Positions 1-59,801 of a stretch of DNA of 59,801 nt are shown in pieces. The notes under the pieces were generated by a model that had not been told where the DNA came from, did no database searches, and was given only the letters and a program-made list of their open reading frames with translations. How positions within the stretch are numbered: position 1 is the stretch's first letter; the number at the start of each line of letters is the position of its first letter. The DNA comes from Vineibacter terrae (GTDB taxonomy: Bacteria > Pseudomonadota > Alphaproteobacteria > Reyranellales > Reyranellaceae): the NCBI RefSeq assembly GCF_008039615.1, contig NZ_VDUZ01000052.1, forward strand, positions 1 through 59,801, given 5' to 3'. The translations under genes and the position numbers were made by a program.

Positions 1-2
1 TG

Positions 3-110
3 TTCCAACTCGTCCGTGCCCGCGCCCGCGGCTATCGCAACGTCGATACCTTCATCGCCATGATCTATCTCGTTGGCGCTCCACTACCCAAACTCGTCAA
101 TTCCATTTGA
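3..110 (+). pseudogene. C-terminal scrap of a transposase
   Basis: The open frame runs in from the window edge and ends in TGA at 108-110. Its 35 residues contain RARARGYRNVDTFIAMIYL, which resembles the C-terminal tail of ISL3-type transposases (an RGYR/F-N motif followed by a hydrophobic stretch and the stop). The rest lies outside the window, so I cannot tell whether the element is intact. No terminal inverted repeat was recognised between here and the cupin gene. The family assignment rests on this short tail alone. Confidence 0.5.
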
Positions 111-130
111 AACGTCGAAGAGCCTCCCAA

Positions 131-574
131 TCACGTCTTCACGGTACGCCCCATCAAACGCCCGGCGCTTCTGCGAAGCCAGTTCCTCGCCCGCAGCAAG
201 GTGAAGATCGAGGGCGGTAACGGCTCGCTGCAGAAGGCAACCTTGCGCACGTAGCTTGGGATCCGCCAGTGCGCCTTGGTTCCGACCAGGAAGCGGATCA
301 CATGGCCTGGCTTGAGATCCCACACCACGCCGTCGCGGTCAGTCACGATCGCGCCGCCTTCAAGAATTTGGACGGTCTCGTTGATCTCGTAGTGCCAATG
401 GAACGACCCGGCCGTGCATTCCCAGAGATCAGTCCAGGCGCTGCCGTCGGCACTGACCGACAGCGAGGCGATGCGCGCCACTGGGTTGCCTTCGATGATC
501 CACGCTGGGTTAATTGGAGCTGGCCGCAACGTCGCCGCGGTCAAAGCCGCCTGGACAACCGGAGGATGGGGCAT
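131..574 (-). CDS. Cupin-domain protein (cupin_3, DUF861-like)
   Basis: The product is a small single-cupin protein of about 147 residues. The core contains an HWHYEINET segment, giving the histidine and acidic metal-ligand pattern of motif 1, followed by ILEGGAIVTDRDG, LKPGHVIRFLVGTKAHW and VRKVAFC. This matches cupins of the ureidoglycine-aminohydrolase/EutQ-like DUF861 type. Such proteins bind a metal in a beta-barrel; the substrate cannot be read from sequence. I chose the ATG at 574 because family members start shortly before the conserved INPAWIIEG segment. An in-frame ATG at 646 would add 24 residues that do not look conserved. It stands alone, convergent with the transposase scrap. 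Confidence 0.8.
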   Translation of the reverse strand: MPHPPVVQAALTAATLRPAPINPAWIIEGNPVARIASLSVSADGSAWTDLWECTAGSFHWHYEINETVQILEGGAIVTDRDGVVWDLKPGHVIRFLVGTKAHWRIPSYVRKVAFCSEPLPPSIFTLLRARNWLRRSAGRLMGRTVKT

Positions 575-800
575 ATAGGCCGTACCCTTGGAGTCATGAC
601 CTTGGTAAGGCCCAGGATGGGGTCGAATGTCGGAACCCGTCACCATTCACCAAGTCGTCGACAGAGAACGTGAAGTTGCCTACCAGTGCTGCGATGTTCG
701 TCGGGCTGTGCCCCCCGCCCGAACAGAGCCGATCGGCCATCGTGGTCGGCGTCGAGCGCCCATTGGGCTGCTGTTCCACTCGGAATCCTACATATTGGTT

Positions 801-815
801 ATGAACGATGTCCAT
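801..815. promoter_or_regulatory. ATGAA-N5-TTCAT palindrome, site 1 (imperfect)
   Basis: ATGAACGATGTCCAT is a 15-base near-palindrome with one mismatch. It lies about 95 bases before the small plus-strand gene at 910. Similar sites occur at 6279-6293 and 34701-34715. Otherwise 575-909 shows no gene I can support. The three sites could be operators, or may simply share a short MNDVH-like coding string. Confidence 0.3.
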
Positions 816-909
816 GACGCCAAAGTGCTACCCAATGTGAGCCACGATGGCGTCGCCGGGCCATAGACATCGGCGGGGATGAGGCTGCGCGCCTTCCCGC
901 GAGATACCA

Positions 910-1212
910 GTGCCGCTGATGTGGATTCCCAACATCGCCGACGCGATCGACGTCGACGCGAAGTTTCTGATGAGCCAGGCTCTGGGCGAGCAGTGGCTGG
1001 CGACGTTGACTGCGATCGCAGGGTCCATGCTGTGGGAGGAAGGTGCCATCCAGCGGGAGCTGGTCAGCTTCTTCACGGAGCTGGGCCGGGGCGAGTGTCC
1101 GTCCATGAGCGAGGATCCGGCGTTGGCGGAGAGGCTTGAGAAGGCGTTTCGGGATCCCGACGACGATCGCCAGGGCGGTGTCGGTGGTGACCAGGGAGGG
1201 CCGGTCCACTGA
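910..1212 (+). CDS. Small conserved unknown protein, paralogue of the 23.5-24.0 kb protein
   Basis: This is a 100-residue, probably cytosolic and helical protein starting at GTG. I do not recognise a family. It aligns without gaps over most of its length with the product of the 23529-23960 gene: AIDVDAKFLMSQAL against AFDVDAGELMARAF, and SEDPALAERLEKAF against TQEPTLLVKLEAAF. Conservation at protein level with clear DNA divergence supports real coding. The C-terminal 15 residues are Gly/Asp-rich and not shared. No strong ribosome-binding site is visible. The other copy lies inside a dispersed repeat cassette, so this gene may have travelled with the same kind of element. Confidence 0.5.
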   Translation: MPLMWIPNIADAIDVDAKFLMSQALGEQWLATLTAIAGSMLWEEGAIQRELVSFFTELGRGECPSMSEDPALAERLEKAFRDPDDDRQGGVGGDQGGPVH

Positions 1213-1273
1213 GCCGTTGATGGACCCACGTCCGGCAGCCCGCAGTTAGGGCGCGTACTCATAAATCTGGGAT

Positions 1274-1301
1274 TGTCCGTTTTCGGGGGTAAAGCGGACA
1301 T
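1274..1301. repeat. TGTCCG...CGGACA palindromic intergenic repeat
   Basis: TGTCCG at 1274-1279 and CGGACA near 1296-1301 form inverted arms around a G-rich and A-rich centre. It is the same kind of element as those at 2761-2790 and 23189-23216. Such palindromes are common between genes in Hyphomicrobiales and give spurious short open frames on either strand. Confidence 0.6.
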
Positions 1302-1435
1302 CTGGCGACGATCCCGGCAGGTCGCCTTTTGACCCTAAGCCGACATTTCCCACGACGGCATGGCCGCGGCCGCCTTTGCTCACAGCGGTCTCCGGGCCTG
1401 TAGCTCAAGCCTGAGTGATACGCTAGGCTCGAGCC

Positions 1436-2746
1436 ATGATTGTCGAGACGCGCTATGTCACTAGTGGCGAAGTGTTCGTCGCCTATCAGATTTCTGGGCA
1501 GACCGGTCCCGATCTCCTGGTGGCACCTGGGTTCGTTTCGCATCTCGAGCAGATGTGGGAGAATCCCAACGCCGCGCGTTTGTTCCACGCCCTCGGCGGA
1601 TTCTCGCGGCTCATCCGCTTTGACAAGCGCGGCACGGGCTTGAGCGACCGCGGTGTCGGCATCCCGCACCTAGACGAGCGCATCGACGACATTCGCGCCG
1701 TGCTTGACGCGGCGAAGTCTGAGCGCACCTTCCTGTTCGGAATCTCGGAGGGCGGTCCGATGGCGATGTTGTTTGCCGCGACCTATCCCGAGCGCGTGGC
1801 GGGCCTCATTCTTTTCGGTAGCTACGCGCGCGCGATCGGCTCCTCCGTTCCTCAGGACGACCTTGCCGCGGCAGAACGCGAGGTCCGCGAGAACTGGGGC
1901 ACCGGCAGGAGTCTGTCGGGCTTCGCGCCGTCCGCGGCCGGCAATCCCGCTGCGGTGGCCAACTTCGCAAAGTTCGAGCGCCTGAGCGCCAGCCCTTCGG
2001 ACGTGATCAATCTCCTGCGCATGAACAGCGAGATCGACGTGCGCGCGATCCTGCCCACGATCCGCGTGCCAACGCTGGTCATCCATCGCCGTGACGACGT
2101 CCGCGTGCGCTCGCAGGCCGGGCGAGAGCTCGCCGAAACCATTCCCGGCGCGCGCTATGTCGAGATGCCCGGGAACGATCACGTCCCCGGGGGAGCCGAC
2201 CAGGACCGGATTGTCGAGGAAATTCGGCAGTTCATGGGCGCCTCGCCAGCCGTTGCCGAAGTCGATCGAGTACTGTCGACCGTGCTGTTCACCGACATAG
2301 TGGACTCGACCAAACGCACGGTGGCCGCGGGTGATCGCCAGTGGCGCTCGACCCTGGAAGCACATCATGCCGTCGTGCGCTCACAGCTCCAGCGCCACCG
2401 CGGCCGGGAGGTCAAGACCACGGGTGACGGCTTCCTCGCCCTATTCGACGGTCCGGCCCGCGCCGTGCGCTGCGCGCAGGAGATCGTTAAGGCCGTGCAG
2501 CCGCTCGGAATCGAGGTACGGGCCGGCGTTCACACCGGAGAGGTCGAGATGATGGGCGACGATGTCGGCGGCATTGCTGTCCATATTGCTGCGCGCGTGG
2601 CGCAAAAGGCCAACGCAAGCGAAGTGCTGGTTTCGAGCACAGTGAAGGACCTGGTCGCGGGCGCCGGGCTCAAGTTCGTCGAGCAGGGCCCGGCCGAGCT
2701 TAAGGGTCTTAGTGAGCCGATGCGCCTGTTCGGTGCCGTGGGATAG
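1436..2746 (+). CDS. Alpha/beta-hydrolase fused to class III adenylate/guanylate cyclase
   Basis: This 436-residue two-domain protein has an alpha/beta-hydrolase fold at residues 1-268, with nucleophile elbow GISEGG (Ser104) and a C-terminal NDHVPGG histidine (His249). A class III nucleotidyl cyclase domain follows at about 275-436. Metal-binding aspartates are in LFTDIVDST (Asp287) and TTGDGF (Asp331), and Lys327 precedes the second motif at the position usually associated with adenine recognition. The transition-state Asn is replaced by His in GIAVHIAARV, a variant common in such hydrolase-cyclase fusions. It presumably makes cyclic nucleotide in response to a small ligand handled by the hydrolase part, but cyclase activity is not certain. 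ATG at 1436 was taken; the ribosome-binding site is weak. Confidence 0.88.
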   Translation: MIVETRYVTSGEVFVAYQISGQTGPDLLVAPGFVSHLEQMWENPNAARLFHALGGFSRLIRFDKRGTGLSDRGVGIPHLDERIDDIRAVLDAAKSERTFLFGISEGGPMAMLFAATYPERVAGLILFGSYARAIGSSVPQDDLAAAEREVRENWGTGRSLSGFAPSAAGNPAAVANFAKFERLSASPSDVINLLRMNSEIDVRAILPTIRVPTLVIHRRDDVRVRSQAGRELAETIPGARYVEMPGNDHVPGGADQDRIVEEIRQFMGASPAVAEVDRVLSTVLFTDIVDSTKRTVAAGDRQWRSTLEAHHAVVRSQLQRHRGREVKTTGDGFLALFDGPARAVRCAQEIVKAVQPLGIEVRAGVHTGEVEMMGDDVGGIAVHIAARVAQKANASEVLVSSTVKDLVAGAGLKFVEQGPAELKGLSEPMRLFGAVG

Positions 2747-2760
2747 AACTTCTCGACTTC

Positions 2761-3500
2761 ATGTCCGCTATTGGACCCATAGCGGACATGCCTTCGTCCA
2801 ATGTCCGTTTTTGGGGGCAACGCGCCATAGCCTTGCCTGGATCGGTAGGACCTGTCTATGAGTACGCGCCCTAGAACGCTGTCGAACGTCTTTCCCTCTC
2901 ACAGGAACCCGATAGGCATCACCTTCAGCCAGAGTGCGGAACCACGGTTGGCGCCCGGTCGCGAGACCGTTGTCCCCTTTCATGCGTCATCAGTCCATGT
3001 CCGACGATGATCTCGAGGCTCCCGGGTCTTCACCCTTGAGGCGATTGCGGCCTTCGAGAAGCCATTCTGCGACGTGTCGGGTACCGGTATGACAGGTGCG
3101 ATTGGTAGCGATCTTCCTGACTCCTACCGTCGCCGCCGTCCTCAATCCCTCTAGCGGTAGTCCTTCGTCACTTTGGGTTTTCTCTTTTTCCTTTGACTTT
3201 CCAGAAACACAGCTACCAATCACTACCTATGACGACGGAGACGACGCCCACCCCTAGACAAACCAAGCCACCGTGCAGGCCCTCCGCGTTGTACAAGTCG
3301 GAAGTATCCGGATCGCGCCGGACGGTCGGCGGCCGGATCCACGTGAGCTCTCTAGCTTGGCGCGTCGGAAGTGTCCGGGTAGCGCCGGATTTCCCGGGAA
3401 ACTAGCACCATCCTGCCCGTAGGAGCGCTGCCGTTCTAGGACTTCCAACATCCATCGGTACATGGCGCCCTGTCGACCCGTTCCCGGACGGGCGACCATA
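2761..3500. repeat. Dispersed degenerate repeat, copy A
   Basis: The stretch 2747-4301 holds no convincing intact gene. From 2761 to about 3260 it matches 23189-23690: the TGTCCG palindrome, then a small open frame starting MSTRPRTLS, then a pyrimidine-rich stretch ending CACTACCTATGACGACGG. A second block, about 3300-3500 (CACCATCCTGCCC, CGGTACATGGCGCCCTGTCG), matches about 24250-24400. A third short block near 4005-4060 matches about 24895-24955. The order is the same in both places, but copy B has two small genes between blocks 1 and 2 that are missing here. It is best read as a decayed copy of a mobile or recombining cassette. Confidence 0.65.
2858..2998 (+). pseudogene. Remnant of a small repeat-borne ORF (MSTRPRTLS...)
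   Basis: The frame starting ATGAGTACGCGCC encodes MSTRPRTLSNVFPSHRN and GITFSQ, matching the copy at 23290 (MSTRPRTLSDVFPSHRN, GITFSQ). Both lose a common frame after GITFSQ. In copy B a different frame continues as TTIDALVAEIVNLSM, suggesting an old frameshift. Function unknown; it may never have been a functional gene. The end coordinate is approximate. Confidence 0.35.
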
Positions 3501-4301
3501 GGCATTCGCCCACCGTGTCCAACCGCGCCCTGGCGATCGAAGTTGAGGCTCCCCGCGCGGACACCCCAGGTATGGGTGTCGTCACGAATGACGAAGCGAG
3601 GGACGCACACCGTCTACCCATTACTTGGGATCAGGAAACGTACATGGCTCCGCTGACGACAGTCGTTTCGGGTTGTCAGGTTCGGCGGGTGGGCTTGCCC
3701 GCCGAACGTAACGTTCAGGTTCCCAACGTATAAGCTCTATACATTCTGTCCCTGATATCGGTGAGGCGAGCAGAAGAACCGTCCGACACAGGGGATGCGA
3801 TACGCGCGGCACAGGGCATCGCGCGCATCCTCGGCGTCCCCAGGCGACCCGCCGGCAAGCTGATACCGCGACTGGGCAAGGCGACACGATTCCGGTCCGC
3901 TCTAAAAGAGCGCTGGTGCAGCATGTCTTTGATCGTCGATCTATTGTTTGCCCTTGAGCTCATCGCCGATCTCCAGCTTCGCATCGTCTGAGAGCTCACC
4001 CAAGGCCGGCATTCGGTGGATAGCACGCAGGCGCCATGGCCGGCGGAGGGTGGACTGGACCTCGGGATCTTTCGGAGTACCGCAGGTGGGTCATGCCACG
4101 ATGCAGGAGCCGGCGGCGTTTGAGGGTGGAGAGTTGGTTGCGGCCTGACTGCGTCGTATTGGACTTCGGTCCAACTTCTTCACCGAGCCCGACCCACCCA
4201 CCCTGGCGTTGGCACCAGGGCGTGTCGCTCCCGGTGCATACGGACGCGAATGAAGCGCCGACCAACGTTCGACCCGACGGGTCGCCCAGGGGAGTTCTCG
4301 A

Positions 4302-4502
4302 GTGGACGCGAAACCGGGAAGCGCGTTCCGACCGATCGTGATTGGCGCCGTTCTTGGCGGCGCGCTTGGCCTGCTCGACACTTTCCCCAGCACGCTTCAG
4401 GCGGCTGAGAAAGCGCTCGTCCGGGTTGCTGCGTTCGCGACCCTGGGCGTCGTCGGGGCTGTGGTGGTCCTATACATATTGCGTTCTGGAAAGGGCAGTT
4501 GA
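4302..4502 (+). CDS. Small membrane protein, two predicted helices
   Basis: This 66-residue protein starts at GTG, with AGGGGAG about eight bases upstream as a convincing ribosome-binding site. There are two hydrophobic segments, IVIGAVLGGALGLL (about 12-25) and VAAFATLGVVGAVVVLYIL (about 42-60), and a basic C-terminal end. No family recognised. The spaced helices and the good ribosome-binding site favour a real gene, though its small size leaves doubt. Confidence 0.5.
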   Translation: MDAKPGSAFRPIVIGAVLGGALGLLDTFPSTLQAAEKALVRVAAFATLGVVGAVVVLYILRSGKGS

Positions 4503-4734
4503 ACGCGAGCACCATGGCCCGATCCATGGTAGATTTTCGCGTGCCCGCCCTTGGTCCCATAACCCGCCCACGGAACGGCGCCGGCGCCCATGAAACGCGT
4601 TCTCCTCCATGGGGACTGGCGTCACAGGCTCAGATCCTTGGGATGGATCCTGGGCGGGCGCTCCGGCCGATTTGACGCGAAGCTCACTGCGGGCTGGGCC
4701 CTTTGCGGCGTCAATCGCGCTCCGGCAGGGTCTG

Positions 4735-4986
4735 TCAATTCCCGACGGCGTCGGTCACGCACTTCTTGGTGAAACTCGTCTTCGCGGCACCAGCGAGCTT
4801 TTTGTCGGCGGCAGAAGCGTCACATGCCTTGCTGGCGTCGTCCTGACACTTCTTCATGAAGCTGTTCAGGGCCGCGCCGGCCAGCTTCTTGTCGGCTGCC
4901 TGGGCTTTGCAGGTGGCGGGCGCTTGGGCATTGGCCGAAGCCGCAAGAGCGCATGTGATGACCGTGGCAACGATAAACTTGATCAT
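4735..4986 (-). CDS. Secreted PsiF-repeat protein
   Basis: This 83-residue exported protein has a signal peptide at residues 1-20 ending SANA. Two tandem cysteine-containing repeats follow, each reading C...A-ADKKLAGAA..SF.KKC, at about residues 26-47 and 55-76. That is the PsiF repeat pattern (PF07769), named after a phosphate-starvation-inducible protein; its biochemical role is unknown. The four cysteines probably pair in the periplasm. GAGGGAG sits just before the ATG. It is a single gene facing away from the XRE regulator downstream. Confidence 0.85.
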   Translation of the reverse strand: MIKFIVATVITCALAASANAQAPATCKAQAADKKLAGAALNSFMKKCQDDASKACDASAADKKLAGAAKTSFTKKCVTDAVGN

Positions 4987-5283
4987 GGGCCGTCTCCCTC
5001 TGACGTAGACCTCTCAGGACAAGCATCTCGCCGACGTATGCCGGTACAGCATGCCTAAGACCGCCTTGAGCGTCGAGGGCGCTCTATTTCGCCTTGCTTG
5101 ACCAGCACTTCGCCGCCCGACACCGACTCATCCCAGCGCTACATTCAGCTCATGAGATGAGCGTGTTGTGACAGGGAACACGGTGGGGAGCGGAACCGGG
5201 TTGAGCCATCCCTTCCTCGCATCCGCCGTACCGACCGCCCGCCACAGCCGTTCCCGATCACCACCACCAAGGAGTTCCTGACA

Positions 5284-5673
5284 GTGCCCGCGCGTAAGTT
5301 TCACGAAATTCTCGCCGACCTCATCGACCACAGCCCTCTCACTCAGCGCGAAATCGCGACCAAGCTTGGCTACGACAAGCAGAATATCGTTTCCATGTTC
5401 AAGACGGGCCAGGCGAAGGTTCCGATCAACAAGATCGGTCCCCTTGCCCGCATCCTGGAAGTCGATGCGGTGTGGCTGTTGCGTCGCTGCCTTCAGGAAT
5501 ATCACCCGGATCTGTGGGCCGTTCTGGAGGATACGCTTGGACCGCGGGTTACCGCGCACGAGGTGGAGATCCTGGCGGCGCTGCGGGAGGCGACGGACGA
5601 CATGGACCCTCGCCTCAGCACGCCAAGTGCCAAGGCGAAGGTAAACGAGCTCACAACCGCGCTCACCACATGA
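5284..5673 (+). CDS. XRE-like helix-turn-helix regulator, copy 1
   Basis: This 129-residue DNA-binding protein has its helix-turn-helix at about residues 16-45, with LTQREIATKLGYDKQNIVSM forming the turn and recognition helix and KVPINKIGPLARILEVD completing the XRE fold. The C-terminal half (LLRRCLQEYHPDLWAVLEDTLG onward) is a separate helical extension. The start is GTG at 5284 with AAGGAG about ten bases upstream. It differs from the 28526 copy at about ten residues, mostly in the N-terminal 40 and at the end. It precedes a broken S1/P1 nuclease, as copy 2 precedes an intact one, so the pair may be a functional unit, though the 230-base spacer argues against tight coupling. Confidence 0.85.
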   Translation: MPARKFHEILADLIDHSPLTQREIATKLGYDKQNIVSMFKTGQAKVPINKIGPLARILEVDAVWLLRRCLQEYHPDLWAVLEDTLGPRVTAHEVEILAALREATDDMDPRLSTPSAKAKVNELTTALTT

Positions 5674-5901
5674 GGCACAGTAAGAGCACTACGCCACAGA
5701 CAACGTGACATCGCAGCCTGTTGGCGAAGATGAGCGCCATTCGCGCACCGTTCAGGGTGGTCGGCATCGGTGCTGGCCTGTCTCCGGCAGACCATTGCGC
5801 GACTGTTGGCCGGCCGACGATGGACTCAACCTCGTGATTGTTTGTGATCGAGGCGTTGCTAGACGATGCGCGCGACCCGCATAGGCTCAAGGACCCCGCA
5901 G

Positions 5902-6230
5902 ATGAGCTCAGATCGTTCCCGGCGAACCATTCTCACCTCCTCTGCGTCGCACTGCTCTCTGTCACGCCCAGCCACAACGCCTTGGCCTGGGTGCAACGGG
6001 CCATGAGCTCGTCTGCGGCATCGCCGCCGAAAACTTCCAGATCTCCTACCGGCGCACGCCAGAGGCCGTCCCGGAGATCGCGGTCCTTGGCCGCGAACTC
6101 GACCGCTCCAGAGGCGCCGGCAAGACCCACGACGCAGAGCGTGACCCCGGCCACTGAATCGGCCTGAATCACGAGGGGCCGTCTTCGGCGCTCTGCCCTT
6201 GAGACGCTTGCTGAGCCGGCAGGGATATCA
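5902..6230 (+). pseudogene. Decayed S1/P1-type nuclease, 5' part
   Basis: From ATGAGCTCAGATCG at 5902 the DNA follows the start of the intact nuclease at 29149 (signal-peptide region, GGCC ATGAGCTCGT, GAACTCGACCGCTCC, CACGACGCAGAGCGTGACCC). Small indels shift the frame after about 20 residues. The frame that later encodes the nuclease meets TGA at the point equivalent to the PGHYID motif. Homology fades after about 6230, so the catalytic C-terminal two thirds are gone. Confidence 0.8.
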
Positions 6231-6266
6231 CCTGTACATGCCCAGCGGACCTATCGTTCAGCGCGC

Positions 6267-6297
6267 TTCATAGTGGTCATGAACGATGTTCATAGTG
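6267..6297. promoter_or_regulatory. Operator-like cluster with ATGAAC-GAT-GTTCAT, site 2
   Basis: A perfect palindrome, ATGAAC-GAT-GTTCAT, occupies 6279-6293. It is overlapped by a direct repeat of TTCATAGTG at 6267-6275 and 6289-6297. It lies about 260 bases upstream of the helicase gene at 6556, in a gene-free interval (6231-6555). Arrangement and spacing fit a repressor site, and related sites are at 801 and 34701. A role is inferred only. Confidence 0.4.
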
Positions 6298-6555
6298 TCG
6301 GTGCTACGATCATTTGGGCCAAGACCCACACGGCTGCGGCAAAATGCTCGCTGTCAAAGCAGACCGGATCAGCCATCAGCCCCTGCCTTCCGACCGGGGC
6401 GATGTCCTTGGAGAGGGCGGTTGTTCTGATTTGAACTCCTGTTCCGGCCTGTAACGCCCAGTTCGACTTCTCGGCAGGTTGCTCTTTTTTGCTTATCACT
6501 CGGAAAATCCACCAGCGTGACCACGGTCTTCGACCACTGAACATGGCCGCACAAC

Positions 6556-9417
6556 ATGAAGGTTAACCCGACCAAGCTAGCAGCCCTCCTGCTCCCCATC
6601 GTCCAACCCGCACGGGTGGGTACCGCTGCCTTGGAGCACGGCGTTGTCTCCTTCTCCCTCAAGGCCGGCGTTGTTGAGGTCACCTTACAGGAGATCGAGT
6701 CGGTGGAGGTCGACGCCGGACGGCTATGGTCTGGCGTGCGCATCCACACGGCATCAGGCACAACGGTCGTGTCTGGCCTGGCGAGCAGAGAGGCACAGGC
6801 ATTCGCGGATGCGGTGGAAGGGGCTAGGGCCGGCTGGTGGCGCACGACGTTGCGTGATCGGGGCGAGGCGATCCGTGCGGCGCACGAAAAGATCGAACAC
6901 ATGGCCGATCCTCCTCGGTACCTGGCGCGCAGCATCTTCTCCGAGCTGGAGCGCCAAATCACCGCAGCCGTAGCGGATCTTCCAGCCCGCTGGCCTGATG
7001 CGCTCTCGTCGATGGACGAAATCAGGACGCTCAGCGCGATCCGGGTCTTCTTACGGGATCCGGAGAGCCGTCGTACTCAAGCAAACGCCGCGTTCGTGCA
7101 GGCGGAGCTGGTCAGGTCGAAGGAGTTTTTCGACATCGTCGAGACAAAGCCTCTTGCCCGGGAGCAACGGAATGCGGTCGTGATCGATGAGGATCGAAAT
7201 CTTATCGTCGCGGCGGCTGGCAGCGGCAAGACGTCCGTCATCGTGGCTAAAGCGGGCTGGCTGCTTCAGAAGGGTTACCGGCGCCCGGGGGAACTGCTGT
7301 TGCTGGCGTTTGCCCGGGACGCTCGAACCGAGATGAAGGAAAGGCTCAAACGTCGCCTCGGTGAGGACATCAGCTCTGGCATACAGGTCAACACCTTCCA
7401 TGAGCTTGGCTCGGCGATCATCGGCAAGGTAGAGGGCCCCAAGCCGACACTGGCCAAGGTGGCGGAGGATGAGAGAGCGTTATGCGACCTCCTGAAGAAC
7501 ATCATTGGCGAGCTGCTCGCCGACCCCACCTTCTCCCAGGTGATGGTCACTTGGTTTCAGAGCCACTTCGCGACTTATGAGAGCGCAATGGCCTTTGAGA
7601 ATTGGGGCCAATACTGGGATTACATCCGGGCGAACGAGATCCGGTCGCTGAATGGCGAGCGGGTGAAGAGCTTCGAGGAATGCGAGATCGCGAATTTCCT
7701 CTACCTGAACGGCATTCCCTACAAATACGAGCAGCCCTACGAGTATCCCACAGCGACTCCAGATAAGAAGCAGTACCAGCCGGACTTCTATCTGCCGGAA
7801 GCGAGGATCTACATCGAGCATTTCGCCATCAACGCCTCTGGCGACACGCCACCGTTCATCAACCGCGAGGAGTACGTGCAGTCGATGGAGTGGAAGCGTC
7901 GGCTCCACACCGAGCGCGGCACCGTCATGATCGAGACCTTCAGCCACGAGAAGGCGGCGGGGAATCTCGCCGAGAGCCTAGCACCTAAACTGGCGGCCCA
8001 TGGGGTCAAATTCTCACCCATCCCGTCGAGCGAGATCTTTGAGGTTTTGGAGAAGCAGGGCCGTGTTGATCCGTTTACTCGTCTGGTCGCGACCTTCCTT
8101 CACCATTTCAAGGGTGCCCAGCTTACCGACGCGACGGTGTCTGAGCGGGCGGCCGCCGTTCGCGACGGAGCCCGGGCACAGGCTTTCCTGACCCTGTTCA
8201 GGCGCATCTTTGAGCGCTATCAGGCCCATCTTGCTGACGAGCAGCAAATCGACTTCCACGACATGATCATCAAAGCGACGGAGCATGTGGAGCGCGGGCG
8301 CTATCAGAGCCCGTTCGGCTACATCCTCGTCGACGAGTTCCAGGACATCTCCCGCGGACGGGCTCGCCTGTTGAAGGCGTTGCTGGATCAGTCGGAGGGC
8401 TCTCAGCTCTTTGCAGTGGGTGATGACTGGCAGGCGATCTACCGATTCGCCGGCTCAGATATCGCGATCATGCGCGGATTTCAGGAGATGTTCGGCGCGA
8501 GTGAGCGGGCCGATCTCGGCACGACGTTCCGGTGCTCCGACCGGATCGCAGCCGTCGCGACCGAGTTCGTCCTGCAGAACCCCGCACAGATCCGTAAGGA
8601 AGTATCCGCGGTGGTGCAGGCTGACAGACCGTGCGTACATGTTGGCCTGCCGAGCGACGAGTGCCCTGACCTGCTACGGGGCGCGCTTCGTCGGGTGGCG
8701 ACCGATGCCGCCCGGAGAGCCGGCGACGCGGACGTACTTTTGCTCGGCCGTTACCGGCATTCCTGCCCGAAGAACCTCGCGGACTTGAAACAGGAGCATC
8801 CGAATCTGAGAATTTCTTTCATGACTGTACACGGTTCAAAGGGTCTCGAGGCCGACTATGTCGTCGTCCTTGGGCTCATTTCCGGCCGGTATGGCTTCCC
8901 CGCCGAGAGGACAGACGATCCCATTCTCGACCTTGTCCTGGCGACCCCCGAGGCCCATCCGAACGCTGAGGAGCGCCGTTTGCTATACGTGGCCCTCACT
9001 CGCGCCAAATGCCACGTCTACCTGCTCGCCGATGGTGGACCTCCGTCGCAGTTCGTGACGGAGTTGGTCGGCAATGGCTACGACGTCACAACGTTCGGAC
9101 GGGCTCTTCAGAAGGAAGTACCTTGTCCGAAATGCGTCAAGGGGCAGTTGCTGCCTAAGTTGGGCGGTAAGGGGGGCATGTTTTACGGCTGCTCTAACTT
9201 TCCTTTTTGCGACCACACGCAGCCGGCCTGCCATCACTGTGGCGCCGGCACGCCTGTCAAGGTTGCTGAGGGCTGGGCCTGCGGAGCCTGCGACGAGGAG
9301 ATCGAAGGATGCCTCCAGTGCGGGGGGTGGCTGCACCCGAAGAAGGGTAAATTCGGCCCCTTCCTCGGTTGCGTGAACTTTCCGATCTGCACTCACACCA
9401 AGAATCTCCTCACGTAG
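6556..9417 (+). CDS. HelD-like SF1 DNA helicase with nuclease-like insert and zinc ribbons
   Basis: This 953-residue UvrD/Rep-superfamily helicase is closest in design to DNA helicase IV. An N-terminal domain (about 1-190) precedes Walker A AAAGSGKT (219-226). Motif II is VDEFQD (592-597), motif III GDDWQAIYRFAGS, motif V TVHGSKGLEAD and motif VI YVALTRAK. Between motifs I and II, about residues 370-470, lies an insert with YQPDFYLPEARIYIEHF (Asp410, Glu421) that resembles a PD-(D/E)XK nuclease core; helicase IV relatives often have it. The C-terminus (about 857-953) has topoisomerase-type zinc ribbons: CPKC...GCSNFPFC, CHHC...CGAC and CLQC...GCVNFPIC. It probably unwinds 3'-5' in repair or defence. 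The start is ATG at 6556. Confidence 0.92.
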   Translation: MKVNPTKLAALLLPIVQPARVGTAALEHGVVSFSLKAGVVEVTLQEIESVEVDAGRLWSGVRIHTASGTTVVSGLASREAQAFADAVEGARAGWWRTTLRDRGEAIRAAHEKIEHMADPPRYLARSIFSELERQITAAVADLPARWPDALSSMDEIRTLSAIRVFLRDPESRRTQANAAFVQAELVRSKEFFDIVETKPLAREQRNAVVIDEDRNLIVAAAGSGKTSVIVAKAGWLLQKGYRRPGELLLLAFARDARTEMKERLKRRLGEDISSGIQVNTFHELGSAIIGKVEGPKPTLAKVAEDERALCDLLKNIIGELLADPTFSQVMVTWFQSHFATYESAMAFENWGQYWDYIRANEIRSLNGERVKSFEECEIANFLYLNGIPYKYEQPYEYPTATPDKKQYQPDFYLPEARIYIEHFAINASGDTPPFINREEYVQSMEWKRRLHTERGTVMIETFSHEKAAGNLAESLAPKLAAHGVKFSPIPSSEIFEVLEKQGRVDPFTRLVATFLHHFKGAQLTDATVSERAAAVRDGARAQAFLTLFRRIFERYQAHLADEQQIDFHDMIIKATEHVERGRYQSPFGYILVDEFQDISRGRARLLKALLDQSEGSQLFAVGDDWQAIYRFAGSDIAIMRGFQEMFGASERADLGTTFRCSDRIAAVATEFVLQNPAQIRKEVSAVVQADRPCVHVGLPSDECPDLLRGALRRVATDAARRAGDADVLLLGRYRHSCPKNLADLKQEHPNLRISFMTVHGSKGLEADYVVVLGLISGRYGFPAERTDDPILDLVLATPEAHPNAEERRLLYVALTRAKCHVYLLADGGPPSQFVTELVGNGYDVTTFGRALQKEVPCPKCVKGQLLPKLGGKGGMFYGCSNFPFCDHTQPACHHCGAGTPVKVAEGWACGACDEEIEGCLQCGGWLHPKKGKFGPFLGCVNFPICTHTKNLLT

Positions 9418-9539
9418 CTCCAATCCGGACGAGGCGGTAAACCGGCTTCCGACGGGGTACCGAGCACGAATTCGCGTACGCTTACTTTTCCCGGCGATCC
9501 CCTTTGGAAGGTCTCATCGGCTTCATCGCCTGTTCGGCA

Positions 9540-10025
9540 TCATACCGACCACTTCGCCGACGCTCGCAATCCGCCTTCCTTTCGCAGCAATTCCGCTTGC
9601 AGCTCTTCCCCATGGGAGATGCGGCAACCCAAGTATGGTCGCAAGCCCTCATCCGGATGATCTGGCCAGCACCAGAGATCTTCCGCGCGACACTCGGGTA
9701 CGCCTAGCTTGGAGCCTACTCGATTTGCAACCAAACGGAACTTCTCCCCATGGGCCACGCCATCCCCGCCGCCGACTTGGTATACCCAGGCGTGGCACAT
9801 CTCATGAAGAATGATGTGGCAGGCGAGCTCGGATACGAGTGGCCCACTCAGGAAGTTGCTCAGGAACCCGCGGTAGAGAACAATTTCCTTCGTCGAAACC
9901 CTGTAGAAAGCCAGCGTCCCTTCTCGCATGTTCTCAAATGCAAACCTCGGTGAACCGGGTAGCTCGCCGTTGAAAAATAGCGCATTCCAGTGGTGCCAAG
10001 CCGAGTGCAGTGCTTTGATGTCCAT
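9540..10025 (-). CDS. SprT-like zinc metalloprotease-domain protein
   Basis: This 161-residue protein has the SprT-like architecture: an N-terminal helix (LHSAWHHWNALFFNGELP), a beta stretch, the zinc-binding helix HIILHEMCHAW (HExxH at 74-78) and a third ligand in AHGEKFRLVA (His92). The SPRTN family cleaves DNA-protein crosslinks in eukaryotes; bacterial SprT-like proteins are less defined. No C-terminal zinc ribbon is visible. AGGGGG before the ATG supports the start. It is convergent with the helicase and upstream of RmuC-related material, so a DNA-maintenance role is plausible but inferred. Confidence 0.85.
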   Translation of the reverse strand: MDIKALHSAWHHWNALFFNGELPGSPRFAFENMREGTLAFYRVSTKEIVLYRGFLSNFLSGPLVSELACHIILHEMCHAWVYQVGGGDGVAHGEKFRLVANRVGSKLGVPECRAEDLWCWPDHPDEGLRPYLGCRISHGEELQAELLRKEGGLRASAKWSV

Positions 10026-10043
10026 TCGCCCCCTATCAAACAG

Positions 10044-10245
10044 CTAGGTCTTTGGTTTGCAGTCCATTCCCTTCGCCGCCACTAGTTCCGGCTCGCTCGC
10101 CCCCCTTCTTCTTCGCTCGAAGCCCAGCAGCATAGCTGCCTCCGCCTCGGGCAGCGTCTCCACGCTCCGCAGCGTACGACTCACGGCCCGCGTGCGCACG
10201 CCCAACGCCTCTACAGAATTCGCGGCCGTGCCAAGCTTTTCGGTC
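10044..10245 (-). pseudogene. C-terminal remnant of a second RmuC
   Basis: Read on the minus strand, this stretch gives TAANSVEALGVRTRAVSRTL then RSVETLPEAEAAMLLGF and ends in TAG at 10044-10046. It closely matches the end of the intact RmuC next door (TAANSVDALGRRTRAMGRKL, RSVETLPEAEASMLLGL). There is no start codon or RmuC core upstream, so it is a decayed 3' end. With the N-terminal remnant at 34712 it shows that at least one more rmuC copy once existed here. Confidence 0.85.
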
Positions 10246-10346
10246 CCCTCGCCGCGACTGTCGGCTCTTCGACGCCGGTACGCCGCGCCAGCCGCAGGCC
10301 GGTATCGCGACGCCGCTCCCGACTTGCTTTCGACATTCGCAGTCCA

Positions 10347-10556
10347 TCACAACCGCCGGTCAAGTTCGGCGGTGCTTTCTGGATCGGTCTTGTCGAGGGC
10401 GTCTCTGATCAGGCGCAGACGCGCCAACTGGCGGTGCTGATCTGCAAGCGTCACTTCCTGATGCTCGATCAACCGCTCCACATCCGTGATCTCACGTGCT
10501 AACCATTCGCGCGTGCTGATGTTGGCTTCTTTCGGGCCGCCTTTGCGCCAGTCCAT
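10347..10556 (-). CDS. Small charged helical protein downstream of rmuC
   Basis: This 69-residue, highly charged protein is predicted mostly helical and possibly coiled-coil (ITDVERLIEHQEVTLADQHRQLARLRLIRDA split by acidic residues). CAGGAG about nine bases before the ATG gives a good start. It follows rmuC on the same strand within 25 bases and is probably co-transcribed. No family recognised. It could be an RmuC partner or an independent small protein. Confidence 0.55.
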   Translation of the reverse strand: MDWRKGGPKEANISTREWLAREITDVERLIEHQEVTLADQHRQLARLRLIRDALDKTDPESTAELDRRL

Positions 10557-10579
10557 GATTTTACACTCCTGCCGTTCGT

Positions 10580-12193
10580 CTACTGCGCTGCCACCAGTTC
10601 CCCTTCGGGCGTCGGCTCACCGTCCTGCGCAAGCCCGAGCAGCATTGATGCCTCGGCCTCCGGCAGCGTCTCCACGCTCCGCAACTTACGCCCCATTGCC
10701 CTTGTCCGTCTGCCAAGCGCATCGACCGAGTTCGCCGCGGTGGTGAGCTGTTTGCCAATACGGTCCACAACCTCGTTATATTTCCCAAACTCAGTCCGTA
10801 CGGCGCCCAGCACCTGCCAGACCTCGCTGGACCGCTTCTCGATCGCGACCGACCGGAACCCCATCTGGAGGGCGTTCAGCAGGGCGGTCAGCGTCGTCGG
10901 ACCCGCCAGCGTGACATGGTGATCACGTTGGAGCTGCTCGAACAAACCAGGGCGACGCAGAACCTCGGCGTACAGCCCCTCGGTCGGCAGGAACAGGACC
11001 GCGAAGTCGGTGGTCCGGGGCGGGTGAACGTACTTCTCCCTGATCGTCTTGGCGAACAAGCGGATGCGGGCCTCGAGCGCCTGTCCTGCTGCGGCGGCAC
11101 CATCCAGGTCGCCCTGTTCAACGGCTGCCAGCAGGCGCTGGTAATCTTCTTGCGGAAACTTCGCATCAATTGGCAGCAGCACCTCGTTCTTGTCGTCCCG
11201 GCCCGGCAGCTTCACGGCAAACTCCACGCGCTCCTGGGTGTCGTCCCGGACCGCGGCGTTGCGGATCATCTGCTCGGGCGACAGGAACTGTTCGAGAAGC
11301 ATCGCGAGTTGGATCTCCCCGAGCGCACCCCGCACGGTGACGTTGGACAGCACCTTCTTGAGGTCACCGACCCCGGTGGCAAGGGTCCGCATCTCGCCGA
11401 TCCCGTGGTGGACACGCTCGAGCTGCTCGACCACGCGGTTGAATGACTCGCCTAACCGGGCGTCCAGCGTGCTCTGAAGCTTCTCGTCGACGGTCCTGCG
11501 CATCTCCTCAAGCTTGTCCGCGTTCTCTGTGCGGATCTTGTCGAGACGGCCTTCGACCGCGGTGCGGATCTCGCCGAGCTTCTGATCCTGCTGCTCCACG
11601 AGGCGCGCCAGTTCAGCGGCGACCTTGTCTAGCCGCTCCTTCTGGTGCTCGCTGATCTGGTTGAGCGTCGTGCTGGTGACCTTGCCCAGGTCACCTACAC
11701 CCTTGAGGACTTGATCGCGAAGGTCCTTGCCTGCATCTGTCTGAGCCTGGGCGGACTTCTCGAGGCGTTCGTCGATCGCGCCGCGCAGTCTGTCGCGGCC
11801 GGTGGTCGCGTCTTCCACCATCCTGGCGAGTTCAGCGTCGAGTTTGGCAGCAATTCCCTTCGTCTCCGCTTCGATCTTCTCGACGGCCACCTTCACCCGC
11901 TCGCCGATGCCTACCGCCTGCGCCTCGAGGGACGTTCCCAGGGCACCGAACCCCTTCAGCGTCGTCTCCTGGAAGCCGCGAAGGTTGTCCCCCAGTTCAG
12001 TGCGCAGGTTCCTCGACTGGCCGTCAACCGCATCTCGTAGGCGGTCGTGTTCTGCCCGCAGCAGGGTCGCTGCCTCCTGCGGCGTCAACGAGACAGCCGT
12101 CTGGAGTCGGCGCAGGCGCAGATAGGCCAGGACGCCGAACAGGGCTGCGAGTGCGCCCAGAACCAGCGCGGTGAAGAGCATGATTTCGATCAT
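10580..12193 (-). CDS. rmuC: RmuC-family DNA recombination protein
   Basis: This 537-residue protein has an N-terminal membrane helix (IMLFTALVLGALAALFGVLAYL), a long coiled coil (about 55-270) and the conserved RmuC nuclease-like domain (about 285-490) with VRGALGEIQLAMLLEQFL, VEFAVKLPG, LLPIDAKFPQEDYQRL and LAGPTTLTALLNALQMGF. RmuC limits inversions at short repeats in E. coli and is predicted to have an endonuclease-like fold; its exact chemistry is not settled. It is membrane-anchored, with the domain in the cytoplasm. Upstream genes on the same strand (12208, 12801) probably share its transcript. The C-terminal tail after MLLGL is variable. Confidence 0.92.
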   Translation of the reverse strand: MIEIMLFTALVLGALAALFGVLAYLRLRRLQTAVSLTPQEAATLLRAEHDRLRDAVDGQSRNLRTELGDNLRGFQETTLKGFGALGTSLEAQAVGIGERVKVAVEKIEAETKGIAAKLDAELARMVEDATTGRDRLRGAIDERLEKSAQAQTDAGKDLRDQVLKGVGDLGKVTSTTLNQISEHQKERLDKVAAELARLVEQQDQKLGEIRTAVEGRLDKIRTENADKLEEMRRTVDEKLQSTLDARLGESFNRVVEQLERVHHGIGEMRTLATGVGDLKKVLSNVTVRGALGEIQLAMLLEQFLSPEQMIRNAAVRDDTQERVEFAVKLPGRDDKNEVLLPIDAKFPQEDYQRLLAAVEQGDLDGAAAAGQALEARIRLFAKTIREKYVHPPRTTDFAVLFLPTEGLYAEVLRRPGLFEQLQRDHHVTLAGPTTLTALLNALQMGFRSVAIEKRSSEVWQVLGAVRTEFGKYNEVVDRIGKQLTTAANSVDALGRRTRAMGRKLRSVETLPEAEASMLLGLAQDGEPTPEGELVAAQ

Positions 12194-12207
12194 GTAGTAT
12201 CCCAGAT

Positions 12208-12804
12208 CTACGCACCAGACCGGAAGTCAGCCGGCTCAATTGCCTTGATGAAGACTGCACCAATCTCGCTCTGCCGGAGCTCAACATATCCGGATCTTGT
12301 CTCTTCAGCTCCCCAGCGCGGTTGCCACTTCTCGCGGAAGGACCAAATCTCCGAGCCGGGAGCCGCGTCGCTCTTGAATTTCTCCCAGTGCGCATTCAAG
12401 TGGCCGAATGGAGAGCGTGGCGTTGCGCCCAAGGGGTCGTCGATCACCTCAAGGCGTTCGATTTCGTCCAGGGTGAAACTACAGCCAAGTGAGGACGGAG
12501 AGACGGCAAATTCCTTGCGACGCAATTCAACCGGAATGGCGGATGCTTTCGATTTTCTCGAGAACTTCATTCCAAGCATCACGGCGCAAGCAATCGGCCA
12601 GGCGAGAACAATGAACAGGCCGGTCAATACAGGTACGAGAACTTTTTCCAGAAGGAGGTACTTGAAGGTTATTCGCTCTGGATGAAGGGCATCGACCAGG
12701 TGGGTGAAGCTAGCGGGCTCTCTTCGCACCTGCCACATATGTGCCCCCAGGACGGAGATCAGGGTCAGCACGCCAACGCACAGGTAGGCATAAGCATAAA
12801 TCAT
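12208..12804 (-). CDS. Membrane protein of unknown function
   Basis: This 198-residue protein has an N-terminal hydrophobic helix (YAYAYLCVGVLTLISVLGAHM) and a second pair around LLLEKVLVPVLTGLFIVLAWPIACAVML split over about 50-80. A soluble C-terminal half carries many aromatic and charged residues (WSFREKWQPRWG). The start overlaps the stop of the upstream 12801-13304 gene by four bases (ATGA), so the two are translationally coupled. rmuC follows after 14 bases. No family recognised. Confidence 0.7.
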   Translation of the reverse strand: MIYAYAYLCVGVLTLISVLGAHMWQVRREPASFTHLVDALHPERITFKYLLLEKVLVPVLTGLFIVLAWPIACAVMLGMKFSRKSKASAIPVELRRKEFAVSPSSLGCSFTLDEIERLEVIDDPLGATPRSPFGHLNAHWEKFKSDAAPGSEIWSFREKWQPRWGAEETRSGYVELRQSEIGAVFIKAIEPADFRSGA

Positions 12805-13304
12805 TGTCTTTTCGCCCCGTTTGCATTCCTCCGGGAAAACATCGTGGCGCCGCCAATATGATAGCCGCCGTCATCAGCACCATCCTCGGCCTCGCCATTC
12901 TCCCGGACGTTGATGCTCTGGATGATGCCGCGATCGACATGGAACACGACATCCTGTTCATACTGGCTCGCGTAGGCCGTATGAACGTATTTCAGGAGTT
13001 TCCCGCGTGGTGCTCGTATCCGACCACTGAACCAGTGCGCAAAGGCGCGATCCTGGAAACCCGGGAAGAACGTCTCGATTGATCCATCTTCACCATTTTT
13101 CAGCGTCCCCCGAAGCCCAACCAGGTAAAGTCGGCTGTCCTTGATCTCCCATGTCCCAATATAGCCGCGCCAATTGGCAGAACTCATCGCCTCGAAGGGT
13201 GATTCATCTTGGCCGACGAGCTTGAACCACACTTCAAGCGGTTCGACACACATCGCAAGGCTCTCCCCATTGTAGAGAAGCGTTTCAGGGACCTGCGCGG
13301 TCAT
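12801..13304 (-). CDS. Conserved cytosolic protein of unknown function
   Basis: This 167-residue protein has a beta-rich pattern: VPETLLYNGESLAM near the start, then NWRGYIGTWEIKDSRLYLVGL and FAHWFSGRIRAPRGKLLKYVH. I recognise this as a widespread family of uncharacterised proteins by its WRGYxGTWEI and HWFSGxLR motifs, but no function is established to my knowledge. AAGGAG nine bases before the ATG supports the start. Coupling to the membrane protein at 12208 suggests joint function. Confidence 0.75.
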   Translation of the reverse strand: MTAQVPETLLYNGESLAMCVEPLEVWFKLVGQDESPFEAMSSANWRGYIGTWEIKDSRLYLVGLRGTLKNGEDGSIETFFPGFQDRAFAHWFSGRIRAPRGKLLKYVHTAYASQYEQDVVFHVDRGIIQSINVRENGEAEDGADDGGYHIGGATMFSRRNANGAKRQ

Positions 13305-13373
13305 AGCTTCTGCTCCTTCGACTATCTGCCCGGCTCGTCTATCCCGATACAGATACCGGGGGCTGCTCTGGCT

Positions 13374-14030
13374 TCACTTCCTGATGCGGTACGTCACGCC
13401 ATCGAGGTCTTGATCGTCGAACGAACACCCATGGTGTTGCGCGAGCAGCGTCCCATCGTCGGCGAGCAGATCCTTCCGCCATTCCATCTCGCCGTGTAGC
13501 TCTGAAACAGTATAGTGGATGCCACGCTGACAGAGACCGGCAACGAAGGCTTCGTACTCTTCCGCCGAGACTACCGTCAGCGCCGCCTTCATACCCTCGT
13601 ACTTCCTTTGCTTCTTGCGCTCTTCTTCTCGCTCGAAAGCACGCTTACGACGGTCAGCCTCTTCGGCGTCCTGCCAGTCATACATCGCGGACCACACGTT
13701 CCCATAGGCGGCACGGCGGCCTTTGTCGGTCTTCCTCACGCTGTCCTTGAAGTTGCCGTAGTCGATGTCCTCGAGCCGCCCGGCGATGATTTCCACCACC
13801 ACCGTGCGCGGGATTTCCACCCGGAAACGGTAGTCGCTGTCGGGCGTGACCTTGGCTTGGTAACCGGGGAAAACACGTTCGATGTCGCCTTTCGCGCGCG
13901 CCCGTACCAGCAGGTTATCGGCGTGGAGGCGCGGCTTGATCTGCAGCTTGCTCCCCATTGGCGCGTCGTCCTGCTTCGCTGCTCCAGCGTCGATGATCGA
14001 AAAGAATGCGTCGTTCAGAAAAATCCACAT
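13374..14030 (-). CDS. Conserved unknown protein (MWIFLND family)
   Basis: The probable start is ATG at 14030, giving 218 residues beginning MWIFLNDAFFSIID. This N-terminus, with LLVRARAKGDIERVFPG and IDYGNFKDSV further on, recurs in a widespread uncharacterised family. The larger frame from 14102 would add 24 arginine-rich residues without conservation. The middle holds a very charged helix (about 135-165, many Glu/Arg/Lys). The C-terminus (MEWRKDLLADDGTLLAQHHGC) looks like a separate element. It has a 70-base gap to the next gene downstream on the same strand. Confidence 0.7.
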   Translation of the reverse strand: MWIFLNDAFFSIIDAGAAKQDDAPMGSKLQIKPRLHADNLLVRARAKGDIERVFPGYQAKVTPDSDYRFRVEIPRTVVVEIIAGRLEDIDYGNFKDSVRKTDKGRRAAYGNVWSAMYDWQDAEEADRRKRAFEREEERKKQRKYEGMKAALTVVSAEEYEAFVAGLCQRGIHYTVSELHGEMEWRKDLLADDGTLLAQHHGCSFDDQDLDGVTYRIRK

Positions 14031-14205
14031 GGTCCGGTTTCTTCTAGATACAGTAAGGGTAACGGAGTGGCGGCGAGGGCGGAGCCTCCGGCGGCAGCTC
14101 ACTTAGCCAGCGTAGTGTGAGATTGTCCGTGATGATATTCTCCGTCCCGGCCCCTGCCTTGCTGACAAAGGGGTGGGTGGGCGGATGGCCTCCGTGCCCC
14201 CAAGT

Positions 14206-14421
14206 TTAGGATTTCTCCGGTGTGGGCTGGCGATGGCGCTCGTTCCAACTTTTCTCGACTTTCAGTCGTTCTTCAGCCGTCGCCTTCCTGCCCGTCAGGC
14301 GCTCGTAGCGCGCCATCAGACTGTCGACGGTCATCAAGTTGCCGGCTAGCAGGGCCAGTTCCGGCTTGCCGTCGCCCTTTGAACTTTCTGCCATCCCTGC
14401 GTTCTTTCCTGTCAGCGGCAT
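14206..14421 (-). CDS. Small unknown protein
   Basis: This frame of up to 71 residues contains LMARYERLTGRKATAEERLK and a hydrophilic tail; helical, with no family recognised. An in-frame ATG at 14394 would give 62 residues. It sits immediately left of the perfectly duplicated block that starts at 14537 and is not itself duplicated. Confidence 0.4.
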   Translation of the reverse strand: MPLTGKNAGMAESSKGDGKPELALLAGNLMTVDSLMARYERLTGRKATAEERLKVEKSWNERHRQPTPEKS

Positions 14422-14539
14422 CCAGGGGCCGCATCGAGGACGACGCGAGCTGTCGCCCCAGCAAGTAGTGGCACCCCGCCCACGAATACACCGTGGAACC
14501 GCTCATACTGCGCATGAACGTCGGTCATACCGGGCTCGC

Positions 14540-14809
14540 TCAGAACTTCAGGCGCTTAAGCCGCTGGGCACCGGTGATGATCGCACCGTCGTCTGAGACG
14601 ACGAGATAGGCATCCAGGCGGTCGGCGATGCGGGCGAACATCCGCTCTCCAAGCTCGCGCCGAGCGTGAAGCCGGGCTTTTTTGTTCATGAAGATCACCT
14701 CGGCGCCGAGGTGCCGTCCCTGCCGGCCGTAGTCCAGCAGGACGTCAACGACTTCCTGCTGGATCCCGCGCTGGCGGCAGCGCGCGGCCCCATGTGCTGT
14801 GTATTTCAT
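14540..14809 (-). CDS. DUF4258-like small protein, copy 1
   Basis: This 89-residue protein starts MKYTAHGAARCRQRGI, the H..R..QRGI signature seen in DUF4258-type proteins, followed by VVDVLLDYGRQG, a basic stretch (NKKARLHARRELGERMF) and a C-terminal DAYLVVSDDGAIITGAQRLK sheet. The fold is reminiscent of RelE-like small proteins, but catalytic residues cannot be assigned. AGGGGG five bases before the ATG gives a firm start. It is divergent from the WYL regulator with a shared 126-base promoter region. The product is identical to that at 34920. Confidence 0.7.
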   Translation of the reverse strand: MKYTAHGAARCRQRGIQQEVVDVLLDYGRQGRHLGAEVIFMNKKARLHARRELGERMFARIADRLDAYLVVSDDGAIITGAQRLKRLKF

Positions 14810-14853
14810 GACGCCCCCTCAAACCCATCCGGGACACGGGATACCGCAGGCTA

Positions 14854-14870
14854 GTGACAAAACCTGTCAC
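14854..14870. promoter_or_regulatory. GTGACA-N5-TGTCAC operator candidate, copy 1
   Basis: A perfect 6-5-6 inverted repeat lies midway between the divergent starts of the DUF4258-like gene (14809) and the WYL gene (14936). WYL-domain regulators commonly bind such sites in their own promoter, so autoregulation is likely. The second identical copy is at 35234-35250. Confidence 0.55.
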
Positions 14871-14935
14871 CCTTGGCACAACGGTGCTGGGGGTGGACGC
14901 CAGCGAGCTTGCTGGGCGCCCAGAGGTTCGTTCTC

Positions 14936-15931
14936 ATGTCCTTCTCGAAGGCCGAGCAGCTTCTCGATGCAGCGACCATGGCGTCGGGCCGACTGCAAGG
15001 CATCACCATCGACGATGTCATGTCCCGGTTCAGGGTCGCTCGGCGCACGGCCCAGCGGTTGCTGCACACGCTTGAGGCACACTTCCCCGACGTAGAGACA
15101 CATCTCGACGACGAGGGCCGGAAGCGCTGGCGGTTGCCGCCAGCTCATCTACGGGATCTGCTGACTCTGTCCCCGGAGGAACTGGCGGCTCTGGACCTGG
15201 CGGTCACCGCCTTGAAGCGCTCGGGAGCCAGGGTGGAAGCCCGCCACCTGACCACGCTGCGGGAGAAGATCCTGGCGCTGGTCCCTCGTTCCCGGGTCGC
15301 CCGGCTGGAAACCGATCACGAGGCCCTGCTGCAGGCGCAGGGACTTGCCGCCCGACCTGGTCCGCGGCCCCGCACAGATCCCAAGATTGCCGGCGTTGTC
15401 GCAGAAGCGATCAAAGCCTGCTGCCTCCTCGATATACAGTACCGTTCACGCGGCGAAGCGAAGGGGCGCCGGCGACGGATTGCACCCTATGGCGTCCTCT
15501 CGGGCCTGCGGCGATACGTGGTCGGCAAGCCGGCCGACGCTTTGGACGGGCCGGTCCGGCTCTTCCGTTTCGAGGCGATCACGTCCGCATCGCTCACCAA
15601 GACAGCGTTCGTGCGACCGTCGGACTTCAGCCTTCAGGATTTCGCGGACCGCGCCTTCGGCACTTTCCAGAATGAAGAGGAATACGGCCAGGTCGTCTGG
15701 CGCTTCTCCCCTGCCGCGGCTGACCAAGCCCGCGAATTTGAGTTCCACCCGCAGCAGACAATGGAGATTGAGGCGGACGGCTCCCTGGTCGTTCGGTTCA
15801 AAGCTGCGGGCCATTTGGAGATGGTGTGGCACCTCTACTGCTGGGGCGACAAGGTGGAGGTGATCGCGCCCGAGCGGCTGAGGAAGTTGTGCGAGGCGCA
15901 TCGGCGTGGGGATTTTCCGGCGATGCCGTAG
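14936..15931 (+). CDS. WYL-domain transcriptional regulator, copy 1
   Basis: This 331-residue protein starts MSFSKAEQLLDAATM; the frame upstream of this ATG is probably untranslated. The N-terminal helix-turn-helix (about 1-60) contains GITIDDVMSRFRVARRTAQR. The middle WYL domain (about 140-230) has IQYRSRGEAKGRRRRIAPYG and RYVVGKPADA at ligand-binding positions. The C-terminal WCX region (about 245-331) follows. WYL proteins respond to nucleic acid or nucleotide ligands and often regulate phage-defence or DNA-damage genes. The last 75 or so residues are homologous to copy 2 but clearly different. Confidence 0.88.
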   Translation: MSFSKAEQLLDAATMASGRLQGITIDDVMSRFRVARRTAQRLLHTLEAHFPDVETHLDDEGRKRWRLPPAHLRDLLTLSPEELAALDLAVTALKRSGARVEARHLTTLREKILALVPRSRVARLETDHEALLQAQGLAARPGPRPRTDPKIAGVVAEAIKACCLLDIQYRSRGEAKGRRRRIAPYGVLSGLRRYVVGKPADALDGPVRLFRFEAITSASLTKTAFVRPSDFSLQDFADRAFGTFQNEEEYGQVVWRFSPAAADQAREFEFHPQQTMEIEADGSLVVRFKAAGHLEMVWHLYCWGDKVEVIAPERLRKLCEAHRRGDFPAMP

Positions 15932-16104
15932 TTCCTTTGCGGGCTGGATCTTCGCCCGACCGGCGACACCGGACAGTTCGGTGCCGCCACAAATTCCTGA
16001 ATTCATCGCCCCCCGGATGCTCCCGGCCAGGAACTCGCGGTACAGCACCCGAATACAGACGCCCGCCGGTTTGCTATCCTCCGGATACTCGGGGGAGGTA
16101 AACC

Positions 16105-16563
16105 ATGCCTAAAAATCGCGCGACCAATGGTCAAACGGCGGGGCGATCGGCCAACGTTGGTGTCCGTGTGCCGCCGATAGTCGGCCAAGTGTATAAGTAC
16201 ATCGTAGGTGCCGCTGGTGGATTTATCCTATCTGTGCTTGCTGCCATCGGCGCGTACGCCTCTGGATTTCTGGACTCGTATGTTCGGGAGATCGTCTTTC
16301 GCAGCATAGAGGTCGGCCCTGGAACCGTGGACCGACAGAGGTTTGTTCCAACCGCTGAGGACACCAACTATCACTTCACCGCGAGTTGCGGTGCTAAGGA
16401 AAAGATCACCGGAGGGTTCTGCCGGCTTACTTCAGGGTCCGGGGTGCTCCAGAACACCGGGATCAACAACAACCACTTCATTTGTACCTACAGACCAGTT
16501 GCGGGCGAACGTCCGCCTGATGGTTTAGCGACGGCAACATGCCTCACCCCGGCCAAGAAGTGA
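16105..16563 (+). CDS. Membrane-anchored protein with periplasmic domain, unknown
   Basis: This 152-residue protein has one membrane helix at about 29-55 (IVGAAGGFILSVLAAIGAYASGF) and an extracytoplasmic domain containing three to four cysteines (ASCGAKEKITGGFCRL, FICTYRP, ATCLTP) that could form disulphides. GGGGAGG about seven bases before the ATG is a strong ribosome-binding site. It stands alone between WYL copy 1 and the kinase operon; no family recognised. Confidence 0.7.
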   Translation: MPKNRATNGQTAGRSANVGVRVPPIVGQVYKYIVGAAGGFILSVLAAIGAYASGFLDSYVREIVFRSIEVGPGTVDRQRFVPTAEDTNYHFTASCGAKEKITGGFCRLTSGSGVLQNTGINNNHFICTYRPVAGERPPDGLATATCLTPAKK

Positions 16564-16734
16564 CCCAGAGCCACGTGGTGTCCGCCCGGCTCGGAACTAC
16601 GGCATACCACCCGGATACTGACACGAACCACCGGCAAAGGCCGAACCCGCATCCGGATATTTCCCTCACCGCGCCGATACACCGACCCAAGCTTTTGTAG
16701 TACGCTTCACATTCGTTCTGCCCGGGAGAAGGCT

Positions 16735-16842
16735 ATGAGGCGGCGCGAGATTTTCGGCCTTGTTGGCGCGGCCGCAGCCTGCGGCCCTCGCAGGCCGGAC
16801 CACTTGGATTTACTTGGCATGGCGAGTCACGACGACACATGA
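16735..16842 (+). pseudogene. Leader-only remnant of an ABC substrate-binding protein gene
   Basis: This 35-codon frame starts MRRREIFGLVGAAAA, the signal-peptide start typical of the PF04392 binding proteins encoded at 21.5-28 kb, and then runs into unrelated sequence and TGA. GGGAGAAGG precedes the ATG. The stop overlaps the kinase start (ATGA at 16839-16842). The rest of the binding protein is lost, but the leader may still supply translation initiation for the kinase. Confidence 0.6.
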
Positions 16843-19763
16843 GCGACGTCGTACCCGCGCGACGCGGCCTTTTCGCCAAGTATATTGGTGGCATGATCAC
16901 TGTCGTCACCCTGGTGCTGGTGGTGAACCGCGGCATTGATGTCTGGGTCTCCTACCAGGACACGCGAGCGGCGCTCTCGCGCATCCAGCAAGAGAAGGCC
17001 ATCGCCGCGGCACAGGGCGTCGAGCAGTATGTCAGCGAGATCGAGCGACAGATCGGCTGGACGACGCACGCGCAGTGGGCCGCCGGATCCATCGACCAGC
17101 GCTACTATGACTTCAACCGCCTCATGCGCCAAGTACCCGACATCACCGAGCTGGTGGATCTCGACGGCAACGGACGTGAGCGGCTTAAAGTCTCGCGGGT
17201 GGCCATGAACGTGATCGGCAGCGATGCCGACTGGTCGGAGGATCCCCGCTTCAAGGGGATTTTGGACAAGAGGGTCTGGTTCAGCCCGATCTACTGGCGC
17301 AGGGAATCCGAGCCCTACATGACAATGTCCTTGGCCCGCGCCGGGCGGCGCTCCGGTGCCACCGTGGCCGAGGTAAACCTCAAGCTGATTGTGGACGTGA
17401 TCAATGCCATCAAGGTGGGCAAGGCCGGCTACGCCTATGTCGTCAACCGTGACGGCCGGCTGATCGCGCATCCCGACATCAGCCAGGTGCTGCGCAACAC
17501 CGACATGGCGCGGCTCTCGCATGTACAGGCAGCCCTGCGCGCACGCCAGGGAAGCCGCGACGAAGCACCACGCGCGACGGTTGGGGTGAACCTCGCCAAC
17601 CAGAACGTCCTGTCGGCCGCGGCCTCCATCCCTGCCCTGGACTGGCTGGTCTTCGTCGAACTGCCCCTGAACGAAGCTCTACAGCCGCTCTACGCCTCGC
17701 TGATCCAGACAGGGCTGTTGCTGCTTTTCGGGATCGCATTGGCGGCCGGCGCCGCCTGGGTGCTGGCGCGGCACATGATTGTGCCGATCCGGGTGCTCAG
17801 CGCTGGCGCGGCACGGCTGGGCGGTGGCGACCTGACCCACCGCATCGCCGTCAGAAGCGGCGACGAGCTCGAAACGCTAGGCAGCAGCTTCAATCGAATG
17901 GCAGAGCAGCTTCAGGAATCCTACGCCAACCTGGAGCATAAGGTCGAGGCGCGCACGCAGGAGCTGGCCCGCTCAGTCGACGAGCTGACCGCCTCCGGCG
18001 AGATCCTGCGACTGATCGCCGGTACGCCCGAGGACCTGCGGCCTGTGTTCCAGAGCATCCTGCAGCACGGCACGCGGCTATGTGAGGCCAACTTCAGCGT
18101 TCTATGGACGATCCACGGCGATGTGTTCCGACTGGTCGCCCTACACAACATACCGCCAGCACTAGCATCTCATCTGGACCAGGATATGCAATCCGGTCCG
18201 GACACGGCGATCGGCCCCGCAATGCACAGCCTGACGCCCAACCAGATCGAAGATACCCGCATGTCTCCGGCGTATATTGCCGGCGACCTCCTGCACCGCG
18301 CTTTCGTTGACCAGGGCGGAGTGCGCAGCATGTTGAGCGTCCCGATGGTCCATCAGGGCGAGCTGATCGGTCTGCTATCGATCTTCCGGCACGACGTCGG
18401 AAGGTTCGCCGACAAGCATGTCAACCTGATGTCGACCTTTGCCGACCAGGCTGTGATCGCGGTCGAAAACTCGCGCCTTCTGCGTGAGCTGCGCACGCGC
18501 TCCGAGGAGCTCAGCGAGTCGCTGGAGTACCAGACTGCCACCAGCGACGTGCTCAAGGTCATCAGCGGCTCGGCGTTCAATCTCGTGCCAGTGCTGAAAA
18601 CCGTGGCAGAGACGGCGGCCACCCTGTGTTGCGCTGCAGAAGCCGCGCTCTTCCTGCGTGAAGGTGATACCTACCGCTGGGCCGCCTCCGTCGACAGCAG
18701 CAACCCGTTCCTCGACGCCGTCCGCGAGCAGCACTTTCTGCCGGGCCGCGACAGCCTGATCGGCCGTATCGCGCTGGAGGGCAAGCTGATGCAGATCGAG
18801 GACGTGCTCGATGATCCCGAGTACGGCCGCAAGGACCTGGCGCAACAGGGCGGCGTGCGCACCTTGCTGGGCGTGCCGCTGGTGCGCGAGGGGATCATGA
18901 CCGGCGTGATGGTGTTGACGCGGCACCATGTCGAGGCGTTCACCGACAAGCAAGTCGAAGTGCTGCGGGTATTCGCCGACCAGGCGGTGATTGCGGTCGA
19001 GAACGTGCGGCTGTTCACCGAGATCCAGGAGAAGAGCCGTCAGCTCGAGCTGGCCAGCCAGCACAAGTCGCAGTTCCTGGCCAACATGAGCCATGAGCTG
19101 CGCACGCCACTCAATGCCGTGTTGGGCTATGCCGAGCTGCTGATCGACGGCATCTATGGCGAGTTGCCCGACAGGGCGCGCGGCGTGCTGGAGCGCATGC
19201 AGAGCAACGGCCAGCACCTTCTGGGCCTGATCAACGAGGTGCTCGACCTATCCAAGATCGAGGCCGGCCAGCTCAAGCTGACGCTGGACACCTACGCCCT
19301 GTCCGCAATCGTGCAGACGGTGGTCGCGGCCACCGAGTCGCTGGCTAGCGCCAAGGGGCTGAAGCTCAAGGCCGTGGTGGCTGCCAATCTGCCTGCCGGC
19401 GTAGGCGACGAACGGCGTCTTGCCCAGGTGCTGCTGAACCTCGTGGGCAACGCGATCAAGTTCACCGACCAGGGCAGCGTGGAGATCGTCGCCGTGGCAC
19501 GCGGACCGACGTTTGAGATCGCGGTTAGCGACACCGGACCAGGCATCGCGGCGGAAGACCAAACGCGCATCTTCGAGGAATTCCAGCAGATCGACAACAC
19601 CAGCACGCGCCGAAAGGGTGGCACCGGCCTCGGGCTCGCCATTTCGCGCCGTATCGTAGCGATGCATGGTGGCGCCTTGATCGTGGAGTCGGCCCTAGGC
19701 CGTGGCTCGACGTTTCGGGTTGTCCTCCCAGTCAAGGTCGACAAACAGCAGGAGGCGGCATGA
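16839..19763 (+). CDS. Membrane sensor histidine kinase (Cache-HAMP-GAF-GAF-HisKA-HATPase)
   Basis: This 974-residue inner-membrane sensor has a first membrane helix at about 12-35, a periplasmic double-Cache-like sensor at about 40-280 (GYAYVVNRDGRLIAHPD), a second helix at about 288-313 and a HAMP domain at about 314-367. Two GAF domains follow (about 390-535, 565-720), then HisKA with ANMSHELRTPLNA (His752) and HATPase_c with LVGNAIKF, DTGPGIA and KGGTGLGLAISRR. It autophosphorylates and should pass phosphate to the receiver encoded directly downstream, since it has none of its own. It overlaps both neighbours by four bases. The Cache sensor beside substrate-binding genes suggests small-molecule sensing. 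Confidence 0.92.
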   Translation: MSDVVPARRGLFAKYIGGMITVVTLVLVVNRGIDVWVSYQDTRAALSRIQQEKAIAAAQGVEQYVSEIERQIGWTTHAQWAAGSIDQRYYDFNRLMRQVPDITELVDLDGNGRERLKVSRVAMNVIGSDADWSEDPRFKGILDKRVWFSPIYWRRESEPYMTMSLARAGRRSGATVAEVNLKLIVDVINAIKVGKAGYAYVVNRDGRLIAHPDISQVLRNTDMARLSHVQAALRARQGSRDEAPRATVGVNLANQNVLSAAASIPALDWLVFVELPLNEALQPLYASLIQTGLLLLFGIALAAGAAWVLARHMIVPIRVLSAGAARLGGGDLTHRIAVRSGDELETLGSSFNRMAEQLQESYANLEHKVEARTQELARSVDELTASGEILRLIAGTPEDLRPVFQSILQHGTRLCEANFSVLWTIHGDVFRLVALHNIPPALASHLDQDMQSGPDTAIGPAMHSLTPNQIEDTRMSPAYIAGDLLHRAFVDQGGVRSMLSVPMVHQGELIGLLSIFRHDVGRFADKHVNLMSTFADQAVIAVENSRLLRELRTRSEELSESLEYQTATSDVLKVISGSAFNLVPVLKTVAETAATLCCAAEAALFLREGDTYRWAASVDSSNPFLDAVREQHFLPGRDSLIGRIALEGKLMQIEDVLDDPEYGRKDLAQQGGVRTLLGVPLVREGIMTGVMVLTRHHVEAFTDKQVEVLRVFADQAVIAVENVRLFTEIQEKSRQLELASQHKSQFLANMSHELRTPLNAVLGYAELLIDGIYGELPDRARGVLERMQSNGQHLLGLINEVLDLSKIEAGQLKLTLDTYALSAIVQTVVAATESLASAKGLKLKAVVAANLPAGVGDERRLAQVLLNLVGNAIKFTDQGSVEIVAVARGPTFEIAVSDTGPGIAAEDQTRIFEEFQQIDNTSTRRKGGTGLGLAISRRIVAMHGGALIVESALGRGSTFRVVLPVKVDKQQEAA

Positions 19764-20125
19764 GCAAGCGCATCCTTGTGGTCGAGGACACCGAAGACAA
19801 TCGCCAGATCGTTCGCGACCTGCTGACCAGCGTCGGCTACGAGATGATCGAGGCAGTCGATGGCCATGAAGGCGTCGAGGTAGCGACGCGCGAGAGGCCT
19901 GACCTGATCCTGATGGACATCCAGCTCCCGGTGCTCGACGGCTACGAGGCCACCCGCCGCATCAAGTCCAACGAGGCTACGCGGCACATCCCGGTAATCG
20001 CCGTCACCTCGTACGCTCTGAGCGGCGACGAGGACAAGGCACACGCCGCCGGCTGCGACGGCTATCTCGCCAAACCCTTCAGCCCTCGCCAGCTCCTGGC
20101 GCTGGTTCGGGCGCGGCTCGGGTAG
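19760..20125 (+). CDS. Single-domain response regulator (DivK-like receiver)
   Basis: This 121-residue stand-alone receiver has the acidic pocket in ILVVEDTEDNR, phospho-acceptor Asp53 in LILMDIQLP, the switch Thr in AVTSYAL and Lys105 in LAKPF. It has no output domain, so it probably acts as a phospho-relay or protein-interaction switch, as DivK-type receivers do. The start codon overlaps the kinase stop (ATGA), which makes it the obvious phosphate acceptor of that kinase. Confidence 0.92.
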   Translation: MSKRILVVEDTEDNRQIVRDLLTSVGYEMIEAVDGHEGVEVATRERPDLILMDIQLPVLDGYEATRRIKSNEATRHIPVIAVTSYALSGDEDKAHAAGCDGYLAKPFSPRQLLALVRARLG

Positions 20126-20179
20126 ACAAGAATACCTCCTCCGCCGTCGTATTCAGAGCGGGGGACGGGGGGACTATTC

Positions 20180-21289
20180 ATGATCAAGGCACGCATCCTG
20201 GTGGTCGACGATGTCGTGGAAAACCGCGAGATCCTCCAGATGCGCCTCGAGAGCCAGGGCTACGCGGTCGCGACCGCGATCGACGGCGAGGACGGTCTCA
20301 CCAAGATCGCATCGATGGCACCCGACGTCGTGCTGCTCGACGTCATGATGCCCAAGCTCGACGGCTTTGAGGTCTGCCGTCGGCTGCGTGCCAATCCGGC
20401 GATCCCGTTCGTGCCCATCATCCTGTTGACGGCGCTCGCCGAGACCCAAAACCTCGTCGTGGGACTGGACGCCGGTGCCGACGACTACCTCTTCAAGCCC
20501 ATTGACCACGCTACACTGGTCGCGCGCGTACGTGCCATGCTGCGCATCAAGCGTCTGCACGACCAAGTACAACAACAGGCGCGCGAACTCGTCGAATGGA
20601 ACACCAGGCTGGAAGCGCGCGTAGCGGCGCAGCTCGAGGAGATCGCGCGCGTCGGCAAGCTCAAGCGCTTCCTGGCGCCACAACTCGCCGAAATGCTCGT
20701 TGCCCAGGGCGACGACAGCATCTTGCGCAATCACCGCCGGGACATCGCAGTGCTGTTCTGCGACCTGCGCGGATTCACGGCATTCGCCGAACAGGCCGAG
20801 CCCGAGGAGGTAATGACGCTTCTCGCTGACTTCCACGCTGCCGTCGGACCGCTGATCCACGCCTACGAGGGTACGCTCGATCGGTTCATGGGCGACGGTC
20901 TGATGGTCTTTTTCAACGATCCGCTGCCCTGTCCCGACGCGGCGCACCGGGCCGTGCGCCTGGCTGTGTCCATGCGCGAAGCCGTGCAAGTCATCAGTGA
21001 CAAATGGCAGCGCCGCGGCCAGCCGATCGGCTTCGGCGTCGGCATCGCCCAGGGCTACGCCACCTTGGGCCAGATCGGCTTCGAGGGCCGCAATGACTAC
21101 AGCGCCATCGGCTCCACGCCCAATCTCGCTGCGCGCCTGTGCGGCGAGGCCGCTGACGGCGAGATCCTGATCAGCTCCCGCGTCGCGGACGCTGTCGGCG
21201 ACATCGCCGAGCTGCAGGCCACCGACGCCAAGACACTGAAAGGATTTGCGCGGCCGGTGCCGGCCTGGAACGTTATCGCCGTGCGGTAG
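20180..21289 (+). CDS. Receiver-class III adenylate cyclase response regulator
   Basis: This 369-residue protein has a receiver at 1-120 with Asp54 (VVLLDVMMP) and Lys106 (LFKPID), a coiled-coil linker at about 125-165 and a class III cyclase at about 185-360. Metal ligands are in VLFCDLRGFT (Asp195) and DRFMGDG (Asp239); STPNLAARL carries the transition-state Asn and Arg. The residue at the usual substrate-specifying Lys position appears to be Arg235, so ATP preference is not guaranteed. GGGGGG eight bases before the ATG marks the start. It is the third gene of the kinase operon, so phosphorylation likely tunes cyclic-nucleotide production. Confidence 0.9.
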   Translation: MIKARILVVDDVVENREILQMRLESQGYAVATAIDGEDGLTKIASMAPDVVLLDVMMPKLDGFEVCRRLRANPAIPFVPIILLTALAETQNLVVGLDAGADDYLFKPIDHATLVARVRAMLRIKRLHDQVQQQARELVEWNTRLEARVAAQLEEIARVGKLKRFLAPQLAEMLVAQGDDSILRNHRRDIAVLFCDLRGFTAFAEQAEPEEVMTLLADFHAAVGPLIHAYEGTLDRFMGDGLMVFFNDPLPCPDAAHRAVRLAVSMREAVQVISDKWQRRGQPIGFGVGIAQGYATLGQIGFEGRNDYSAIGSTPNLAARLCGEAADGEILISSRVADAVGDIAELQATDAKTLKGFARPVPAWNVIAVR

Positions 21290-21492
21290 AGCCGCACACT
21301 GGTCCCCCCGTGCCAAAGGAGCAAGAAGACAATGACTCGATGATTTTTTCCCAAAGACACTTTGGGGGCGTCAGAACCGAATTGCGTTTAGCTGCTCGCG
21401 CTTGGCGGGAACACCGGAGTCTTTGACACGCGTTGTTGATGATCGCAGTCTGCAGGCCGGCTGAGCCAGGATCATACGAGCTGCCAGTTGGT

Positions 21493-22046
21493 TCACTCGA
21501 TCACCTCGTCGGCGCGGCCGAGGAGCGAGAGCGGGAACGTGAGGCCGAGCATCTTGGCGGTTTTGAGGTTGATCACCAGTTCGTACTTGGAATTTTCGTA
21601 AAACGGGATCTCAGGTCTGCGCCGAAGGAACCGACGCCCGTGGCATTGCCGCCCGGCCGGCTGAAGCTGGCGACAAGCCCGAGCCCGACCGGATCGTCGC
21701 AGATGAAGACGATCGGGATGGTCCGGGTGGCGTTCCTTGCGGCCAGCGCTGGCGCATTGCCGGGCGCCACGATGACCGCGACCTAGAGTGCGACCAGCTC
21801 GGCGGCGAGCGTCGGCAACTGCTCGTAGCGTCGTTCCGCCCACCTGTACGCGAAGGCGACGTTGTGGCCTTCAACGTAGCCGCTCTCCTTCAGGCCCGCG
21901 TGCAGCGCGGAGCGGAGAACGGGCACCTCGGCCGAGGTGGCACCCAGATACCCAATGACCGGCTTCGCCGACGGCTGCACCAGCGCGGCGCGCAGCCACA
22001 CGACCGAGGTGGCGCCGAGAAGGGCGATGATCTCGCGCCGCCTCAT
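21493..22046 (-). pseudogene. Broken ABC substrate-binding protein gene, array member 5
   Basis: An intact N-terminus (MRRREIIALLGATS to AAELVAL) meets a stop at 21783. Another frame carries the middle (IPIVFICDDPVGLGLVASF, RPGGNATGVGSFGADL). A third carries the C-terminus (YELVINLKTAKMLGL to RADEVIE) ending in TGA at 21493-21495. Roughly 150 residues between the glycine-rich motif and the C-terminus are missing. The gene is the promoter-distal end of the minus-strand array and overlaps the preceding gene by ATGA at 22043-22046. Confidence 0.85.
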
Positions 22047-23044
22047 TCGATCACCTCCGCCAGGGCCTCCAATGCGGGCGGGATCGTCAGGCCGAGCGCC
22101 TGCGCTGTCTTTCGGTTGATGACCAGGTCGAACCTGTCCGGCTGTTCTATCGGCATTTCGGCGGGATGTGCGCCCCTGAGAATGCGGTCAACTTGTCCGG
22201 CCATCTTTCGCAAGTTAGGCGGAACTCCGCCGCTGAGGCCATAGGCCATCAAACCGCCTTCCTCGACCGATTCGCGGTCACCGTACACCGCCGGCAATCC
22301 ATGCGCCGCCGCAAACGCTATGACCTGTCCCCGATGGGCATACTGCACACCTCCGCCCAGAGGATAGATCGCGTCGGCACGTTCACGCAGGATCGTGACA
22401 AAGGCGTCGGCAAACTCGTGCGGTTGCTCGACGACGACGGGCACGAGGCGGGTTCCCGCCGGGCCGCCATCGGGCGGAAAAAGCTTTTGCTGCGGCTTCG
22501 TGCCGATCAACGCAATCCTCGTCGTTCGCGGCGCCAGCTCCTTAAGCAATTGAAGACGTTTCCTGATGATCTCAACAGTCGGCTCAGATGTGATGCCCGT
22601 GAGATTTCCGCCGGGTCGGGCCAGACTGGCAACAAGCCCGGCGGCAACCGGGTCCAGGCCAAGGGGAAAGTACGCGATCAGCGGCACCTTTGCGGTCGCC
22701 TTTCGGGCGGCTTCGATGAGCGGTTGCGATGCGCCCAACACAATCACGTCGACACTACGGCCAAGCAGCTCCGCCAGGATTGCCGGCGCGCGCTGGGGAT
22801 TTCCAGCCAGTGTCCGCCATTCAATGACAAGGTTCTGACCCTCGACCCAACCGAGATCGCGCAGTCCGTGTACGAAGGCGCGGATGGGGGGCCAGGCCGG
22901 ATTTGGCCCGGCCATCTCCGAGAGCGGCACTGCGGCGGCGATGTAGGCAACGACCCGAGGCCGTTCCCGTTGCTGGCCCGCCGCCGCCACCGGCCAGGTC
23001 ACGATCAAGCCGCCCGATGTCACCAAGAAACTGCGCCGTCTCAT
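22043..23044 (-). CDS. ABC-type substrate-binding protein (PF04392), array member 4
   Basis: This 333-residue exported protein has a twin-arginine-like leader (MRRRSFLVTSGGLIVTWPVAAAGQ). Family landmarks are LRDLGWVEGQNLVIEWR, RSVDVIVLGASQP, DPVAAGLVASLARPGGNLTG and the end DLVINRKTAQALGLTIPP. PF04392 proteins bind small organic ligands in the periplasm; many genomes of this group carry large numbers without adjacent permease genes, as here. Its stop overlaps the next start (ATGA). The upstream side is the dispersed repeat cassette rather than the previous array member. Confidence 0.88.
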   Translation of the reverse strand: MRRRSFLVTSGGLIVTWPVAAAGQQRERPRVVAYIAAAVPLSEMAGPNPAWPPIRAFVHGLRDLGWVEGQNLVIEWRTLAGNPQRAPAILAELLGRSVDVIVLGASQPLIEAARKATAKVPLIAYFPLGLDPVAAGLVASLARPGGNLTGITSEPTVEIIRKRLQLLKELAPRTTRIALIGTKPQQKLFPPDGGPAGTRLVPVVVEQPHEFADAFVTILRERADAIYPLGGGVQYAHRGQVIAFAAAHGLPAVYGDRESVEEGGLMAYGLSGGVPPNLRKMAGQVDRILRGAHPAEMPIEQPDRFDLVINRKTAQALGLTIPPALEALAEVIE

Positions 23045-23188
23045 CCGCCTCTCCCCTGGCCAGATGAACTTGCAAGGCTACTACAATAGCTTGAAGGTGT
23101 CGCGACCGGCCAAATCGAACCCCCGAGCACTCACCGCCCCTTTTCCGCACTGCCGCTTGCCCGCTCCCCCTGTAAGTGAACGGACGCA

Positions 23189-23690
23189 ATGTCCGCTTCT
23201 GGCCCAAAGCGGACATGCCTTTGTCCTACGCCAATGTCCGTTTTTGGGGCAACGCGCCATAGCCTTGCCTGCATCGGTAGGACCTGTCTATGAGTACGCG
23301 CCCTAGGACGCTGTCGGACGTCTTTCCCTCTCACAGGAACCTGACAGGCATCACGTTCAGCCAGACTGCGGGACCACGATCGACGCGCTGGTCGCCGAGA
23401 TCGTTAACCTGTCCATGCCTCAGTGGCCCATGTCCGACGATGATCTCGCAGCTCTCCCCGGTCTTCATCCCTGAGGTGATTGCGGCCCTCGGGAGGCTTC
23501 CCTTGCAACCCCATGCATCGGGTCCCGGGTGCGATTGGTAGCGGTCTTTCCGACTGCTATCCTTCGCCGTCGTCCTTATATTCCCCCTAACGGCAATCCT
23601 TCTCCAGCATGGATTCTTTTTTTCTCAGACTTCTCAAAAATACAGCTACTGATCACTACCTATGACGACGGCGACGGCACCCACCCTAGA
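23189..23690. repeat. Dispersed degenerate repeat, copy B block 1
   Basis: This block matches copy A from 2761: the palindrome ATGTCCGCTTCTGG...CGGACAT, AACGCGCCATAGCCTTGCCTG, the MSTRPRTLS frame at 23290, ATGTCCGACGATGATCTCG, then GTGCGATTGGTAGCG and CTACTGATCACTACCTATGACGACGG. It interrupts the array of substrate-binding genes between 23045 and 25069. Confidence 0.75.
23290..23541 (+). pseudogene. Repeat-borne small ORF, copy B
   Basis: The frame MSTRPRTLSDVFPSHRN, GITFSQTAG is shared with copy A. After GITFSQ the protein-like continuation is in another frame (TTIDALVAEIVNLSM, then WPMSDDDLAALPGLHP and stop), suggesting a single indel in a once continuous gene of about 65-70 residues. No function known. 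Confidence 0.35.
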
Positions 23691-23960
23691 GAGATCGACG
23701 TCCCGTTCGCGCTCATCCGGTTCGCCTCTGCGTTCGACGTTGACGCTGGCGAGCTGATGGCTAGGGCGTTCGCCGACTATGCCCGCCTGGTGCTCCTGGC
23801 GATCGGCCGCAGGTTCTCGTGGGAGCCGTTCGGTCGGGAGCAGTCCATGATGAACTTCATCCGTGACTTGAACGATGGCGATGTACCGGATCTCACCCAA
23901 GAGCCCACGCTGCTGGTGAAGCTTGAGGCCGCCTTCGAGACGCACAACGCCGAGCGGTAG
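23529..23960 (+). CDS. Small conserved unknown protein, paralogue of the 0.9 kb protein
   Basis: The confident part is the last 85 residues (VPFALIRFASAFDVDAGELM to KLEAAFETHNAER), which align with the 910-1212 product. The true start is uncertain: the frame is open back to an ATG at 23529, but residues before the shared part overlap the dispersed repeat and look non-coding. Where the paralogue has GTG, this copy has GTC. It is helical and probably cytosolic; no family recognised. It lies between repeat blocks 1 and 2, like cargo. Confidence 0.5.
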   Translation: MRLVAVFPTAILRRRPYIPPNGNPSPAWILFFSDFSKIQLLITTYDDGDGTHPREIDVPFALIRFASAFDVDAGELMARAFADYARLVLLAIGRRFSWEPFGREQSMMNFIRDLNDGDVPDLTQEPTLLVKLEAAFETHNAER

Positions 23961-24042
23961 GCGGGCGGACAAAGGCGTGGTAGCGGTTACTTTCGGCGTA
24001 ACCTATATTGAATGAAGCCATCGGCGGAGGGAGTCGGACGAT

Positions 24043-24207
24043 ATGGCTGAGAAACCCGCCACCCTCGACAGCATCTGCGAGATGCTCCAGGAGGTGCTTG
24101 AGCACCAACGGGTGATCCGGCAGGACTTACAAGAGTGCATCGTGATCTGTGACCGAATCATCGAGACGTTTGAGGATAGGCGCAAGCTGGGTGATTGGCG
24201 CACTTGA
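24043..24207 (+). CDS. 54-residue helical protein with strong ribosome-binding site
   Basis: GGAGGGAG about nine bases before ATG at 24043 starts a frame encoding MAEKPATLDSICEMLQEVLE, then HQRVIRQDLQECIVICDRII and a short tail to TGA at 24205-24207. It is amphipathic and coiled-coil-like. It follows the 23.9 kb gene by 82 bases on the same strand and is the second cargo gene between the repeat blocks. No family recognised. Confidence 0.55.
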   Translation: MAEKPATLDSICEMLQEVLEHQRVIRQDLQECIVICDRIIETFEDRRKLGDWRT

Positions 24208-24249
24208 AGGCACCTGATCATACTGTAATGCCGACGGTGCGATACCGGC

Positions 24250-24400
24250 CTCCTGCGGCGTATCTGGAGTATCCGGGTCACACCGGATTTCCCGGAAAAC
24301 TGGCACCATCCTGCCCATAGGAACGCTGCCGTTCTAGGACTTCCATGCCCCTGCGGTACATGGCGCCCTGTCGACCCGTTCCCGGATCGCGGACCATAGT
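24250..24400. repeat. Dispersed degenerate repeat, copy B block 2
   Basis: GGATTTCCCGG, CTGGCACCATCCTGCCC, AACGCTGCCGTTCTAGGACTTCC and CGGTACATGGCGCCCTGTCG match about 3380-3490. The following 24401-25069 has no convincing gene. It contains a short match to copy A near 24895-24955, and on the minus strand near 24990-25025 a fragment reading LKEAKALLNELAAARG that resembles the tail of the bL12-like protein at 48033. Confidence 0.6.
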
Positions 24401-25069
24401 CATTTTTGAAAGTGTCACTGGAGCGGGAACGATCGCGAATTTGCCCCTCCACCCATCTCTGCGCGGTGCAAGGCGAGATCATCAGCGAAGCGCGGTCCAA
24501 TGGCGCGTTCGATCTACACCAATCAGGGGCAAGCGGTGTGACACTGCGCTGGGGAAAGGACAGGTTCGACACCCGGCTCAGTCGAGCACCTATCTACTCG
24601 ACGTCCAGCTTGTCGCCCGTCCTAGGCAACCCTTCCAGCGAAACGGCTGCACGGGATCAAGGAGATTTAGAAGAGTGGCAGACTCTGACAAGTTGGGGCG
24701 GGATGCGCGGTGCAGGGCGCACCGTCTAAGCGCCGTTGACACCTGTTGGTGTGAGTTCGATTTTCGCGCGGTCCCGCAAGGGCTCCCCGCGTACGTCCCT
24801 AGCCCCTTCCCTTTGTAAAACCTTCCCTCAACCGTCCACCACTCTGCATGAGCAAGAGGGACCGGGAAGGCGCGACCTTGGTATTGGATCCGATGGGCTG
24901 AGGCCGGCGATCGGTGGAGTGGCTTAGGTGCCATGGCCGGGCGCCGGTGGACTGTCTTCCGTGGTTCGGCGAGGCCTCTCGCCGCAGCCAGCTCGTTAAG
25001 CAGCGCCTTCGCTTCTTTCAGGTCGGGACGTCGAAACCCCGGGTGAGTCAGCCGTAGGATTGCGCCGCC

Positions 25070-26077
25070 TCATTCGATCACCTCGTCGGCGCGGGCGAGG
25101 ATGGCGGGCGGGATAGTGAGGCCGAGCGCCTTCGCAGTCTTGAGGTTGATGACGAGTTCCAACCTGTCCATCAACCGGATCGGCATATCCGCCGGCTTCT
25201 CGCCCCGCAGCACGCGCACGATGTAACCCGCGATTAGTCGCCCCTGCTCCCTCGTGTCAATGCCATACGACATCAGTCCACCCACCTCGGCGATGTCGCG
25301 AAAACTGTTGATCGTCGGCAACCGGCTGGCGGTGGCCAGTTCGACGATGAACTGCCGGTGGAAGAAGTTCTCAGGCGAGCCCGCGACCAGCACCGTGTCG
25401 ATACGCAGATCGGGCATGGTAGCGAAGGCGCGCCGGTACGCCGGTGGCTGGACCGGATCATCCAGCAGCGTCGCGATCAGGGTCACGCCCAGCCGTGAAG
25501 CGGCCTCGCGAACTGGACGTCCATACACGCTGTCCCAGTAAGCGTGTGGGGCGAGATAGGCGATCCGGGTTGCGGCTGGGATCGCCTCGCGCAGCAACTC
25601 GAGACCCTTGCTGTCGATCTCCCCTGCACCGAAAGCGGCGCTGACACCGGTCACATTACGGCCCGGTCGCGACAGGCTGTCAGCTAGGCCGGCCTGCACC
25701 AGACTCGAGCCGCTGACGACGATGGGGATGGTCGCCGTCGCGGCCTGAAGGGCTTGAGCGGGTAGGGGCGAAAACGTGACGATCACATCGGGCTTCGTGC
25801 CCGCGACGTCGCGCGCGAGGGCCGGATAGCGCTGGATCTCGCCTCGGGCTGACCAACGTTCGACAATCAGCGTCCGCCCTTCTTCGTAACCGAGCCGGCG
25901 CAGCTCGCTGAAAAGCCCGCTGAAGTTGCGACTTGCGTTCTCGGTTATGTCAGCCTCGGGGCTCGTCGTCGTCATCGCAAAGATGGCGAGACGAGGCAGA
26001 CGCCCGGTCTGTGCCCCTGCCATCCGTGGGACGGCGAGGGCCGCAAGCATTGCGGCGAGAGCACGCCGGCCGATCAT
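25070..26077 (-). CDS. ABC-type substrate-binding protein (PF04392), array member 3
   Basis: This 335-residue exported protein has leader MIGRRALAAMLAALAVPRMAGAQ. Landmarks are LRRLGYEEGRTLIVERW, GTKPDVIVTFSP, AGLADSLSRPGRNVTGVS and the shared C-terminus LVINLKTAKALGLTIPPAIL, ARADEVIE. The start overlaps the stop of member 2 by ATGA. At its own stop an ATG in a new frame (25071-25073) reads MRRRN, the start of a further array member cut off by the repeat cassette, so the array was once continuous here. Confidence 0.9.
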   Translation of the reverse strand: MIGRRALAAMLAALAVPRMAGAQTGRLPRLAIFAMTTTSPEADITENASRNFSGLFSELRRLGYEEGRTLIVERWSARGEIQRYPALARDVAGTKPDVIVTFSPLPAQALQAATATIPIVVSGSSLVQAGLADSLSRPGRNVTGVSAAFGAGEIDSKGLELLREAIPAATRIAYLAPHAYWDSVYGRPVREAASRLGVTLIATLLDDPVQPPAYRRAFATMPDLRIDTVLVAGSPENFFHRQFIVELATASRLPTINSFRDIAEVGGLMSYGIDTREQGRLIAGYIVRVLRGEKPADMPIRLMDRLELVINLKTAKALGLTIPPAILARADEVIE

Positions 26078-27057
26078 TCGATCACCTCGTCGGCGCGGGC
26101 GAGGATGGCGGGCGGGATCGTGAGGCCGAGCGCCTTCGCCGTCTTCATGTTGATGGCAAGACGGAACGTCGTTGGCTGTTCCACCGGCAGGTCGCCGACG
26201 GCCGCGCCCTTCATCAAACGGTTGACGTAGCTGGCTGCGCGTCGAAACAGCACATTGAGGTCAGTCGCAAAAACCATCAGCGCGCCGTCCATAGCACCCT
26301 CCAGATGGGTCAAGAGAGCCGGCAAGCGGTGCTGCAAAGCAAGATCGACCAGCCGCTTCCGATGAACAAACGTCGTAGCATCCGGCAGCGCGACGACAGC
26401 GTCGGCCCGGGCTGTCTTCATCCTTGCAAAGCTCGACGCGAAATCATCGGGGTCGCGAAAGGCCACGGGTATCAGCTTAATCCGAAGCCTGTGGGCAGCG
26501 GCTTCCGCCTCCCCCATCATCGCGGACTGCCACGGCGAGGATTCATTCCAAAGCACGGCAATCCGTGCTGCACCTCCTACAACATCGGCCAGGAGCTGCA
26601 GGTACTTTCCGATGATCTCGGGGCCGGGAAGCATTGTAATGCCTGTGACATTTGCCTCAGGCCGCGCGAGATTAGTTACCAGACCGGTGCTCAGCGGGTC
26701 GGGAGTAATAAACAGAATGGGAACTTGCGTGGTCGCAGCCTTCGCAGCGTGCGCCGTCTGACTTGTGACGGTAACGATCACGTCCGCGGGAAGGCGAACC
26801 AGCTCTGCGGCTAGCTCCGGCAGCAACTCAGGGCGCCCCAGAGCCCAGCGAAACTCGATCATATATTCGCGCCCTTCGACATGACCGAGCATGCGCAGGC
26901 CTTCGCGGAAACTGTCCTGCAGTCGGGCGCCGTCCGGCGTGGGCGACCCGGGAACGAGCCACCCGATCCGGTACATGCGCCTTGCAGTCTGTTCCCTGGC
27001 GTCGACCGGCGCGGCAAACCAGGCGGCACACGCAGTCAGGAGTACCCGCCGCCTCAT
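26074..27057 (-). CDS. ABC-type substrate-binding protein (PF04392), array member 2
   Basis: This 327-residue protein has a short leader (MRRRVLLTACAAWFAAPVDA), then YRIGWLVPGSPTPDGARL, LRMLGHVEGREYMIEFRWA, LPADVIVTVTSQ, DPLSTGLVTNLARPEANVTG and the C-terminus INMKTAKALGLTIPPAILA. Overlaps of ATGA on both sides mean translation of the array is coupled. Its ligand is unknown; sequence divergence between members outside the shared C-terminus suggests different ligands. Confidence 0.9.
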   Translation of the reverse strand: MRRRVLLTACAAWFAAPVDAREQTARRMYRIGWLVPGSPTPDGARLQDSFREGLRMLGHVEGREYMIEFRWALGRPELLPELAAELVRLPADVIVTVTSQTAHAAKAATTQVPILFITPDPLSTGLVTNLARPEANVTGITMLPGPEIIGKYLQLLADVVGGAARIAVLWNESSPWQSAMMGEAEAAAHRLRIKLIPVAFRDPDDFASSFARMKTARADAVVALPDATTFVHRKRLVDLALQHRLPALLTHLEGAMDGALMVFATDLNVLFRRAASYVNRLMKGAAVGDLPVEQPTTFRLAINMKTAKALGLTIPPAILARADEVIE

Positions 27058-28127
27058 TCTATCACCTCGTCGGCGCGGGCAAGGACGGCGAATGGGATGG
27101 TGATGCCAAGAGCGCGCGCCACCCGGAGGTTGACGATCAGCTCGAATGCCGTCGGCTGTTCGACCGGGAGGTCCGCCGGCTTGGCACCCTTAAGAATCTT
27201 ATCGACATACACGGTGGCACGTCGGGCTATCTGACGCAAATTCGGGCCGTAGCCGATCAGACCGCCGCTCGCCACGTAAGCACGGCCAGGGAATACAGAC
27301 GCAAGACGGTTCTGAACGGCGAATTCAGCTATCTGTCCGCGATTGCTGAGGATTACAGTGTCCTGAATAGCGATCAGGCCGTCGGGCTTGTTCTTTGCGA
27401 TCTCGCTCAGACCATCAGCAAGATGATCGGCTGACTCGACGCTTACCGTGTAAAACTGAAAGCCCAGTGTACTCGCAGCAGCCTCTGTGGCACGGATGTC
27501 CGCAGCCGAGGCGGCGTTTTGCAGATTGCCGAGGATCGCGATACGCCGGAACGTAGGGATGATCTCACGGAAGAGATCGAGCCGCTTCCCGCTCACGTCG
27601 GGGTACATTAACGACATGCCAGTGATGTTGCCGCCCGGCGACGCCAAGCTTGTGACAAGCCCGACCCCAACCGGATCTCCCGGAAACAGCATTACGATCG
27701 GGATCGTGGTTGTTGCCTTCTGGAGGGCGAGCCCTTCGCGCGTGCCCGGGGCTATTAAGGTGTCGACTCGTAGCCCAACCAACTCTGCCGCCAGCACTGG
27801 GAGGCGTTCAATCTTTCCCTCAGCCCACCGGGCCTCAAGTCTCAGGTTCCGACCTTCATCGTATCCTCGCTCGCGCAAACCTTCCAATAGCGGATCAACC
27901 GCAGGATGTGCCGTTCCCCGGACAGGGGCAAGCCCCTCCCCCAGCAGCCCGACCCGCCATACCTTCGTCGCGGGCTGCGCCGACGCCAGCAGCGGGCGCG
28001 CTATCACCGCACCGACAAGCAGACTGATGACCTCGCGCCGCTCGATTACTCGATAGCCTGGCCGGCACACAGCACCGGCGCTGGGCTGGTTCAGCCCGCG
28101 CTTCGTCGGCCAGTTGGCGATGTCCAT
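27054..28127 (-). CDS. ABC-type substrate-binding protein (PF04392), array member 1
   Basis: This is the promoter-proximal member. The leader core ERREVISLLVGAVIARPLLASA is intact, but the codon where relatives have ATG before IERRE reads GTA. The frame is open upstream to ATG at 28127, which has GGGGAGG three bases before it, so the protein may carry an unusual N-terminal extension of about 26 residues. Landmarks are LRERGYDEGRNLRLEARWAE, DPVGVGLVTSLASPGGNITG and ELIVNLRVARALGITIPFA. A still longer frame reaches 28187. Export efficiency with this extension is uncertain. Confidence 0.82.
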   Translation of the reverse strand: MDIANWPTKRGLNQPSAGAVCRPGYRVIERREVISLLVGAVIARPLLASAQPATKVWRVGLLGEGLAPVRGTAHPAVDPLLEGLRERGYDEGRNLRLEARWAEGKIERLPVLAAELVGLRVDTLIAPGTREGLALQKATTTIPIVMLFPGDPVGVGLVTSLASPGGNITGMSLMYPDVSGKRLDLFREIIPTFRRIAILGNLQNAASAADIRATEAAASTLGFQFYTVSVESADHLADGLSEIAKNKPDGLIAIQDTVILSNRGQIAEFAVQNRLASVFPGRAYVASGGLIGYGPNLRQIARRATVYVDKILKGAKPADLPVEQPTAFELIVNLRVARALGITIPFAVLARADEVIE

Positions 28128-28525
28128 GAGCCTCCCCCCGAGGCCCTCCCTCACCTGGAGAGTTGCGCTTATCGGCAGCCTCGTCAACTACCTCCCAAGT
28201 ATCGCCTGTCCCGAACCGTGCTCTTCGACACTATCACACTTCGCCTTCCGCTGACGCACTTCGCCGCCCGACACCGACTCACCCCAGCGCTACATTGAGA
28301 TCACGACACGAGCGCGTCGCAGGTGTTGGCAGCGGGGAAGGCCATGATGACGAGGGTAGAACCATCACTTCGGGTTACCGAGAGCCGGTCCGCCGCTTGC
28401 CCCATGGAGGCCCCAGGTGGTCGAACGGGATCGACCCGAGCCGTCCCTACGTGAGCACTGCATCTGCCGCACCGACCGCCAGCGCTAGCCTTTCCCTGAC
28501 AGCCAACCACAAGGAGATCCTAACT

Positions 28526-28918
28526 GTGCCCGCCGCCCTGAAGTTCCACGAGGTCTTCGCCGACCTCATCGACCGCAGCCCCCTCACCCAGCGCGAAATC
28601 GCGACCAAGCTGGGCTACGACAGGCAGAACATCGTTTCGATGTTCAAGTCGGGCCAGGCGAAGGTTCCGATCAACAAGATCGGCCCCCTTGCCCGCATCC
28701 TGGAGGTCGACGCCGTGTGGCTGTTGCGTCGCTGCCTTCAGGAATATCACCCGGATCTGTGGGCCGTTTTGGAGGATACGCTTGGACCGCGGGTTACAGC
28801 GCACGAGGTCGAGATCCTGACGGCGCTGCGGGTGGCGACGGACGACATGGATCCTCGCCTCAGCACGCCGAGTGCCAAGGCGAAGGTGAACGAACTCGCA
28901 ATCGCGCTCACTACTTGA
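28526..28918 (+). CDS. XRE-like helix-turn-helix regulator, copy 2
   Basis: This 130-residue protein starts at GTG 28526 with AAGGAG ten bases upstream. The frame is open much further upstream, but conservation with copy 1 begins at this GTG. Helix-turn-helix LTQREIATKLGYDRQNIVSM, then KVPINKIGPLARILEVD. It differs from copy 1 at about ten positions, including AALKFHEVF against ARKFHEIL at the N-terminus. It precedes the intact S1/P1 nuclease gene on the same strand. Confidence 0.87.
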   Translation: MPAALKFHEVFADLIDRSPLTQREIATKLGYDRQNIVSMFKSGQAKVPINKIGPLARILEVDAVWLLRRCLQEYHPDLWAVLEDTLGPRVTAHEVEILTALRVATDDMDPRLSTPSAKAKVNELAIALTT

Positions 28919-28976
28919 GCGCACGGTATGGGCACTAAGCCACAGACAAATGTGACATCGCAGCCTGTTGGCGAAG

Positions 28977-29084
28977 ATGAGCGCCATGCGCGCACCGTTC
29001 AGGGTGATCATCATCGGCACTGGCCTGCCTCCGGGAGACTACTGCGTGACCGTTGGCCAGCCGACGGTGGACTCCACCTCGTGA
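28977..29084 (+). pseudogene. Possible N-terminal remnant of an FAD-binding oxidoreductase
   Basis: The frame MSAMRAPFRVIIIGTGL resembles the dinucleotide-binding start of flavin monooxygenases (VIIIGxGL) and then stops within 36 codons. The same position in copy 1 (5730) reads MSAIRAPFRVVGIGAGL. The weak conservation may be chance; no other part of such an enzyme is present. Confidence 0.25.
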
Positions 29085-29148
29085 TTGTCCTCAATCGAGG
29101 CGTTGCGGAATGATGCACACGACCAGCACAGGCTCAGGGACCCCGCAC

Positions 29149-30180
29149 ATGAGCTCAGATCGTCCCAGGCGAACCGCTCTCACCCTCCTCAGCGTTGCGC
29201 TGCTCTCCGTCACCGGCGGTGACAACGCCTGGGGCTGGGGCGCTACAGGCCATGAGCTGGTCAGTGGCATCGCCGCCGAACAACTCCCAGCCGTTCTACC
29301 GGCCTTCCTGCGCACCCCAGAGGTCGCTGCCGAAATCGCCGTCCTCGGCCGGGAACTCGACCGCTCCAAAGGCGCTGGCAAGACCCACGACGCAGAGCGT
29401 GACCCCGGCCACTACATCGACCTGGACGACGAAGGCTCGGTCTTCGGCATCCTGCCGTTGAGCCGATTGCCCCCGACCCGGGAGGAGTACGACACGCTGC
29501 TCCGGCAGGGTGGCTTCACCCAATACAAGGCTGGCTATCTGCCCTACGCCATCATTGATGGCTGGCTTCAGCTCAGGAAGGACTTCGCCTACTGGCGCGC
29601 CGACGTGGTGGGAGCGCGCACTGCAACGGATCCAGCCGAGAGGGTCTGGTTCGAGGCTGACCGTGTCCTGCGCGAGAAGCTGATCATCCGCGACCTCGGC
29701 GTCTGGAGCCACTACATCGGCGACGCCAGCCAGCGGATGCATGTCTCGATCCACTTCAACGGCTGGGGACCCTACCCTAATCCGAAGAACTATTCGACGT
29801 CGAGCAGCCTGCATGCCTTCTTTGAGGGTGCCTTCGTGTGCAACTACGTCGACCGCACCGCCGTGACCGGCGCTGTACGACCCTACCGCGACTGCGGCTG
29901 CTCTATCGAAGAACGCACGCGCACCTATCTGCTGGGGACTCAAGCTCAGATCGTGCCGCTGTATGAGCTCGAGCAGACCGGCGAATTCAAGAGCGCCACG
30001 CAGGCGGGCCGTGACTTTGTGGTCCAACGCCTGGCCGCCGCCGTTTCGGAGCTCCGCGACATGATCGTGGATGCCTGGACCGATAGCCCCAATGCGACGG
30101 TCGGATACCCTGAAAGGCGCTTGCGCGACATCGAGGCAGGAACGGTCGTGCTCACGAGAGCCATGTTCGGTGCCGACTGA
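29149..30180 (+). CDS. Secreted S1/P1-type nuclease
   Basis: This 343-residue protein has a signal peptide ending near DNAWG. The mature chain would start WGATGHELV, giving the N-terminal Trp and His (Trp30, His35) that bind the trinuclear zinc site in this family. Further ligands fit PGHYIDLD and WSHYIGDASQRMHVSIHFNG. S1/P1 enzymes hydrolyse single-stranded DNA and RNA and 3'-phosphates outside the cytoplasm, perhaps for phosphate scavenging. AGGGA eight bases before ATG 29149 marks the start; an upstream extension to 29053 lacks support. Cysteines in AFVCNYVDRT and RDCGCS may form disulphides. It is convergent with the helicase operon. Confidence 0.9.
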   Translation: MSSDRPRRTALTLLSVALLSVTGGDNAWGWGATGHELVSGIAAEQLPAVLPAFLRTPEVAAEIAVLGRELDRSKGAGKTHDAERDPGHYIDLDDEGSVFGILPLSRLPPTREEYDTLLRQGGFTQYKAGYLPYAIIDGWLQLRKDFAYWRADVVGARTATDPAERVWFEADRVLREKLIIRDLGVWSHYIGDASQRMHVSIHFNGWGPYPNPKNYSTSSSLHAFFEGAFVCNYVDRTAVTGAVRPYRDCGCSIEERTRTYLLGTQAQIVPLYELEQTGEFKSATQAGRDFVVQRLAAAVSELRDMIVDAWTDSPNATVGYPERRLRDIEAGTVVLTRAMFGAD

Positions 30181-30287
30181 GGCGAGATTGATCACACTGT
30201 CCGAGCACGACTTGGCTTGATCAATCAAGGAGCGAGTCGATCGCCCTGAGGCTCTCGGCGAGCCTGTCGGTGCCGTGGTCCGGCCTC

Positions 30288-33140
30288 TCACTCTCGAGTT
30301 CGAGCGTACCCACAATCGGCGACCGCCAAGTGTACCAGTCCGTTCGGATGTTTGAAGCGTGTAGCCGCGGCTCCAAGCTGGCGGTCTGCCTCCTTTACGA
30401 GGGCAGCATATGTGGTCGCACGTCGCTTGCGTTCCGTGTGCGGTACGGGTGCGGATCTCAATGGCGACGTCAGCCACTCGGCAAGGAACGATGGATTCTT
30501 CTGGACGTGCCCGTCGCCTGCAACGAAGAGTGGCAGGAACTCTTCCGTCAACGGCTCCCCCTGGTCGTTTTGCCACCGTAGCTTGAAGACGCCAAGCGCG
30601 CCTTCCACGCCTAGGGGGCATGCTGCCGACGCATACTGCCCATTGAATCCATACGATTGCGCCGTCTCGATCAGATAGCGAAAGAACGGTGCCTCGAAGT
30701 CCAGCAAAACAGCGTCTTTCAGTCGCTGCGCCAGCCGCCGGTCTGTGGTGATGCGCACAGAAGTCCGTTGTGCGAACTCGGGAAACTGACCGCGCAGGGC
30801 TTCCGGCAACCGAATCTCCAGAAGAGCGCCGTCATGGAGCATGGCCGTCGTTGTCGCGCCAACCAGCGGTAACATGCCCCGGATGAAGAGCCCGACGTGA
30901 CCCATCGTGAAACCCAGGGTGCCCCGCAGCGCATTTGGATCGTATCCCGACACGTGAGCGAAGATTTCCTGCTGCAAGTCCTGAGCGGTCTGCGCCCGCC
31001 GGATAGCCTCGTCGATCTGATCCCGTGTGCGCTCTATCTCCATCGATCTGGCGGCCTCGAGCACCGAGGCGAAATCTATTCTCTCAAGGATGTCGCCCAG
31101 AATCTCAGCATACAAACGCTCGTTGTACTCCGATCCGACGGGTGCCATGTCCTGGACGATCTGCAGCACACGTCCCAACATCAGATCGATGGCGGCATTG
31201 TCGAAGCTATCACGGGCATGGAGGTTGAAAACAATGACTGTCTCCCGCTGACCGTAGCGATAGAGACGACCGATGCGTTGCGCCAGACGCGCCGGGTTCC
31301 ACGGCAGATCGTAATTCACCATCACATGGCACGACTGGTGCAGGTTAAACCCTTCGCCGCCCGCCTCGGTCGATACGAGAAACCGTGCTGGGCCGTTAAA
31401 GTGCCCTATAGCTTCGAGCTTTTCTGCCAGCTTCATGGACCCATTGATGAGCACGACGCCGTCTGTGCCAGGCGCGTAGCGAGACAGGGCTTCTTTCAGA
31501 TAGCTCTGCGTCGCGCGGTACTCGGTGAAGACAAGCAGCTTCTTCCCCTGAGTGACCACCGGCTCGACGACTTGCTTCAGGAAGAGTTGTAGCTTTTCGT
31601 CGGAACGGCGCACGCCTGCAGCATGCTCCAGCAACTGTGCGATCAGATCCCTTTCGTACTCGAAGAATTCACGCGCGCTCGTCGCTGAAATCGAGCCGCC
31701 CAGGTTGTCCTGGTGATCGCCACCCTCGGCGAAGTCTTCGTCCCATTCCTCGACGGAGCTTCCGTCCGATGAATGCGCCGGCGCGGCATCCGTCAGCCGC
31801 TCGAGTCGCAGCCTCAGCGCTTGCTCGATCGCCGCAATGCTCGAGGATGCGAGCTTGCGATAAGTGGTCATCACGAACCCGACGGCGCGGCCAGCCGCTC
31901 CGCCAGTCTCTCCGGCCTTGTAGCCACGACGCAGGTAGCCCCGAAGCCGGTCCTGGAACTCGACCGTCGCCGCTGAAGGAGGCACTGGAACCCGGTGAAC
32001 CTGCGTCCCCTTGAAGATGAAGTTGCCATCCACGTCTGTGACGTCCCGCTTGCGGTTGCGGAGGATCATCTCGCCGACAATCTCCGGGTTGGCTTCAACC
32101 GTATGTATCTCCCGCTTCAGATCGGGCCGCACGAGTTCGAGCAATGCCAGGAAGCGATCGACATAGCCCTGGTGCGGCGTTCCGCTGAGCAGCAGGAATA
32201 CATCGGCAGACTGCCGCAGCATCTCGGCAAGGCGATAGCGTTGCGTACGTTCACCGCTGGCCTGGCGCGACAGCTTGTGGGCCTCGTCGAATACCACGAC
32301 ATCCCAGCCACCTGACTGGCCCAGCAGCCGCATATGCTCATCGCGTTTGGCGAGGTCGAGCGACACGATCACATGGTCATGCAGTTTCCAGTGATCAGGA
32401 TCAGCAATTCTGAAGTCCAGGCCATACACCTCGTAGATTTGGTCGAACTTGTATTTCATCTCGTCTTGCCACGGCCGCGTGATGCCGGCAGGTGAAATGA
32501 TCAGCACGCGACGTGCCTGCCCCTTGCGCTTCAGCGCTGCAAGCAGAAGACCGACCTCGATCGTTTTTCCGAGGCCGACATCGTCTGCGATCAACCAGTT
32601 GTAGTTACCGGAACTGAGGATGCGATGCACGAGCTGGATCTGGTGTGGGAGAGGATCGACGTCGAGCCGATCCAAAGACCCGGTAAGCTGGTTCCAGTTC
32701 TCCAGTGCATGGGCGAGGAGCCGAAGGCGGAAGCGCTCGGCGTGGTCGGGCACCGTGGTTTCGGCACGTTTATAGCGCAGCTCGACATCTTTGAACCGCA
32801 CCAAATTCTCGTAGGGCAACCATACCGATTGCCCCGTTGTGTCTAGCTGCACAAGCACCTGATCGCGGCCGCCTAGTGTGCGGTATGAGATGACACGTCC
32901 CGGACCAAGGGTGCTGCGCGTTGTGGATCGGGGATAATCCTGGACTGCCCAGCCTGGCTGCAGGCCACATCGGAGATCGCTCAGCGCAGTCCATTCGGCG
33001 GGTGTACCAGGCCGCCACTCGATCTTGAGTTCCCATCGGCCGCTGTTGCTTCGGCTCCCCCGTACGCGACCGACCTGCGACCCATCGCTGCGCCGCCGAA
33101 CCCAGCAGCCGTTAACGGGAACAAGTTCCTCTGCCAACAT
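30288..33140 (-). CDS. SNF2/RapA-type helicase of a two-gene operon
   Basis: The protein has 950 residues from ATG 33140 (AGGA five bases upstream; the frame extends four codons to a TTG). A beta-rich N-terminal part (about 1-120, GPGRVISYRT, VWLPYENLVRF) precedes a SNF2 ATPase with DDVGLGKTIE (Walker A, about 189-193), VVFDEAHKLS (motif II, about 285-288), LLLSGTPHQG and a C-terminal helicase lobe with LVSTEAGGEGFNLH and AQRIGRLYRYGQ. A C-terminal domain of about 250 residues follows with no recognised family. It is a double-stranded DNA translocase by family. Similar helicases occur in DISARM (DrmD) and Dpd loci, but none of their other genes is present. Its gene follows that of the acidic partner after 46 bases. 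Confidence 0.88.
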   Translation of the reverse strand: MLAEELVPVNGCWVRRRSDGSQVGRVRGSRSNSGRWELKIEWRPGTPAEWTALSDLRCGLQPGWAVQDYPRSTTRSTLGPGRVISYRTLGGRDQVLVQLDTTGQSVWLPYENLVRFKDVELRYKRAETTVPDHAERFRLRLLAHALENWNQLTGSLDRLDVDPLPHQIQLVHRILSSGNYNWLIADDVGLGKTIEVGLLLAALKRKGQARRVLIISPAGITRPWQDEMKYKFDQIYEVYGLDFRIADPDHWKLHDHVIVSLDLAKRDEHMRLLGQSGGWDVVVFDEAHKLSRQASGERTQRYRLAEMLRQSADVFLLLSGTPHQGYVDRFLALLELVRPDLKREIHTVEANPEIVGEMILRNRKRDVTDVDGNFIFKGTQVHRVPVPPSAATVEFQDRLRGYLRRGYKAGETGGAAGRAVGFVMTTYRKLASSSIAAIEQALRLRLERLTDAAPAHSSDGSSVEEWDEDFAEGGDHQDNLGGSISATSAREFFEYERDLIAQLLEHAAGVRRSDEKLQLFLKQVVEPVVTQGKKLLVFTEYRATQSYLKEALSRYAPGTDGVVLINGSMKLAEKLEAIGHFNGPARFLVSTEAGGEGFNLHQSCHVMVNYDLPWNPARLAQRIGRLYRYGQRETVIVFNLHARDSFDNAAIDLMLGRVLQIVQDMAPVGSEYNERLYAEILGDILERIDFASVLEAARSMEIERTRDQIDEAIRRAQTAQDLQQEIFAHVSGYDPNALRGTLGFTMGHVGLFIRGMLPLVGATTTAMLHDGALLEIRLPEALRGQFPEFAQRTSVRITTDRRLAQRLKDAVLLDFEAPFFRYLIETAQSYGFNGQYASAACPLGVEGALGVFKLRWQNDQGEPLTEEFLPLFVAGDGHVQKNPSFLAEWLTSPLRSAPVPHTERKRRATTYAALVKEADRQLGAAATRFKHPNGLVHLAVADCGYARTRE

Positions 33141-33186
33141 CGTGTTCCTCAAACCAGGATCGGTTCACCAAAAGCATGAGAAGACC

Positions 33187-34503
33187 CTACCGGGACCGAT
33201 ACCACCACCAGTAACCATGCTTGTGCCAGGCCAAATCGTCTTGCAACTCCCTGCAGTCGCCATCGGCCCGATCCAGACACATCCGGTACCGAGGTGGTGC
33301 GGCTTCCAGCCTGGCGACCCTGATCTCCACGTACATTGGGAAGTAACGATAGCCACGATCCTGGGGTGAGAGGGCAAGCCAATCCTCGAACCAGCTCTCA
33401 TCGATCATGTCTTCAACTGCATAGTCGGACCGGATGCGACAGATCCGAAGTGCAAGCGCCCATGTGAGGGCCGAACGGCCATGCCGCAGGGTGTGAACCC
33501 GGGTGCTCCACTGCATCTTGTCGAACCTGCGCCCTACCCACCATTCCGGGCGCTCAAGCCACACCTCTCGCAGTGAAACCATGGCATCTAGCTCTTCGGG
33601 TGTCATGCCCTGATCGACCGCGGCCGAGAACGCGCGGAATGTCGAAGCGTGTGGCAGGCTCGTGAACAGCTCCGAGAGATAGTCAAGCAGAGCTTGTACA
33701 TCTGCTTGCCGCACTATTCCGTGCATCTTGGCAACGATAGCTGCCGCCTTCTGGCGGGCTCGGGGCGGTACGACGACGTCTTCGGACTCGAACTCCCAGG
33801 GCCGGTGCCGCGCCCCCGGATCGTAGTCCGAGATGCCAAAGTCGAGGTCTCGATCACTGTCAGTGCTTGCAGAGGTGCTCAGCAGATCAGACGGGTCTTC
33901 GTCCAGTTGATCAGCTTTGGCAGGGTCGACGAATCCTTGAATGTCTTCGTCCTCAATCTCCCGGAACTGTAGAGCGGTTTCGCCTGGCCCATCGTCTTCT
34001 CCGTCGTTCAGGTCATCGATCGAGCTCGACGGGTTCTGCAGACTCGTCGCCTCCGCGTCAGCTTCGATGGCGTCGCATTCCGCTTCTGCCAAGTCCTCCC
34101 AACCCACCTTGATTCCCGCTTCCACAGCGGATTCACGAGGATCGTCTTGAGCAGCATCGCCGGTCCCGATTGCGCCCAACACCACACCGTGCGATGTTTC
34201 TGCCTCGCTTTCCACGCATCCGGTTCCAGACAAAGACGAACTTGCGCCGGTCTCGCCAAGTTCCTCTGGCTTTTCGGAGGCAGGCACGTTGCCCTCGGGC
34301 TGTTCCCCAGTAGGAACGGTACGAGCGCAATCTCCCTCAGCAGACCACGGGTCGGTGACGACGGGTTCGGGGCTTGGGGAAACACGATAGTCTTCGGGCA
34401 GCCAAGCGCCGTGCGTCGCCTCCGCTTGTCCATGGGATCGACCTGGGAGGGTCGAATCCGATTGCGACCACAGTCGCCTTAGTCGTTTCAACAGGGAGCG
34501 CAT
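33187..34503 (-). CDS. Acidic two-part protein, partner of the SNF2 helicase
   Basis: The 438 residues divide in two. About 1-235 is low-complexity and strongly acidic (SSSIDDLNDGEDDGPGETAL, DEDPSDLLSTSASTDSDRDL) and probably disordered. About 240-438 is a compact, Trp/Arg-rich domain with RARQKAAAIVAKMHGIVRQA, MVSLREVWLERPEWW, RRFDKMQWSTRVHTLRHGR and WFEDWLALSPQDRGYRYFPM. I recognise no family and no catalytic motif. It is the first gene of a two-gene unit with the helicase. The acidic tail could mimic DNA or hold the partner off DNA, which is inference only. The start ATG at 34503 lacks a clear ribosome-binding site. Confidence 0.75.
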   Translation of the reverse strand: MRSLLKRLRRLWSQSDSTLPGRSHGQAEATHGAWLPEDYRVSPSPEPVVTDPWSAEGDCARTVPTGEQPEGNVPASEKPEELGETGASSSLSGTGCVESEAETSHGVVLGAIGTGDAAQDDPRESAVEAGIKVGWEDLAEAECDAIEADAEATSLQNPSSSIDDLNDGEDDGPGETALQFREIEDEDIQGFVDPAKADQLDEDPSDLLSTSASTDSDRDLDFGISDYDPGARHRPWEFESEDVVVPPRARQKAAAIVAKMHGIVRQADVQALLDYLSELFTSLPHASTFRAFSAAVDQGMTPEELDAMVSLREVWLERPEWWVGRRFDKMQWSTRVHTLRHGRSALTWALALRICRIRSDYAVEDMIDESWFEDWLALSPQDRGYRYFPMYVEIRVARLEAAPPRYRMCLDRADGDCRELQDDLAWHKHGYWWWYRSR

Positions 34504-34700
34504 GAGCCGTCGTTGCTTCGTGCCGACACAGCGGTCGTTGTAGCGTCGTCCCGCAAGGCAGTTGAAAAACTTGCCCTTCTCCGGACCGTCGCTTTGTTCA
34601 ACCAGCCGCTTTATTAGATCTGTGAGGCAAAACCCAAGGGCGAGCAGGAGTTTACCCCAATTCCCCGGCCTGCTGCCAAAACATAGTATTCATATCGTCC

Positions 34701-34715
34701 ATGAAGATCGTTCAT
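34701..34715. promoter_or_regulatory. ATGAA-N5-TTCAT palindrome, site 3
   Basis: ATGAAGATCGTTCAT has perfect five-base arms. It lies about 200 bases upstream of the helicase operon's first gene and touches the 3' end of the RmuC remnant. It compares with 6279-6293 upstream of the other helicase. Confidence 0.35.
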
Positions 34716-34894
34716 TTTGCCTCACGAGGCCGATCGTGCTCTGCCCGGATCAGGACAGCCGCTTCCTGTGGCGTCAACGGCACGGCTGCCTGCATGCGAC
34801 GCAAGCGTACCCACGACAGGATGCCGAACAGGGCCGCGATCGCGCCCAGGCCGAGCGCGATGATGAGCATGATCTCGGTCACGTTAACCCCCAA
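34712..34894 (-). pseudogene. N-terminal remnant of an RmuC
   Basis: The 60 residues correspond to the RmuC membrane anchor and beginning of the coiled coil: IMLIIALGLGAIAALFGILS, WVRLRRMQAAVPLTPQEAAV, RAEHDRPREAK. The intact protein has IMLFTALVLGALAALFGVLA and LTPQEAATLLRAEHDR. The frame then stops. It lies 22 bases from the left end of repeat copy 2, so the rearrangement that placed the DUF4258/WYL module here also truncated this rmuC copy. Confidence 0.85.
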
Positions 34895-34919
34895 CTTCGA
34901 TGGTGCGAGCCGTCGCCGC

Positions 34920-35189
34920 TCAGAACTTCAGGCGCTTAAGCCGCTGGGCACCGGTGATGATCGCACCGTCGTCTGAGACGACGAGATAGGCATCCAGGCG
35001 GTCGGCGATGCGGGCGAACATCCGCTCTCCAAGCTCGCGCCGAGCGTGAAGCCGGGCTTTTTTGTTCATGAAGATCACCTCGGCGCCGAGGTGCCGTCCC
35101 TGCCGGCCGTAGTCCAGCAGGACGTCAACGACTTCCTGCTGGATCCCGCGCTGGCGGCAGCGCGCGGCCCCATGTGCTGTGTATTTCAT
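34920..35189 (-). CDS. DUF4258-like small protein, copy 2
   Basis: The product and DNA are identical to the 14540-14809 gene, with the same AGGGGG-led start and the same divergent arrangement with a WYL gene. Here the downstream neighbour is the RmuC N-terminal remnant instead of the small protein at 14206. Confidence 0.7.
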   Translation of the reverse strand: MKYTAHGAARCRQRGIQQEVVDVLLDYGRQGRHLGAEVIFMNKKARLHARRELGERMFARIADRLDAYLVVSDDGAIITGAQRLKRLKF

Positions 35190-35233
35190 GACGCCCCCTC
35201 AAACCCATCCGGGACACGGGATACCGCAGGCTA

Positions 35234-35250
35234 GTGACAAAACCTGTCAC
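35234..35250. promoter_or_regulatory. GTGACA-N5-TGTCAC operator candidate, copy 2
   Basis: This is the same inverted repeat as 14854-14870, placed identically between the divergent genes. A regulator made from either WYL copy has the same DNA-binding domain and so should bind both sites. Confidence 0.55.
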
Positions 35251-35315
35251 CCTTGGCACAACGGTGCTGGGGGTGGACGCCAGCGAGCTTGCTGGGCGCC
35301 CAGAGGTTCGTTCTC

Positions 35316-36311
35316 ATGTCCTTCTCGAAGGCCGAGCAGCTTCTCGATGCAGCGACCATGGCGTCGGGCCGACTGCAAGGCATCACCATCGACGATGTCA
35401 TGTCCCGGTTCAGGGTCGCTCGGCGCACGGCCCAGCGGTTGCTGCACACGCTTGAGGCACACTTCCCCGACGTAGAGACACATCTCGACGACGAGGGCCG
35501 GAAGCGCTGGCGGTTGCCGCCAGCTCATCTACGGGATCTGCTGACTCTGTCCCCGGAGGAACTGGCGGCTCTGGACCTGGCGGTCACCGCCTTGAAGCGC
35601 TCGGGAGCCAGGGTGGAAGCCCGCCACCTGACCACGCTGCGGGAGAAGATCCTGGCGCTGGTCCCTCGTTCCCGGGTCGCCCGGCTGGAAACCGATCACG
35701 AGGCCCTGCTGCAGGCGCAGGGACTTGCCGCCCGACCTGGTCCGCGGCCCCGCACAGATCCCAAGATTGCCGGCGTTGTCGCAGAAGCGATCAAAGCCTG
35801 CTGCCTCCTCGATATACAGTACCGTTCACGCGGCGAAGCGAAGGGGCGCCGGCGACGGATTGCACCCTATGGCGTCCTCTCGGGCCTGCGGCGATACGTG
35901 GTCGGCAAGCCGGCCGACGCTTTGGACGGGCCGGTCCGGCTCTTCCGTTTCGAGGCGATCACGTCCGCATCGCTCACCAAGACAGCGTTCGTGCGACCGT
36001 CGGACTTCAGCCTTCAGGATTTCGCGGACCGCGCCTTCGGCACTTTCCAGAATGAAGAGGAATACGGCCAGGTCGTCTGGCGGTTCGCACCGGCTGCGGC
36101 AGAGCAGGCAAGGGAATTCGAGTTCCACCCCCAGCAAGTCGTCGAAGAGGAGAAGGATGGCTCGCTGATCGTGCGGTTCAAAGCGGCCGGGCACCTTGAG
36201 ATGTGTTGGTTTTTATATTCGTGGGGAAACCAGGTGGAGGTGCTCGCGCCCGAGCGGCTCAGGCGCATGTGCGCGGCGCATCGGCGTGGGGATTTTGCGG
36301 CGATGCCGTAG
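35316..36311 (+). CDS. WYL-domain transcriptional regulator, copy 2
   Basis: This 331-residue protein is identical to copy 1 through EYGQVVWRF and then diverges over the last 75 or so residues (APAAAEQAREFEFHPQQVVE against SPAAADQAREFEFHPQQTME; CWFLYSWGNQVEVLAPERLR against VWHLYCWGDKVEVIAPERLR). The difference falls in the C-terminal region that tunes ligand response or assembly in WYL proteins. Thus the two regulators should bind the same DNA but may answer to different signals. The start was chosen at MSFSKAEQ. Confidence 0.87.
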   Translation: MSFSKAEQLLDAATMASGRLQGITIDDVMSRFRVARRTAQRLLHTLEAHFPDVETHLDDEGRKRWRLPPAHLRDLLTLSPEELAALDLAVTALKRSGARVEARHLTTLREKILALVPRSRVARLETDHEALLQAQGLAARPGPRPRTDPKIAGVVAEAIKACCLLDIQYRSRGEAKGRRRRIAPYGVLSGLRRYVVGKPADALDGPVRLFRFEAITSASLTKTAFVRPSDFSLQDFADRAFGTFQNEEEYGQVVWRFAPAAAEQAREFEFHPQQVVEEEKDGSLIVRFKAAGHLEMCWFLYSWGNQVEVLAPERLRRMCAAHRRGDFAAMP

Positions 36312-36393
36312 CAGCGACAACTAGCCCCAGTCGTCGCTGTCTTTTCTCCCTGCCGACGGGGCGCTATAGCCCCCCGTCCAATCACTTCCCCGT

Positions 36394-37527
36394 ATGACTC
36401 TCCACCCTCGCGACACCACGGATGAACGCGCCCGGGCCGCCTACCACGAGGCCGGCCATGTCGTGGCGACGCTCGTGCTGGGTGGAGCGCTACGCAGCGT
36501 GACGCTGGCTGACGACGGTGGCGGCCTGGTGACCCGGGACCTCTCCTCGCCGTTGTCCGACTTCGACGCTGCCGTGGTGTGTCTCGCTGGCTCCGCGGCC
36601 GAACGGCGCCATGCGCGTGGGTGCGACCCTGTGTGCGCCGCCACCGACCGGGACGTGGCCTATCGCTTCGCCGCGGCGCGCGGGACCGGACTCGAAGGCG
36701 TTGATACGTTGCCGATGACCGCACGCCGACCATTGACCGCCTTTACGGTCGCGCCTGCACGCTGGTGGCGGTACAATGGCCGGCCATCGAGCGCATCACC
36801 CCTGCGCTTCTCGTCTGCAGTAGATTCGACGATGCCGATTGTCGCGCGTTTTGGTATGGACAGACGCACAATGAATGAAGAGGAACGACAATTCCTGCTT
36901 ATCACCGTTCCTGGAACGGGACCAGACGCTGTGGGAGACTATAGGGACCGCCTCGTCGTGGTTGATGAGGAGGCGGTCGGCCGCTGGCAGTCAAACGGCG
37001 AACTCTGGACGCTATTTTTCCCACGCGGCCTAGTAGTAGGAGAGGGCGATCGAATTTACCCGGGTCTGGACGTCACTTGCATCAGTGTCGGCGATCTTGA
37101 AACGGTGACACGGCGGCACCTGCACCTATTGCTTGAGGAACGGGACGAACCGTTGGCCCAGATAACATCGAAGCATATGCTCTACACAACGTACGTTGAA
37201 GAGCAGGAGGGCTACGCGATCTGGGAAATGAATGTGCGGATCCACTACTTCTTCACCACTGGTGAGATTGCGTGCCCTGGATTTCGTTACTCATCCCCTG
37301 GAGACAAGTTAGAGATCTACATTGAGGACCCTTATGTCGAGGTCGACTATGTTGAAGTTGAAGGTACGAATCCGAAGGATCCAAACGACCAAAAGTGGCT
37401 GTGTCCAAATGACGATGTCGATTGGGATGTCTGGGCGTCCGAATCCCGAATGGACGAAATGCTTGAGAAGGCATGGAGTGACCGAATAGAAGAAGAGCGA
37501 AGCGAAACAGAATCCGAGGAAGAGTAG
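36394..37527 (+). CDS. M41-like metallopeptidase fragment fused to unknown acidic domain
   Basis: Residues 1-110 look like an M41 (FtsH-type) peptidase core: AAYHEAGHVVA with HExxH at 18-22 and VCLAGSAAERRHARG. The AAA ATPase part of FtsH is absent and the peptidase part is short. From about residue 150 (MNEEERQFLLITVPGTG at 36871) a different protein begins, less GC-rich, with acidic segments (YIEDPYVEVDYVEVEG) and a C-terminal run of Glu. Either this is a genuine fusion, or a decayed M41 gene has read into a second gene that really starts near 36832-36871. No family recognised for the second part. Confidence 0.55.
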   Translation: MTLHPRDTTDERARAAYHEAGHVVATLVLGGALRSVTLADDGGGLVTRDLSSPLSDFDAAVVCLAGSAAERRHARGCDPVCAATDRDVAYRFAAARGTGLEGVDTLPMTARRPLTAFTVAPARWWRYNGRPSSASPLRFSSAVDSTMPIVARFGMDRRTMNEEERQFLLITVPGTGPDAVGDYRDRLVVVDEEAVGRWQSNGELWTLFFPRGLVVGEGDRIYPGLDVTCISVGDLETVTRRHLHLLLEERDEPLAQITSKHMLYTTYVEEQEGYAIWEMNVRIHYFFTTGEIACPGFRYSSPGDKLEIYIEDPYVEVDYVEVEGTNPKDPNDQKWLCPNDDVDWDVWASESRMDEMLEKAWSDRIEEERSETESEEE

Positions 37528-38931
37528 CTCAAGCTGCATGATCGGAAGCTTGGCTTTGCCGGCGCGACGGCGCCAGACGAATTGAAGGCGGCGAAGCAAT
37601 TCGCCGCTACATCGAGACTGATTTGGTGGCCATGAGCAAGCGCGATAGAAGGCACTTGCCGCATCATCATCATCATCGTCGCCGGCCCGGTCGGGATGTC
37701 CCCAGCGCTGGGGCGGTTCCAGAACCTTCCTGACGAGCAGATCAGCAAGGTGATCGACGGGTTCCTCCCCGGGGTCTCCCATGAGCGCCATCCGGAAAAT
37801 GAAAGCCGCCGCGCCCCGAGGGTATGGGGCGCGGCGTCAGTCGGGCGTCCTCTGTCTCTCACGTTGCGACGCAAAGTGGGGGAAAGACCGCGTCGCACGA
37901 ACCTGAACACGTGGTCCGGGGCGATATTCCGGGCATACCCGCCCGCCCCAAAAACTTTCGACCAGGCTCAAGATCGAGATGACATGGGTGGAGGGCCGGC
38001 GCCCAACTTCGAGAAGCAGGTAGACGAAATACGGCGACCGTAGGCGGTGCGCCTGAGTGTCCGTCCCGGTGGCCAGGAGCGAACGTAAAATGAGGCGTCG
38101 GTCTGATCGAGAGGCACGCAGCACGAAGATATAGATCATTTATGCTCTTATTGAGTATCCTGACCATGCCGCGTAGGAACCTTCGCTCGCGACCGGATCG
38201 GGACGACCAACTCGAGGACCACTCCTGCCCATGAGCGAAGCGCCGGAAGCACGCGGAAGACACGGACACGGCTAGGACGCACAGGGAGCGCGGTAGGTGC
38301 GTTCCGACGCCTGGAGCTACTCCGCACGCCCCGACGTACGGTCACTCTCAGGCTCGCCCCTTTTCGCTTTGGCCGACGCACCTGACGCTCAGGTCGAGCC
38401 CGCTAGTTCGGTTACGCCGCTTGAGTTAGGCCGCGTCGATTTAGGTTAGGCACTCGAAGAGGACGTTGACCGCGAGATGCACCGAGGACTCGCAGGGAAG
38501 CTCACCAGCGCGTTCCGACTCTCGCCCGCTACCCAGAGACTCGACAATCAGCGGAGCACGTCTGGCGACGCCCGTATCGTTTTGCCCGAGCGTCCTGGTG
38601 TCGTGTGTCGATCGTCGCTGCGGGACCCGAACGTGTCAGTCAACGTTCGAGGAACTTGCCGGCGAGTCGATCAACATGCGGAACCCGTTTGCAATCCGGT
38701 CCGGAAGGGCTTGCCGCAAGAAGTTGGGTAATATGGAACTGGACAAGACTATCGGCTGTGAAATCTTCATAAAATCCTGCGCCGAAGGTTGACAGGCAAC
38801 ATTCTTCTTGCATTCATAATGATATGACTGATAACTAGCGAATTCATTGTGATAAAAATGCATACATTTACTTAACTCTGTGTTCCGATGAGAGAACACG
38901 CTGTTCTGCCGACTGGCATGGTCCGAGCACG
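37528..38931. other. Gene-poor interval
   Basis: I find no supported gene in these 1.4 kb. The only notable structure is the hairpin at 37808-37835. The part 38720-38890 is clearly more AT-rich than its surroundings, with many ATG/CAT elements, but has no recognised feature. Confidence 0.5.
37808..37835 (-). terminator. Strong GC hairpin, possible minus-strand terminator
   Basis: GCCGCGCCCC-GAGGGTAT-GGGGCGCGGC is a perfect ten-base-pair stem with an eight-base loop. On the minus strand it is followed by GGCTTTCATTTTCC, a modest T-rich tail. No minus-strand gene was found immediately upstream, so its transcript is unknown. Confidence 0.4.
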
Positions 38932-39208
38932 TCAGCAACAGTCCATGTTGTGTGCGGCGCTAACAATCGAAAGCATGCGGTCTATGATGCCCGGGATTGC
39001 CCAGCTCCGATTGCGGCATACCTCCGACGACTGGCGCGTTACCTGGGGCTCCTCAACCCAGTCGGCCGTGAAGACCTCGATGCGCTCGTCCTCTTCGACG
39101 ATCAGCATGACGCGGGGGTCGTACCAACAAGCACCATTTCGGGCCAGGTAGCCGGCTCCACGAAGAACTTTCTGGATATTTGCTTTTCTTACCTGCGCCT
39201 CAGACGGC
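38932..39208 (-). pseudogene. Start-less fragment of an unknown protein
   Basis: The minus-strand frame bounded by a stop near 39210 and TGA at 38932-38934 encodes a protein-like sequence including KANIQKVLRGAGYLARNGAC, WYDPRVMLIVEEDERIEVFT and ADWVEEP. It has no start codon before MLIVEED. The VEEDERIEV string resembles VEEDDRIEV in the protein at 51787, sharing about 28 near-identical bases, which may be a common origin or chance. Confidence 0.3.
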
Positions 39209-39541
39209 TAACACCCCCATGGCCGTCTCAACACCGGCGTCTGATAGGGATCAGCGGGTGGCCTGTATTGCCATTTCGAGTCCGACATGGATCGAACAGC
39301 GATACCTTGCCCACCGACCCGGCGTAGGCACGCGATATTCCAGCGTCCGTTCGGTGGGTTTCATCGCCCGCGACGGTCAGTCGCGGAGTCTCATTGAGCC
39401 CCCTTTTCCAGAGCGGCTCGCCAGAACCACAGGCCAGTGGCCGGCCCGTGGAGGCTGCCGGTTAGCCCTTAAGGCCAATGGACTAATAATTGCATTGGCG
39501 CGCAAACTCACCGCAGGCTGGGTGGCATCTCGGGGGCGTCG

Positions 39542-39946
39542 ATGTCCGATCATGAGGTTGAGGCGAACATCAGGAAGATCCCTTTCTGTCGGGAGTGCGG
39601 AACCAAGATGTCGCTCGTGCGGCAAGCCCAGCGCATCACCTCCTATGAGATCCTCACTTTCGAGTGCCCTCTGTGCGAGGGCGTTAGATCCGTTACCCGC
39701 CCAGGAGATGGCCGCACTGGTGGAAGGCGTTTTCGGGTAGAGGAACACATTGCAGAGACCGAATTTCTGATTAGGCGGCAGCAGGAATTAATCTCGTCAG
39801 GACTGGCCAAAGACTTTCGGATGGCGACCGAACTGCTCCAGGTCCTGAAGACCACGCTGGCGACGCTCCTGGAAGCTAGGGCGATGTATGAACGACGCCG
39901 TATCGCCGATGGGATACATGGTTCTGTTACCCGGGGGCGCCATTGA
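39542..39946 (+). CDS. Small zinc-ribbon protein
   Basis: This 134-residue protein has an N-terminal zinc ribbon with IPFCRECGTKM and LTFECPLCEGVRSVTR, i.e. two CxxC knuckles separated by about 25 residues. Short proteins with this ribbon are frequent in Bradyrhizobium-like genomes and remain uncharacterised. The C-terminal part is helical (EEHIAETEFLIRRQQELISS, LLQVLKTTLATLLEARAMYE). The stop is followed at once by the next frame. Confidence 0.7.
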   Translation: MSDHEVEANIRKIPFCRECGTKMSLVRQAQRITSYEILTFECPLCEGVRSVTRPGDGRTGGRRFRVEEHIAETEFLIRRQQELISSGLAKDFRMATELLQVLKTTLATLLEARAMYERRRIADGIHGSVTRGRH

Positions 39947-40306
39947 TTGATTAGCCCCGACGATCTGCTGGCGCAGCTCGAAGCTGCCTTGGCTGCCATC
40001 AGCAGATGCAAGGCCGAGCTGGCTGAGGCGACCGCGATGGTGGAAGCGTGGACCAGCCCTGGCGTCGACCGGTCGGCGGCCGATCATCTTTTGTCCACCA
40101 AGCGACTCGCGCTGGCACTGGCAGAGATGCGTCTTCATGAGTTCTTCGAGGCGATCGACAACGAGGGGGCGGAATTGCATCCACGCTCTCGGGGACACAG
40201 CTTCCGGATGCAGGGCGTTCTGCTCGCGAACAGAAGCGCCCCGCGTCTTCATCATAGCCGTCGCCGAGCCTTGGTCTGCTGTGGAGTTTCGCCGAACACG
40301 CGGTAG
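39947..40306 (+). CDS. Helical unknown protein following the zinc-ribbon gene
   Basis: The frame starts TTG directly after the preceding stop and encodes LLAQLEAALAAISRCKAELA, EATAMVEAWTSPG and LALALAEMRLHEFFEAIDNE, all helix-forming. The last 45 residues are basic and Cys/Arg-rich and overlap the 3' end of the convergent AraC gene, so the protein may once have ended earlier or be frameshifted. Coupling to the zinc-ribbon gene is likely. No family recognised. Confidence 0.45.
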   Translation: MISPDDLLAQLEAALAAISRCKAELAEATAMVEAWTSPGVDRSAADHLLSTKRLALALAEMRLHEFFEAIDNEGAELHPRSRGHSFRMQGVLLANRSAPRLHHSRRRALVCCGVSPNTR

Positions 40307-41223
40307 TAGTCGTCCGAGAAGTGTCCCATGTGCCAGATGCCATGGCGTCTCGCGACCTCCTTGATCCTTTCTGTCTTCGATGCCCGCGATCCCAGAGTCC
40401 GCCAAACGGCGTTGAGCCGCAGTGCTTTCAGGTATTGCTTTGGCCCCATTTGGTACGTGGTGCTAAACGCATATTCGACCGAACGCTGACTCGCTCGCGC
40501 CGCGCGGCAGATGTCCTGGAGAGTGAGCGCGTCACCCAGTCGCGCGCGCATGAACTCCTCGGCACGCCGCACGATCGGCAGACGCTGAAAGGTTGGCACG
40601 CGAAAGGCCGTATCCGTCGCACCGTGCCATGGTGACAGCAGTGCTCCGAGCAGCACGTCGACGATGTCGCTGGATGCCAAAAGCCTGTCGTGCTCGCTCT
40701 CAAGACACATCGCCGCGTCGCTCAGCCGACATAGCACCGCGACCCGGGACAGGCTGTTGGAGACAATCAATGGTGACGTTCCCCGCGTCAGCCTATCCGA
40801 ACCTGGCGCAAGATCCACCGACGCCCTCTTCACGCTGTCGAGCGGCATCACAAAACTAGTGCCCCGGTCCTGCTGGTCTACGATTCCAGTGAGTCCAAGT
40901 CCTGCGAAACCAGCGAGAATATCACTGCCCTGAAGCTCCATGCCGCCGATCCGCCTGCTCCCATGACGGCCCGAGTTGATCTGCACGAGCACTGTCCCTG
41001 GCGGGAGGCCCGTGCGGACGCTGTAGCGACCCGTCAAGCTGGAAGCCCAGACTCGAAGGTCCCCAAGCGGCTCGGATGCCGTCCAGCTATCGCCCGACTC
41101 CGCTTTTAGCTGTACGACATCCATACCCCAGGTTTTGTACACAGCGGCCAGTTCATCGGTATCGCGAAAGTGCGTACGCGGAAAGCCAATGTGCTCCTGA
41201 TGCTGCGGCTGAAGCCCGTCCAT
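40252..41223 (-). CDS. AraC-family transcriptional regulator
   Basis: This 323-residue protein starts at ATG 41223 (MDGLQPQHQ), with GGGGAGA five bases upstream; an 11-codon extension to 41256 is less likely. The N-terminal ligand part is cupin-like in its middle (PPGTVLVQINSGRHGSRRI). The C-terminal 100 residues carry the double helix-turn-helix: LTLQDICRAARASQRSVEYA and IKEVARRHGIWHMGHFSDDY, ending YRVFGETPQQTKARR. It stands alone, so its target is unclear. Confidence 0.88.
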   Translation of the reverse strand: MDGLQPQHQEHIGFPRTHFRDTDELAAVYKTWGMDVVQLKAESGDSWTASEPLGDLRVWASSLTGRYSVRTGLPPGTVLVQINSGRHGSRRIGGMELQGSDILAGFAGLGLTGIVDQQDRGTSFVMPLDSVKRASVDLAPGSDRLTRGTSPLIVSNSLSRVAVLCRLSDAAMCLESEHDRLLASSDIVDVLLGALLSPWHGATDTAFRVPTFQRLPIVRRAEEFMRARLGDALTLQDICRAARASQRSVEYAFSTTYQMGPKQYLKALRLNAVWRTLGSRASKTERIKEVARRHGIWHMGHFSDDYYRVFGETPQQTKARRRL

Positions 41224-41889
41224 GACTGTCTCCCCATTATTCTTGACGTTGACCACAGCCCAGCGCGGCCTAAAGAAAATCCACTATCCGAAAGGCGAAC
41301 CGGAACACTGAGCATTCGCTCCAAGCTGCGCTGGCCACGTAGCAGCACGCAAACAGCGTTTGTCTTGACACAAATCAATCCAGCAATTTGCCCGTCACCT
41401 ACGATCGGATTTCTTGTCACGGACGGGGCTTCACCGCGGCATTTTCCCCGCTACCCGGAGCACGTTCATGTGCCCACGCCCAGACTGCTGTTGATCACCG
41501 CCGCAAGGCTTCTTTATCCTCGATGGAGATGCTGTCCGCGGGCTTGGCGTCGTCCCTGTTCGCCGCCGGAAGTGCTCGCCCCGCTGCACCAGCTTGCACC
41601 CGAAGCGTCCCAGCCGGCGAGCGCAGCGAAAGCAACCTCCTTCCTGAACAGGCCCAACGTGTCCGGACCGAGCTGATGGGCCGCGGGATGGCGATTGAAA
41701 CTTGAGCGCGTCGGCAGCCCCGTGCTGATCTTGGCCTGGGACATGAGCACCCCGAACGGTCTTGCCGCCGCGTCCTTGGAGCCCCGGTTTCGATAGGCCG
41801 CCGTTTCGCGCCGTGGGCTTGCGATGCAAAAGGTGCTTGTACACGACGCGACGGGCTTGCCCCGCGGCTCTTACCAGCCGGTCAGCATC

Positions 41890-42041
41890 ACAGTTTATGC
41901 ATTTATCTAATCCGAAAAACGTTGCGCCGCGGCACCCCTCGGTTAATCTTGCAGCCGTGGGAAGCAACCCACCGGGGTCGAATCGGACCTGAAGCCTTTC
42001 AGGGAGGCTGGGAACGGACATCGGGTGACGATGTCCGTTTT
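41890..42041 (+). ncRNA. Candidate structured small RNA 1
   Basis: The DNA upstream of the terminator at 42015-42041 is AT-rich (TTTATGCATTTATCTAAT, a possible promoter near 41896-41913). It is followed by about 100 bases able to form two more hairpins: GTGGG-AAGCAA-CCCAC and CCTGAA-GCCT-TTCAGG. No open frame of note covers it. I do not recognise an Rfam family. The 5' end is a guess; the 3' end is supported by the terminator. Confidence 0.4.
42015..42041 (+). terminator. Intrinsic terminator
   Basis: CGGACATCG-GGTGA-CGATGTCCG, a nine-base-pair stem, is followed immediately by TTTTCATTT. It is a textbook rho-independent terminator on the plus strand, in a region without an upstream plus-strand protein gene. 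Confidence 0.8.
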
Positions 42042-42113
42042 CATTTGTGCCACCATGCCGCGAGTTCGCGCCCGAATGGCGCGGTCATTTCCTCTCGACA
42101 ATCGAAAGCGGCA

Positions 42114-42140
42114 TTGAAAAATGTTTGTGGCTGCTATACC
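42114..42140 (+). promoter_or_regulatory. Promoter of candidate small RNA 2
   Basis: TTGAAA at 42114-42119 and TGCTATACC (extended -10, hexamer 42135-42140) are separated by 15 bases, somewhat short but with the TG extension. The predicted start is near 42147. Confidence 0.45.
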
Positions 42141-42146
42141 CTTCCG

Positions 42147-42216
42147 ACTACCTGTTCCCACAACAGGTTTGCTCATCGGATCCCTAAGGGCCACTTCGTG
42201 GTGGCCCTTCCTTTTG
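42147..42216 (+). ncRNA. Candidate small RNA 2, about 70 nt
   Basis: A short transcript is bounded by the promoter above and a strong terminator. The body holds CTGTTCCCACAACAG, a small hairpin, and an unstructured linker TTTGCTCATCGGATCCC, a pattern seen in base-pairing regulatory RNAs. No protein frame and no recognised family. Confidence 0.45.
42186..42216 (+). terminator. Intrinsic terminator
   Basis: AAGGGCCAC-TTCGTG-GTGGCCCTT, a nine-base-pair stem, is followed by CCTTTTGCG. It ends candidate small RNA 2. Confidence 0.8.
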
Positions 42217-42735
42217 CGTTACATGCCGGACCGGACCGAGATCAGAGCGGGCCGCGTGCCCGACGGCCCACATTGGTAAAATCCAATAGGGAAACATCGT
42301 GGGCCGCCCGCTCAAGGTCCGTGACCAGGAACCGCTCCTCAGTCCTGCGTCCAAGCCTCGAATGCTTTGCCCTTTACAACTACGGTTTATAGTTGCATTC
42401 TGCCTGTATAAAGGCAATGACATCGCGATTGTTATCAGCTTAAGCATAATGGCTGCCGTCCGACGTTACCGGCGACGTTTGAATGAGTTCTTACGGCCGG
42501 TCCGCGATACGCACTCTGCCGATCTAGGCAAACGGACCTAAGCCCGGTGACGGCAGCTTCGCGTGGAAGCGAGATGCAAGGCATGGTCAGGAAGTGGACT
42601 ACGTGTCGCCCCGGTTTCGGGTGGCCCGCCATTGGCGAGCCGATGACGGCGCGACCTGGCGACGTGGCTGGGTAAGTGGCCGGCCAAGTACGGCATGTTG
42701 TGTGCCCAGGTGCAGAACGACATGGAGGAGACGCC

Positions 42736-43941
42736 GTGTTGGAAACTCAGAGACCGCCAGTGGCGCACGTCTTCCTGGAGGGGTGCAAGGGTGGCGCCCC
42801 TCTCCCGCATGCTCTGCGGCGCTACACGGAGCGCCTGCTCGGTACTGAGTTGGAAGATATTAGGGTGCTCCGCTCGTGGAGTGTCGAGACGCTGGGCGCG
42901 GCGGCTGTTGCCGTTGGCGAGCGGATCGTTGTCTGCCCGTCCGTCTTTGCGGGGTTCAACGACGAGCATACGACTCACCTGCTGGTTCACGAGCTGACCC
43001 ACGTGGCCCAGCAGCGGGCACTTCGCGTTCCTTTTCGGAGCGGTGTCGTCCTCGATGGCGCTCTGGAGGCGGAGGCAGAGTTCATTGCTGACAAGGCGGT
43101 TCGTGAGCTGGCATTCTCAAATCCCGAACGGCACCGGTCCCAGTTCCAGGTGCGCCCTCAGCCGGGCTGGGTTTCGCAGATCGTCCTTCAACCTCACCCG
43201 GCGACACCCATTATCAGAAAGGCGCTCGCCTATATCGGCAAACGCAGTGGCAAGGCACTGTCGAAGCACATCGCCAAACATACGCGCCGGAATTTTGAAA
43301 AGGCGATCCACAGTGTGTTTCGCTCCATCGACAAGATTCGCCCCCTCCTGAGGAAGACCCTTGAGGAGGGCGTCCAGCTCTCCGAACATTTCGCTAAAAA
43401 CTCCGGGCTCGAGATGGTGGAGCGCAATGGCGTCAGGCTCACGCGACAAACCATGCAATCACCCGGAAAATATCGCTGGCTTTTGCAAAAGGAGTTCGAC
43501 TCGGCGATCGGTACGAAAGGCGAAAAGGTGCTCCGCATCGTTCTGGACATGTCGGGCCGGGTGGTGACCGCCTTCCCAGCGGACAAGCTACTGACCACCC
43601 TGGGGACCATTGTTGCGGTGGATTTGTTTTCCGAGGGAGTCGCCGATGCCGCTGAAAACGTCGAAGCCGAGGCTGAGCGTCTCGCCAAATTCGAGGAGAT
43701 GCAGCGTAGCAAGATCGACCTCTGGGATTTCGTCCCGGGGATCGGAGAAATCTGGGGCGGCAACCTGAATGAGTTCGAGGACCTGGAACTCGCTCACGAT
43801 CGGTGGCTTGACAAGGTCGTTAAGGACGTCGTCGACCAGGCGGAATGGCGCGCCCAGCGGTCATTCGGTAACCGATCAGAGATCGAGGAAATCGTGCGTA
43901 TCGGCCTGGGATTGCCGGTCCTCTTGGAGCACGGCGAATAG
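42736..43941 (+). CDS. DUF4157 (eCIS-core-type) metallopeptidase-like protein
   Basis: This 401-residue protein starts at GTG 42736, with GGAGGAG five bases upstream; the longer frame from 42676 is unsupported. The N-terminal 110 residues are a full DUF4157 domain: PLPHALRRYTERLLGTELED, AVAVGERIVVCPSVFAGF and LLVHELTHVAQQRA (HExxH at 85-89) with a later EAEAEFIADKAV acidic ligand. DUF4157 marks effectors linked to extracellular contractile injection systems and other polymorphic toxins. The C-terminal 290 residues are helical with a hydrophobic segment (LLTTLGTIVAVDLFSEGVAD), family unknown, and may be the toxin part. The stop overlaps the next gene's GTG. Confidence 0.85.
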   Translation: MLETQRPPVAHVFLEGCKGGAPLPHALRRYTERLLGTELEDIRVLRSWSVETLGAAAVAVGERIVVCPSVFAGFNDEHTTHLLVHELTHVAQQRALRVPFRSGVVLDGALEAEAEFIADKAVRELAFSNPERHRSQFQVRPQPGWVSQIVLQPHPATPIIRKALAYIGKRSGKALSKHIAKHTRRNFEKAIHSVFRSIDKIRPLLRKTLEEGVQLSEHFAKNSGLEMVERNGVRLTRQTMQSPGKYRWLLQKEFDSAIGTKGEKVLRIVLDMSGRVVTAFPADKLLTTLGTIVAVDLFSEGVADAAENVEAEAERLAKFEEMQRSKIDLWDFVPGIGEIWGGNLNEFEDLELAHDRWLDKVVKDVVDQAEWRAQRSFGNRSEIEEIVRIGLGLPVLLEHGE

Positions 43942-44807
43942 TGCGGGACATTTTCCCTGATGTCGTGCTGCCCATCTCCGACAAGCCTGAACGGGACGTG
44001 TGCGTCGCCGTAGGGCCGGGCGTGGATGAGGTTCTTTGGCTCACTGCGCCGAAGACGTCCTTGAATGATACAGGGTTCGCCAAAGCGACCCTGATGCAGC
44101 TCCATTCCTATCGGTCGGGGCCGCAGGCCACCACGCAGCCGTATCGGGGACGCCGTCGGCCGCACTACGTTCAAGGCACGAAGGACGGCGTTCTGTTTGT
44201 CAGCGCTCGCGTCGTCGTCGATGGCCCCGGCGCATGGTGGACCACTCGCTTATTGAAGAACGAGCGACGCTTGTCGCTGGGCGATGGCCTGTCGGACGTC
44301 CGTGTATCACCCGCCGGAAACATTTGGGCGGCCTACTTCGACGAGGGCGTGTTTGGCGGGGGACCAGGAGCAGCCGGGCTGGTCAGCTTCGATAAACGCG
44401 GCCGACAAACGTGGGCATACGATGCGAACGCGGCCGGAACAGACGACATTTCTGATGTGTATGCGTTCAACCTGAGTGCCGAAGACGATGCGTGGGTGTA
44501 CTTCTATACACCGTTCGTAGTCGTTCGTTGGCTCAACGGGGTTCCGACCGTCTGGCGGACACGCATTCAAGGCGCGCGCGCGTTGGCGGTGCGGCCCAAT
44601 CAGGCCCTCCTGTTCGGTGACTACGACGATCCGACGTCGATGCGAATCCTCGATCTTCCGCGAGGCGGGGGCACGGCCCGCGTGAAGAGCAGGCTGCGTT
44701 TGTGCCTTCCGGAGCGCACCGACCCGAAATCGCTCCAAGCCTACGGAGCCGCCGATCGGCTCATCTTATGGTCAAGCACCACTATGATGATCCTGCAGCA
44801 TTGGTAG
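43941..44807 (+). CDS. Unknown protein with beta-propeller-like pattern
   Basis: This 288-residue protein starts at GTG within the preceding stop (TAGTG), so it is translationally coupled to the DUF4157 gene. The repeating pattern LSDVRVSPAGNIWAAYFDEG, LVSFDKRGRQTWAYDAN, ISDVYAFNLSAEDDAWVYFY and ARALAVRPNQALLFGDYDD looks like propeller blades. Similar proteins of unknown function exist in many soil bacteria. It may be an immunity, adaptor or binding partner of the DUF4157 product; that is inference from coupling. Confidence 0.7.
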   Translation: MRDIFPDVVLPISDKPERDVCVAVGPGVDEVLWLTAPKTSLNDTGFAKATLMQLHSYRSGPQATTQPYRGRRRPHYVQGTKDGVLFVSARVVVDGPGAWWTTRLLKNERRLSLGDGLSDVRVSPAGNIWAAYFDEGVFGGGPGAAGLVSFDKRGRQTWAYDANAAGTDDISDVYAFNLSAEDDAWVYFYTPFVVVRWLNGVPTVWRTRIQGARALAVRPNQALLFGDYDDPTSMRILDLPRGGGTARVKSRLRLCLPERTDPKSLQAYGAADRLILWSSTTMMILQHW

Positions 44808-45022
44808 TGAGCGTGGTGCGTTCTGCCCTCCAGTGCTTGCCCGACGGGCATTTGCCCTAGAGCAAAATGAGAACCAAGGGTCAAGCCGGATGAGCATCGC
44901 TTTACCAGGCGAAGTTCCCTCATCGCCTCCGCGAGGTGGCCTGGCGACATGCCAGGGCGACTGAAAACCCGCGCGCTTCCTCCGGCCACAGGCTAGCGAT
45001 CGGTTGTCCGCAGCAATGGTAA

Positions 45023-45048
45023 TATAATTATGTGATTGATCACTCACA
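45023..45048 (+). promoter_or_regulatory. Promoter-like TATAAT with GTGAT-TG-ATCAC palindrome
   Basis: In the otherwise empty 44808-45246 gap, an AT-rich island contains a consensus TATAAT at 45023-45028 and just downstream a perfect palindrome GTGATTGATCAC at 45032-45043. A clear -35 is not visible. It is placed about 200 bases before the 45247 gene, a possible regulated promoter. Confidence 0.4.
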
Positions 45049-45246
45049 TCAAACCCACTACAGTTGCAAAGCTTGGCAAAGTCCTTGGGGCGGCAGGTAC
45101 ACCGTCTGCACTGGCAATCGGTGATCCATGACCGGCGCCAAAGCCGCGACGCCAAGTGGGAAGTCGCGGTGATGAGTGCTTTCCAGTTGTTTGAACGCTT
45201 CTCCTGTAAGGCACCAAAAAGCATGAGCTAGAAGGGGTGACACGAC

Positions 45247-45786
45247 ATGCCAGAAGTGAATACCTCGTTGACCGAACTCTTTCGGCAGCAAGGACTGGGT
45301 GCCCTGGCCAGAATCGGCGCCATGACGGCCGTGGCCGCGGCCCTCAGCAACAGCGCAACCGCGGCTCGCCAGGGTTTCCTGCAGAACGTCGCGCAACGCG
45401 GCAAGATGTGGGTTATCAAGGGCTTCGAGAAACTCGAGGGCCGCGTTGTCGGCTCAGGCCAGTGCCCCGGCATCGTCCAGAGCTTTGGTGGCCTGCCGTT
45501 GACGGCGCAATGGTTTGAAGGCCCTAAGGTACGCGGCAATCCATACATTCCCTACGGCACGGCGGTCGCCACGTTCAAGTCGGGTCGGTACGCTAACCAG
45601 AAGCACGGCAACCACGTTGCGATCTACATCAGCCAGAATCCCGACAAGGGCGTGCTAGTGTTCGACCAGTGGACCAACCGCCCCGCCGGCTACCGCTACA
45701 TGAAGTTCCTCGACGGTGACGGCACGCTCGACCCCTCTAACAACGGCGCGGCGCTGTCCATCATCTTGACGCCCAAGGACGGGTGA
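45247..45786 (+). CDS. BPSL0067-family putative cell-wall hydrolase/effector
   Basis: The 179 residues contain the family core GSGQCPGIVQSFGG (Cys73), WFEGPKVRGN, YGTAVATFKSGRYANQ, HGNHVAIYI (His120, His123) and VLVFDQWTNRPAGYRYM. BPSL0067-like proteins resemble NlpC/CHAP-type cysteine amidases and are often interbacterial effectors. The N-terminal 50 residues (Ala-rich, AMTAVAAALSNSATAARQGF) form a helical lead that may target or pair the protein. AAGGGG about nine bases before ATG marks the start. No obvious immunity protein with signal peptide follows, which would be expected for a peptidoglycan-degrading toxin. Confidence 0.8.
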   Translation: MPEVNTSLTELFRQQGLGALARIGAMTAVAAALSNSATAARQGFLQNVAQRGKMWVIKGFEKLEGRVVGSGQCPGIVQSFGGLPLTAQWFEGPKVRGNPYIPYGTAVATFKSGRYANQKHGNHVAIYISQNPDKGVLVFDQWTNRPAGYRYMKFLDGDGTLDPSNNGAALSIILTPKDG

Positions 45787-46177
45787 TCGGGCGTCACGTA
45801 AATCGAGCCGCAACCGACACATCGGCAGGGCCAAAGGATGCGGCGCCCGAGGATCGTTGAATGCGTTGGCGTCGCGACTGTGAACACGCCACGCCAACGT
45901 CCGTCGGGTCCACGTTCCTATCGCTCGTCTGTCAGGGGAAGCAGCTCAACTGCGATCTCTGAATGGAACACCTCTTCGACGACGTCGCTTGCGATGTCGA
46001 GGTCTCACGGTGGCCGTATCATGCCGCAGGCTCTCCAGGCCGCGACAGGATTCCCTCGCCGTACGCAATGGCGGCCGACCTTCAAACTCTTTGGGAATAG
46101 ACCAACGACCGGCCGTATCACGCTGACTGGAAGACGGTGATGCTACCGCCTGCACCGGGCAAGGCCGCGAGGCACTC

Positions 46178-46591
46178 ATGCTGACACTGACGCTGCACCT
46201 GTACGATGACAGTGCCAACCCTTTGCGCCAGTATGCGTGTCGCAATACCAATCAACCTGGCATCGTCTATACGCACGTCGCCAGCCGCCAGGACGTCATA
46301 AACGAAATTGGACGCATCAGACGACTCGGACTGCTCGTTGAACTGTGGCTCCACTTGCACGGATCCCCCGGCGTCGTCCGAACCCAGAGCGTGCTCCTGC
46401 AAAGTTTCGCCTTTGATGCCAGCACCGTGTACCTACTGAGAAATGTCTGTTTCAATGCAATGCCCGCGCTCGCCACGGTCTACTGGCTATGTAGCGACCT
46501 TGGCCAAGGACCGGCCGGAGACGCCTTTCTTCGCGCAGCAGGACCGGCCATGCTGAGCCGCGGCGGCGTGCTATATCCTCGACTTCGGTGA
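46178..46591 (+). CDS. Unknown protein, CHAT/DUF4347-like pattern, probably frameshifted at 3' end
   Basis: The 137-residue frame ends soon after GPAGDAFLRAAGPAMLSRGG, which resembles the glycine-alanine motif of caspase-like or DUF4347-type domains (a cysteine-containing strand YWLCSDLGQGP lies just before). In a shifted frame the sequence carries on plausibly as ILDFGDLPPPPLGVWADLRR, ADVNPGGAVVINGSSYNISL to TAG at 46695-46697, so one inserted base near 46572 may have truncated the protein. A protease or peptidase role would need the His-Cys pair to be confirmed. It lies in the effector island after the BPSL0067 gene. Confidence 0.55.
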   Translation: MLTLTLHLYDDSANPLRQYACRNTNQPGIVYTHVASRQDVINEIGRIRRLGLLVELWLHLHGSPGVVRTQSVLLQSFAFDASTVYLLRNVCFNAMPALATVYWLCSDLGQGPAGDAFLRAAGPAMLSRGGVLYPRLR

Positions 46592-46903
46592 TCTACCGCC
46601 CCCTCCTCTAGGTGTATGGGCTGACTTGCGACGGGCCGACGTCAATCCGGGCGGTGCTGTCGTCATCAACGGCAGCAGCTACAACATTTCCCTGTAGCGC
46701 TGATGCTGTGGGGAGTGTTGTCAGGGCCGCGAACGCCGGACAGGTGCCACGTTCAACTGACCAACAGCTTCACCTCCGGCTCTCGATCGCCTCCCACAGA
46801 CGGCCAGCGTACTTCGAGAGCAGTTCGAGCCAGTCTCGCGCGCGTCAGAACCTCCCTGATCTTCGGCCGCATCGTCCCCCTTGCGAGGGTTGCACTCGCC
46901 AGA

Positions 46904-47644
46904 TCAGCGCCGCCCGAACACCTCCTGGATATAGGCCGCCACGTCGTTATCCATTGGATCGCTAGAACGCAGCAGCCATTCCCTGACAGGAGGGTAGCGG
47001 AGGACGCTTTTGCCGTCGTCGTCCGGGCTAATTGCCCTTTGAGCCTTAGCGAGAATGTCGAAGGCGCCGCGGTAGCGGCCGATGCCGAATTGCAGTTGGT
47101 CGTCCGCGGTGCGGCCCGGCTTTTTCGCATCCATGATCTTAATTGCGAGAGTCGCGGCAATGAAGAAATCAGCCCTGATCGGGTCGATGACATCTCGGGG
47201 ATAACCCAAAAGGGTCAGGGGAACCTCGCCGCATCCCCTGCGCAGACCGCCGCAGTTCACCCCCATATGCGTGAAGAACTTGTCCAGCTCCGGCTTCAGT
47301 TTCTGTAGCACTTGGTTGTAAGCCGCTGGATAGAGCTGACCTGGACCCTGCCCGCCAGTTTGGCGGTACAGTTTGCGCGCCAGGAGATCCAAGCGACCCA
47401 GCACAGGAATGCTAGGGTCAATGCTACTCGGGAGGATCGTTTCGCCCGCCCACTCTCGCCATCCGAGTCGCTTCCACTCGCCGCTGATGATGCCGTCTAT
47501 CATGTAAGGCGTCAGTACCATCTTGGTGTTCGCATCCAGTGTTGGACTGGTCTTGAGAATGGCAACAGCGGCGGCCTTGCTGTCGCAGGAAAGAGATGGT
47601 TGGCCAGCCGCGGTCGCTGCCTTCCGGGTCGCCAGATCGCTCAT
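46904..47644 (-). CDS. Unknown protein of the effector island
   Basis: This 246-residue protein has AAGGAGA six bases before its ATG. It has no signal peptide or membrane helix. It contains TPYMIDGIISGEWKRLGWRE, WAGETILPSSIDPSIPVLGR, LDLLARKLYRQTGGQGPG and a Gly/Cys segment GVNCGGLRRGCGE. I do not recognise a family. The opposite orientation to its neighbours suggests an independent unit, perhaps another effector or an immunity gene. Confidence 0.65.
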   Translation of the reverse strand: MSDLATRKAATAAGQPSLSCDSKAAAVAILKTSPTLDANTKMVLTPYMIDGIISGEWKRLGWREWAGETILPSSIDPSIPVLGRLDLLARKLYRQTGGQGPGQLYPAAYNQVLQKLKPELDKFFTHMGVNCGGLRRGCGEVPLTLLGYPRDVIDPIRADFFIAATLAIKIMDAKKPGRTADDQLQFGIGRYRGAFDILAKAQRAISPDDDGKSVLRYPPVREWLLRSSDPMDNDVAAYIQEVFGRR

Positions 47645-48032
47645 CGGATTCTCCTTGGTTCACAAATAGTGAGTGCGCACACAATCATTACGCGACCGTA
47701 TTAGCGATCTCGGCTCGTCCGCTCTTGGACTGGCACGCCAATTGAGTAAGACTGGAGCGGCCTCGATGGGTGTGTGGCGCGACGCGCATCCGCGGTGACA
47801 AGACGGTCGAAGGAGGTCGTCGTTGGGTGGGCCGCGACGAGCAGCGCCTCCGCTCAGGACCAGAGGCGTCGTGGGGAGTCGCGGCCGGAACTGTTCGTTG
47901 ATCCGGTGGTCTTGGGCGGGCGCCTGCCGTATCGGTCACCTGGTGCGGGCAGCCGCGCACCGCCGGCGCTGGTCTCGCTCTTCCCAAGCTGCTTCTTCAC
48001 CAGCCGGACGCAGCATATGGTGCGTCCAACGC
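47645..48032. other. Gene-free interval
   Basis: I see nothing supported between the 46904-47644 gene and the bL12-like gene. Competing open frames on both strands are arginine- and proline-rich shadows of GC-rich DNA. Confidence 0.4.
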
Positions 48033-48344
48033 CTAACCATCATGTGTAAGCCCGCCGACTAGTGCCTTCGCTTCCTTGAGGCTGGCGCCTGTCTCTTCAC
48101 GATAGGCCCTAATTGCCTTCATTTTCCCGTCGGGAAGCGCGGCGAGTCGTCTGACCTGTTCGGAGGGCGGTGGCATCGAACCCGGGTCAACGCTGAAGTG
48201 TTGCAGCAGAAGCGACAGCTTTCGCTCAATGTTTCCCACTCTTCGCTCAAGGCGCTTTTCGCGGGATGACGCGACGATGCCCACGATCACCGCGAACAGG
48301 CCGGCGGCCGAGAGCACAGTTGCGATGATCACCGAGCTTTCCAT
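48033..48344 (-). CDS. Membrane-anchored bL12-CTD-like protein, copy 1
   Basis: This 103-residue protein has an N-terminal membrane helix (VIIATVLSAAGLFAVIVGIV), a basic linker, a helical segment and a C-terminal motif LPDGKMKAIRAYREETGASL, KEAKALVGGL. The last part matches the helix-turn-helix of the ribosomal L7/L12 C-terminal domain (KxxxIKxxRExTGLGLKEAKxLV), seen in other membrane-tethered proteins of unknown role. AGGAGC before the ATG gives the start. A truncated copy is at 52717. Confidence 0.75.
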   Translation of the reverse strand: MESSVIIATVLSAAGLFAVIVGIVASSREKRLERRVGNIERKLSLLLQHFSVDPGSMPPPSEQVRRLAALPDGKMKAIRAYREETGASLKEAKALVGGLTHDG

Positions 48345-48380
48345 GGCCTGCTCCTATACGACGAGGTGAGTCGCGGCCGT
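48089..48380. repeat. Direct repeat flanking the 48.4-52.7 kb block, copy 1
   Basis: The region from TGTCTCTTCACGATAGG to CGACGAGGTGAGTCGCG matches 52729-53015 with few differences, covering most of the bL12-like gene and its ribosome-binding site. The two copies are in the same orientation about 4.6 kb apart. Confidence 0.8.
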
Positions 48381-49475
48381 CGCATGCACTCGGTGCTTGG
48401 TTACGTCGCGGCGCCTTGCCTTGCGCCACTCTGCCGCGAGTGGCTGCGTTCTCCTACCCCTCCAACGGGTCCGCGCTGCCGTCGCCACTGGTTCCGCGGT
48501 CCGCGAACAAGCGCGGGGAGACAGCCGCACAATGGGCGATCAGCCAGCGATGATACAAAGAATGCTGCTGTGCTGCGAGATAGCAGCGCAAGTTGCCCAC
48601 ACACGGTCAATGACCGCGATGCTGGTCGAGTGCTGGGGCCTGGGGCGGATGAGATTGGTCATGCTCGGCGGGTTCGGGCTGAGCTGAGCACCATGACATT
48701 GCTGCCGATGTCCGATCCACCGTTCTGTGTGCTTGGCAGGCAGCGTCGGCCCTCACCCCGTTCGGTCGGGCAGCCATCGTGCGTGAGCTACACCCATAGT
48801 GCCGGCGCGTCACCCCGAAGAACGACGCACCCGTTCCGCGGCTGCCTGGAGTCCCTGAACTCGGTCATCACCAGTCATGGATCAGCCGGCATATCCGGCG
48901 ACAACCAAGCCACGCCAGGGCTTCTGCGACAGAATCGAAAACTCTGCAAGGCCGCCGGCCGTGGTAGCGATCTCCTCCAAGCGCCGTCGGCCCGTTGTCG
49001 CCAGGTTGGTATTGCCGAGGTGCTTGGCCAGCCGCGGGAAATGCAGGTTGACGCGGTCGTTTAGGATCGGGCGCAGGCAGCGAGATTGATAGCGCCGCCG
49101 AGATTGCGCATCAGGTTGGCGGCATCGCATCCCGATCACCCCAGTTGACGTGCCAGGCGGGCGCTTGTCATGGGCACATGCAGGTCTCGGGCACTGGCGC
49201 CCCGAGACACCTGGGCGTTATCGACCTGTCAAACGTCACGCTGAACGGACCCCTTTTAAGAGAAGGAGCCGCTGACCGAATCAATCAGCAAGACTTTGCT
49301 GCAAAAAGGTAGTATTCTGCGTTGCAAAGAATGAATTCGTTGATTGCAGGCTGGACGCTGGACGCGCTGAACCTGCGGAGGGGAGTAACCCGTATAGGAA
49401 GACATGCGGCGGACGCCTCGATAGGCGCCCGACAAGGGATTGCGCGGCCAGTCCATACAAGCAATGGGGAAGTAC
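48381..49475. other. Gene-poor interval
   Basis: No supported gene. The plus frame 48877-49089 and the minus frame 48882-49139 overlap and neither has a recognisable domain or ribosome-binding site. DNA near 49300-49320 is AT-rich (GCAAAAAGGTAGTATTCTGC) and may hold the promoter of the following membrane protein. Confidence 0.4.
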
Positions 49476-51545
49476 ATGCCTCTGAAGGTGAGACTGCCGC
49501 AAATGCCTTTGTATGCGGGCTTCGCGGCCGGCGCTTTGGGGTTACTAGGCATCATTGAGTCTTACACTGGCGTCGTATCGGTGCCCCTGCTCTACACTCT
49601 ACGCGGTGCCTGGCTCGGGGCAATCGGCGGTGCCGTTGCGCTGGGCGTCGTGTTCAGGCGGCATCAGCCTGGGCTCCTGTGGCCAACAATCGCCATCAGC
49701 GCTATCGGCATTGTCTTCTTCTGGGTGTTTGACGGTACGGGTGCCAGCGCCACGCCGGCGACCGACCCCATTGCCTTCGTCAACCGCCTCTATCTGCCGG
49801 CACTCTTCCTCGTTTTGAGTCTGGTGCTTTTCATTTTCACGTTCCGCATCGGACTCGCGGCCTATGCGCTGTTCGCACTTTGCGTTGGTCTGATGCTCGC
49901 TATCAACTTCGACAGCGCTGCTATTGGGATCGGCGCATTCGCCACGTTCGGCGCACTCATGGCCGTCATCAACTACATCGTGCAACTTGTGTTGGACCAC
50001 CGCCACGATTTCTGCCGCGCGTTGCGGGACTGGCGACAAAACAGAACGCTGCCTGGAACGGGACAGCCGTCGCTCTGGAGACTGGTATGGATCTGGGGCT
50101 TCGCGTTTCTCCTGACCCTGACTGGTGCGCTCTTCAACTACAGGATTCAAAGCGAACTCACCGAGGCTGCATACAAGATCGAATACAAGGATGGCGTCAC
50201 GGTCATTCGGAAGGATTACAGAATTGCCGTTCAAGACCGCGATCTGGAACATGATATGCGCTTCTCCATTCAAGCATACAGAGCGGACAATAGGGAAGCG
50301 TTCGAAATTGACCTGGAGAGGGTAAGGTGGGCCACAAAAGCGAACATCGAGACGTTTCCTCAAACGCTCACTGACAGCTTTGCGAAATTACGCCCTCCCG
50401 TGTTGGATAGCGGCAGGCCGTGTAACGGGTTCAAATTCAAACTCGGCTCCGTACGAACGCCCTGTCGGAATCTGGTCAACTCGGGAAACGGAGCGGTCCA
50501 AGGAGAGTTCAACAAAAGACAGGAAGTCTTCAACAAATTCGTCGCTAAAACGGCGGTCAAGACCGAGTCCGAGCGGCAGCAACGTCTTGAGGAGGCACGT
50601 GCATTGGGCCTCAAGTTGATCGACGAATTCTTCGACGACCTTCAGAGGACCGCCGATGCGGCGTTCTTGGCCACCCACATCCTAAGCGGCCTGAGTTACC
50701 TCATGTTGGCCGGCGCTCTGGTCGCCGCCGCGCAGATGGTGCTCGGCCGGGCGATCTACCGGGAGCAAGAGCCGCAGATCGCGCCGTCACGGGAGCAGAC
50801 GTTCCGGCTCCCTGGTGGCGGCCCCAGTCAAAATCTGTCGTTGGTTCACTCGCCAGTCATGTATCTGACCGATCAGTCTGACCCTGAATATCCCGAAGCG
50901 AAAGTTGCGGACAAGGACATCCAGGATTGGTACGTGAGTCTGCGGATCGCGAGACGGGGCGAAGGCACGCAGATGTGCCTGTCGATGCCCGATCCGCACC
51001 GGTGCTTCCTGCAACGACTCCTGACAGCGCGCCTGATCGTGACCCGCATTGCGATGCAGAGCGCGCTGCACACCAATGATCCGCCGCAGATCTCGGTTCC
51101 CGGCGACCACAACCTGGTGCGGATCAGGATCAAAAAAGGCCAGCAGGTGTGTTTTCGCATGCGCGACCTGGCGGCTTTCACCACTGGTGTGACGTTCCGG
51201 TCGATCTACACCACGTATATTGGCGCCCACTTCCTGGGCCTGGGGACGTTCTACGGCGTAGCGGAAGGCGAAGGCGGGCACTTGGTCCTGCAGTCAGATG
51301 GCGAACAGGTGCAACTGAGCGCCAAGGGCGACTCGACTCCGGCGGTCAATCTGCTGGCGTGGGACCGCGCTCACGAATTCTCCCTGGCGCAGAAGTTGAG
51401 TGTCAGCGGTGTGTGGTTTAACGACCCGTCGCTGAAGCTACGGTCCGCCAGCGGCTGCGCCGTTCTGGACGAGAGCTGCGCGCCGCGCTTCCCCTTGGCG
51501 AGCCGCATCTGGCGGCTGTTCCGATACCTGGTGCTTCCGGTGTAA
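49476..51545 (+). CDS. Large polytopic membrane protein with C-terminal AIM24-like domain
   Basis: This 689-residue protein starts MPLKVRLPQMPLYAGF, with GGGGAAG five bases upstream; ATG 49464 and TTG 49440 are alternatives. There are seven membrane helices in residues 10-225 (for example LYLPALFLVLSLVLFIFTF), then a soluble, probably periplasmic region of about 190 residues with two cysteines, one more helix at about 410-435 (LSGLSYLMLAGALVAAAQMV) and a cytosolic C-terminal domain. Its end (VRIRIKKGQQVCFRMRDLAA, FYGVAEGEGGHLVLQSDGEQ) resembles AIM24/DUF124 beta-sandwich proteins, though weakly. I know no protein with this combination. Confidence 0.7.
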   Translation: MPLKVRLPQMPLYAGFAAGALGLLGIIESYTGVVSVPLLYTLRGAWLGAIGGAVALGVVFRRHQPGLLWPTIAISAIGIVFFWVFDGTGASATPATDPIAFVNRLYLPALFLVLSLVLFIFTFRIGLAAYALFALCVGLMLAINFDSAAIGIGAFATFGALMAVINYIVQLVLDHRHDFCRALRDWRQNRTLPGTGQPSLWRLVWIWGFAFLLTLTGALFNYRIQSELTEAAYKIEYKDGVTVIRKDYRIAVQDRDLEHDMRFSIQAYRADNREAFEIDLERVRWATKANIETFPQTLTDSFAKLRPPVLDSGRPCNGFKFKLGSVRTPCRNLVNSGNGAVQGEFNKRQEVFNKFVAKTAVKTESERQQRLEEARALGLKLIDEFFDDLQRTADAAFLATHILSGLSYLMLAGALVAAAQMVLGRAIYREQEPQIAPSREQTFRLPGGGPSQNLSLVHSPVMYLTDQSDPEYPEAKVADKDIQDWYVSLRIARRGEGTQMCLSMPDPHRCFLQRLLTARLIVTRIAMQSALHTNDPPQISVPGDHNLVRIRIKKGQQVCFRMRDLAAFTTGVTFRSIYTTYIGAHFLGLGTFYGVAEGEGGHLVLQSDGEQVQLSAKGDSTPAVNLLAWDRAHEFSLAQKLSVSGVWFNDPSLKLRSASGCAVLDESCAPRFPLASRIWRLFRYLVLPV

Positions 51546-51786
51546 GCGGCCTCGCGGCTAGACTGCAAGATGAGCGCAGTAGACGGCCGGCGGCTGCGCC
51601 ACGTGAGCGCAAGGGTATCCATAGCTGGCATCCCAGCCCGTAATCGGGATCTATCGCCTCGTTCTCGCTGGAGCGGTAGGCGCCGGGAGGGAGAGCGTGA
51701 GTCAGGGCCTTGGGTTGTTGAAAGCCCACCTGGGAACCTACCCCGGACGGGGTGGTGCCGGTGAGGTGAAGCGTCGGTCGGGCTGC

Positions 51787-52176
51787 CTATGCCACGCTTC
51801 TTAACCCGAGCGGCGGTGATAGAGGATCGCGTTGCGCGCACGTGTAAGCGCCAACGCGCATACCGGGCATACCGTGAGCAGCGATGTACACCTCGATGCG
51901 GTCGTCCTCTTCGACGAATTGTGAATATTTCGCCACGAGGGCCTTAACGTCCGTCACCTGCCGTAGGAATTTATCCCATTCGGAGGCTTCAACCCTCACA
52001 ATCCCGCTTGCTCCTCCCGAGCTGGGCTCCTGGGATCTCACAAAATCCTCAAACTGGCCGACGCGAACCAGGATGTCTTTGCCGACGGCCGATTGCGCCG
52101 CACTTTTCGACTGAAACATTTTGCCTACGTCCAACAGCCTCGAAACATCGACATACACCGTCACGGTGCCTCTCAC
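51787..52176 (-). CDS. Unknown soluble protein coupled to the holin-like gene
   Basis: The start is GTG at 52176, inside the stop of the upstream gene (GTGA overlap), giving about 129 residues beginning VRGTVTVYVDVSRLLDVGK. It contains VGKDILVRVGQFEDFV, FLRQVTDVKALVAKYSQFVE and EEDDRIEVYIAAHGMPGMRV. The longer frame to 52329 overlaps the upstream gene and is unlikely. No family recognised. Confidence 0.55.
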   Translation of the reverse strand: MRGTVTVYVDVSRLLDVGKMFQSKSAAQSAVGKDILVRVGQFEDFVRSQEPSSGGASGIVRVEASEWDKFLRQVTDVKALVAKYSQFVEEDDRIEVYIAAHGMPGMRVGAYTCAQRDPLSPPLGLRSVA

Positions 52177-52532
52177 AGGTACGCCTCGTCCATTTTCATT
52201 GGCTCCTTGTTTGCTTTGACAGTCGGCTGCGGAAGTCCCCCAAACGCTTCGGCGTTTAGCGGAATGACATTCAGGTACAATTCCGCTGGAGACTTGAAGA
52301 ACTGCGCGGCTAGAGCAAGGGCGAAGCATCCGCCGATGATGTACATGAGATGGCGCAGCGTTCGTTCCATCGCCGGCGTCAGCTTCCTCACGGTGACGGC
52401 GACCATAATGATCACCAGCATCAGACCGGCCAACCCGAGCGGCCCATATTCGAGGAATTTGGCGAGGCCACTGAGGGCTTCGGGTGTTACGCCGTCCTTA
52501 GCCGTGGTTTGTCCCCAATTGCGCGCCGGCAC
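52173..52532 (-). CDS. Small two-helix membrane protein (holin-like)
   Basis: The 119 residues carry membrane helices at about 31-49 (LGLAGLMLVIIMVAVTVRK) and about 60-79 (LMYIIGGCFALALAAQFF), then a hydrophilic tail. Size and two-helix topology resemble phage holins, but nothing else of a phage lysis cassette is nearby, so holin activity is only one possibility. The start is GTG at 52532 with a poor ribosome-binding site. It is coupled to the 51787 gene by a four-base overlap. Confidence 0.55.
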   Translation of the reverse strand: MPARNWGQTTAKDGVTPEALSGLAKFLEYGPLGLAGLMLVIIMVAVTVRKLTPAMERTLRHLMYIIGGCFALALAAQFFKSPAELYLNVIPLNAEAFGGLPQPTVKANKEPMKMDEAYL

Positions 52533-52716
52533 CCTTGGTGCGGTTGCACGTCCGGTTCTCCTTACTGCCGCAATTTATCATGTTTGCAGTCTACTTTCCA
52601 TCCTCCAGTCACAGATGGCTCGCTAACAGGGGAGCCTAGCCAAGTCCGCCCATGCCGCCGCCACTCACACGCTACGACCGGAACCCACGAGATCGACTGA
52701 ACCGCGGTCGCATGGA

Positions 52717-52983
52717 TCAGAACGTGCTTGTCTCTTCACGATAGGTCCTAATTGCCTTCATTTTCCCGTCGGGAAGCGCGACGAGTCGTCTGCCCCGTTC
52801 GGAAGGCGGTGGCATCGAACCCGGGTCAACGTTGAAGTGTTGCAGAAGAAGCGACAGCTTTCGCTGGATGCTTCCCATTCTGCGCTCAAGGCGCTTTTCG
52901 CGGGATGATGCGACGATGCCCATGATCGCCGCGAACAGGCCGGCGGTCGAGAGCACAGTTGCGATGATCACCGAGCTTTCCAT
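52717..52983 (-). CDS. Membrane-anchored bL12-like protein, copy 2, truncated
   Basis: The 88 residues match the 48033 product from VIIATVLSTAGLFAAIMGIV to KMKAIRTYREETS, then TF and stop. The final GASLKEAKALV helix is missing because homology breaks at the repeat edge. The protein may be inactive or serve as a membrane anchor only. It has the same AGGAGC-led start as copy 1. Confidence 0.65.
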   Translation of the reverse strand: MESSVIIATVLSTAGLFAAIMGIVASSREKRLERRMGSIQRKLSLLLQHFNVDPGSMPPPSERGRRLVALPDGKMKAIRTYREETSTF

Positions 52984-53015
52984 GGCCTGCTCCTATACGA
53001 CGAGGTGAGTCGCGC
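52729..53015. repeat. Direct repeat flanking the 48.4-52.7 kb block, copy 2
   Basis: This is the counterpart of 48089-48380. The sequence to the right (53016-53359) has no supported gene. Confidence 0.8.
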
Positions 53016-53359
53016 CGGAGTTTCGGCCTGGATCCGCCGCGCCAACGTGTCGTCATCCGTCGGGAATAACTGCCGAGCTCCGGGACGATTTTGTAAATCT
53101 CACCGGTGCTGGCTTTGCCGATGTAGTAGGGAATGGCCCAGGGCGTACCTGGGCGAGACGCCGTCACCGATCTTGATGGAGAGGGCGACCACCTTGCTGA
53201 TGGTCTGGGTGTAGTTCCCTACTCCGTCGATGAACCTGGCGGGGCCGCGGAAGCAAACCCAAGCGGCGAACGAGTTGAAGATCGGCACTCACCCCTCTAC
53301 CAGAAAAGTTTGAGTTCCTGTATCTTCCTAGCGTGATGGTTGGGACCATTGGGGGATTC

Positions 53360-54436
53360 ATGGTTACCAAATCAACGCTGAGCATTGCAGCACTACTCGC
53401 GCTCCTGCTTGCCTCCTTCACCTCAGAAGCATTCGGCTGCGACCCGAACGAGAGCTGCCGTCGGTGTTTGGTATCGATGTTCGGGAAATGCAAAGTGCGA
53501 GGAAACGACCCAGTTTGTGAGGCTCGCAAGATAGCGTGCCGAGGTGTTCCGCCGATCGTGGACGAAGGCCCTTGGCGAAGTGGTGGTCCGGGGCTCGGGC
53601 CGCTATCGCACGAGGATGTCAAAAGGTGCTTGGAACGACCAGGGGATTGTCCTCAAACAATAATCAGCAACGCTCTTTTCCACCAACTCCGTATGATAGT
53701 TAATCACTATCTTGACTATCTCTATAGGCAGGCAGAGGGCCGGTATCAGGAATTGCCAGAGGAGATGGTCACAGGTGTCGGCCGCTACTACCCGGAAATT
53801 GATCTACGGAAGGTGCGGTTCGCGGTGGATATTAACACCGGCCACGGTCAAGCAATCACCATTGGCTATCGAATTTTCTTCCCACGCAAAATCGATCTCG
53901 ATGACCGAAACGATGTGCTGCTAATGCTCCATGAGCTAGAGCATGTCGTTCAATATGAGCGTCGCGGTGGCATTCGCCCATTCTTGGCGGAGTACATCGC
54001 AAAAATTCCAACCAAGATTATCGAAAGGCGCAGGTTTAATATTCACGATGACCTGGACATTGAACGCGCCGCGAACGCAAAGGCTGATCGCGTGATCACG
54101 GCTTATTATGGTTGGAATTTTAAGTTCTCCAACGCATGCAACAAGCCGATAGACGCGGCGATCAGGTATCTTACTACAAACGATGAATGGGTCACCGTGG
54201 GTTATTGGAGGGCCGACCCCGGTCAGTCATTTTTGCTGGCTGACGACGATAAACCGCTGCGTACAAGAAACGGGATATATTATGTGCATGCGCACGAAGT
54301 CGACGGGGAGAGGTACTGGGGAAGTGAGCGCCGGTACGTAGTCGAAGTGGATAATGAGACACGTAACTTCTCGAAGTTTGAGTTTGAAGCCACACGGATT
54401 GGCTTCTTCACACTGCGATTTACTTGCGACAATTAA
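53360..54436 (+). CDS. Secreted DUF4157-like metallopeptidase with DUF1036-like C-terminal domain
   Basis: The 358 residues start at ATG 53360, with GGGGGA four bases upstream; an ATG nine codons earlier is possible. A signal peptide ends near SEAFG and a cysteine-rich segment (CDPNESCRRC) follows. The metallopeptidase domain has LLMLHELEHVVQYE (HExxH at 191-195) and acidic ligand IERAANAKADRV. The C-terminal 100 residues (NACNKPIDAAIRYL, WVTVGYWRADPGQSFLLA) match the DUF1036 pattern. The gene is less GC-rich than its neighbours and probably recently acquired. It resembles the HELTH protein at 42736 but is exported by its own signal peptide. Confidence 0.78.
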   Translation: MVTKSTLSIAALLALLLASFTSEAFGCDPNESCRRCLVSMFGKCKVRGNDPVCEARKIACRGVPPIVDEGPWRSGGPGLGPLSHEDVKRCLERPGDCPQTIISNALFHQLRMIVNHYLDYLYRQAEGRYQELPEEMVTGVGRYYPEIDLRKVRFAVDINTGHGQAITIGYRIFFPRKIDLDDRNDVLLMLHELEHVVQYERRGGIRPFLAEYIAKIPTKIIERRRFNIHDDLDIERAANAKADRVITAYYGWNFKFSNACNKPIDAAIRYLTTNDEWVTVGYWRADPGQSFLLADDDKPLRTRNGIYYVHAHEVDGERYWGSERRYVVEVDNETRNFSKFEFEATRIGFFTLRFTCDN

Positions 54437-56022
54437 GGGCGGCCTTCCGCTCTGCCTTCCAAAGATCCGCTTTCCCCAGCGGCGCAGGTGGACCGCCCAC
54501 TCGCCGGAGATGGTCAAGGCAAGCGAGCACCAAGGAATCGAGACCCGGCCAAATTTTTCGTCGATCGGGAGAGCTTGCCGACCTGGAGGACGCCAAGCGG
54601 GCGTAGTTCCCTTCCCGCTCGGCTCAGTGCGCTCAAGGGCGACTGCGGCGCCGGTGACGTCGAGGCACGCAAAAAAAAAGGTGCCAAGAATACTTTTAAT
54701 CCTTGCTCCTGTATGCATTGTAATGTGCACACTGCTTTTGTAGTGTACATGTTTACTGACCGAAAATCATGCGCATAAGCGTATCTTTGAGACTTTTCTT
54801 GTTTATCCTCATGAGGGGCAAATAAAAGCCCGCGGAGCGTTGCCGACCTCGATGCGCTACCACCCTATCCGACCATACGCGGAAGGGCTCCAGCGAGTCT
54901 TAAAACGCGTCCTGGAGGGTATCTGAATGCGGGATGTCGACCAGGGTGGCGCGTCAGTCGAAAATGGAGCGATATACTGTCCCTCGGGGTATCTGACACC
55001 GGGATGCGGCGAGAGCGATCGCAGAACACGATAATCGGTGAGTAGCGCGCCCAAGCAGATCACTGCGCGCCGCAGGCCCAATGCAAGTGCGCTTTCGAGA
55101 GCCGGCGTGTGCGTGCGGTGATGGATGTTCTGGACGATGGCATGCTGCACGGAACCGGAGAGCAATGTGGTGCGAGGAGTTGATCTCGAACCCCGCGGAA
55201 CGCCACGTCGAGGTCGACGACGATGGGGACAGAAGCCGAGGCTATCGCCCAGAAGTCGACCGGCCCGACCATGGGCGGCGAGAAGAGGCGCCGAAGATCC
55301 AGATGGGGCGCGAAGCCGGCGCGGCAGATGGACCGGCGAAGGAGTGGTCGCGCGGAACACGGCGAGGGATGCTGACGCCCAAGAAAGTCCAACTGCGCGC
55401 CAAGGGTAAGCCGGTCGCGCGGTCATCTGGAAACCACAGCCCTGGTGGAGGCCGCCGACGGACACGGCCCCCCAATGTCGGTGAGCGGGGTCAGTGACGA
55501 AGAGCTTGAGAACACCAAGGTCGCACCTGAGACGGATGCCTTGGCGATAGATGACGAACGAGATCTAGGGACGATCTTAAAACCGTACAGCGGCGCCAGC
55601 GGGCCGAGCTGTTGTTCATCGGGCGGAAGGCGATGATACGGTCCTGCATGCTCAGAAGCGCCTTGAGGAAGAAGGTTGGAGACGTGCGCGGAAATGATCG
55701 GGAATGATGACGGGCGATGTCGGAATACCAGGACAATCGCCAGACCAATGGGATGGGTTCCCTCATGGGACCTGGGGCCGCGGGAGAAGAATGGCAAGCG
55801 CGGAAACCTGGACGCGAAGCTGGCGTCGCTGACGAGCAGGACATCGCCGGGATCGAACGCCATGGGGATGCGCCCATGAAGATCGGCCGTAGATTCAAAA
55901 ATCGGAAGACGTGCAACGCCTAGAAACAATCACAGGGGCACGACACCGGAAACGAATACCGCGCCGCCACGGGGACCCCGCACGCCAGAAGCCCATGAAC
56001 AAGACCGCCCGGCTTCAGCGCA
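54437..56022. other. Interval without a supported gene
   Basis: Open frames exist on both strands, notably minus 55423-55929 (containing FDPGDVLLVSDASFASRF and LAPLYGFKIVPR) and plus 55445-55636 (VSDEELENTKVAPETDALA). Each looks partly protein-like, but they exclude one another, have no recognised domain and no good ribosome-binding site. One may be a decayed gene. Confidence 0.35.
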
Positions 56023-56898
56023 TCAAGAAAGAGAAGAAGGCTTATCCCGGGCAGCCATGATGATGGCGCAAGTCTCCGAATAGATGGCCCTTGCCTCGCG
56101 CGTGACGGCATGGGAGCAGACGATCAGGTTTCCAGGGACCCGCTTGCTGGTCAGCTCGAAGCTCTTCGCGTTGTAGCCCATCCATTTGAAGAGGTTGTAC
56201 GGCTGACCAGACCACGCCGCCCGATACTTCTCGAAGCGCAGGTCAGCATAGGGGCGCCCCACCGTGAGCAGAACCTCTCTGAGGCGGGCGGCCTCGGTGT
56301 ATGGGACCCCAACAACGCCCTGAAGATGGGGTGGGTCCGAATGCTCGTCGCCTTCCGGATCCTTGCATTCGACGACAAACAGGAGTGGGACTGCATGACC
56401 GAATTCGCGCCTCAGCTCGGTGCGGAGAAGATGGCGCATGTAGGCAGCGTACCTCTTCGGGTGTCGAAGGGCAGCCGCCGTCTTTGTGGGTCCGGGTCTG
56501 AAAGTGAAGTGGGTGTGGTATCCGCTGGAGTAGATCCCCAACGTATCAAATCGAAGGTTTATATCTTCGGGCAGTTCGTAGTAGTCCAAGGGCGCTGCCA
56601 GGTTCCTGTCTCGGTATCGTAGGATCTCCCTCTTGTCCGACACACGCCTCGACAATGCCCTTCTGAACCCTTCCCTTACTAAAGGAGAGCCATCGCGGGT
56701 TGGTCCCAGGTCTACCTCCATTAGATCAAGGAAATCGCGCATTTCTCGCGCTGCGATCACCTTCGGATCGAGGGGCTTCCTTGCGCGCTTTTTGCGCCGC
56801 ACCCCGGTTGGCCGGAACCGCCCGTGCCGCTTGCGCCATTCCCGCGTCAGTTCCAGGAGCGGATCGCATCCGGAACTCTCCCCAGCACTCGACATCAA
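56023..56898 (-). CDS. Conserved unknown protein, possibly a Rep/relaxase-like HUH relative
   Basis: The 291 residues start with a basic region (about 20-45, RRKKRARKPLD). The conserved-looking core has YSSGYHTHFTFRPGP, LLFVVECKDPEGDE, PPHLQGVVGV and YNLFKWMGYNAKSFELTS. The order (beta strand, PHLxG motif, then a Tyr/Lys helix) recalls rolling-circle Rep and relaxase-like HUH proteins, but the second motif histidine is replaced (HLQ in place of HxH), so activity is doubtful. It is isolated, with no replication origin seen. Confidence 0.5.
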   Translation of the reverse strand: MMSSAGESSGCDPLLELTREWRKRHGRFRPTGVRRKKRARKPLDPKVIAAREMRDFLDLMEVDLGPTRDGSPLVREGFRRALSRRVSDKREILRYRDRNLAAPLDYYELPEDINLRFDTLGIYSSGYHTHFTFRPGPTKTAAALRHPKRYAAYMRHLLRTELRREFGHAVPLLFVVECKDPEGDEHSDPPHLQGVVGVPYTEAARLREVLLTVGRPYADLRFEKYRAAWSGQPYNLFKWMGYNAKSFELTSKRVPGNLIVCSHAVTREARAIYSETCAIIMAARDKPSSLS

Positions 56899-57329
56899 TA
56901 CCTCTTACTGTGTTCTCGCTGACCGATCGCCCGGCCGGCGTTCTGCTGTCCTGGCCTCGGTGGAGGATCGGTCCCCTTACACCGGCAGCGCACGAAGAGC
57001 GTGAAGACGCATCCAGGATGCACGTCTATGGATCAAGTCTTCAGGTAGGTGGCCTTAAAGGCAGCTCGCCGCCGCCGCCGCAGGTTCAGCGCCACGGCAG
57101 CGAGGCTGTTCTGCATCTGCGGCCATGGCTCGCAGGCATGACGCGACCAAGCCCGCGCTTGCGACGTTGGCCTTTTCGCCGTTGCTGGCACCCTCGCCGC
57201 TGGCGAAGCTGTGCCGGCCCTGCTGATCTGCATGCTGGCCTTCGGGGCGACCGTCACTGGAGCGTGCAGGTCGACCACCTGCTCGCGACGGCCCGCGGCG
57301 AGTTCCGGCGATCTGCCTACGCCGCAACG
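56899..57329. other. Interval without a supported gene
   Basis: Only short competing frames are present. A minus-strand tail MQNSLAAVALNLRRRRR near 57060-57110 looks faintly like a coding end but has no recognisable family. Confidence 0.35.
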
Positions 57330-57586
57330 TCGTCGGGCAGCCCCTCCTCCCTTATTTCTATCGGGCCGGCAATGATCCGAAGATCCGCTTCGCAAAGCGT
57401 CTGAGCGAACTCGAGCACGTCGCGCGAGGCTGCGATGCCGCCATCCCTTTGCCGCTGGCGACGCTCGAGGGCCTGATGTCCGTCCTTTCTACGGGTCAGT
57501 TCTACAGCCAGAACATCAAAGGTTCGGGCGGTGGTGGTCCTTACGATTGTCGAACGCATCGGGTTCCGGCGTATTCGCCGCGGTGA
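57330..57586 (+). pseudogene. Start-less protein-like fragment
   Basis: A plus-strand frame without a start codon reads RRNVVGQPLLPYFYRAGNDP, KIRFAKRLSELEHVARGCDA and LEGLMSVLSTGQFYSQNIKG before TGA, with about three quarters G or C at third positions. The minus frame 57317-57622 (DVLAVELTRRKDGHQALERR) competes and cannot be excluded. It is probably a truncated gene; family unknown. Confidence 0.3.
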
Positions 57587-57993
57587 CTGCCCGCTTGGAT
57601 GATAGGGAGGCAATGGTGCCACGCCGGCACGCCGAACTGTGGCGGATGCCCTTTGGACAACGTGCGCGCCTGGAGCGTGGTGCGGATTTGATCACCCTAA
57701 TTTTGCGGCCCTGTGGGGGCGCCCCCCGGTCCGGTGAACTCCGCCGCCTCACTGTTCGATCGGACGATCTTTCGCGCCCCCCGCTGTTTGGGTGTTCGGC
57801 TGTCTGCTCGATCTCGGTGGTCAACTTCGTTATGCCGGACGTCGCCGGGAGGGTGTCCCACGTGCTGTCGTTTGCGCTGGTGATCCACACCCCGGCGTCA
57901 CACGGGCCGTAGCACTTGTGGAGCCATGGGGTCGTCAAGCGTGCGCACGAAATTGTACCGGACGGTATAGAGCGCGACCATGTGAAATGCCGA

Positions 57994-58122
57994 TTATTTC
58001 TTCGGCTCGGGCTCCTTCTTCGGCTCAGGCTCCTGCTTCGGCTCGGTCTTCTTCGTGGGATCGATGACGGTGACGTCACCGGGCTTCCACGTGAACTTAT
58101 CGGGATTGACCTGCTTCGACAT
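57994..58122 (-). CDS. 42-residue protein with EPKK/EPEP tail
   Basis: AGGAAGG five bases before ATG 58122 starts a frame encoding MSKQVNPDKFTWKPGDVTVI, then a tail of repeated Glu-Pro-Lys units (EPKQEPEPKKEPEPKK) to TAA at 57994-57996. The opposite strand shows the same tract as CTTCGGCTC repeats. The N-terminus KFTWKPGDVTV looks like a short beta element. It lies 29 bases downstream of the PD-(D/E)XK gene on the same strand and is probably co-transcribed. The role is unknown; a charged tether or inhibitor peptide is conceivable. Confidence 0.6.
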   Translation of the reverse strand: MSKQVNPDKFTWKPGDVTVIDPTKKTEPKQEPEPKKEPEPKK

Positions 58123-58151
58123 AGACACCTTCCTTGTGACATCAGCTAACG

Positions 58152-59357
58152 CTAGCGGAAAGCCTCTTTCGTGTGCCCCGACTCGGCCCGGTCCAGCAGG
58201 CGATCGGCCTTGAGCTTTTGTAGCATCGTCTCAATCGCGGCGACGAAGGCATCTGTGTGTTTCGGCAAAAACTGCTCGATCCTCGGTGCCGACCTGCCGT
58301 TTGTGCTGACGTAGTTGCTAGAGCCGGTGACAACTTTGCCTTCGATCAGCCCAGCCAACGTCTCGAGGTAAGGCTTCCATGCACCCTCTGGGAGGTCCCA
58401 TGACGCCGGGTTGGTCCACAGTTGACCGCTTTTCTGGATGTAGCCGAAATTGACTGACCTTTCGCGATCGGCCAGATCGGCCTTGATGTTCAGACTGGCC
58501 TTGAGGTCCGGGTAAACTCCGAGGGGTTCGAGCGCCGCCAGAAACGAGCGAATATTGGCCGGCAGGGTTGGGGCGCGTTTTGCCATCTCCTCCCAGAAAT
58601 CGGCCAAGCTGATGGTCTGCGGGCCGCGCTGATCGTCCTTCGGCACAGGATGGACGACGGCAACGCCCTGCTCGATGCGAACGATGCCGCGCTCGATCAT
58701 GACGGTCTTGGCTAACGTACTGGGAACCGCAAGGATGTCGCCTGTCTTCGCGCTCCTCCACGTCGCGAGTTCCACTAGCGCGAAAGTGAAGTGCGAGCCC
58801 GCGTGGCTTTGCAGCAAACTACTCAGCGCTTCGGTTTCCGCTCGGATGCCATCGCCCACGATGATGGCCACCATCCGTCCCCGCCGCAGGTTGCGCGCAA
58901 CGGCATCAATGAACTCAGCCTCCTCCAGGGCTTCGGGATGGTCGCGGACGAGATCGTAGAGCCGCGCTGCCGCCTGCTTCCCCCGGGCAACCGCTTTCTG
59001 TAGGTCGTCATACGACATCGCCCCAAGCGCCGCGATATAGTCCAGCGTTTGCGCTACCACTGTCCGGCGCATCTCGCTGTTGCGCCACAGCTTGGTCTCG
59101 ACGACTACGATGTCACCGGACGGGGTGAGGTAGAGATTGTCGATGGAACCATGCCCGCACGGCACTTCACGCGCCGCCGCAATCAGCTCGCCGAAACCCG
59201 GCTCGATGTCCGACATCGGCAGCATGGCAGGATGATTGTGGATCAATTCCTGAAGCCAACTTTCATCGTACATGCCACTCCCAAGGCGAATACGGGCAAG
59301 TTCACAGCGAATATTGTCGTTGCTGATCAAAACTGGAACCGCTTGAGCCTGTGCCAT
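58152..59357 (-). CDS. PD-(D/E)XK nuclease-family protein
   Basis: This 401-residue protein starts MAQAQAVPVLISNDN at 59357, with GGGGGCGGC just before; the longer frame to 59558 lacks conservation. The nuclease core is near the N-terminus: helix ESWLQELIHNHP, Asp73 in GHGSIDNLYL, then Glu87 and Lys89 in GDIVVVETKLWRN, and VAQTLDYIAAL with a conserved Gln. This is the NucS/DUF91-like arrangement of restriction and repair nucleases. The middle and C-terminal parts (about 130-400, FTFALVELATWRS, FGYIQKSGQLWTNPASW) form an unassigned domain. It may be a defence or repair protein; no methylase or helicase is adjacent. Confidence 0.8.
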   Translation of the reverse strand: MAQAQAVPVLISNDNIRCELARIRLGSGMYDESWLQELIHNHPAMLPMSDIEPGFGELIAAAREVPCGHGSIDNLYLTPSGDIVVVETKLWRNSEMRRTVVAQTLDYIAALGAMSYDDLQKAVARGKQAAARLYDLVRDHPEALEEAEFIDAVARNLRRGRMVAIIVGDGIRAETEALSSLLQSHAGSHFTFALVELATWRSAKTGDILAVPSTLAKTVMIERGIVRIEQGVAVVHPVPKDDQRGPQTISLADFWEEMAKRAPTLPANIRSFLAALEPLGVYPDLKASLNIKADLADRERSVNFGYIQKSGQLWTNPASWDLPEGAWKPYLETLAGLIEGKVVTGSSNYVSTNGRSAPRIEQFLPKHTDAFVAAIETMLQKLKADRLLDRAESGHTKEAFR

Positions 59358-59616
59358 GCCGCCCCCAAGAACCGAATACTTTGTTTCCCAGCCGAGCTTC
59401 TGCCCGATGTTCGTGATATAGGCAACCTTGAGGTCTTGGCGCTCACGCGTCCGCTGTCTCGGGGTTGGCCGGGGCGATGACGATGGCGACGAAGGTCGGA
59501 GATAGCCGGTACAGTCGGTGATAGCGAATGGGGCCGCGCCCGTAGTGCTCATCGGCACCGGAGGGTCAGGTGCCTCCGTATGTTGACGGGATTCTCACTC
59601 GAGAAGTTCATTCAAT

Positions 59617-59668
59617 GTATACAAATAATCGGTTTTCACGAACGCTTTAGGTGGCGCCTTTTGTATAC
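59617..59668. promoter_or_regulatory. Inverted repeat GTATACAAA...TTTGTATAC in AT-rich island
   Basis: Perfect nine-base arms at 59617-59625 and 59660-59668 are separated by 34 bases, in the only AT-rich stretch of the right end. TATACT at 59665-59670 and TATACA at 59618-59623 could serve as -10 elements in either direction. It is about 260 bases upstream of the nuclease start, a possible operator pair. No gene is supported in 59358-59801. Confidence 0.4.
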
Positions 59669-59801
59669 TTTATAGGCTCCTCGACGTGGCGAATGGAATT
59701 GGGGGGAATTGTTGGTAACCTTCGCCGAGAGACGGAGCGGGGGTTGGGTTGGACGGGAATCGGGTGCTGGCACTGGGTCTTGGCGTGACGGCGCCGTGGC
59801 G

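Follow-up and report, generated by a model that had tools for sequence, protein, structure and literature searches.

The 59,801-nucleotide window (the whole stretch of DNA that was analyzed) carries a RapA-like SNF2 helicase gene and a partner gene directly upstream of it. The results support the two genes as an undescribed two-gene system, because the pairing is near-obligate, because 82 partner proteins could be placed in no family, and because a search of the open-licence literature found no earlier description of the pair. We propose, with a probability of about 0.55, that the two genes constitute a single mobile module, complete in itself, that most likely serves to control invading DNA, either phage or plasmid. 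This proposal follows from the near-obligate pairing, the co-inheritance, the confinement of similarity to the pair in several close locus pairs, the patchy distribution and the presence of defence genes near a good part of the loci, and also from the composition of the pair: the SNF2 motifs of the motor are intact, and the partner has a variable N-terminal region followed by a conserved domain predicted to be helical. The initial annotation had called the locus a candidate undescribed DNA-defence or maintenance system; the undescribed two-gene system held, and the defence role we infer from context and distribution.

The same annotation had described a complete SNF2/RapA-type translocase and a 438-residue partner, and the open reading frames and the intact motifs bear this out (Table 1). 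The helicase begins 46 bp downstream of the partner stop if ATG 33140 is taken as its start, which is likely to be correct in preference to TTG 33152, since the closest homologue starts there. In first-order Markov sequences of matching composition (30 runs), the longest open frame averaged 333 codons and reached a maximum of 593. Open-frame length alone is therefore insufficient, and the partner is regarded as a real gene because 78 of 80 related loci have a homologue in the corresponding place. A promoter scan of the locus found none.

Table 1. Features of the helicase-partner pair and its surroundings, in window positions.
Feature	Positions	Strand	Basis
Partner gene, first of the pair, 438 aa	33187..34503	-	ORF; 78/80 related loci have a homologue immediately upstream of their helicase
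Basic N-terminal segment of partner, residues 1-13, 5 K/R, no D/E	34465..34503	-	Composition
Acidic arm of partner, residues 14-233, 54 D/E vs 10 K/R	33805..34464	-	Composition
Motif WLPEDY, residues 34-39, form W..[DE]D[FYL]	34387..34404	-	16/82 N-regions vs shuffled mean 0.8 (related sequences, so counts not independent)
Motif DPW, residues 51-53	34345..34353	-	16/82 N-regions vs shuffled mean 2.2-2.3 (related sequences, so counts not independent)
Partner domain conserved in the family, residues 234-403, helices and one beta hairpin in the prediction	33295..33804	-	Present in 82/82 partners
RapA-like SNF2 helicase, 950 aa counted from ATG	30288..33140	-	ORF, Pfam, motifs
Two predicted N-terminal all-beta units, residues 15-119 (954-residue numbering)	32796..33110	-	Predicted model, strands 17-62 and 69-119
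SNF2 motor core, about residues 136-669	31146..32747	-	Pfam SNF2-rel_dom and Helicase_C; motifs
RapA-like C-terminal region, about residues 706-948	30309..31037	-	Model and invariant columns
Left flank	28460..29470		85% copy of 5219-6211
Stretch at module edge resembling 5' end of the 10580-12193 gene	34731..34884	-	75% over 154 bp
Right flank, DUF4258-like (-) and WYL (+) genes	34917..36311		96% copy of 14537-15931

The helicase motifs are intact (DDVGLGKTIE at residue 190, DEAH at 289, LSGTPH at 322, STEAGGEG at 594 and QRIGRLYRYGQ at 625), and the motor motif residues are invariant across an alignment of 38 helicases. The predicted model of the helicase matched RapA (6bog) in Foldseek with an E value of 3.8e-31. 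In this match, which places the whole model rather than each unit separately, the two N-terminal all-beta units appear to be positioned like the tandem Tudor pair of RapA (“tandem TUDOR” in PMC12839542). In our reading of the alignment, no conserved nuclease motif was seen in the C-terminal region of the helicase, and with no nuclease recognised in either sequence the pair is apparently nuclease-free.

That the partner matches no known family had been claimed from the outset, and no Pfam, NCBIfam, PADLOC or PDB entry matched it. Across the 82 partners, PADLOC-DB 2.0.0, Pfam and NCBIfam gave no family except TPR, ankyrin and zinc-ribbon, together with isolated weak matches. The AlphaFold2 model of the conserved domain has a mean pLDDT of 86.6, with most core blocks above 90; Foldseek returned no match to it at E 0.001, and the modelled fold appears to be without a recognised counterpart. 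Residues 234–403 contain 8 Trp in the window partner, and only two Trp are near-invariant across the family. In all 52 close pairs with a comparable N-region, conservation is lower there than in the domain, although a disordered linker would be able to evolve fast without an arms race. The description of this region as an acidic half proved correct for most partners but not for all: the N-region is net acidic (>0.1) in 62 of the 78 that have at least 50 residues there, and in the two Deinococcus partners it is long without being acidic. The partners of loci L104 and L062 begin like that of the window, and the basic start is not family-wide. N-terminal swapping between L046 and L049 was apparent at the DNA level and was rejected; L049 begins at a contig end, and L041, L047 and L048 share the TPR-like start of L046. 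As far as the sequences can be read, the difference is fast change and not swapping.

To characterize the pairing, we considered the best 80 of 193 related stretches from a species-level genome collection. In 78 of these loci, a homologue of the partner immediately precedes the helicase, on the same strand and once per locus, and the other two begin at a contig end; 66 of the 80 were linked by plain BLAST clustering and the remainder by HMM. The family helicase is present in 4 of 385 genomes sampled from the class, the window's genome included, and the partner is present in the same four; in the order, the family is present in 2 of 76 genomes. The question of whether the helicase occurs without its partner was thus answered in favour of the pair, with no partner-less case among the best 80 of 193 stretches or in the 385-genome class sample. 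The same arrangement was also found in the window, L017, L018, L019, G161, G241 and G256. Two further partner matches were taken to be spurious: that in G031 (E 0.002) contains an internal stop and was not recovered in a later search, and that in G090 (E 2.5e-4) has no helicase match in the stretch examined. The partner domain HMM gave no match in 103 other stretches, comprising 19 random regions and 84 stretches with other helicases (72 viral loci with helicase relatives, 10 of which have less than 1 kb upstream; 9 stretches from 6 places in the window's own genome; 1 plasmid; and 2 other helicases), and a partner search of 72,556 plasmids found nothing. Helicase and partner distances agree (r 0.874), with none of 2000 permutations as high. 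The pair occurs under eight phylum labels.

The borders of the module were examined in 16 close locus pairs, which we picked among close helicases. In 6 of them (L018/L019, L059/L061, L041/L047, L060/L067, L037/L040 and L074/L076), no similarity was found outside the pair and about 170 bp, the shared unit in L074/L076 being the pair with a gene for a 219-aa protein. In 7 of the 16, the flanks are shared as well. L062/L070 and L068/L070 have a displaced upstream piece in common and offer no room for comparison downstream, and L072/L080 offers none upstream.

Among the genes that recur around the related loci are WYL genes and restriction-modification genes of types I, III and IIG. Probes for recurrent defence genes were positive in 23 of 80 family loci, with none in the other 57, and in 0 of 19 random regions, a comparison that favours the family loci because the probes were drawn from those loci themselves. 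At E 1e-10, 110 sampled neighbours (of 697 ORFs) matched 277 PADLOC families vs 43 for 110 random proteins (of 123 drawn from 267); these figures count families and not proteins, and one operon may match many. The random regions, all from the window's class, were not empty either: they gave a single match to type I restriction, along with several broad matches of the “mads” kind. Among the best 80 loci, a type III-like methylase cluster is found in 7, a type III-like nuclease cluster in 6, a WYL cluster in 5 and a large methylase cluster in 4. By eye, L022 and L025 appear to be set among metabolic genes. In L062, L068 and L069, two neighbours of the pair had looked “McrBC-like” by eye; the label was abandoned, since the one that was scanned gave PDC-S14, PDC-S02 and REase_II in PADLOC. 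The locus had been said to lack a methylase. This stands for the window, where neither a methylase nor DrmA, DrmB, DrmC, BrxC or PglZ appeared among 25 listed of the 65 PADLOC families matched by the 31 other ORFs, but it does not extend to relatives, since L021 has an Eco57I-type methylase.

Several known systems resemble the pair in part. The best PADLOC profile for the window helicase is BrxHI|BrxHII (E 7.4e-97), BrxHII alone gives E 2.9e-75, and such models also match other SNF2 helicases. BrxHII of Type 3 BREX is a RapA-like SNF2 helicase of about 940 residues, although it has one Tudor, according to PMC12839542, whereas the window helicase has two predicted N-terminal all-beta units and an unrelated partner. 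DrmD of DISARM belongs to the same motor superfamily and is the best NCBIfam equivalog, but its score of 307.6 bits is half of the 610-bit cut-off, and DrmA is among the components not seen in the window within the families listed. ARMADA (ArmA-D) also places a RapA/BrxHII-like helicase in a defence operon, and a similar methylase lies within L041, L054, L081 and L083; however, these loci bear a further SNF2-type helicase, and the portion of PMC12458937 available names no such partner. In DUF499-centred BR systems (Hma), the SNF2 helicase has Tudor and RapA-like C-terminal domains, as stated in PMC12839542, but these systems have three parts, the other two being a DUF499 ATPase and an N6-methylase; the partner domain is absent from L014, a locus of the window's genome that resembles such a system by eye. 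Druantia type III (DruH-DruE) is comparable in how it works, as a two-gene system that pairs a helicase with a presumed sensor, but its YprA-like helicase, DruE, is also a nuclease, and nuclease activity is attributed to DruH as well (PMC13192584).

These resemblances raise the question of whether the pair, rather than acting alone, serves larger systems of the restriction or BREX/DISARM/ARMADA-like kind, its motor translocating for a methylase and a nuclease in trans, with bare pairs such as that of the window as remnants. The row of genes in L021 (contig of G069), where the pair stands between an AIPR-like gene on one side and genes for an HKD-SNF2 helicase, the Eco57I methylase and RecD-like and PLD proteins on the other, would fit such a role, as would the L021-type methylase cluster within L041, L054 and L081 and the type III-like methylase and nuclease clusters mentioned above. 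However, the added genes differ by locus and none was seen to recur widely, the commonest being the 219-aa protein in 7 loci; the pair is the shared unit in the 6 locus pairs with confined similarity, once with that gene; and L041, L054, L081 and L083 already hold another SNF2-type helicase. We consider this explanation unlikely.

A role resembling that of RapA fits the RapA-like architecture too; the pair would then release RNA polymerase that has stalled, or remodel proteins on DNA, in the service of the cell or its mobile elements rather than of defence. E. coli RapA is the closest solved structure to the window helicase, by Foldseek and by PDB sequence match, and both seem to have two N-terminal all-beta units. 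RapA has a housekeeping role and is not known to have a partner. The equivalog score of the window helicase is 164.9 bits against a RapA cut-off of 576, the sparse occurrence in the class and the order is unlike that of a housekeeping gene, and restriction genes lie near part of the loci, all of which makes a transcription or chromatin-type factor very improbable. About as improbable is a maintenance or competition function of plasmids or islands, such as stability or the exclusion of rival elements. The pair is found on plasmids of Nitrosococcus halophilus and of two Deinococcus species, in the latter 3–5 kb from a replication initiator gene, and in L021 on an island with an integrase-like gene. 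On the other hand, L025, L027, L032 and L036 are titled chromosomes (the replicon is given for a minority of the 80), at E 1e-40 the helicase matched none of 50,697 phage records, and the partner domain occurs in none of the 72 viral loci.

If the pair is a module that controls invading DNA, the conserved partner domain would dock on the helicase, while the variable region, be it the acidic arm or pieces of TPR, ankyrin, zinc-ribbon or SMC-like type, might sense a trigger or host factor, or restrain the motor, so that the partner would guide or gate the helicase. Once released, the motor would walk along duplex DNA and strip proteins such as polymerases, replication or packaging complexes off the invader. 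Because no nuclease was recognised in the pair, the invader would be cleared by eviction itself or by other nucleases present in the cell. A more specific version is tentative and rather doubtful: a stand-alone, nuclease-free, two-gene defence machine in which a RapA-like translocase that strips invader complexes is held and aimed by a partner with an adaptor domain of unrecorded fold, the rapidly evolving acidic arm of this partner being a sensor of infection or a DNA mimic. In Type-3 BREX, DISARM, ARMADA and Hma/BR systems, RapA-like SNF2 motors stand beside methylases and other parts, and for this reason the contribution of the motor itself is hard to isolate. A widespread unit of a motor and one adaptor would allow a direct test of that contribution, and would add both a defence candidate whose partner lacks a model in PADLOC-DB 2.0.0, Pfam and NCBIfam and a conserved domain for which no matching fold was found.

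Both flanks of the pair are copies of a second block within the same window. The neighbouring gene annotated as a secreted nuclease did not keep that name, its S1/P1 (E 0.014) and Zn_dep_PLPC (E 0.0043) matches being below the Pfam cut-offs. In the supposed DUF4258/WYL module, the DUF4258 match (E 0.014) is also below the Pfam cut-off, whereas the WYL/WCX regulator is real; its adjacency is weak evidence because the gene sits in the duplicated flank. The short stretch at the module edge resembles the 5' end of a gene that we take to be RmuC-like.

The SNF2/RapA-like helicase gene and the partner gene directly upstream of it form a candidate for a new SNF2-based defence module, and the family of the partner is also new. 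The start of the helicase is probably the ATG at 33140, because its closest homologue begins there; this would give a protein of 950 aa and a gap of 46 bp to the partner gene. All SNF2 motifs searched for were present when the helicase sequence was read, and a profile search identified the Pfam domains SNF2-rel_dom and Helicase_C. The partner begins with a short basic segment, continues with an acidic region (residues 14-233, with 54 D/E against 10 K/R) and has a C-terminal part rich in Trp; profile and family searches matched it to no family. By length alone its open frame could be a chance occurrence, since the maximum open frame in 30 runs of Markov sequences of the same composition was 593; the reality of the gene is settled by homology.

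Genes of the pair as listed for the window
Feature	Position	Strand	Remarks
Partner gene	33187-34503	-	438 residues; first of two genes, helicase gene downstream
Helicase gene as listed	30288-33152	-	ORF listing

When a whole-genome collection was scanned with an alignment of five helicase rows, 193 stretches were confirmed, the best 80 of which we examined. In 78 of these 80 loci, six-frame HMM searches showed a partner homologue immediately upstream in the same orientation, with one partner per locus and an estimated gap to the helicase of -55 to +141 bases; the two loci without a partner both begin at a contig end. By plain BLAST clustering alone, 66 of the 80 loci fell into three partner families (37, 17 and 12 loci), which profile comparison joined with probabilities of 98.6%, 98.1% and, for the weakest, 73.6%. 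A domain HMM built on the window's cluster matched 81 of 82 partners at first and all 82 in the following round, a result that reflects a shared domain rather than an independent discovery, because the set had been gathered by related HMMs. The final HMM gave no match in 103 other stretches, comprising 72 viral loci that carry relatives of the helicase, some of them distant (10 of these loci have less than 1 kb upstream), 9 own-genome stretches from 6 places, 1 plasmid, 2 other helicases and 19 random regions. A plasmid search with the partner as query gave no match at E 0.001. With the helicase it yielded three relatives of 43-47% identity over 90-95% of the length, with the next matches dropping to about 30%, and on all three plasmids the gene directly upstream (524, 1300 and 1315-1327 aa) contains the partner domain.

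Among 385 genomes of the class (presumably Alphaproteobacteria), the helicase reached at least 1290 bits in four, the window's own included, and the next best score was 416 bits. The partner was found at E <1e-35 in the same four genomes, adjoining the helicase in each; a fifth match (E 2.5e-4), not accompanied by the helicase, was taken as chance. The pair occurs in 2 of 76 genomes of the order. A search of 75 genomes of the window's taxonomic family with the partner (E 0.01) gave the window itself, genome G069 (2.8e-20) and a third match that we took as spurious. The distances of helicase and partner domain across 82 pairs had a correlation of 0.874, and none of 2000 permutations was as high. 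Shared ancestry also gives such a correlation; what it shows is that the two genes were not reshuffled. In the helicase tree, in which many rows are metagenome bins, phyla are mixed, and the window groups with alphaproteobacterial, Gemmatimonadota and Latescibacterota rows. We also searched both strands of 16 close locus pairs for similarity (E 1e-5). Six of them (L018/L019, L059/L061, L041/L047, L060/L067, L037/L040 and L074/L076) are alike only in the pair and about 170 bp, except that in L074/L076 a 219-aa gene beyond the pair is also similar. L072/L080 shows the same pattern, without room on the upstream side. In L062/L070 and in L068/L070 a displaced upstream piece of 0.7 kb is shared besides the pair, and there is no room downstream. 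The remaining seven have flanks in common too, as expected of close relatives.

The conserved partner domain (window residues 234-403) is confidently predicted to form helices and one beta hairpin (residues 225-438 have a mean pLDDT of 86.6) and has two near-invariant Trp residues. Its model matched no PDB or viral structure at E 0.001, and its VIA-align rows were at noise level. The N-region before it varies from 1 to 1164 residues, the shortest being cut by contig ends or having uncertain starts, and is net acidic in 62 of 78 partners; according to a single model up to 12 members have TPR pieces there, and 2 have zinc ribbons and 1 has ankyrin repeats. In all 52 close pairs with a comparable N-region, which overlap and are not independent, N-region identity was below domain identity (medians 0.38 for the N-region, 0.64 for the domain and 0.80 for the helicase). 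The motifs W..[DE]D[FYL] and DPW, both present in the window, each occur in 16 of 82 N-regions, against shuffled means of 0.8 and 2.3, and may be docking motifs. The Deinococcus plasmid loci L018 and L019 have partners of about 1300 aa whose long N-region is not acidic, and one of the 82 partners matched SMC models.

The window helicase scored 324 bits with the PADLOC BrxHI|BrxHII model and 284 bits with PADLOC DrmD; with the NCBIfam models it reached neither DrmD (307.6 bits, cut-off 610) nor RapA (164.9 bits, cut-off 576). Its AlphaFold2 model, built from 38 rows (mean pLDDT 81.3), resembles RapA over most of its length (6bog, E 3.8e-31), with modest TM-scores of 0.36-0.44 against full-length RapA entries. 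A RapA-like transcription role is one of the main rival explanations. PMC12839542 also describes the BrxHII and BR/Hma helicases as RapA-like and gives them a nuclease-like domain that is inactive. Reading the C-terminal invariant columns of the helicase alignment revealed no conserved (D/E)xK-type motif, and no nuclease was recognised in the pair. The partner, with one conserved domain and a variable arm, looks like an adaptor. The RapA-like motor, the lack of a recognised nuclease and the adaptor-like partner therefore favour a partner-aimed or partner-gated translocase: the partner would dock and aim or gate the translocase, which would evict proteins from invading DNA.

Two further main rivals are that the pair is an accessory to restriction systems or that it serves plasmid or island maintenance. 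The operon table of related loci contained no widely recurrent third gene. Of the neighbour clusters that recur in the best 80 of 193 loci, type I methylase is present at 8 loci, type III-like methylase at 7, type III-like nuclease at 6, and WYL and type I specificity at 5 each; a large type IIG/DrmMI-like methylase is present at 4, and a Helicase_II/MzaC-like gene and a GajB-like UvrD gene at 3 each. At least one of eleven tblastn defence probes, which were drawn from the family loci and favour them, was found in 23 of the 80 loci against 0 of 19 random regions (24 loci when counted by clusters); 57 loci had none. At 1e-10, a sample of 110 of the 697 neighbours matched 277 PADLOC families, against 43 for 110 random proteins; these 43 include models for type I restriction and broad 'mads' models. 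At L022 and L025 the pair lies, by eye, apparently among metabolic genes, and on the Nitrosococcus plasmid dsr1 is near it. At L083 the pair (8085-12751) has a large methylase gene on one side and, on the other, a 2194-aa gene after which comes a GajB-like gene; the row resembles ARMADA as described in PMC12458937. The G069 island (G069:C13, L012/L013) carries, in order, an integrase-like gene, further genes, an AIPR-like gene (under the Pfam cut-off at E 0.0019), partner, helicase, HKD-SNF2 helicase, Eco57I methylase, RecD-like PDC-S68 protein and PLD protein, with 4-base overlaps between AIPR-like gene, partner and helicase. This row is a candidate multi-gene defence system; the island also holds what we take to be a VapE/primase-like gene. 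Searches of an open-licence library, which leaves out most subscription papers, yielded no description of the pair; an earlier report is possible.

A protein family of about 219 aa (cluster 7) lies near the pair at L074, L076, L078, L081, L084, L086 and L089, which are Alcanivorax-type loci apart from one Dyella; a scan of one member gave no PADLOC match. At L097 a gene that by eye is Cas1-like (12988-14082) lies directly downstream of the helicase. In the window, 2761-15931 and 23189-36311 are similarly ordered blocks with pieces in common at 75-96% identity and differing contents. The second contains the pair, and the first presumably GajB/UvrD-like helicase, SprT-like and RmuC-like genes; the two are a possible hotspot for exchange. 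The window's genome has two further SNF2-type loci (G000:C39, L014, and G000:C11, L015), one with methylase-like and ATPase-like genes that by eye resemble BR/Hma, the other with genes for a WYL-like regulator and an HSP90-like ATPase, also named by eye. The SduA (DUF4263) model was matched by two of 31 scanned window ORFs (best E 5.5e-9).
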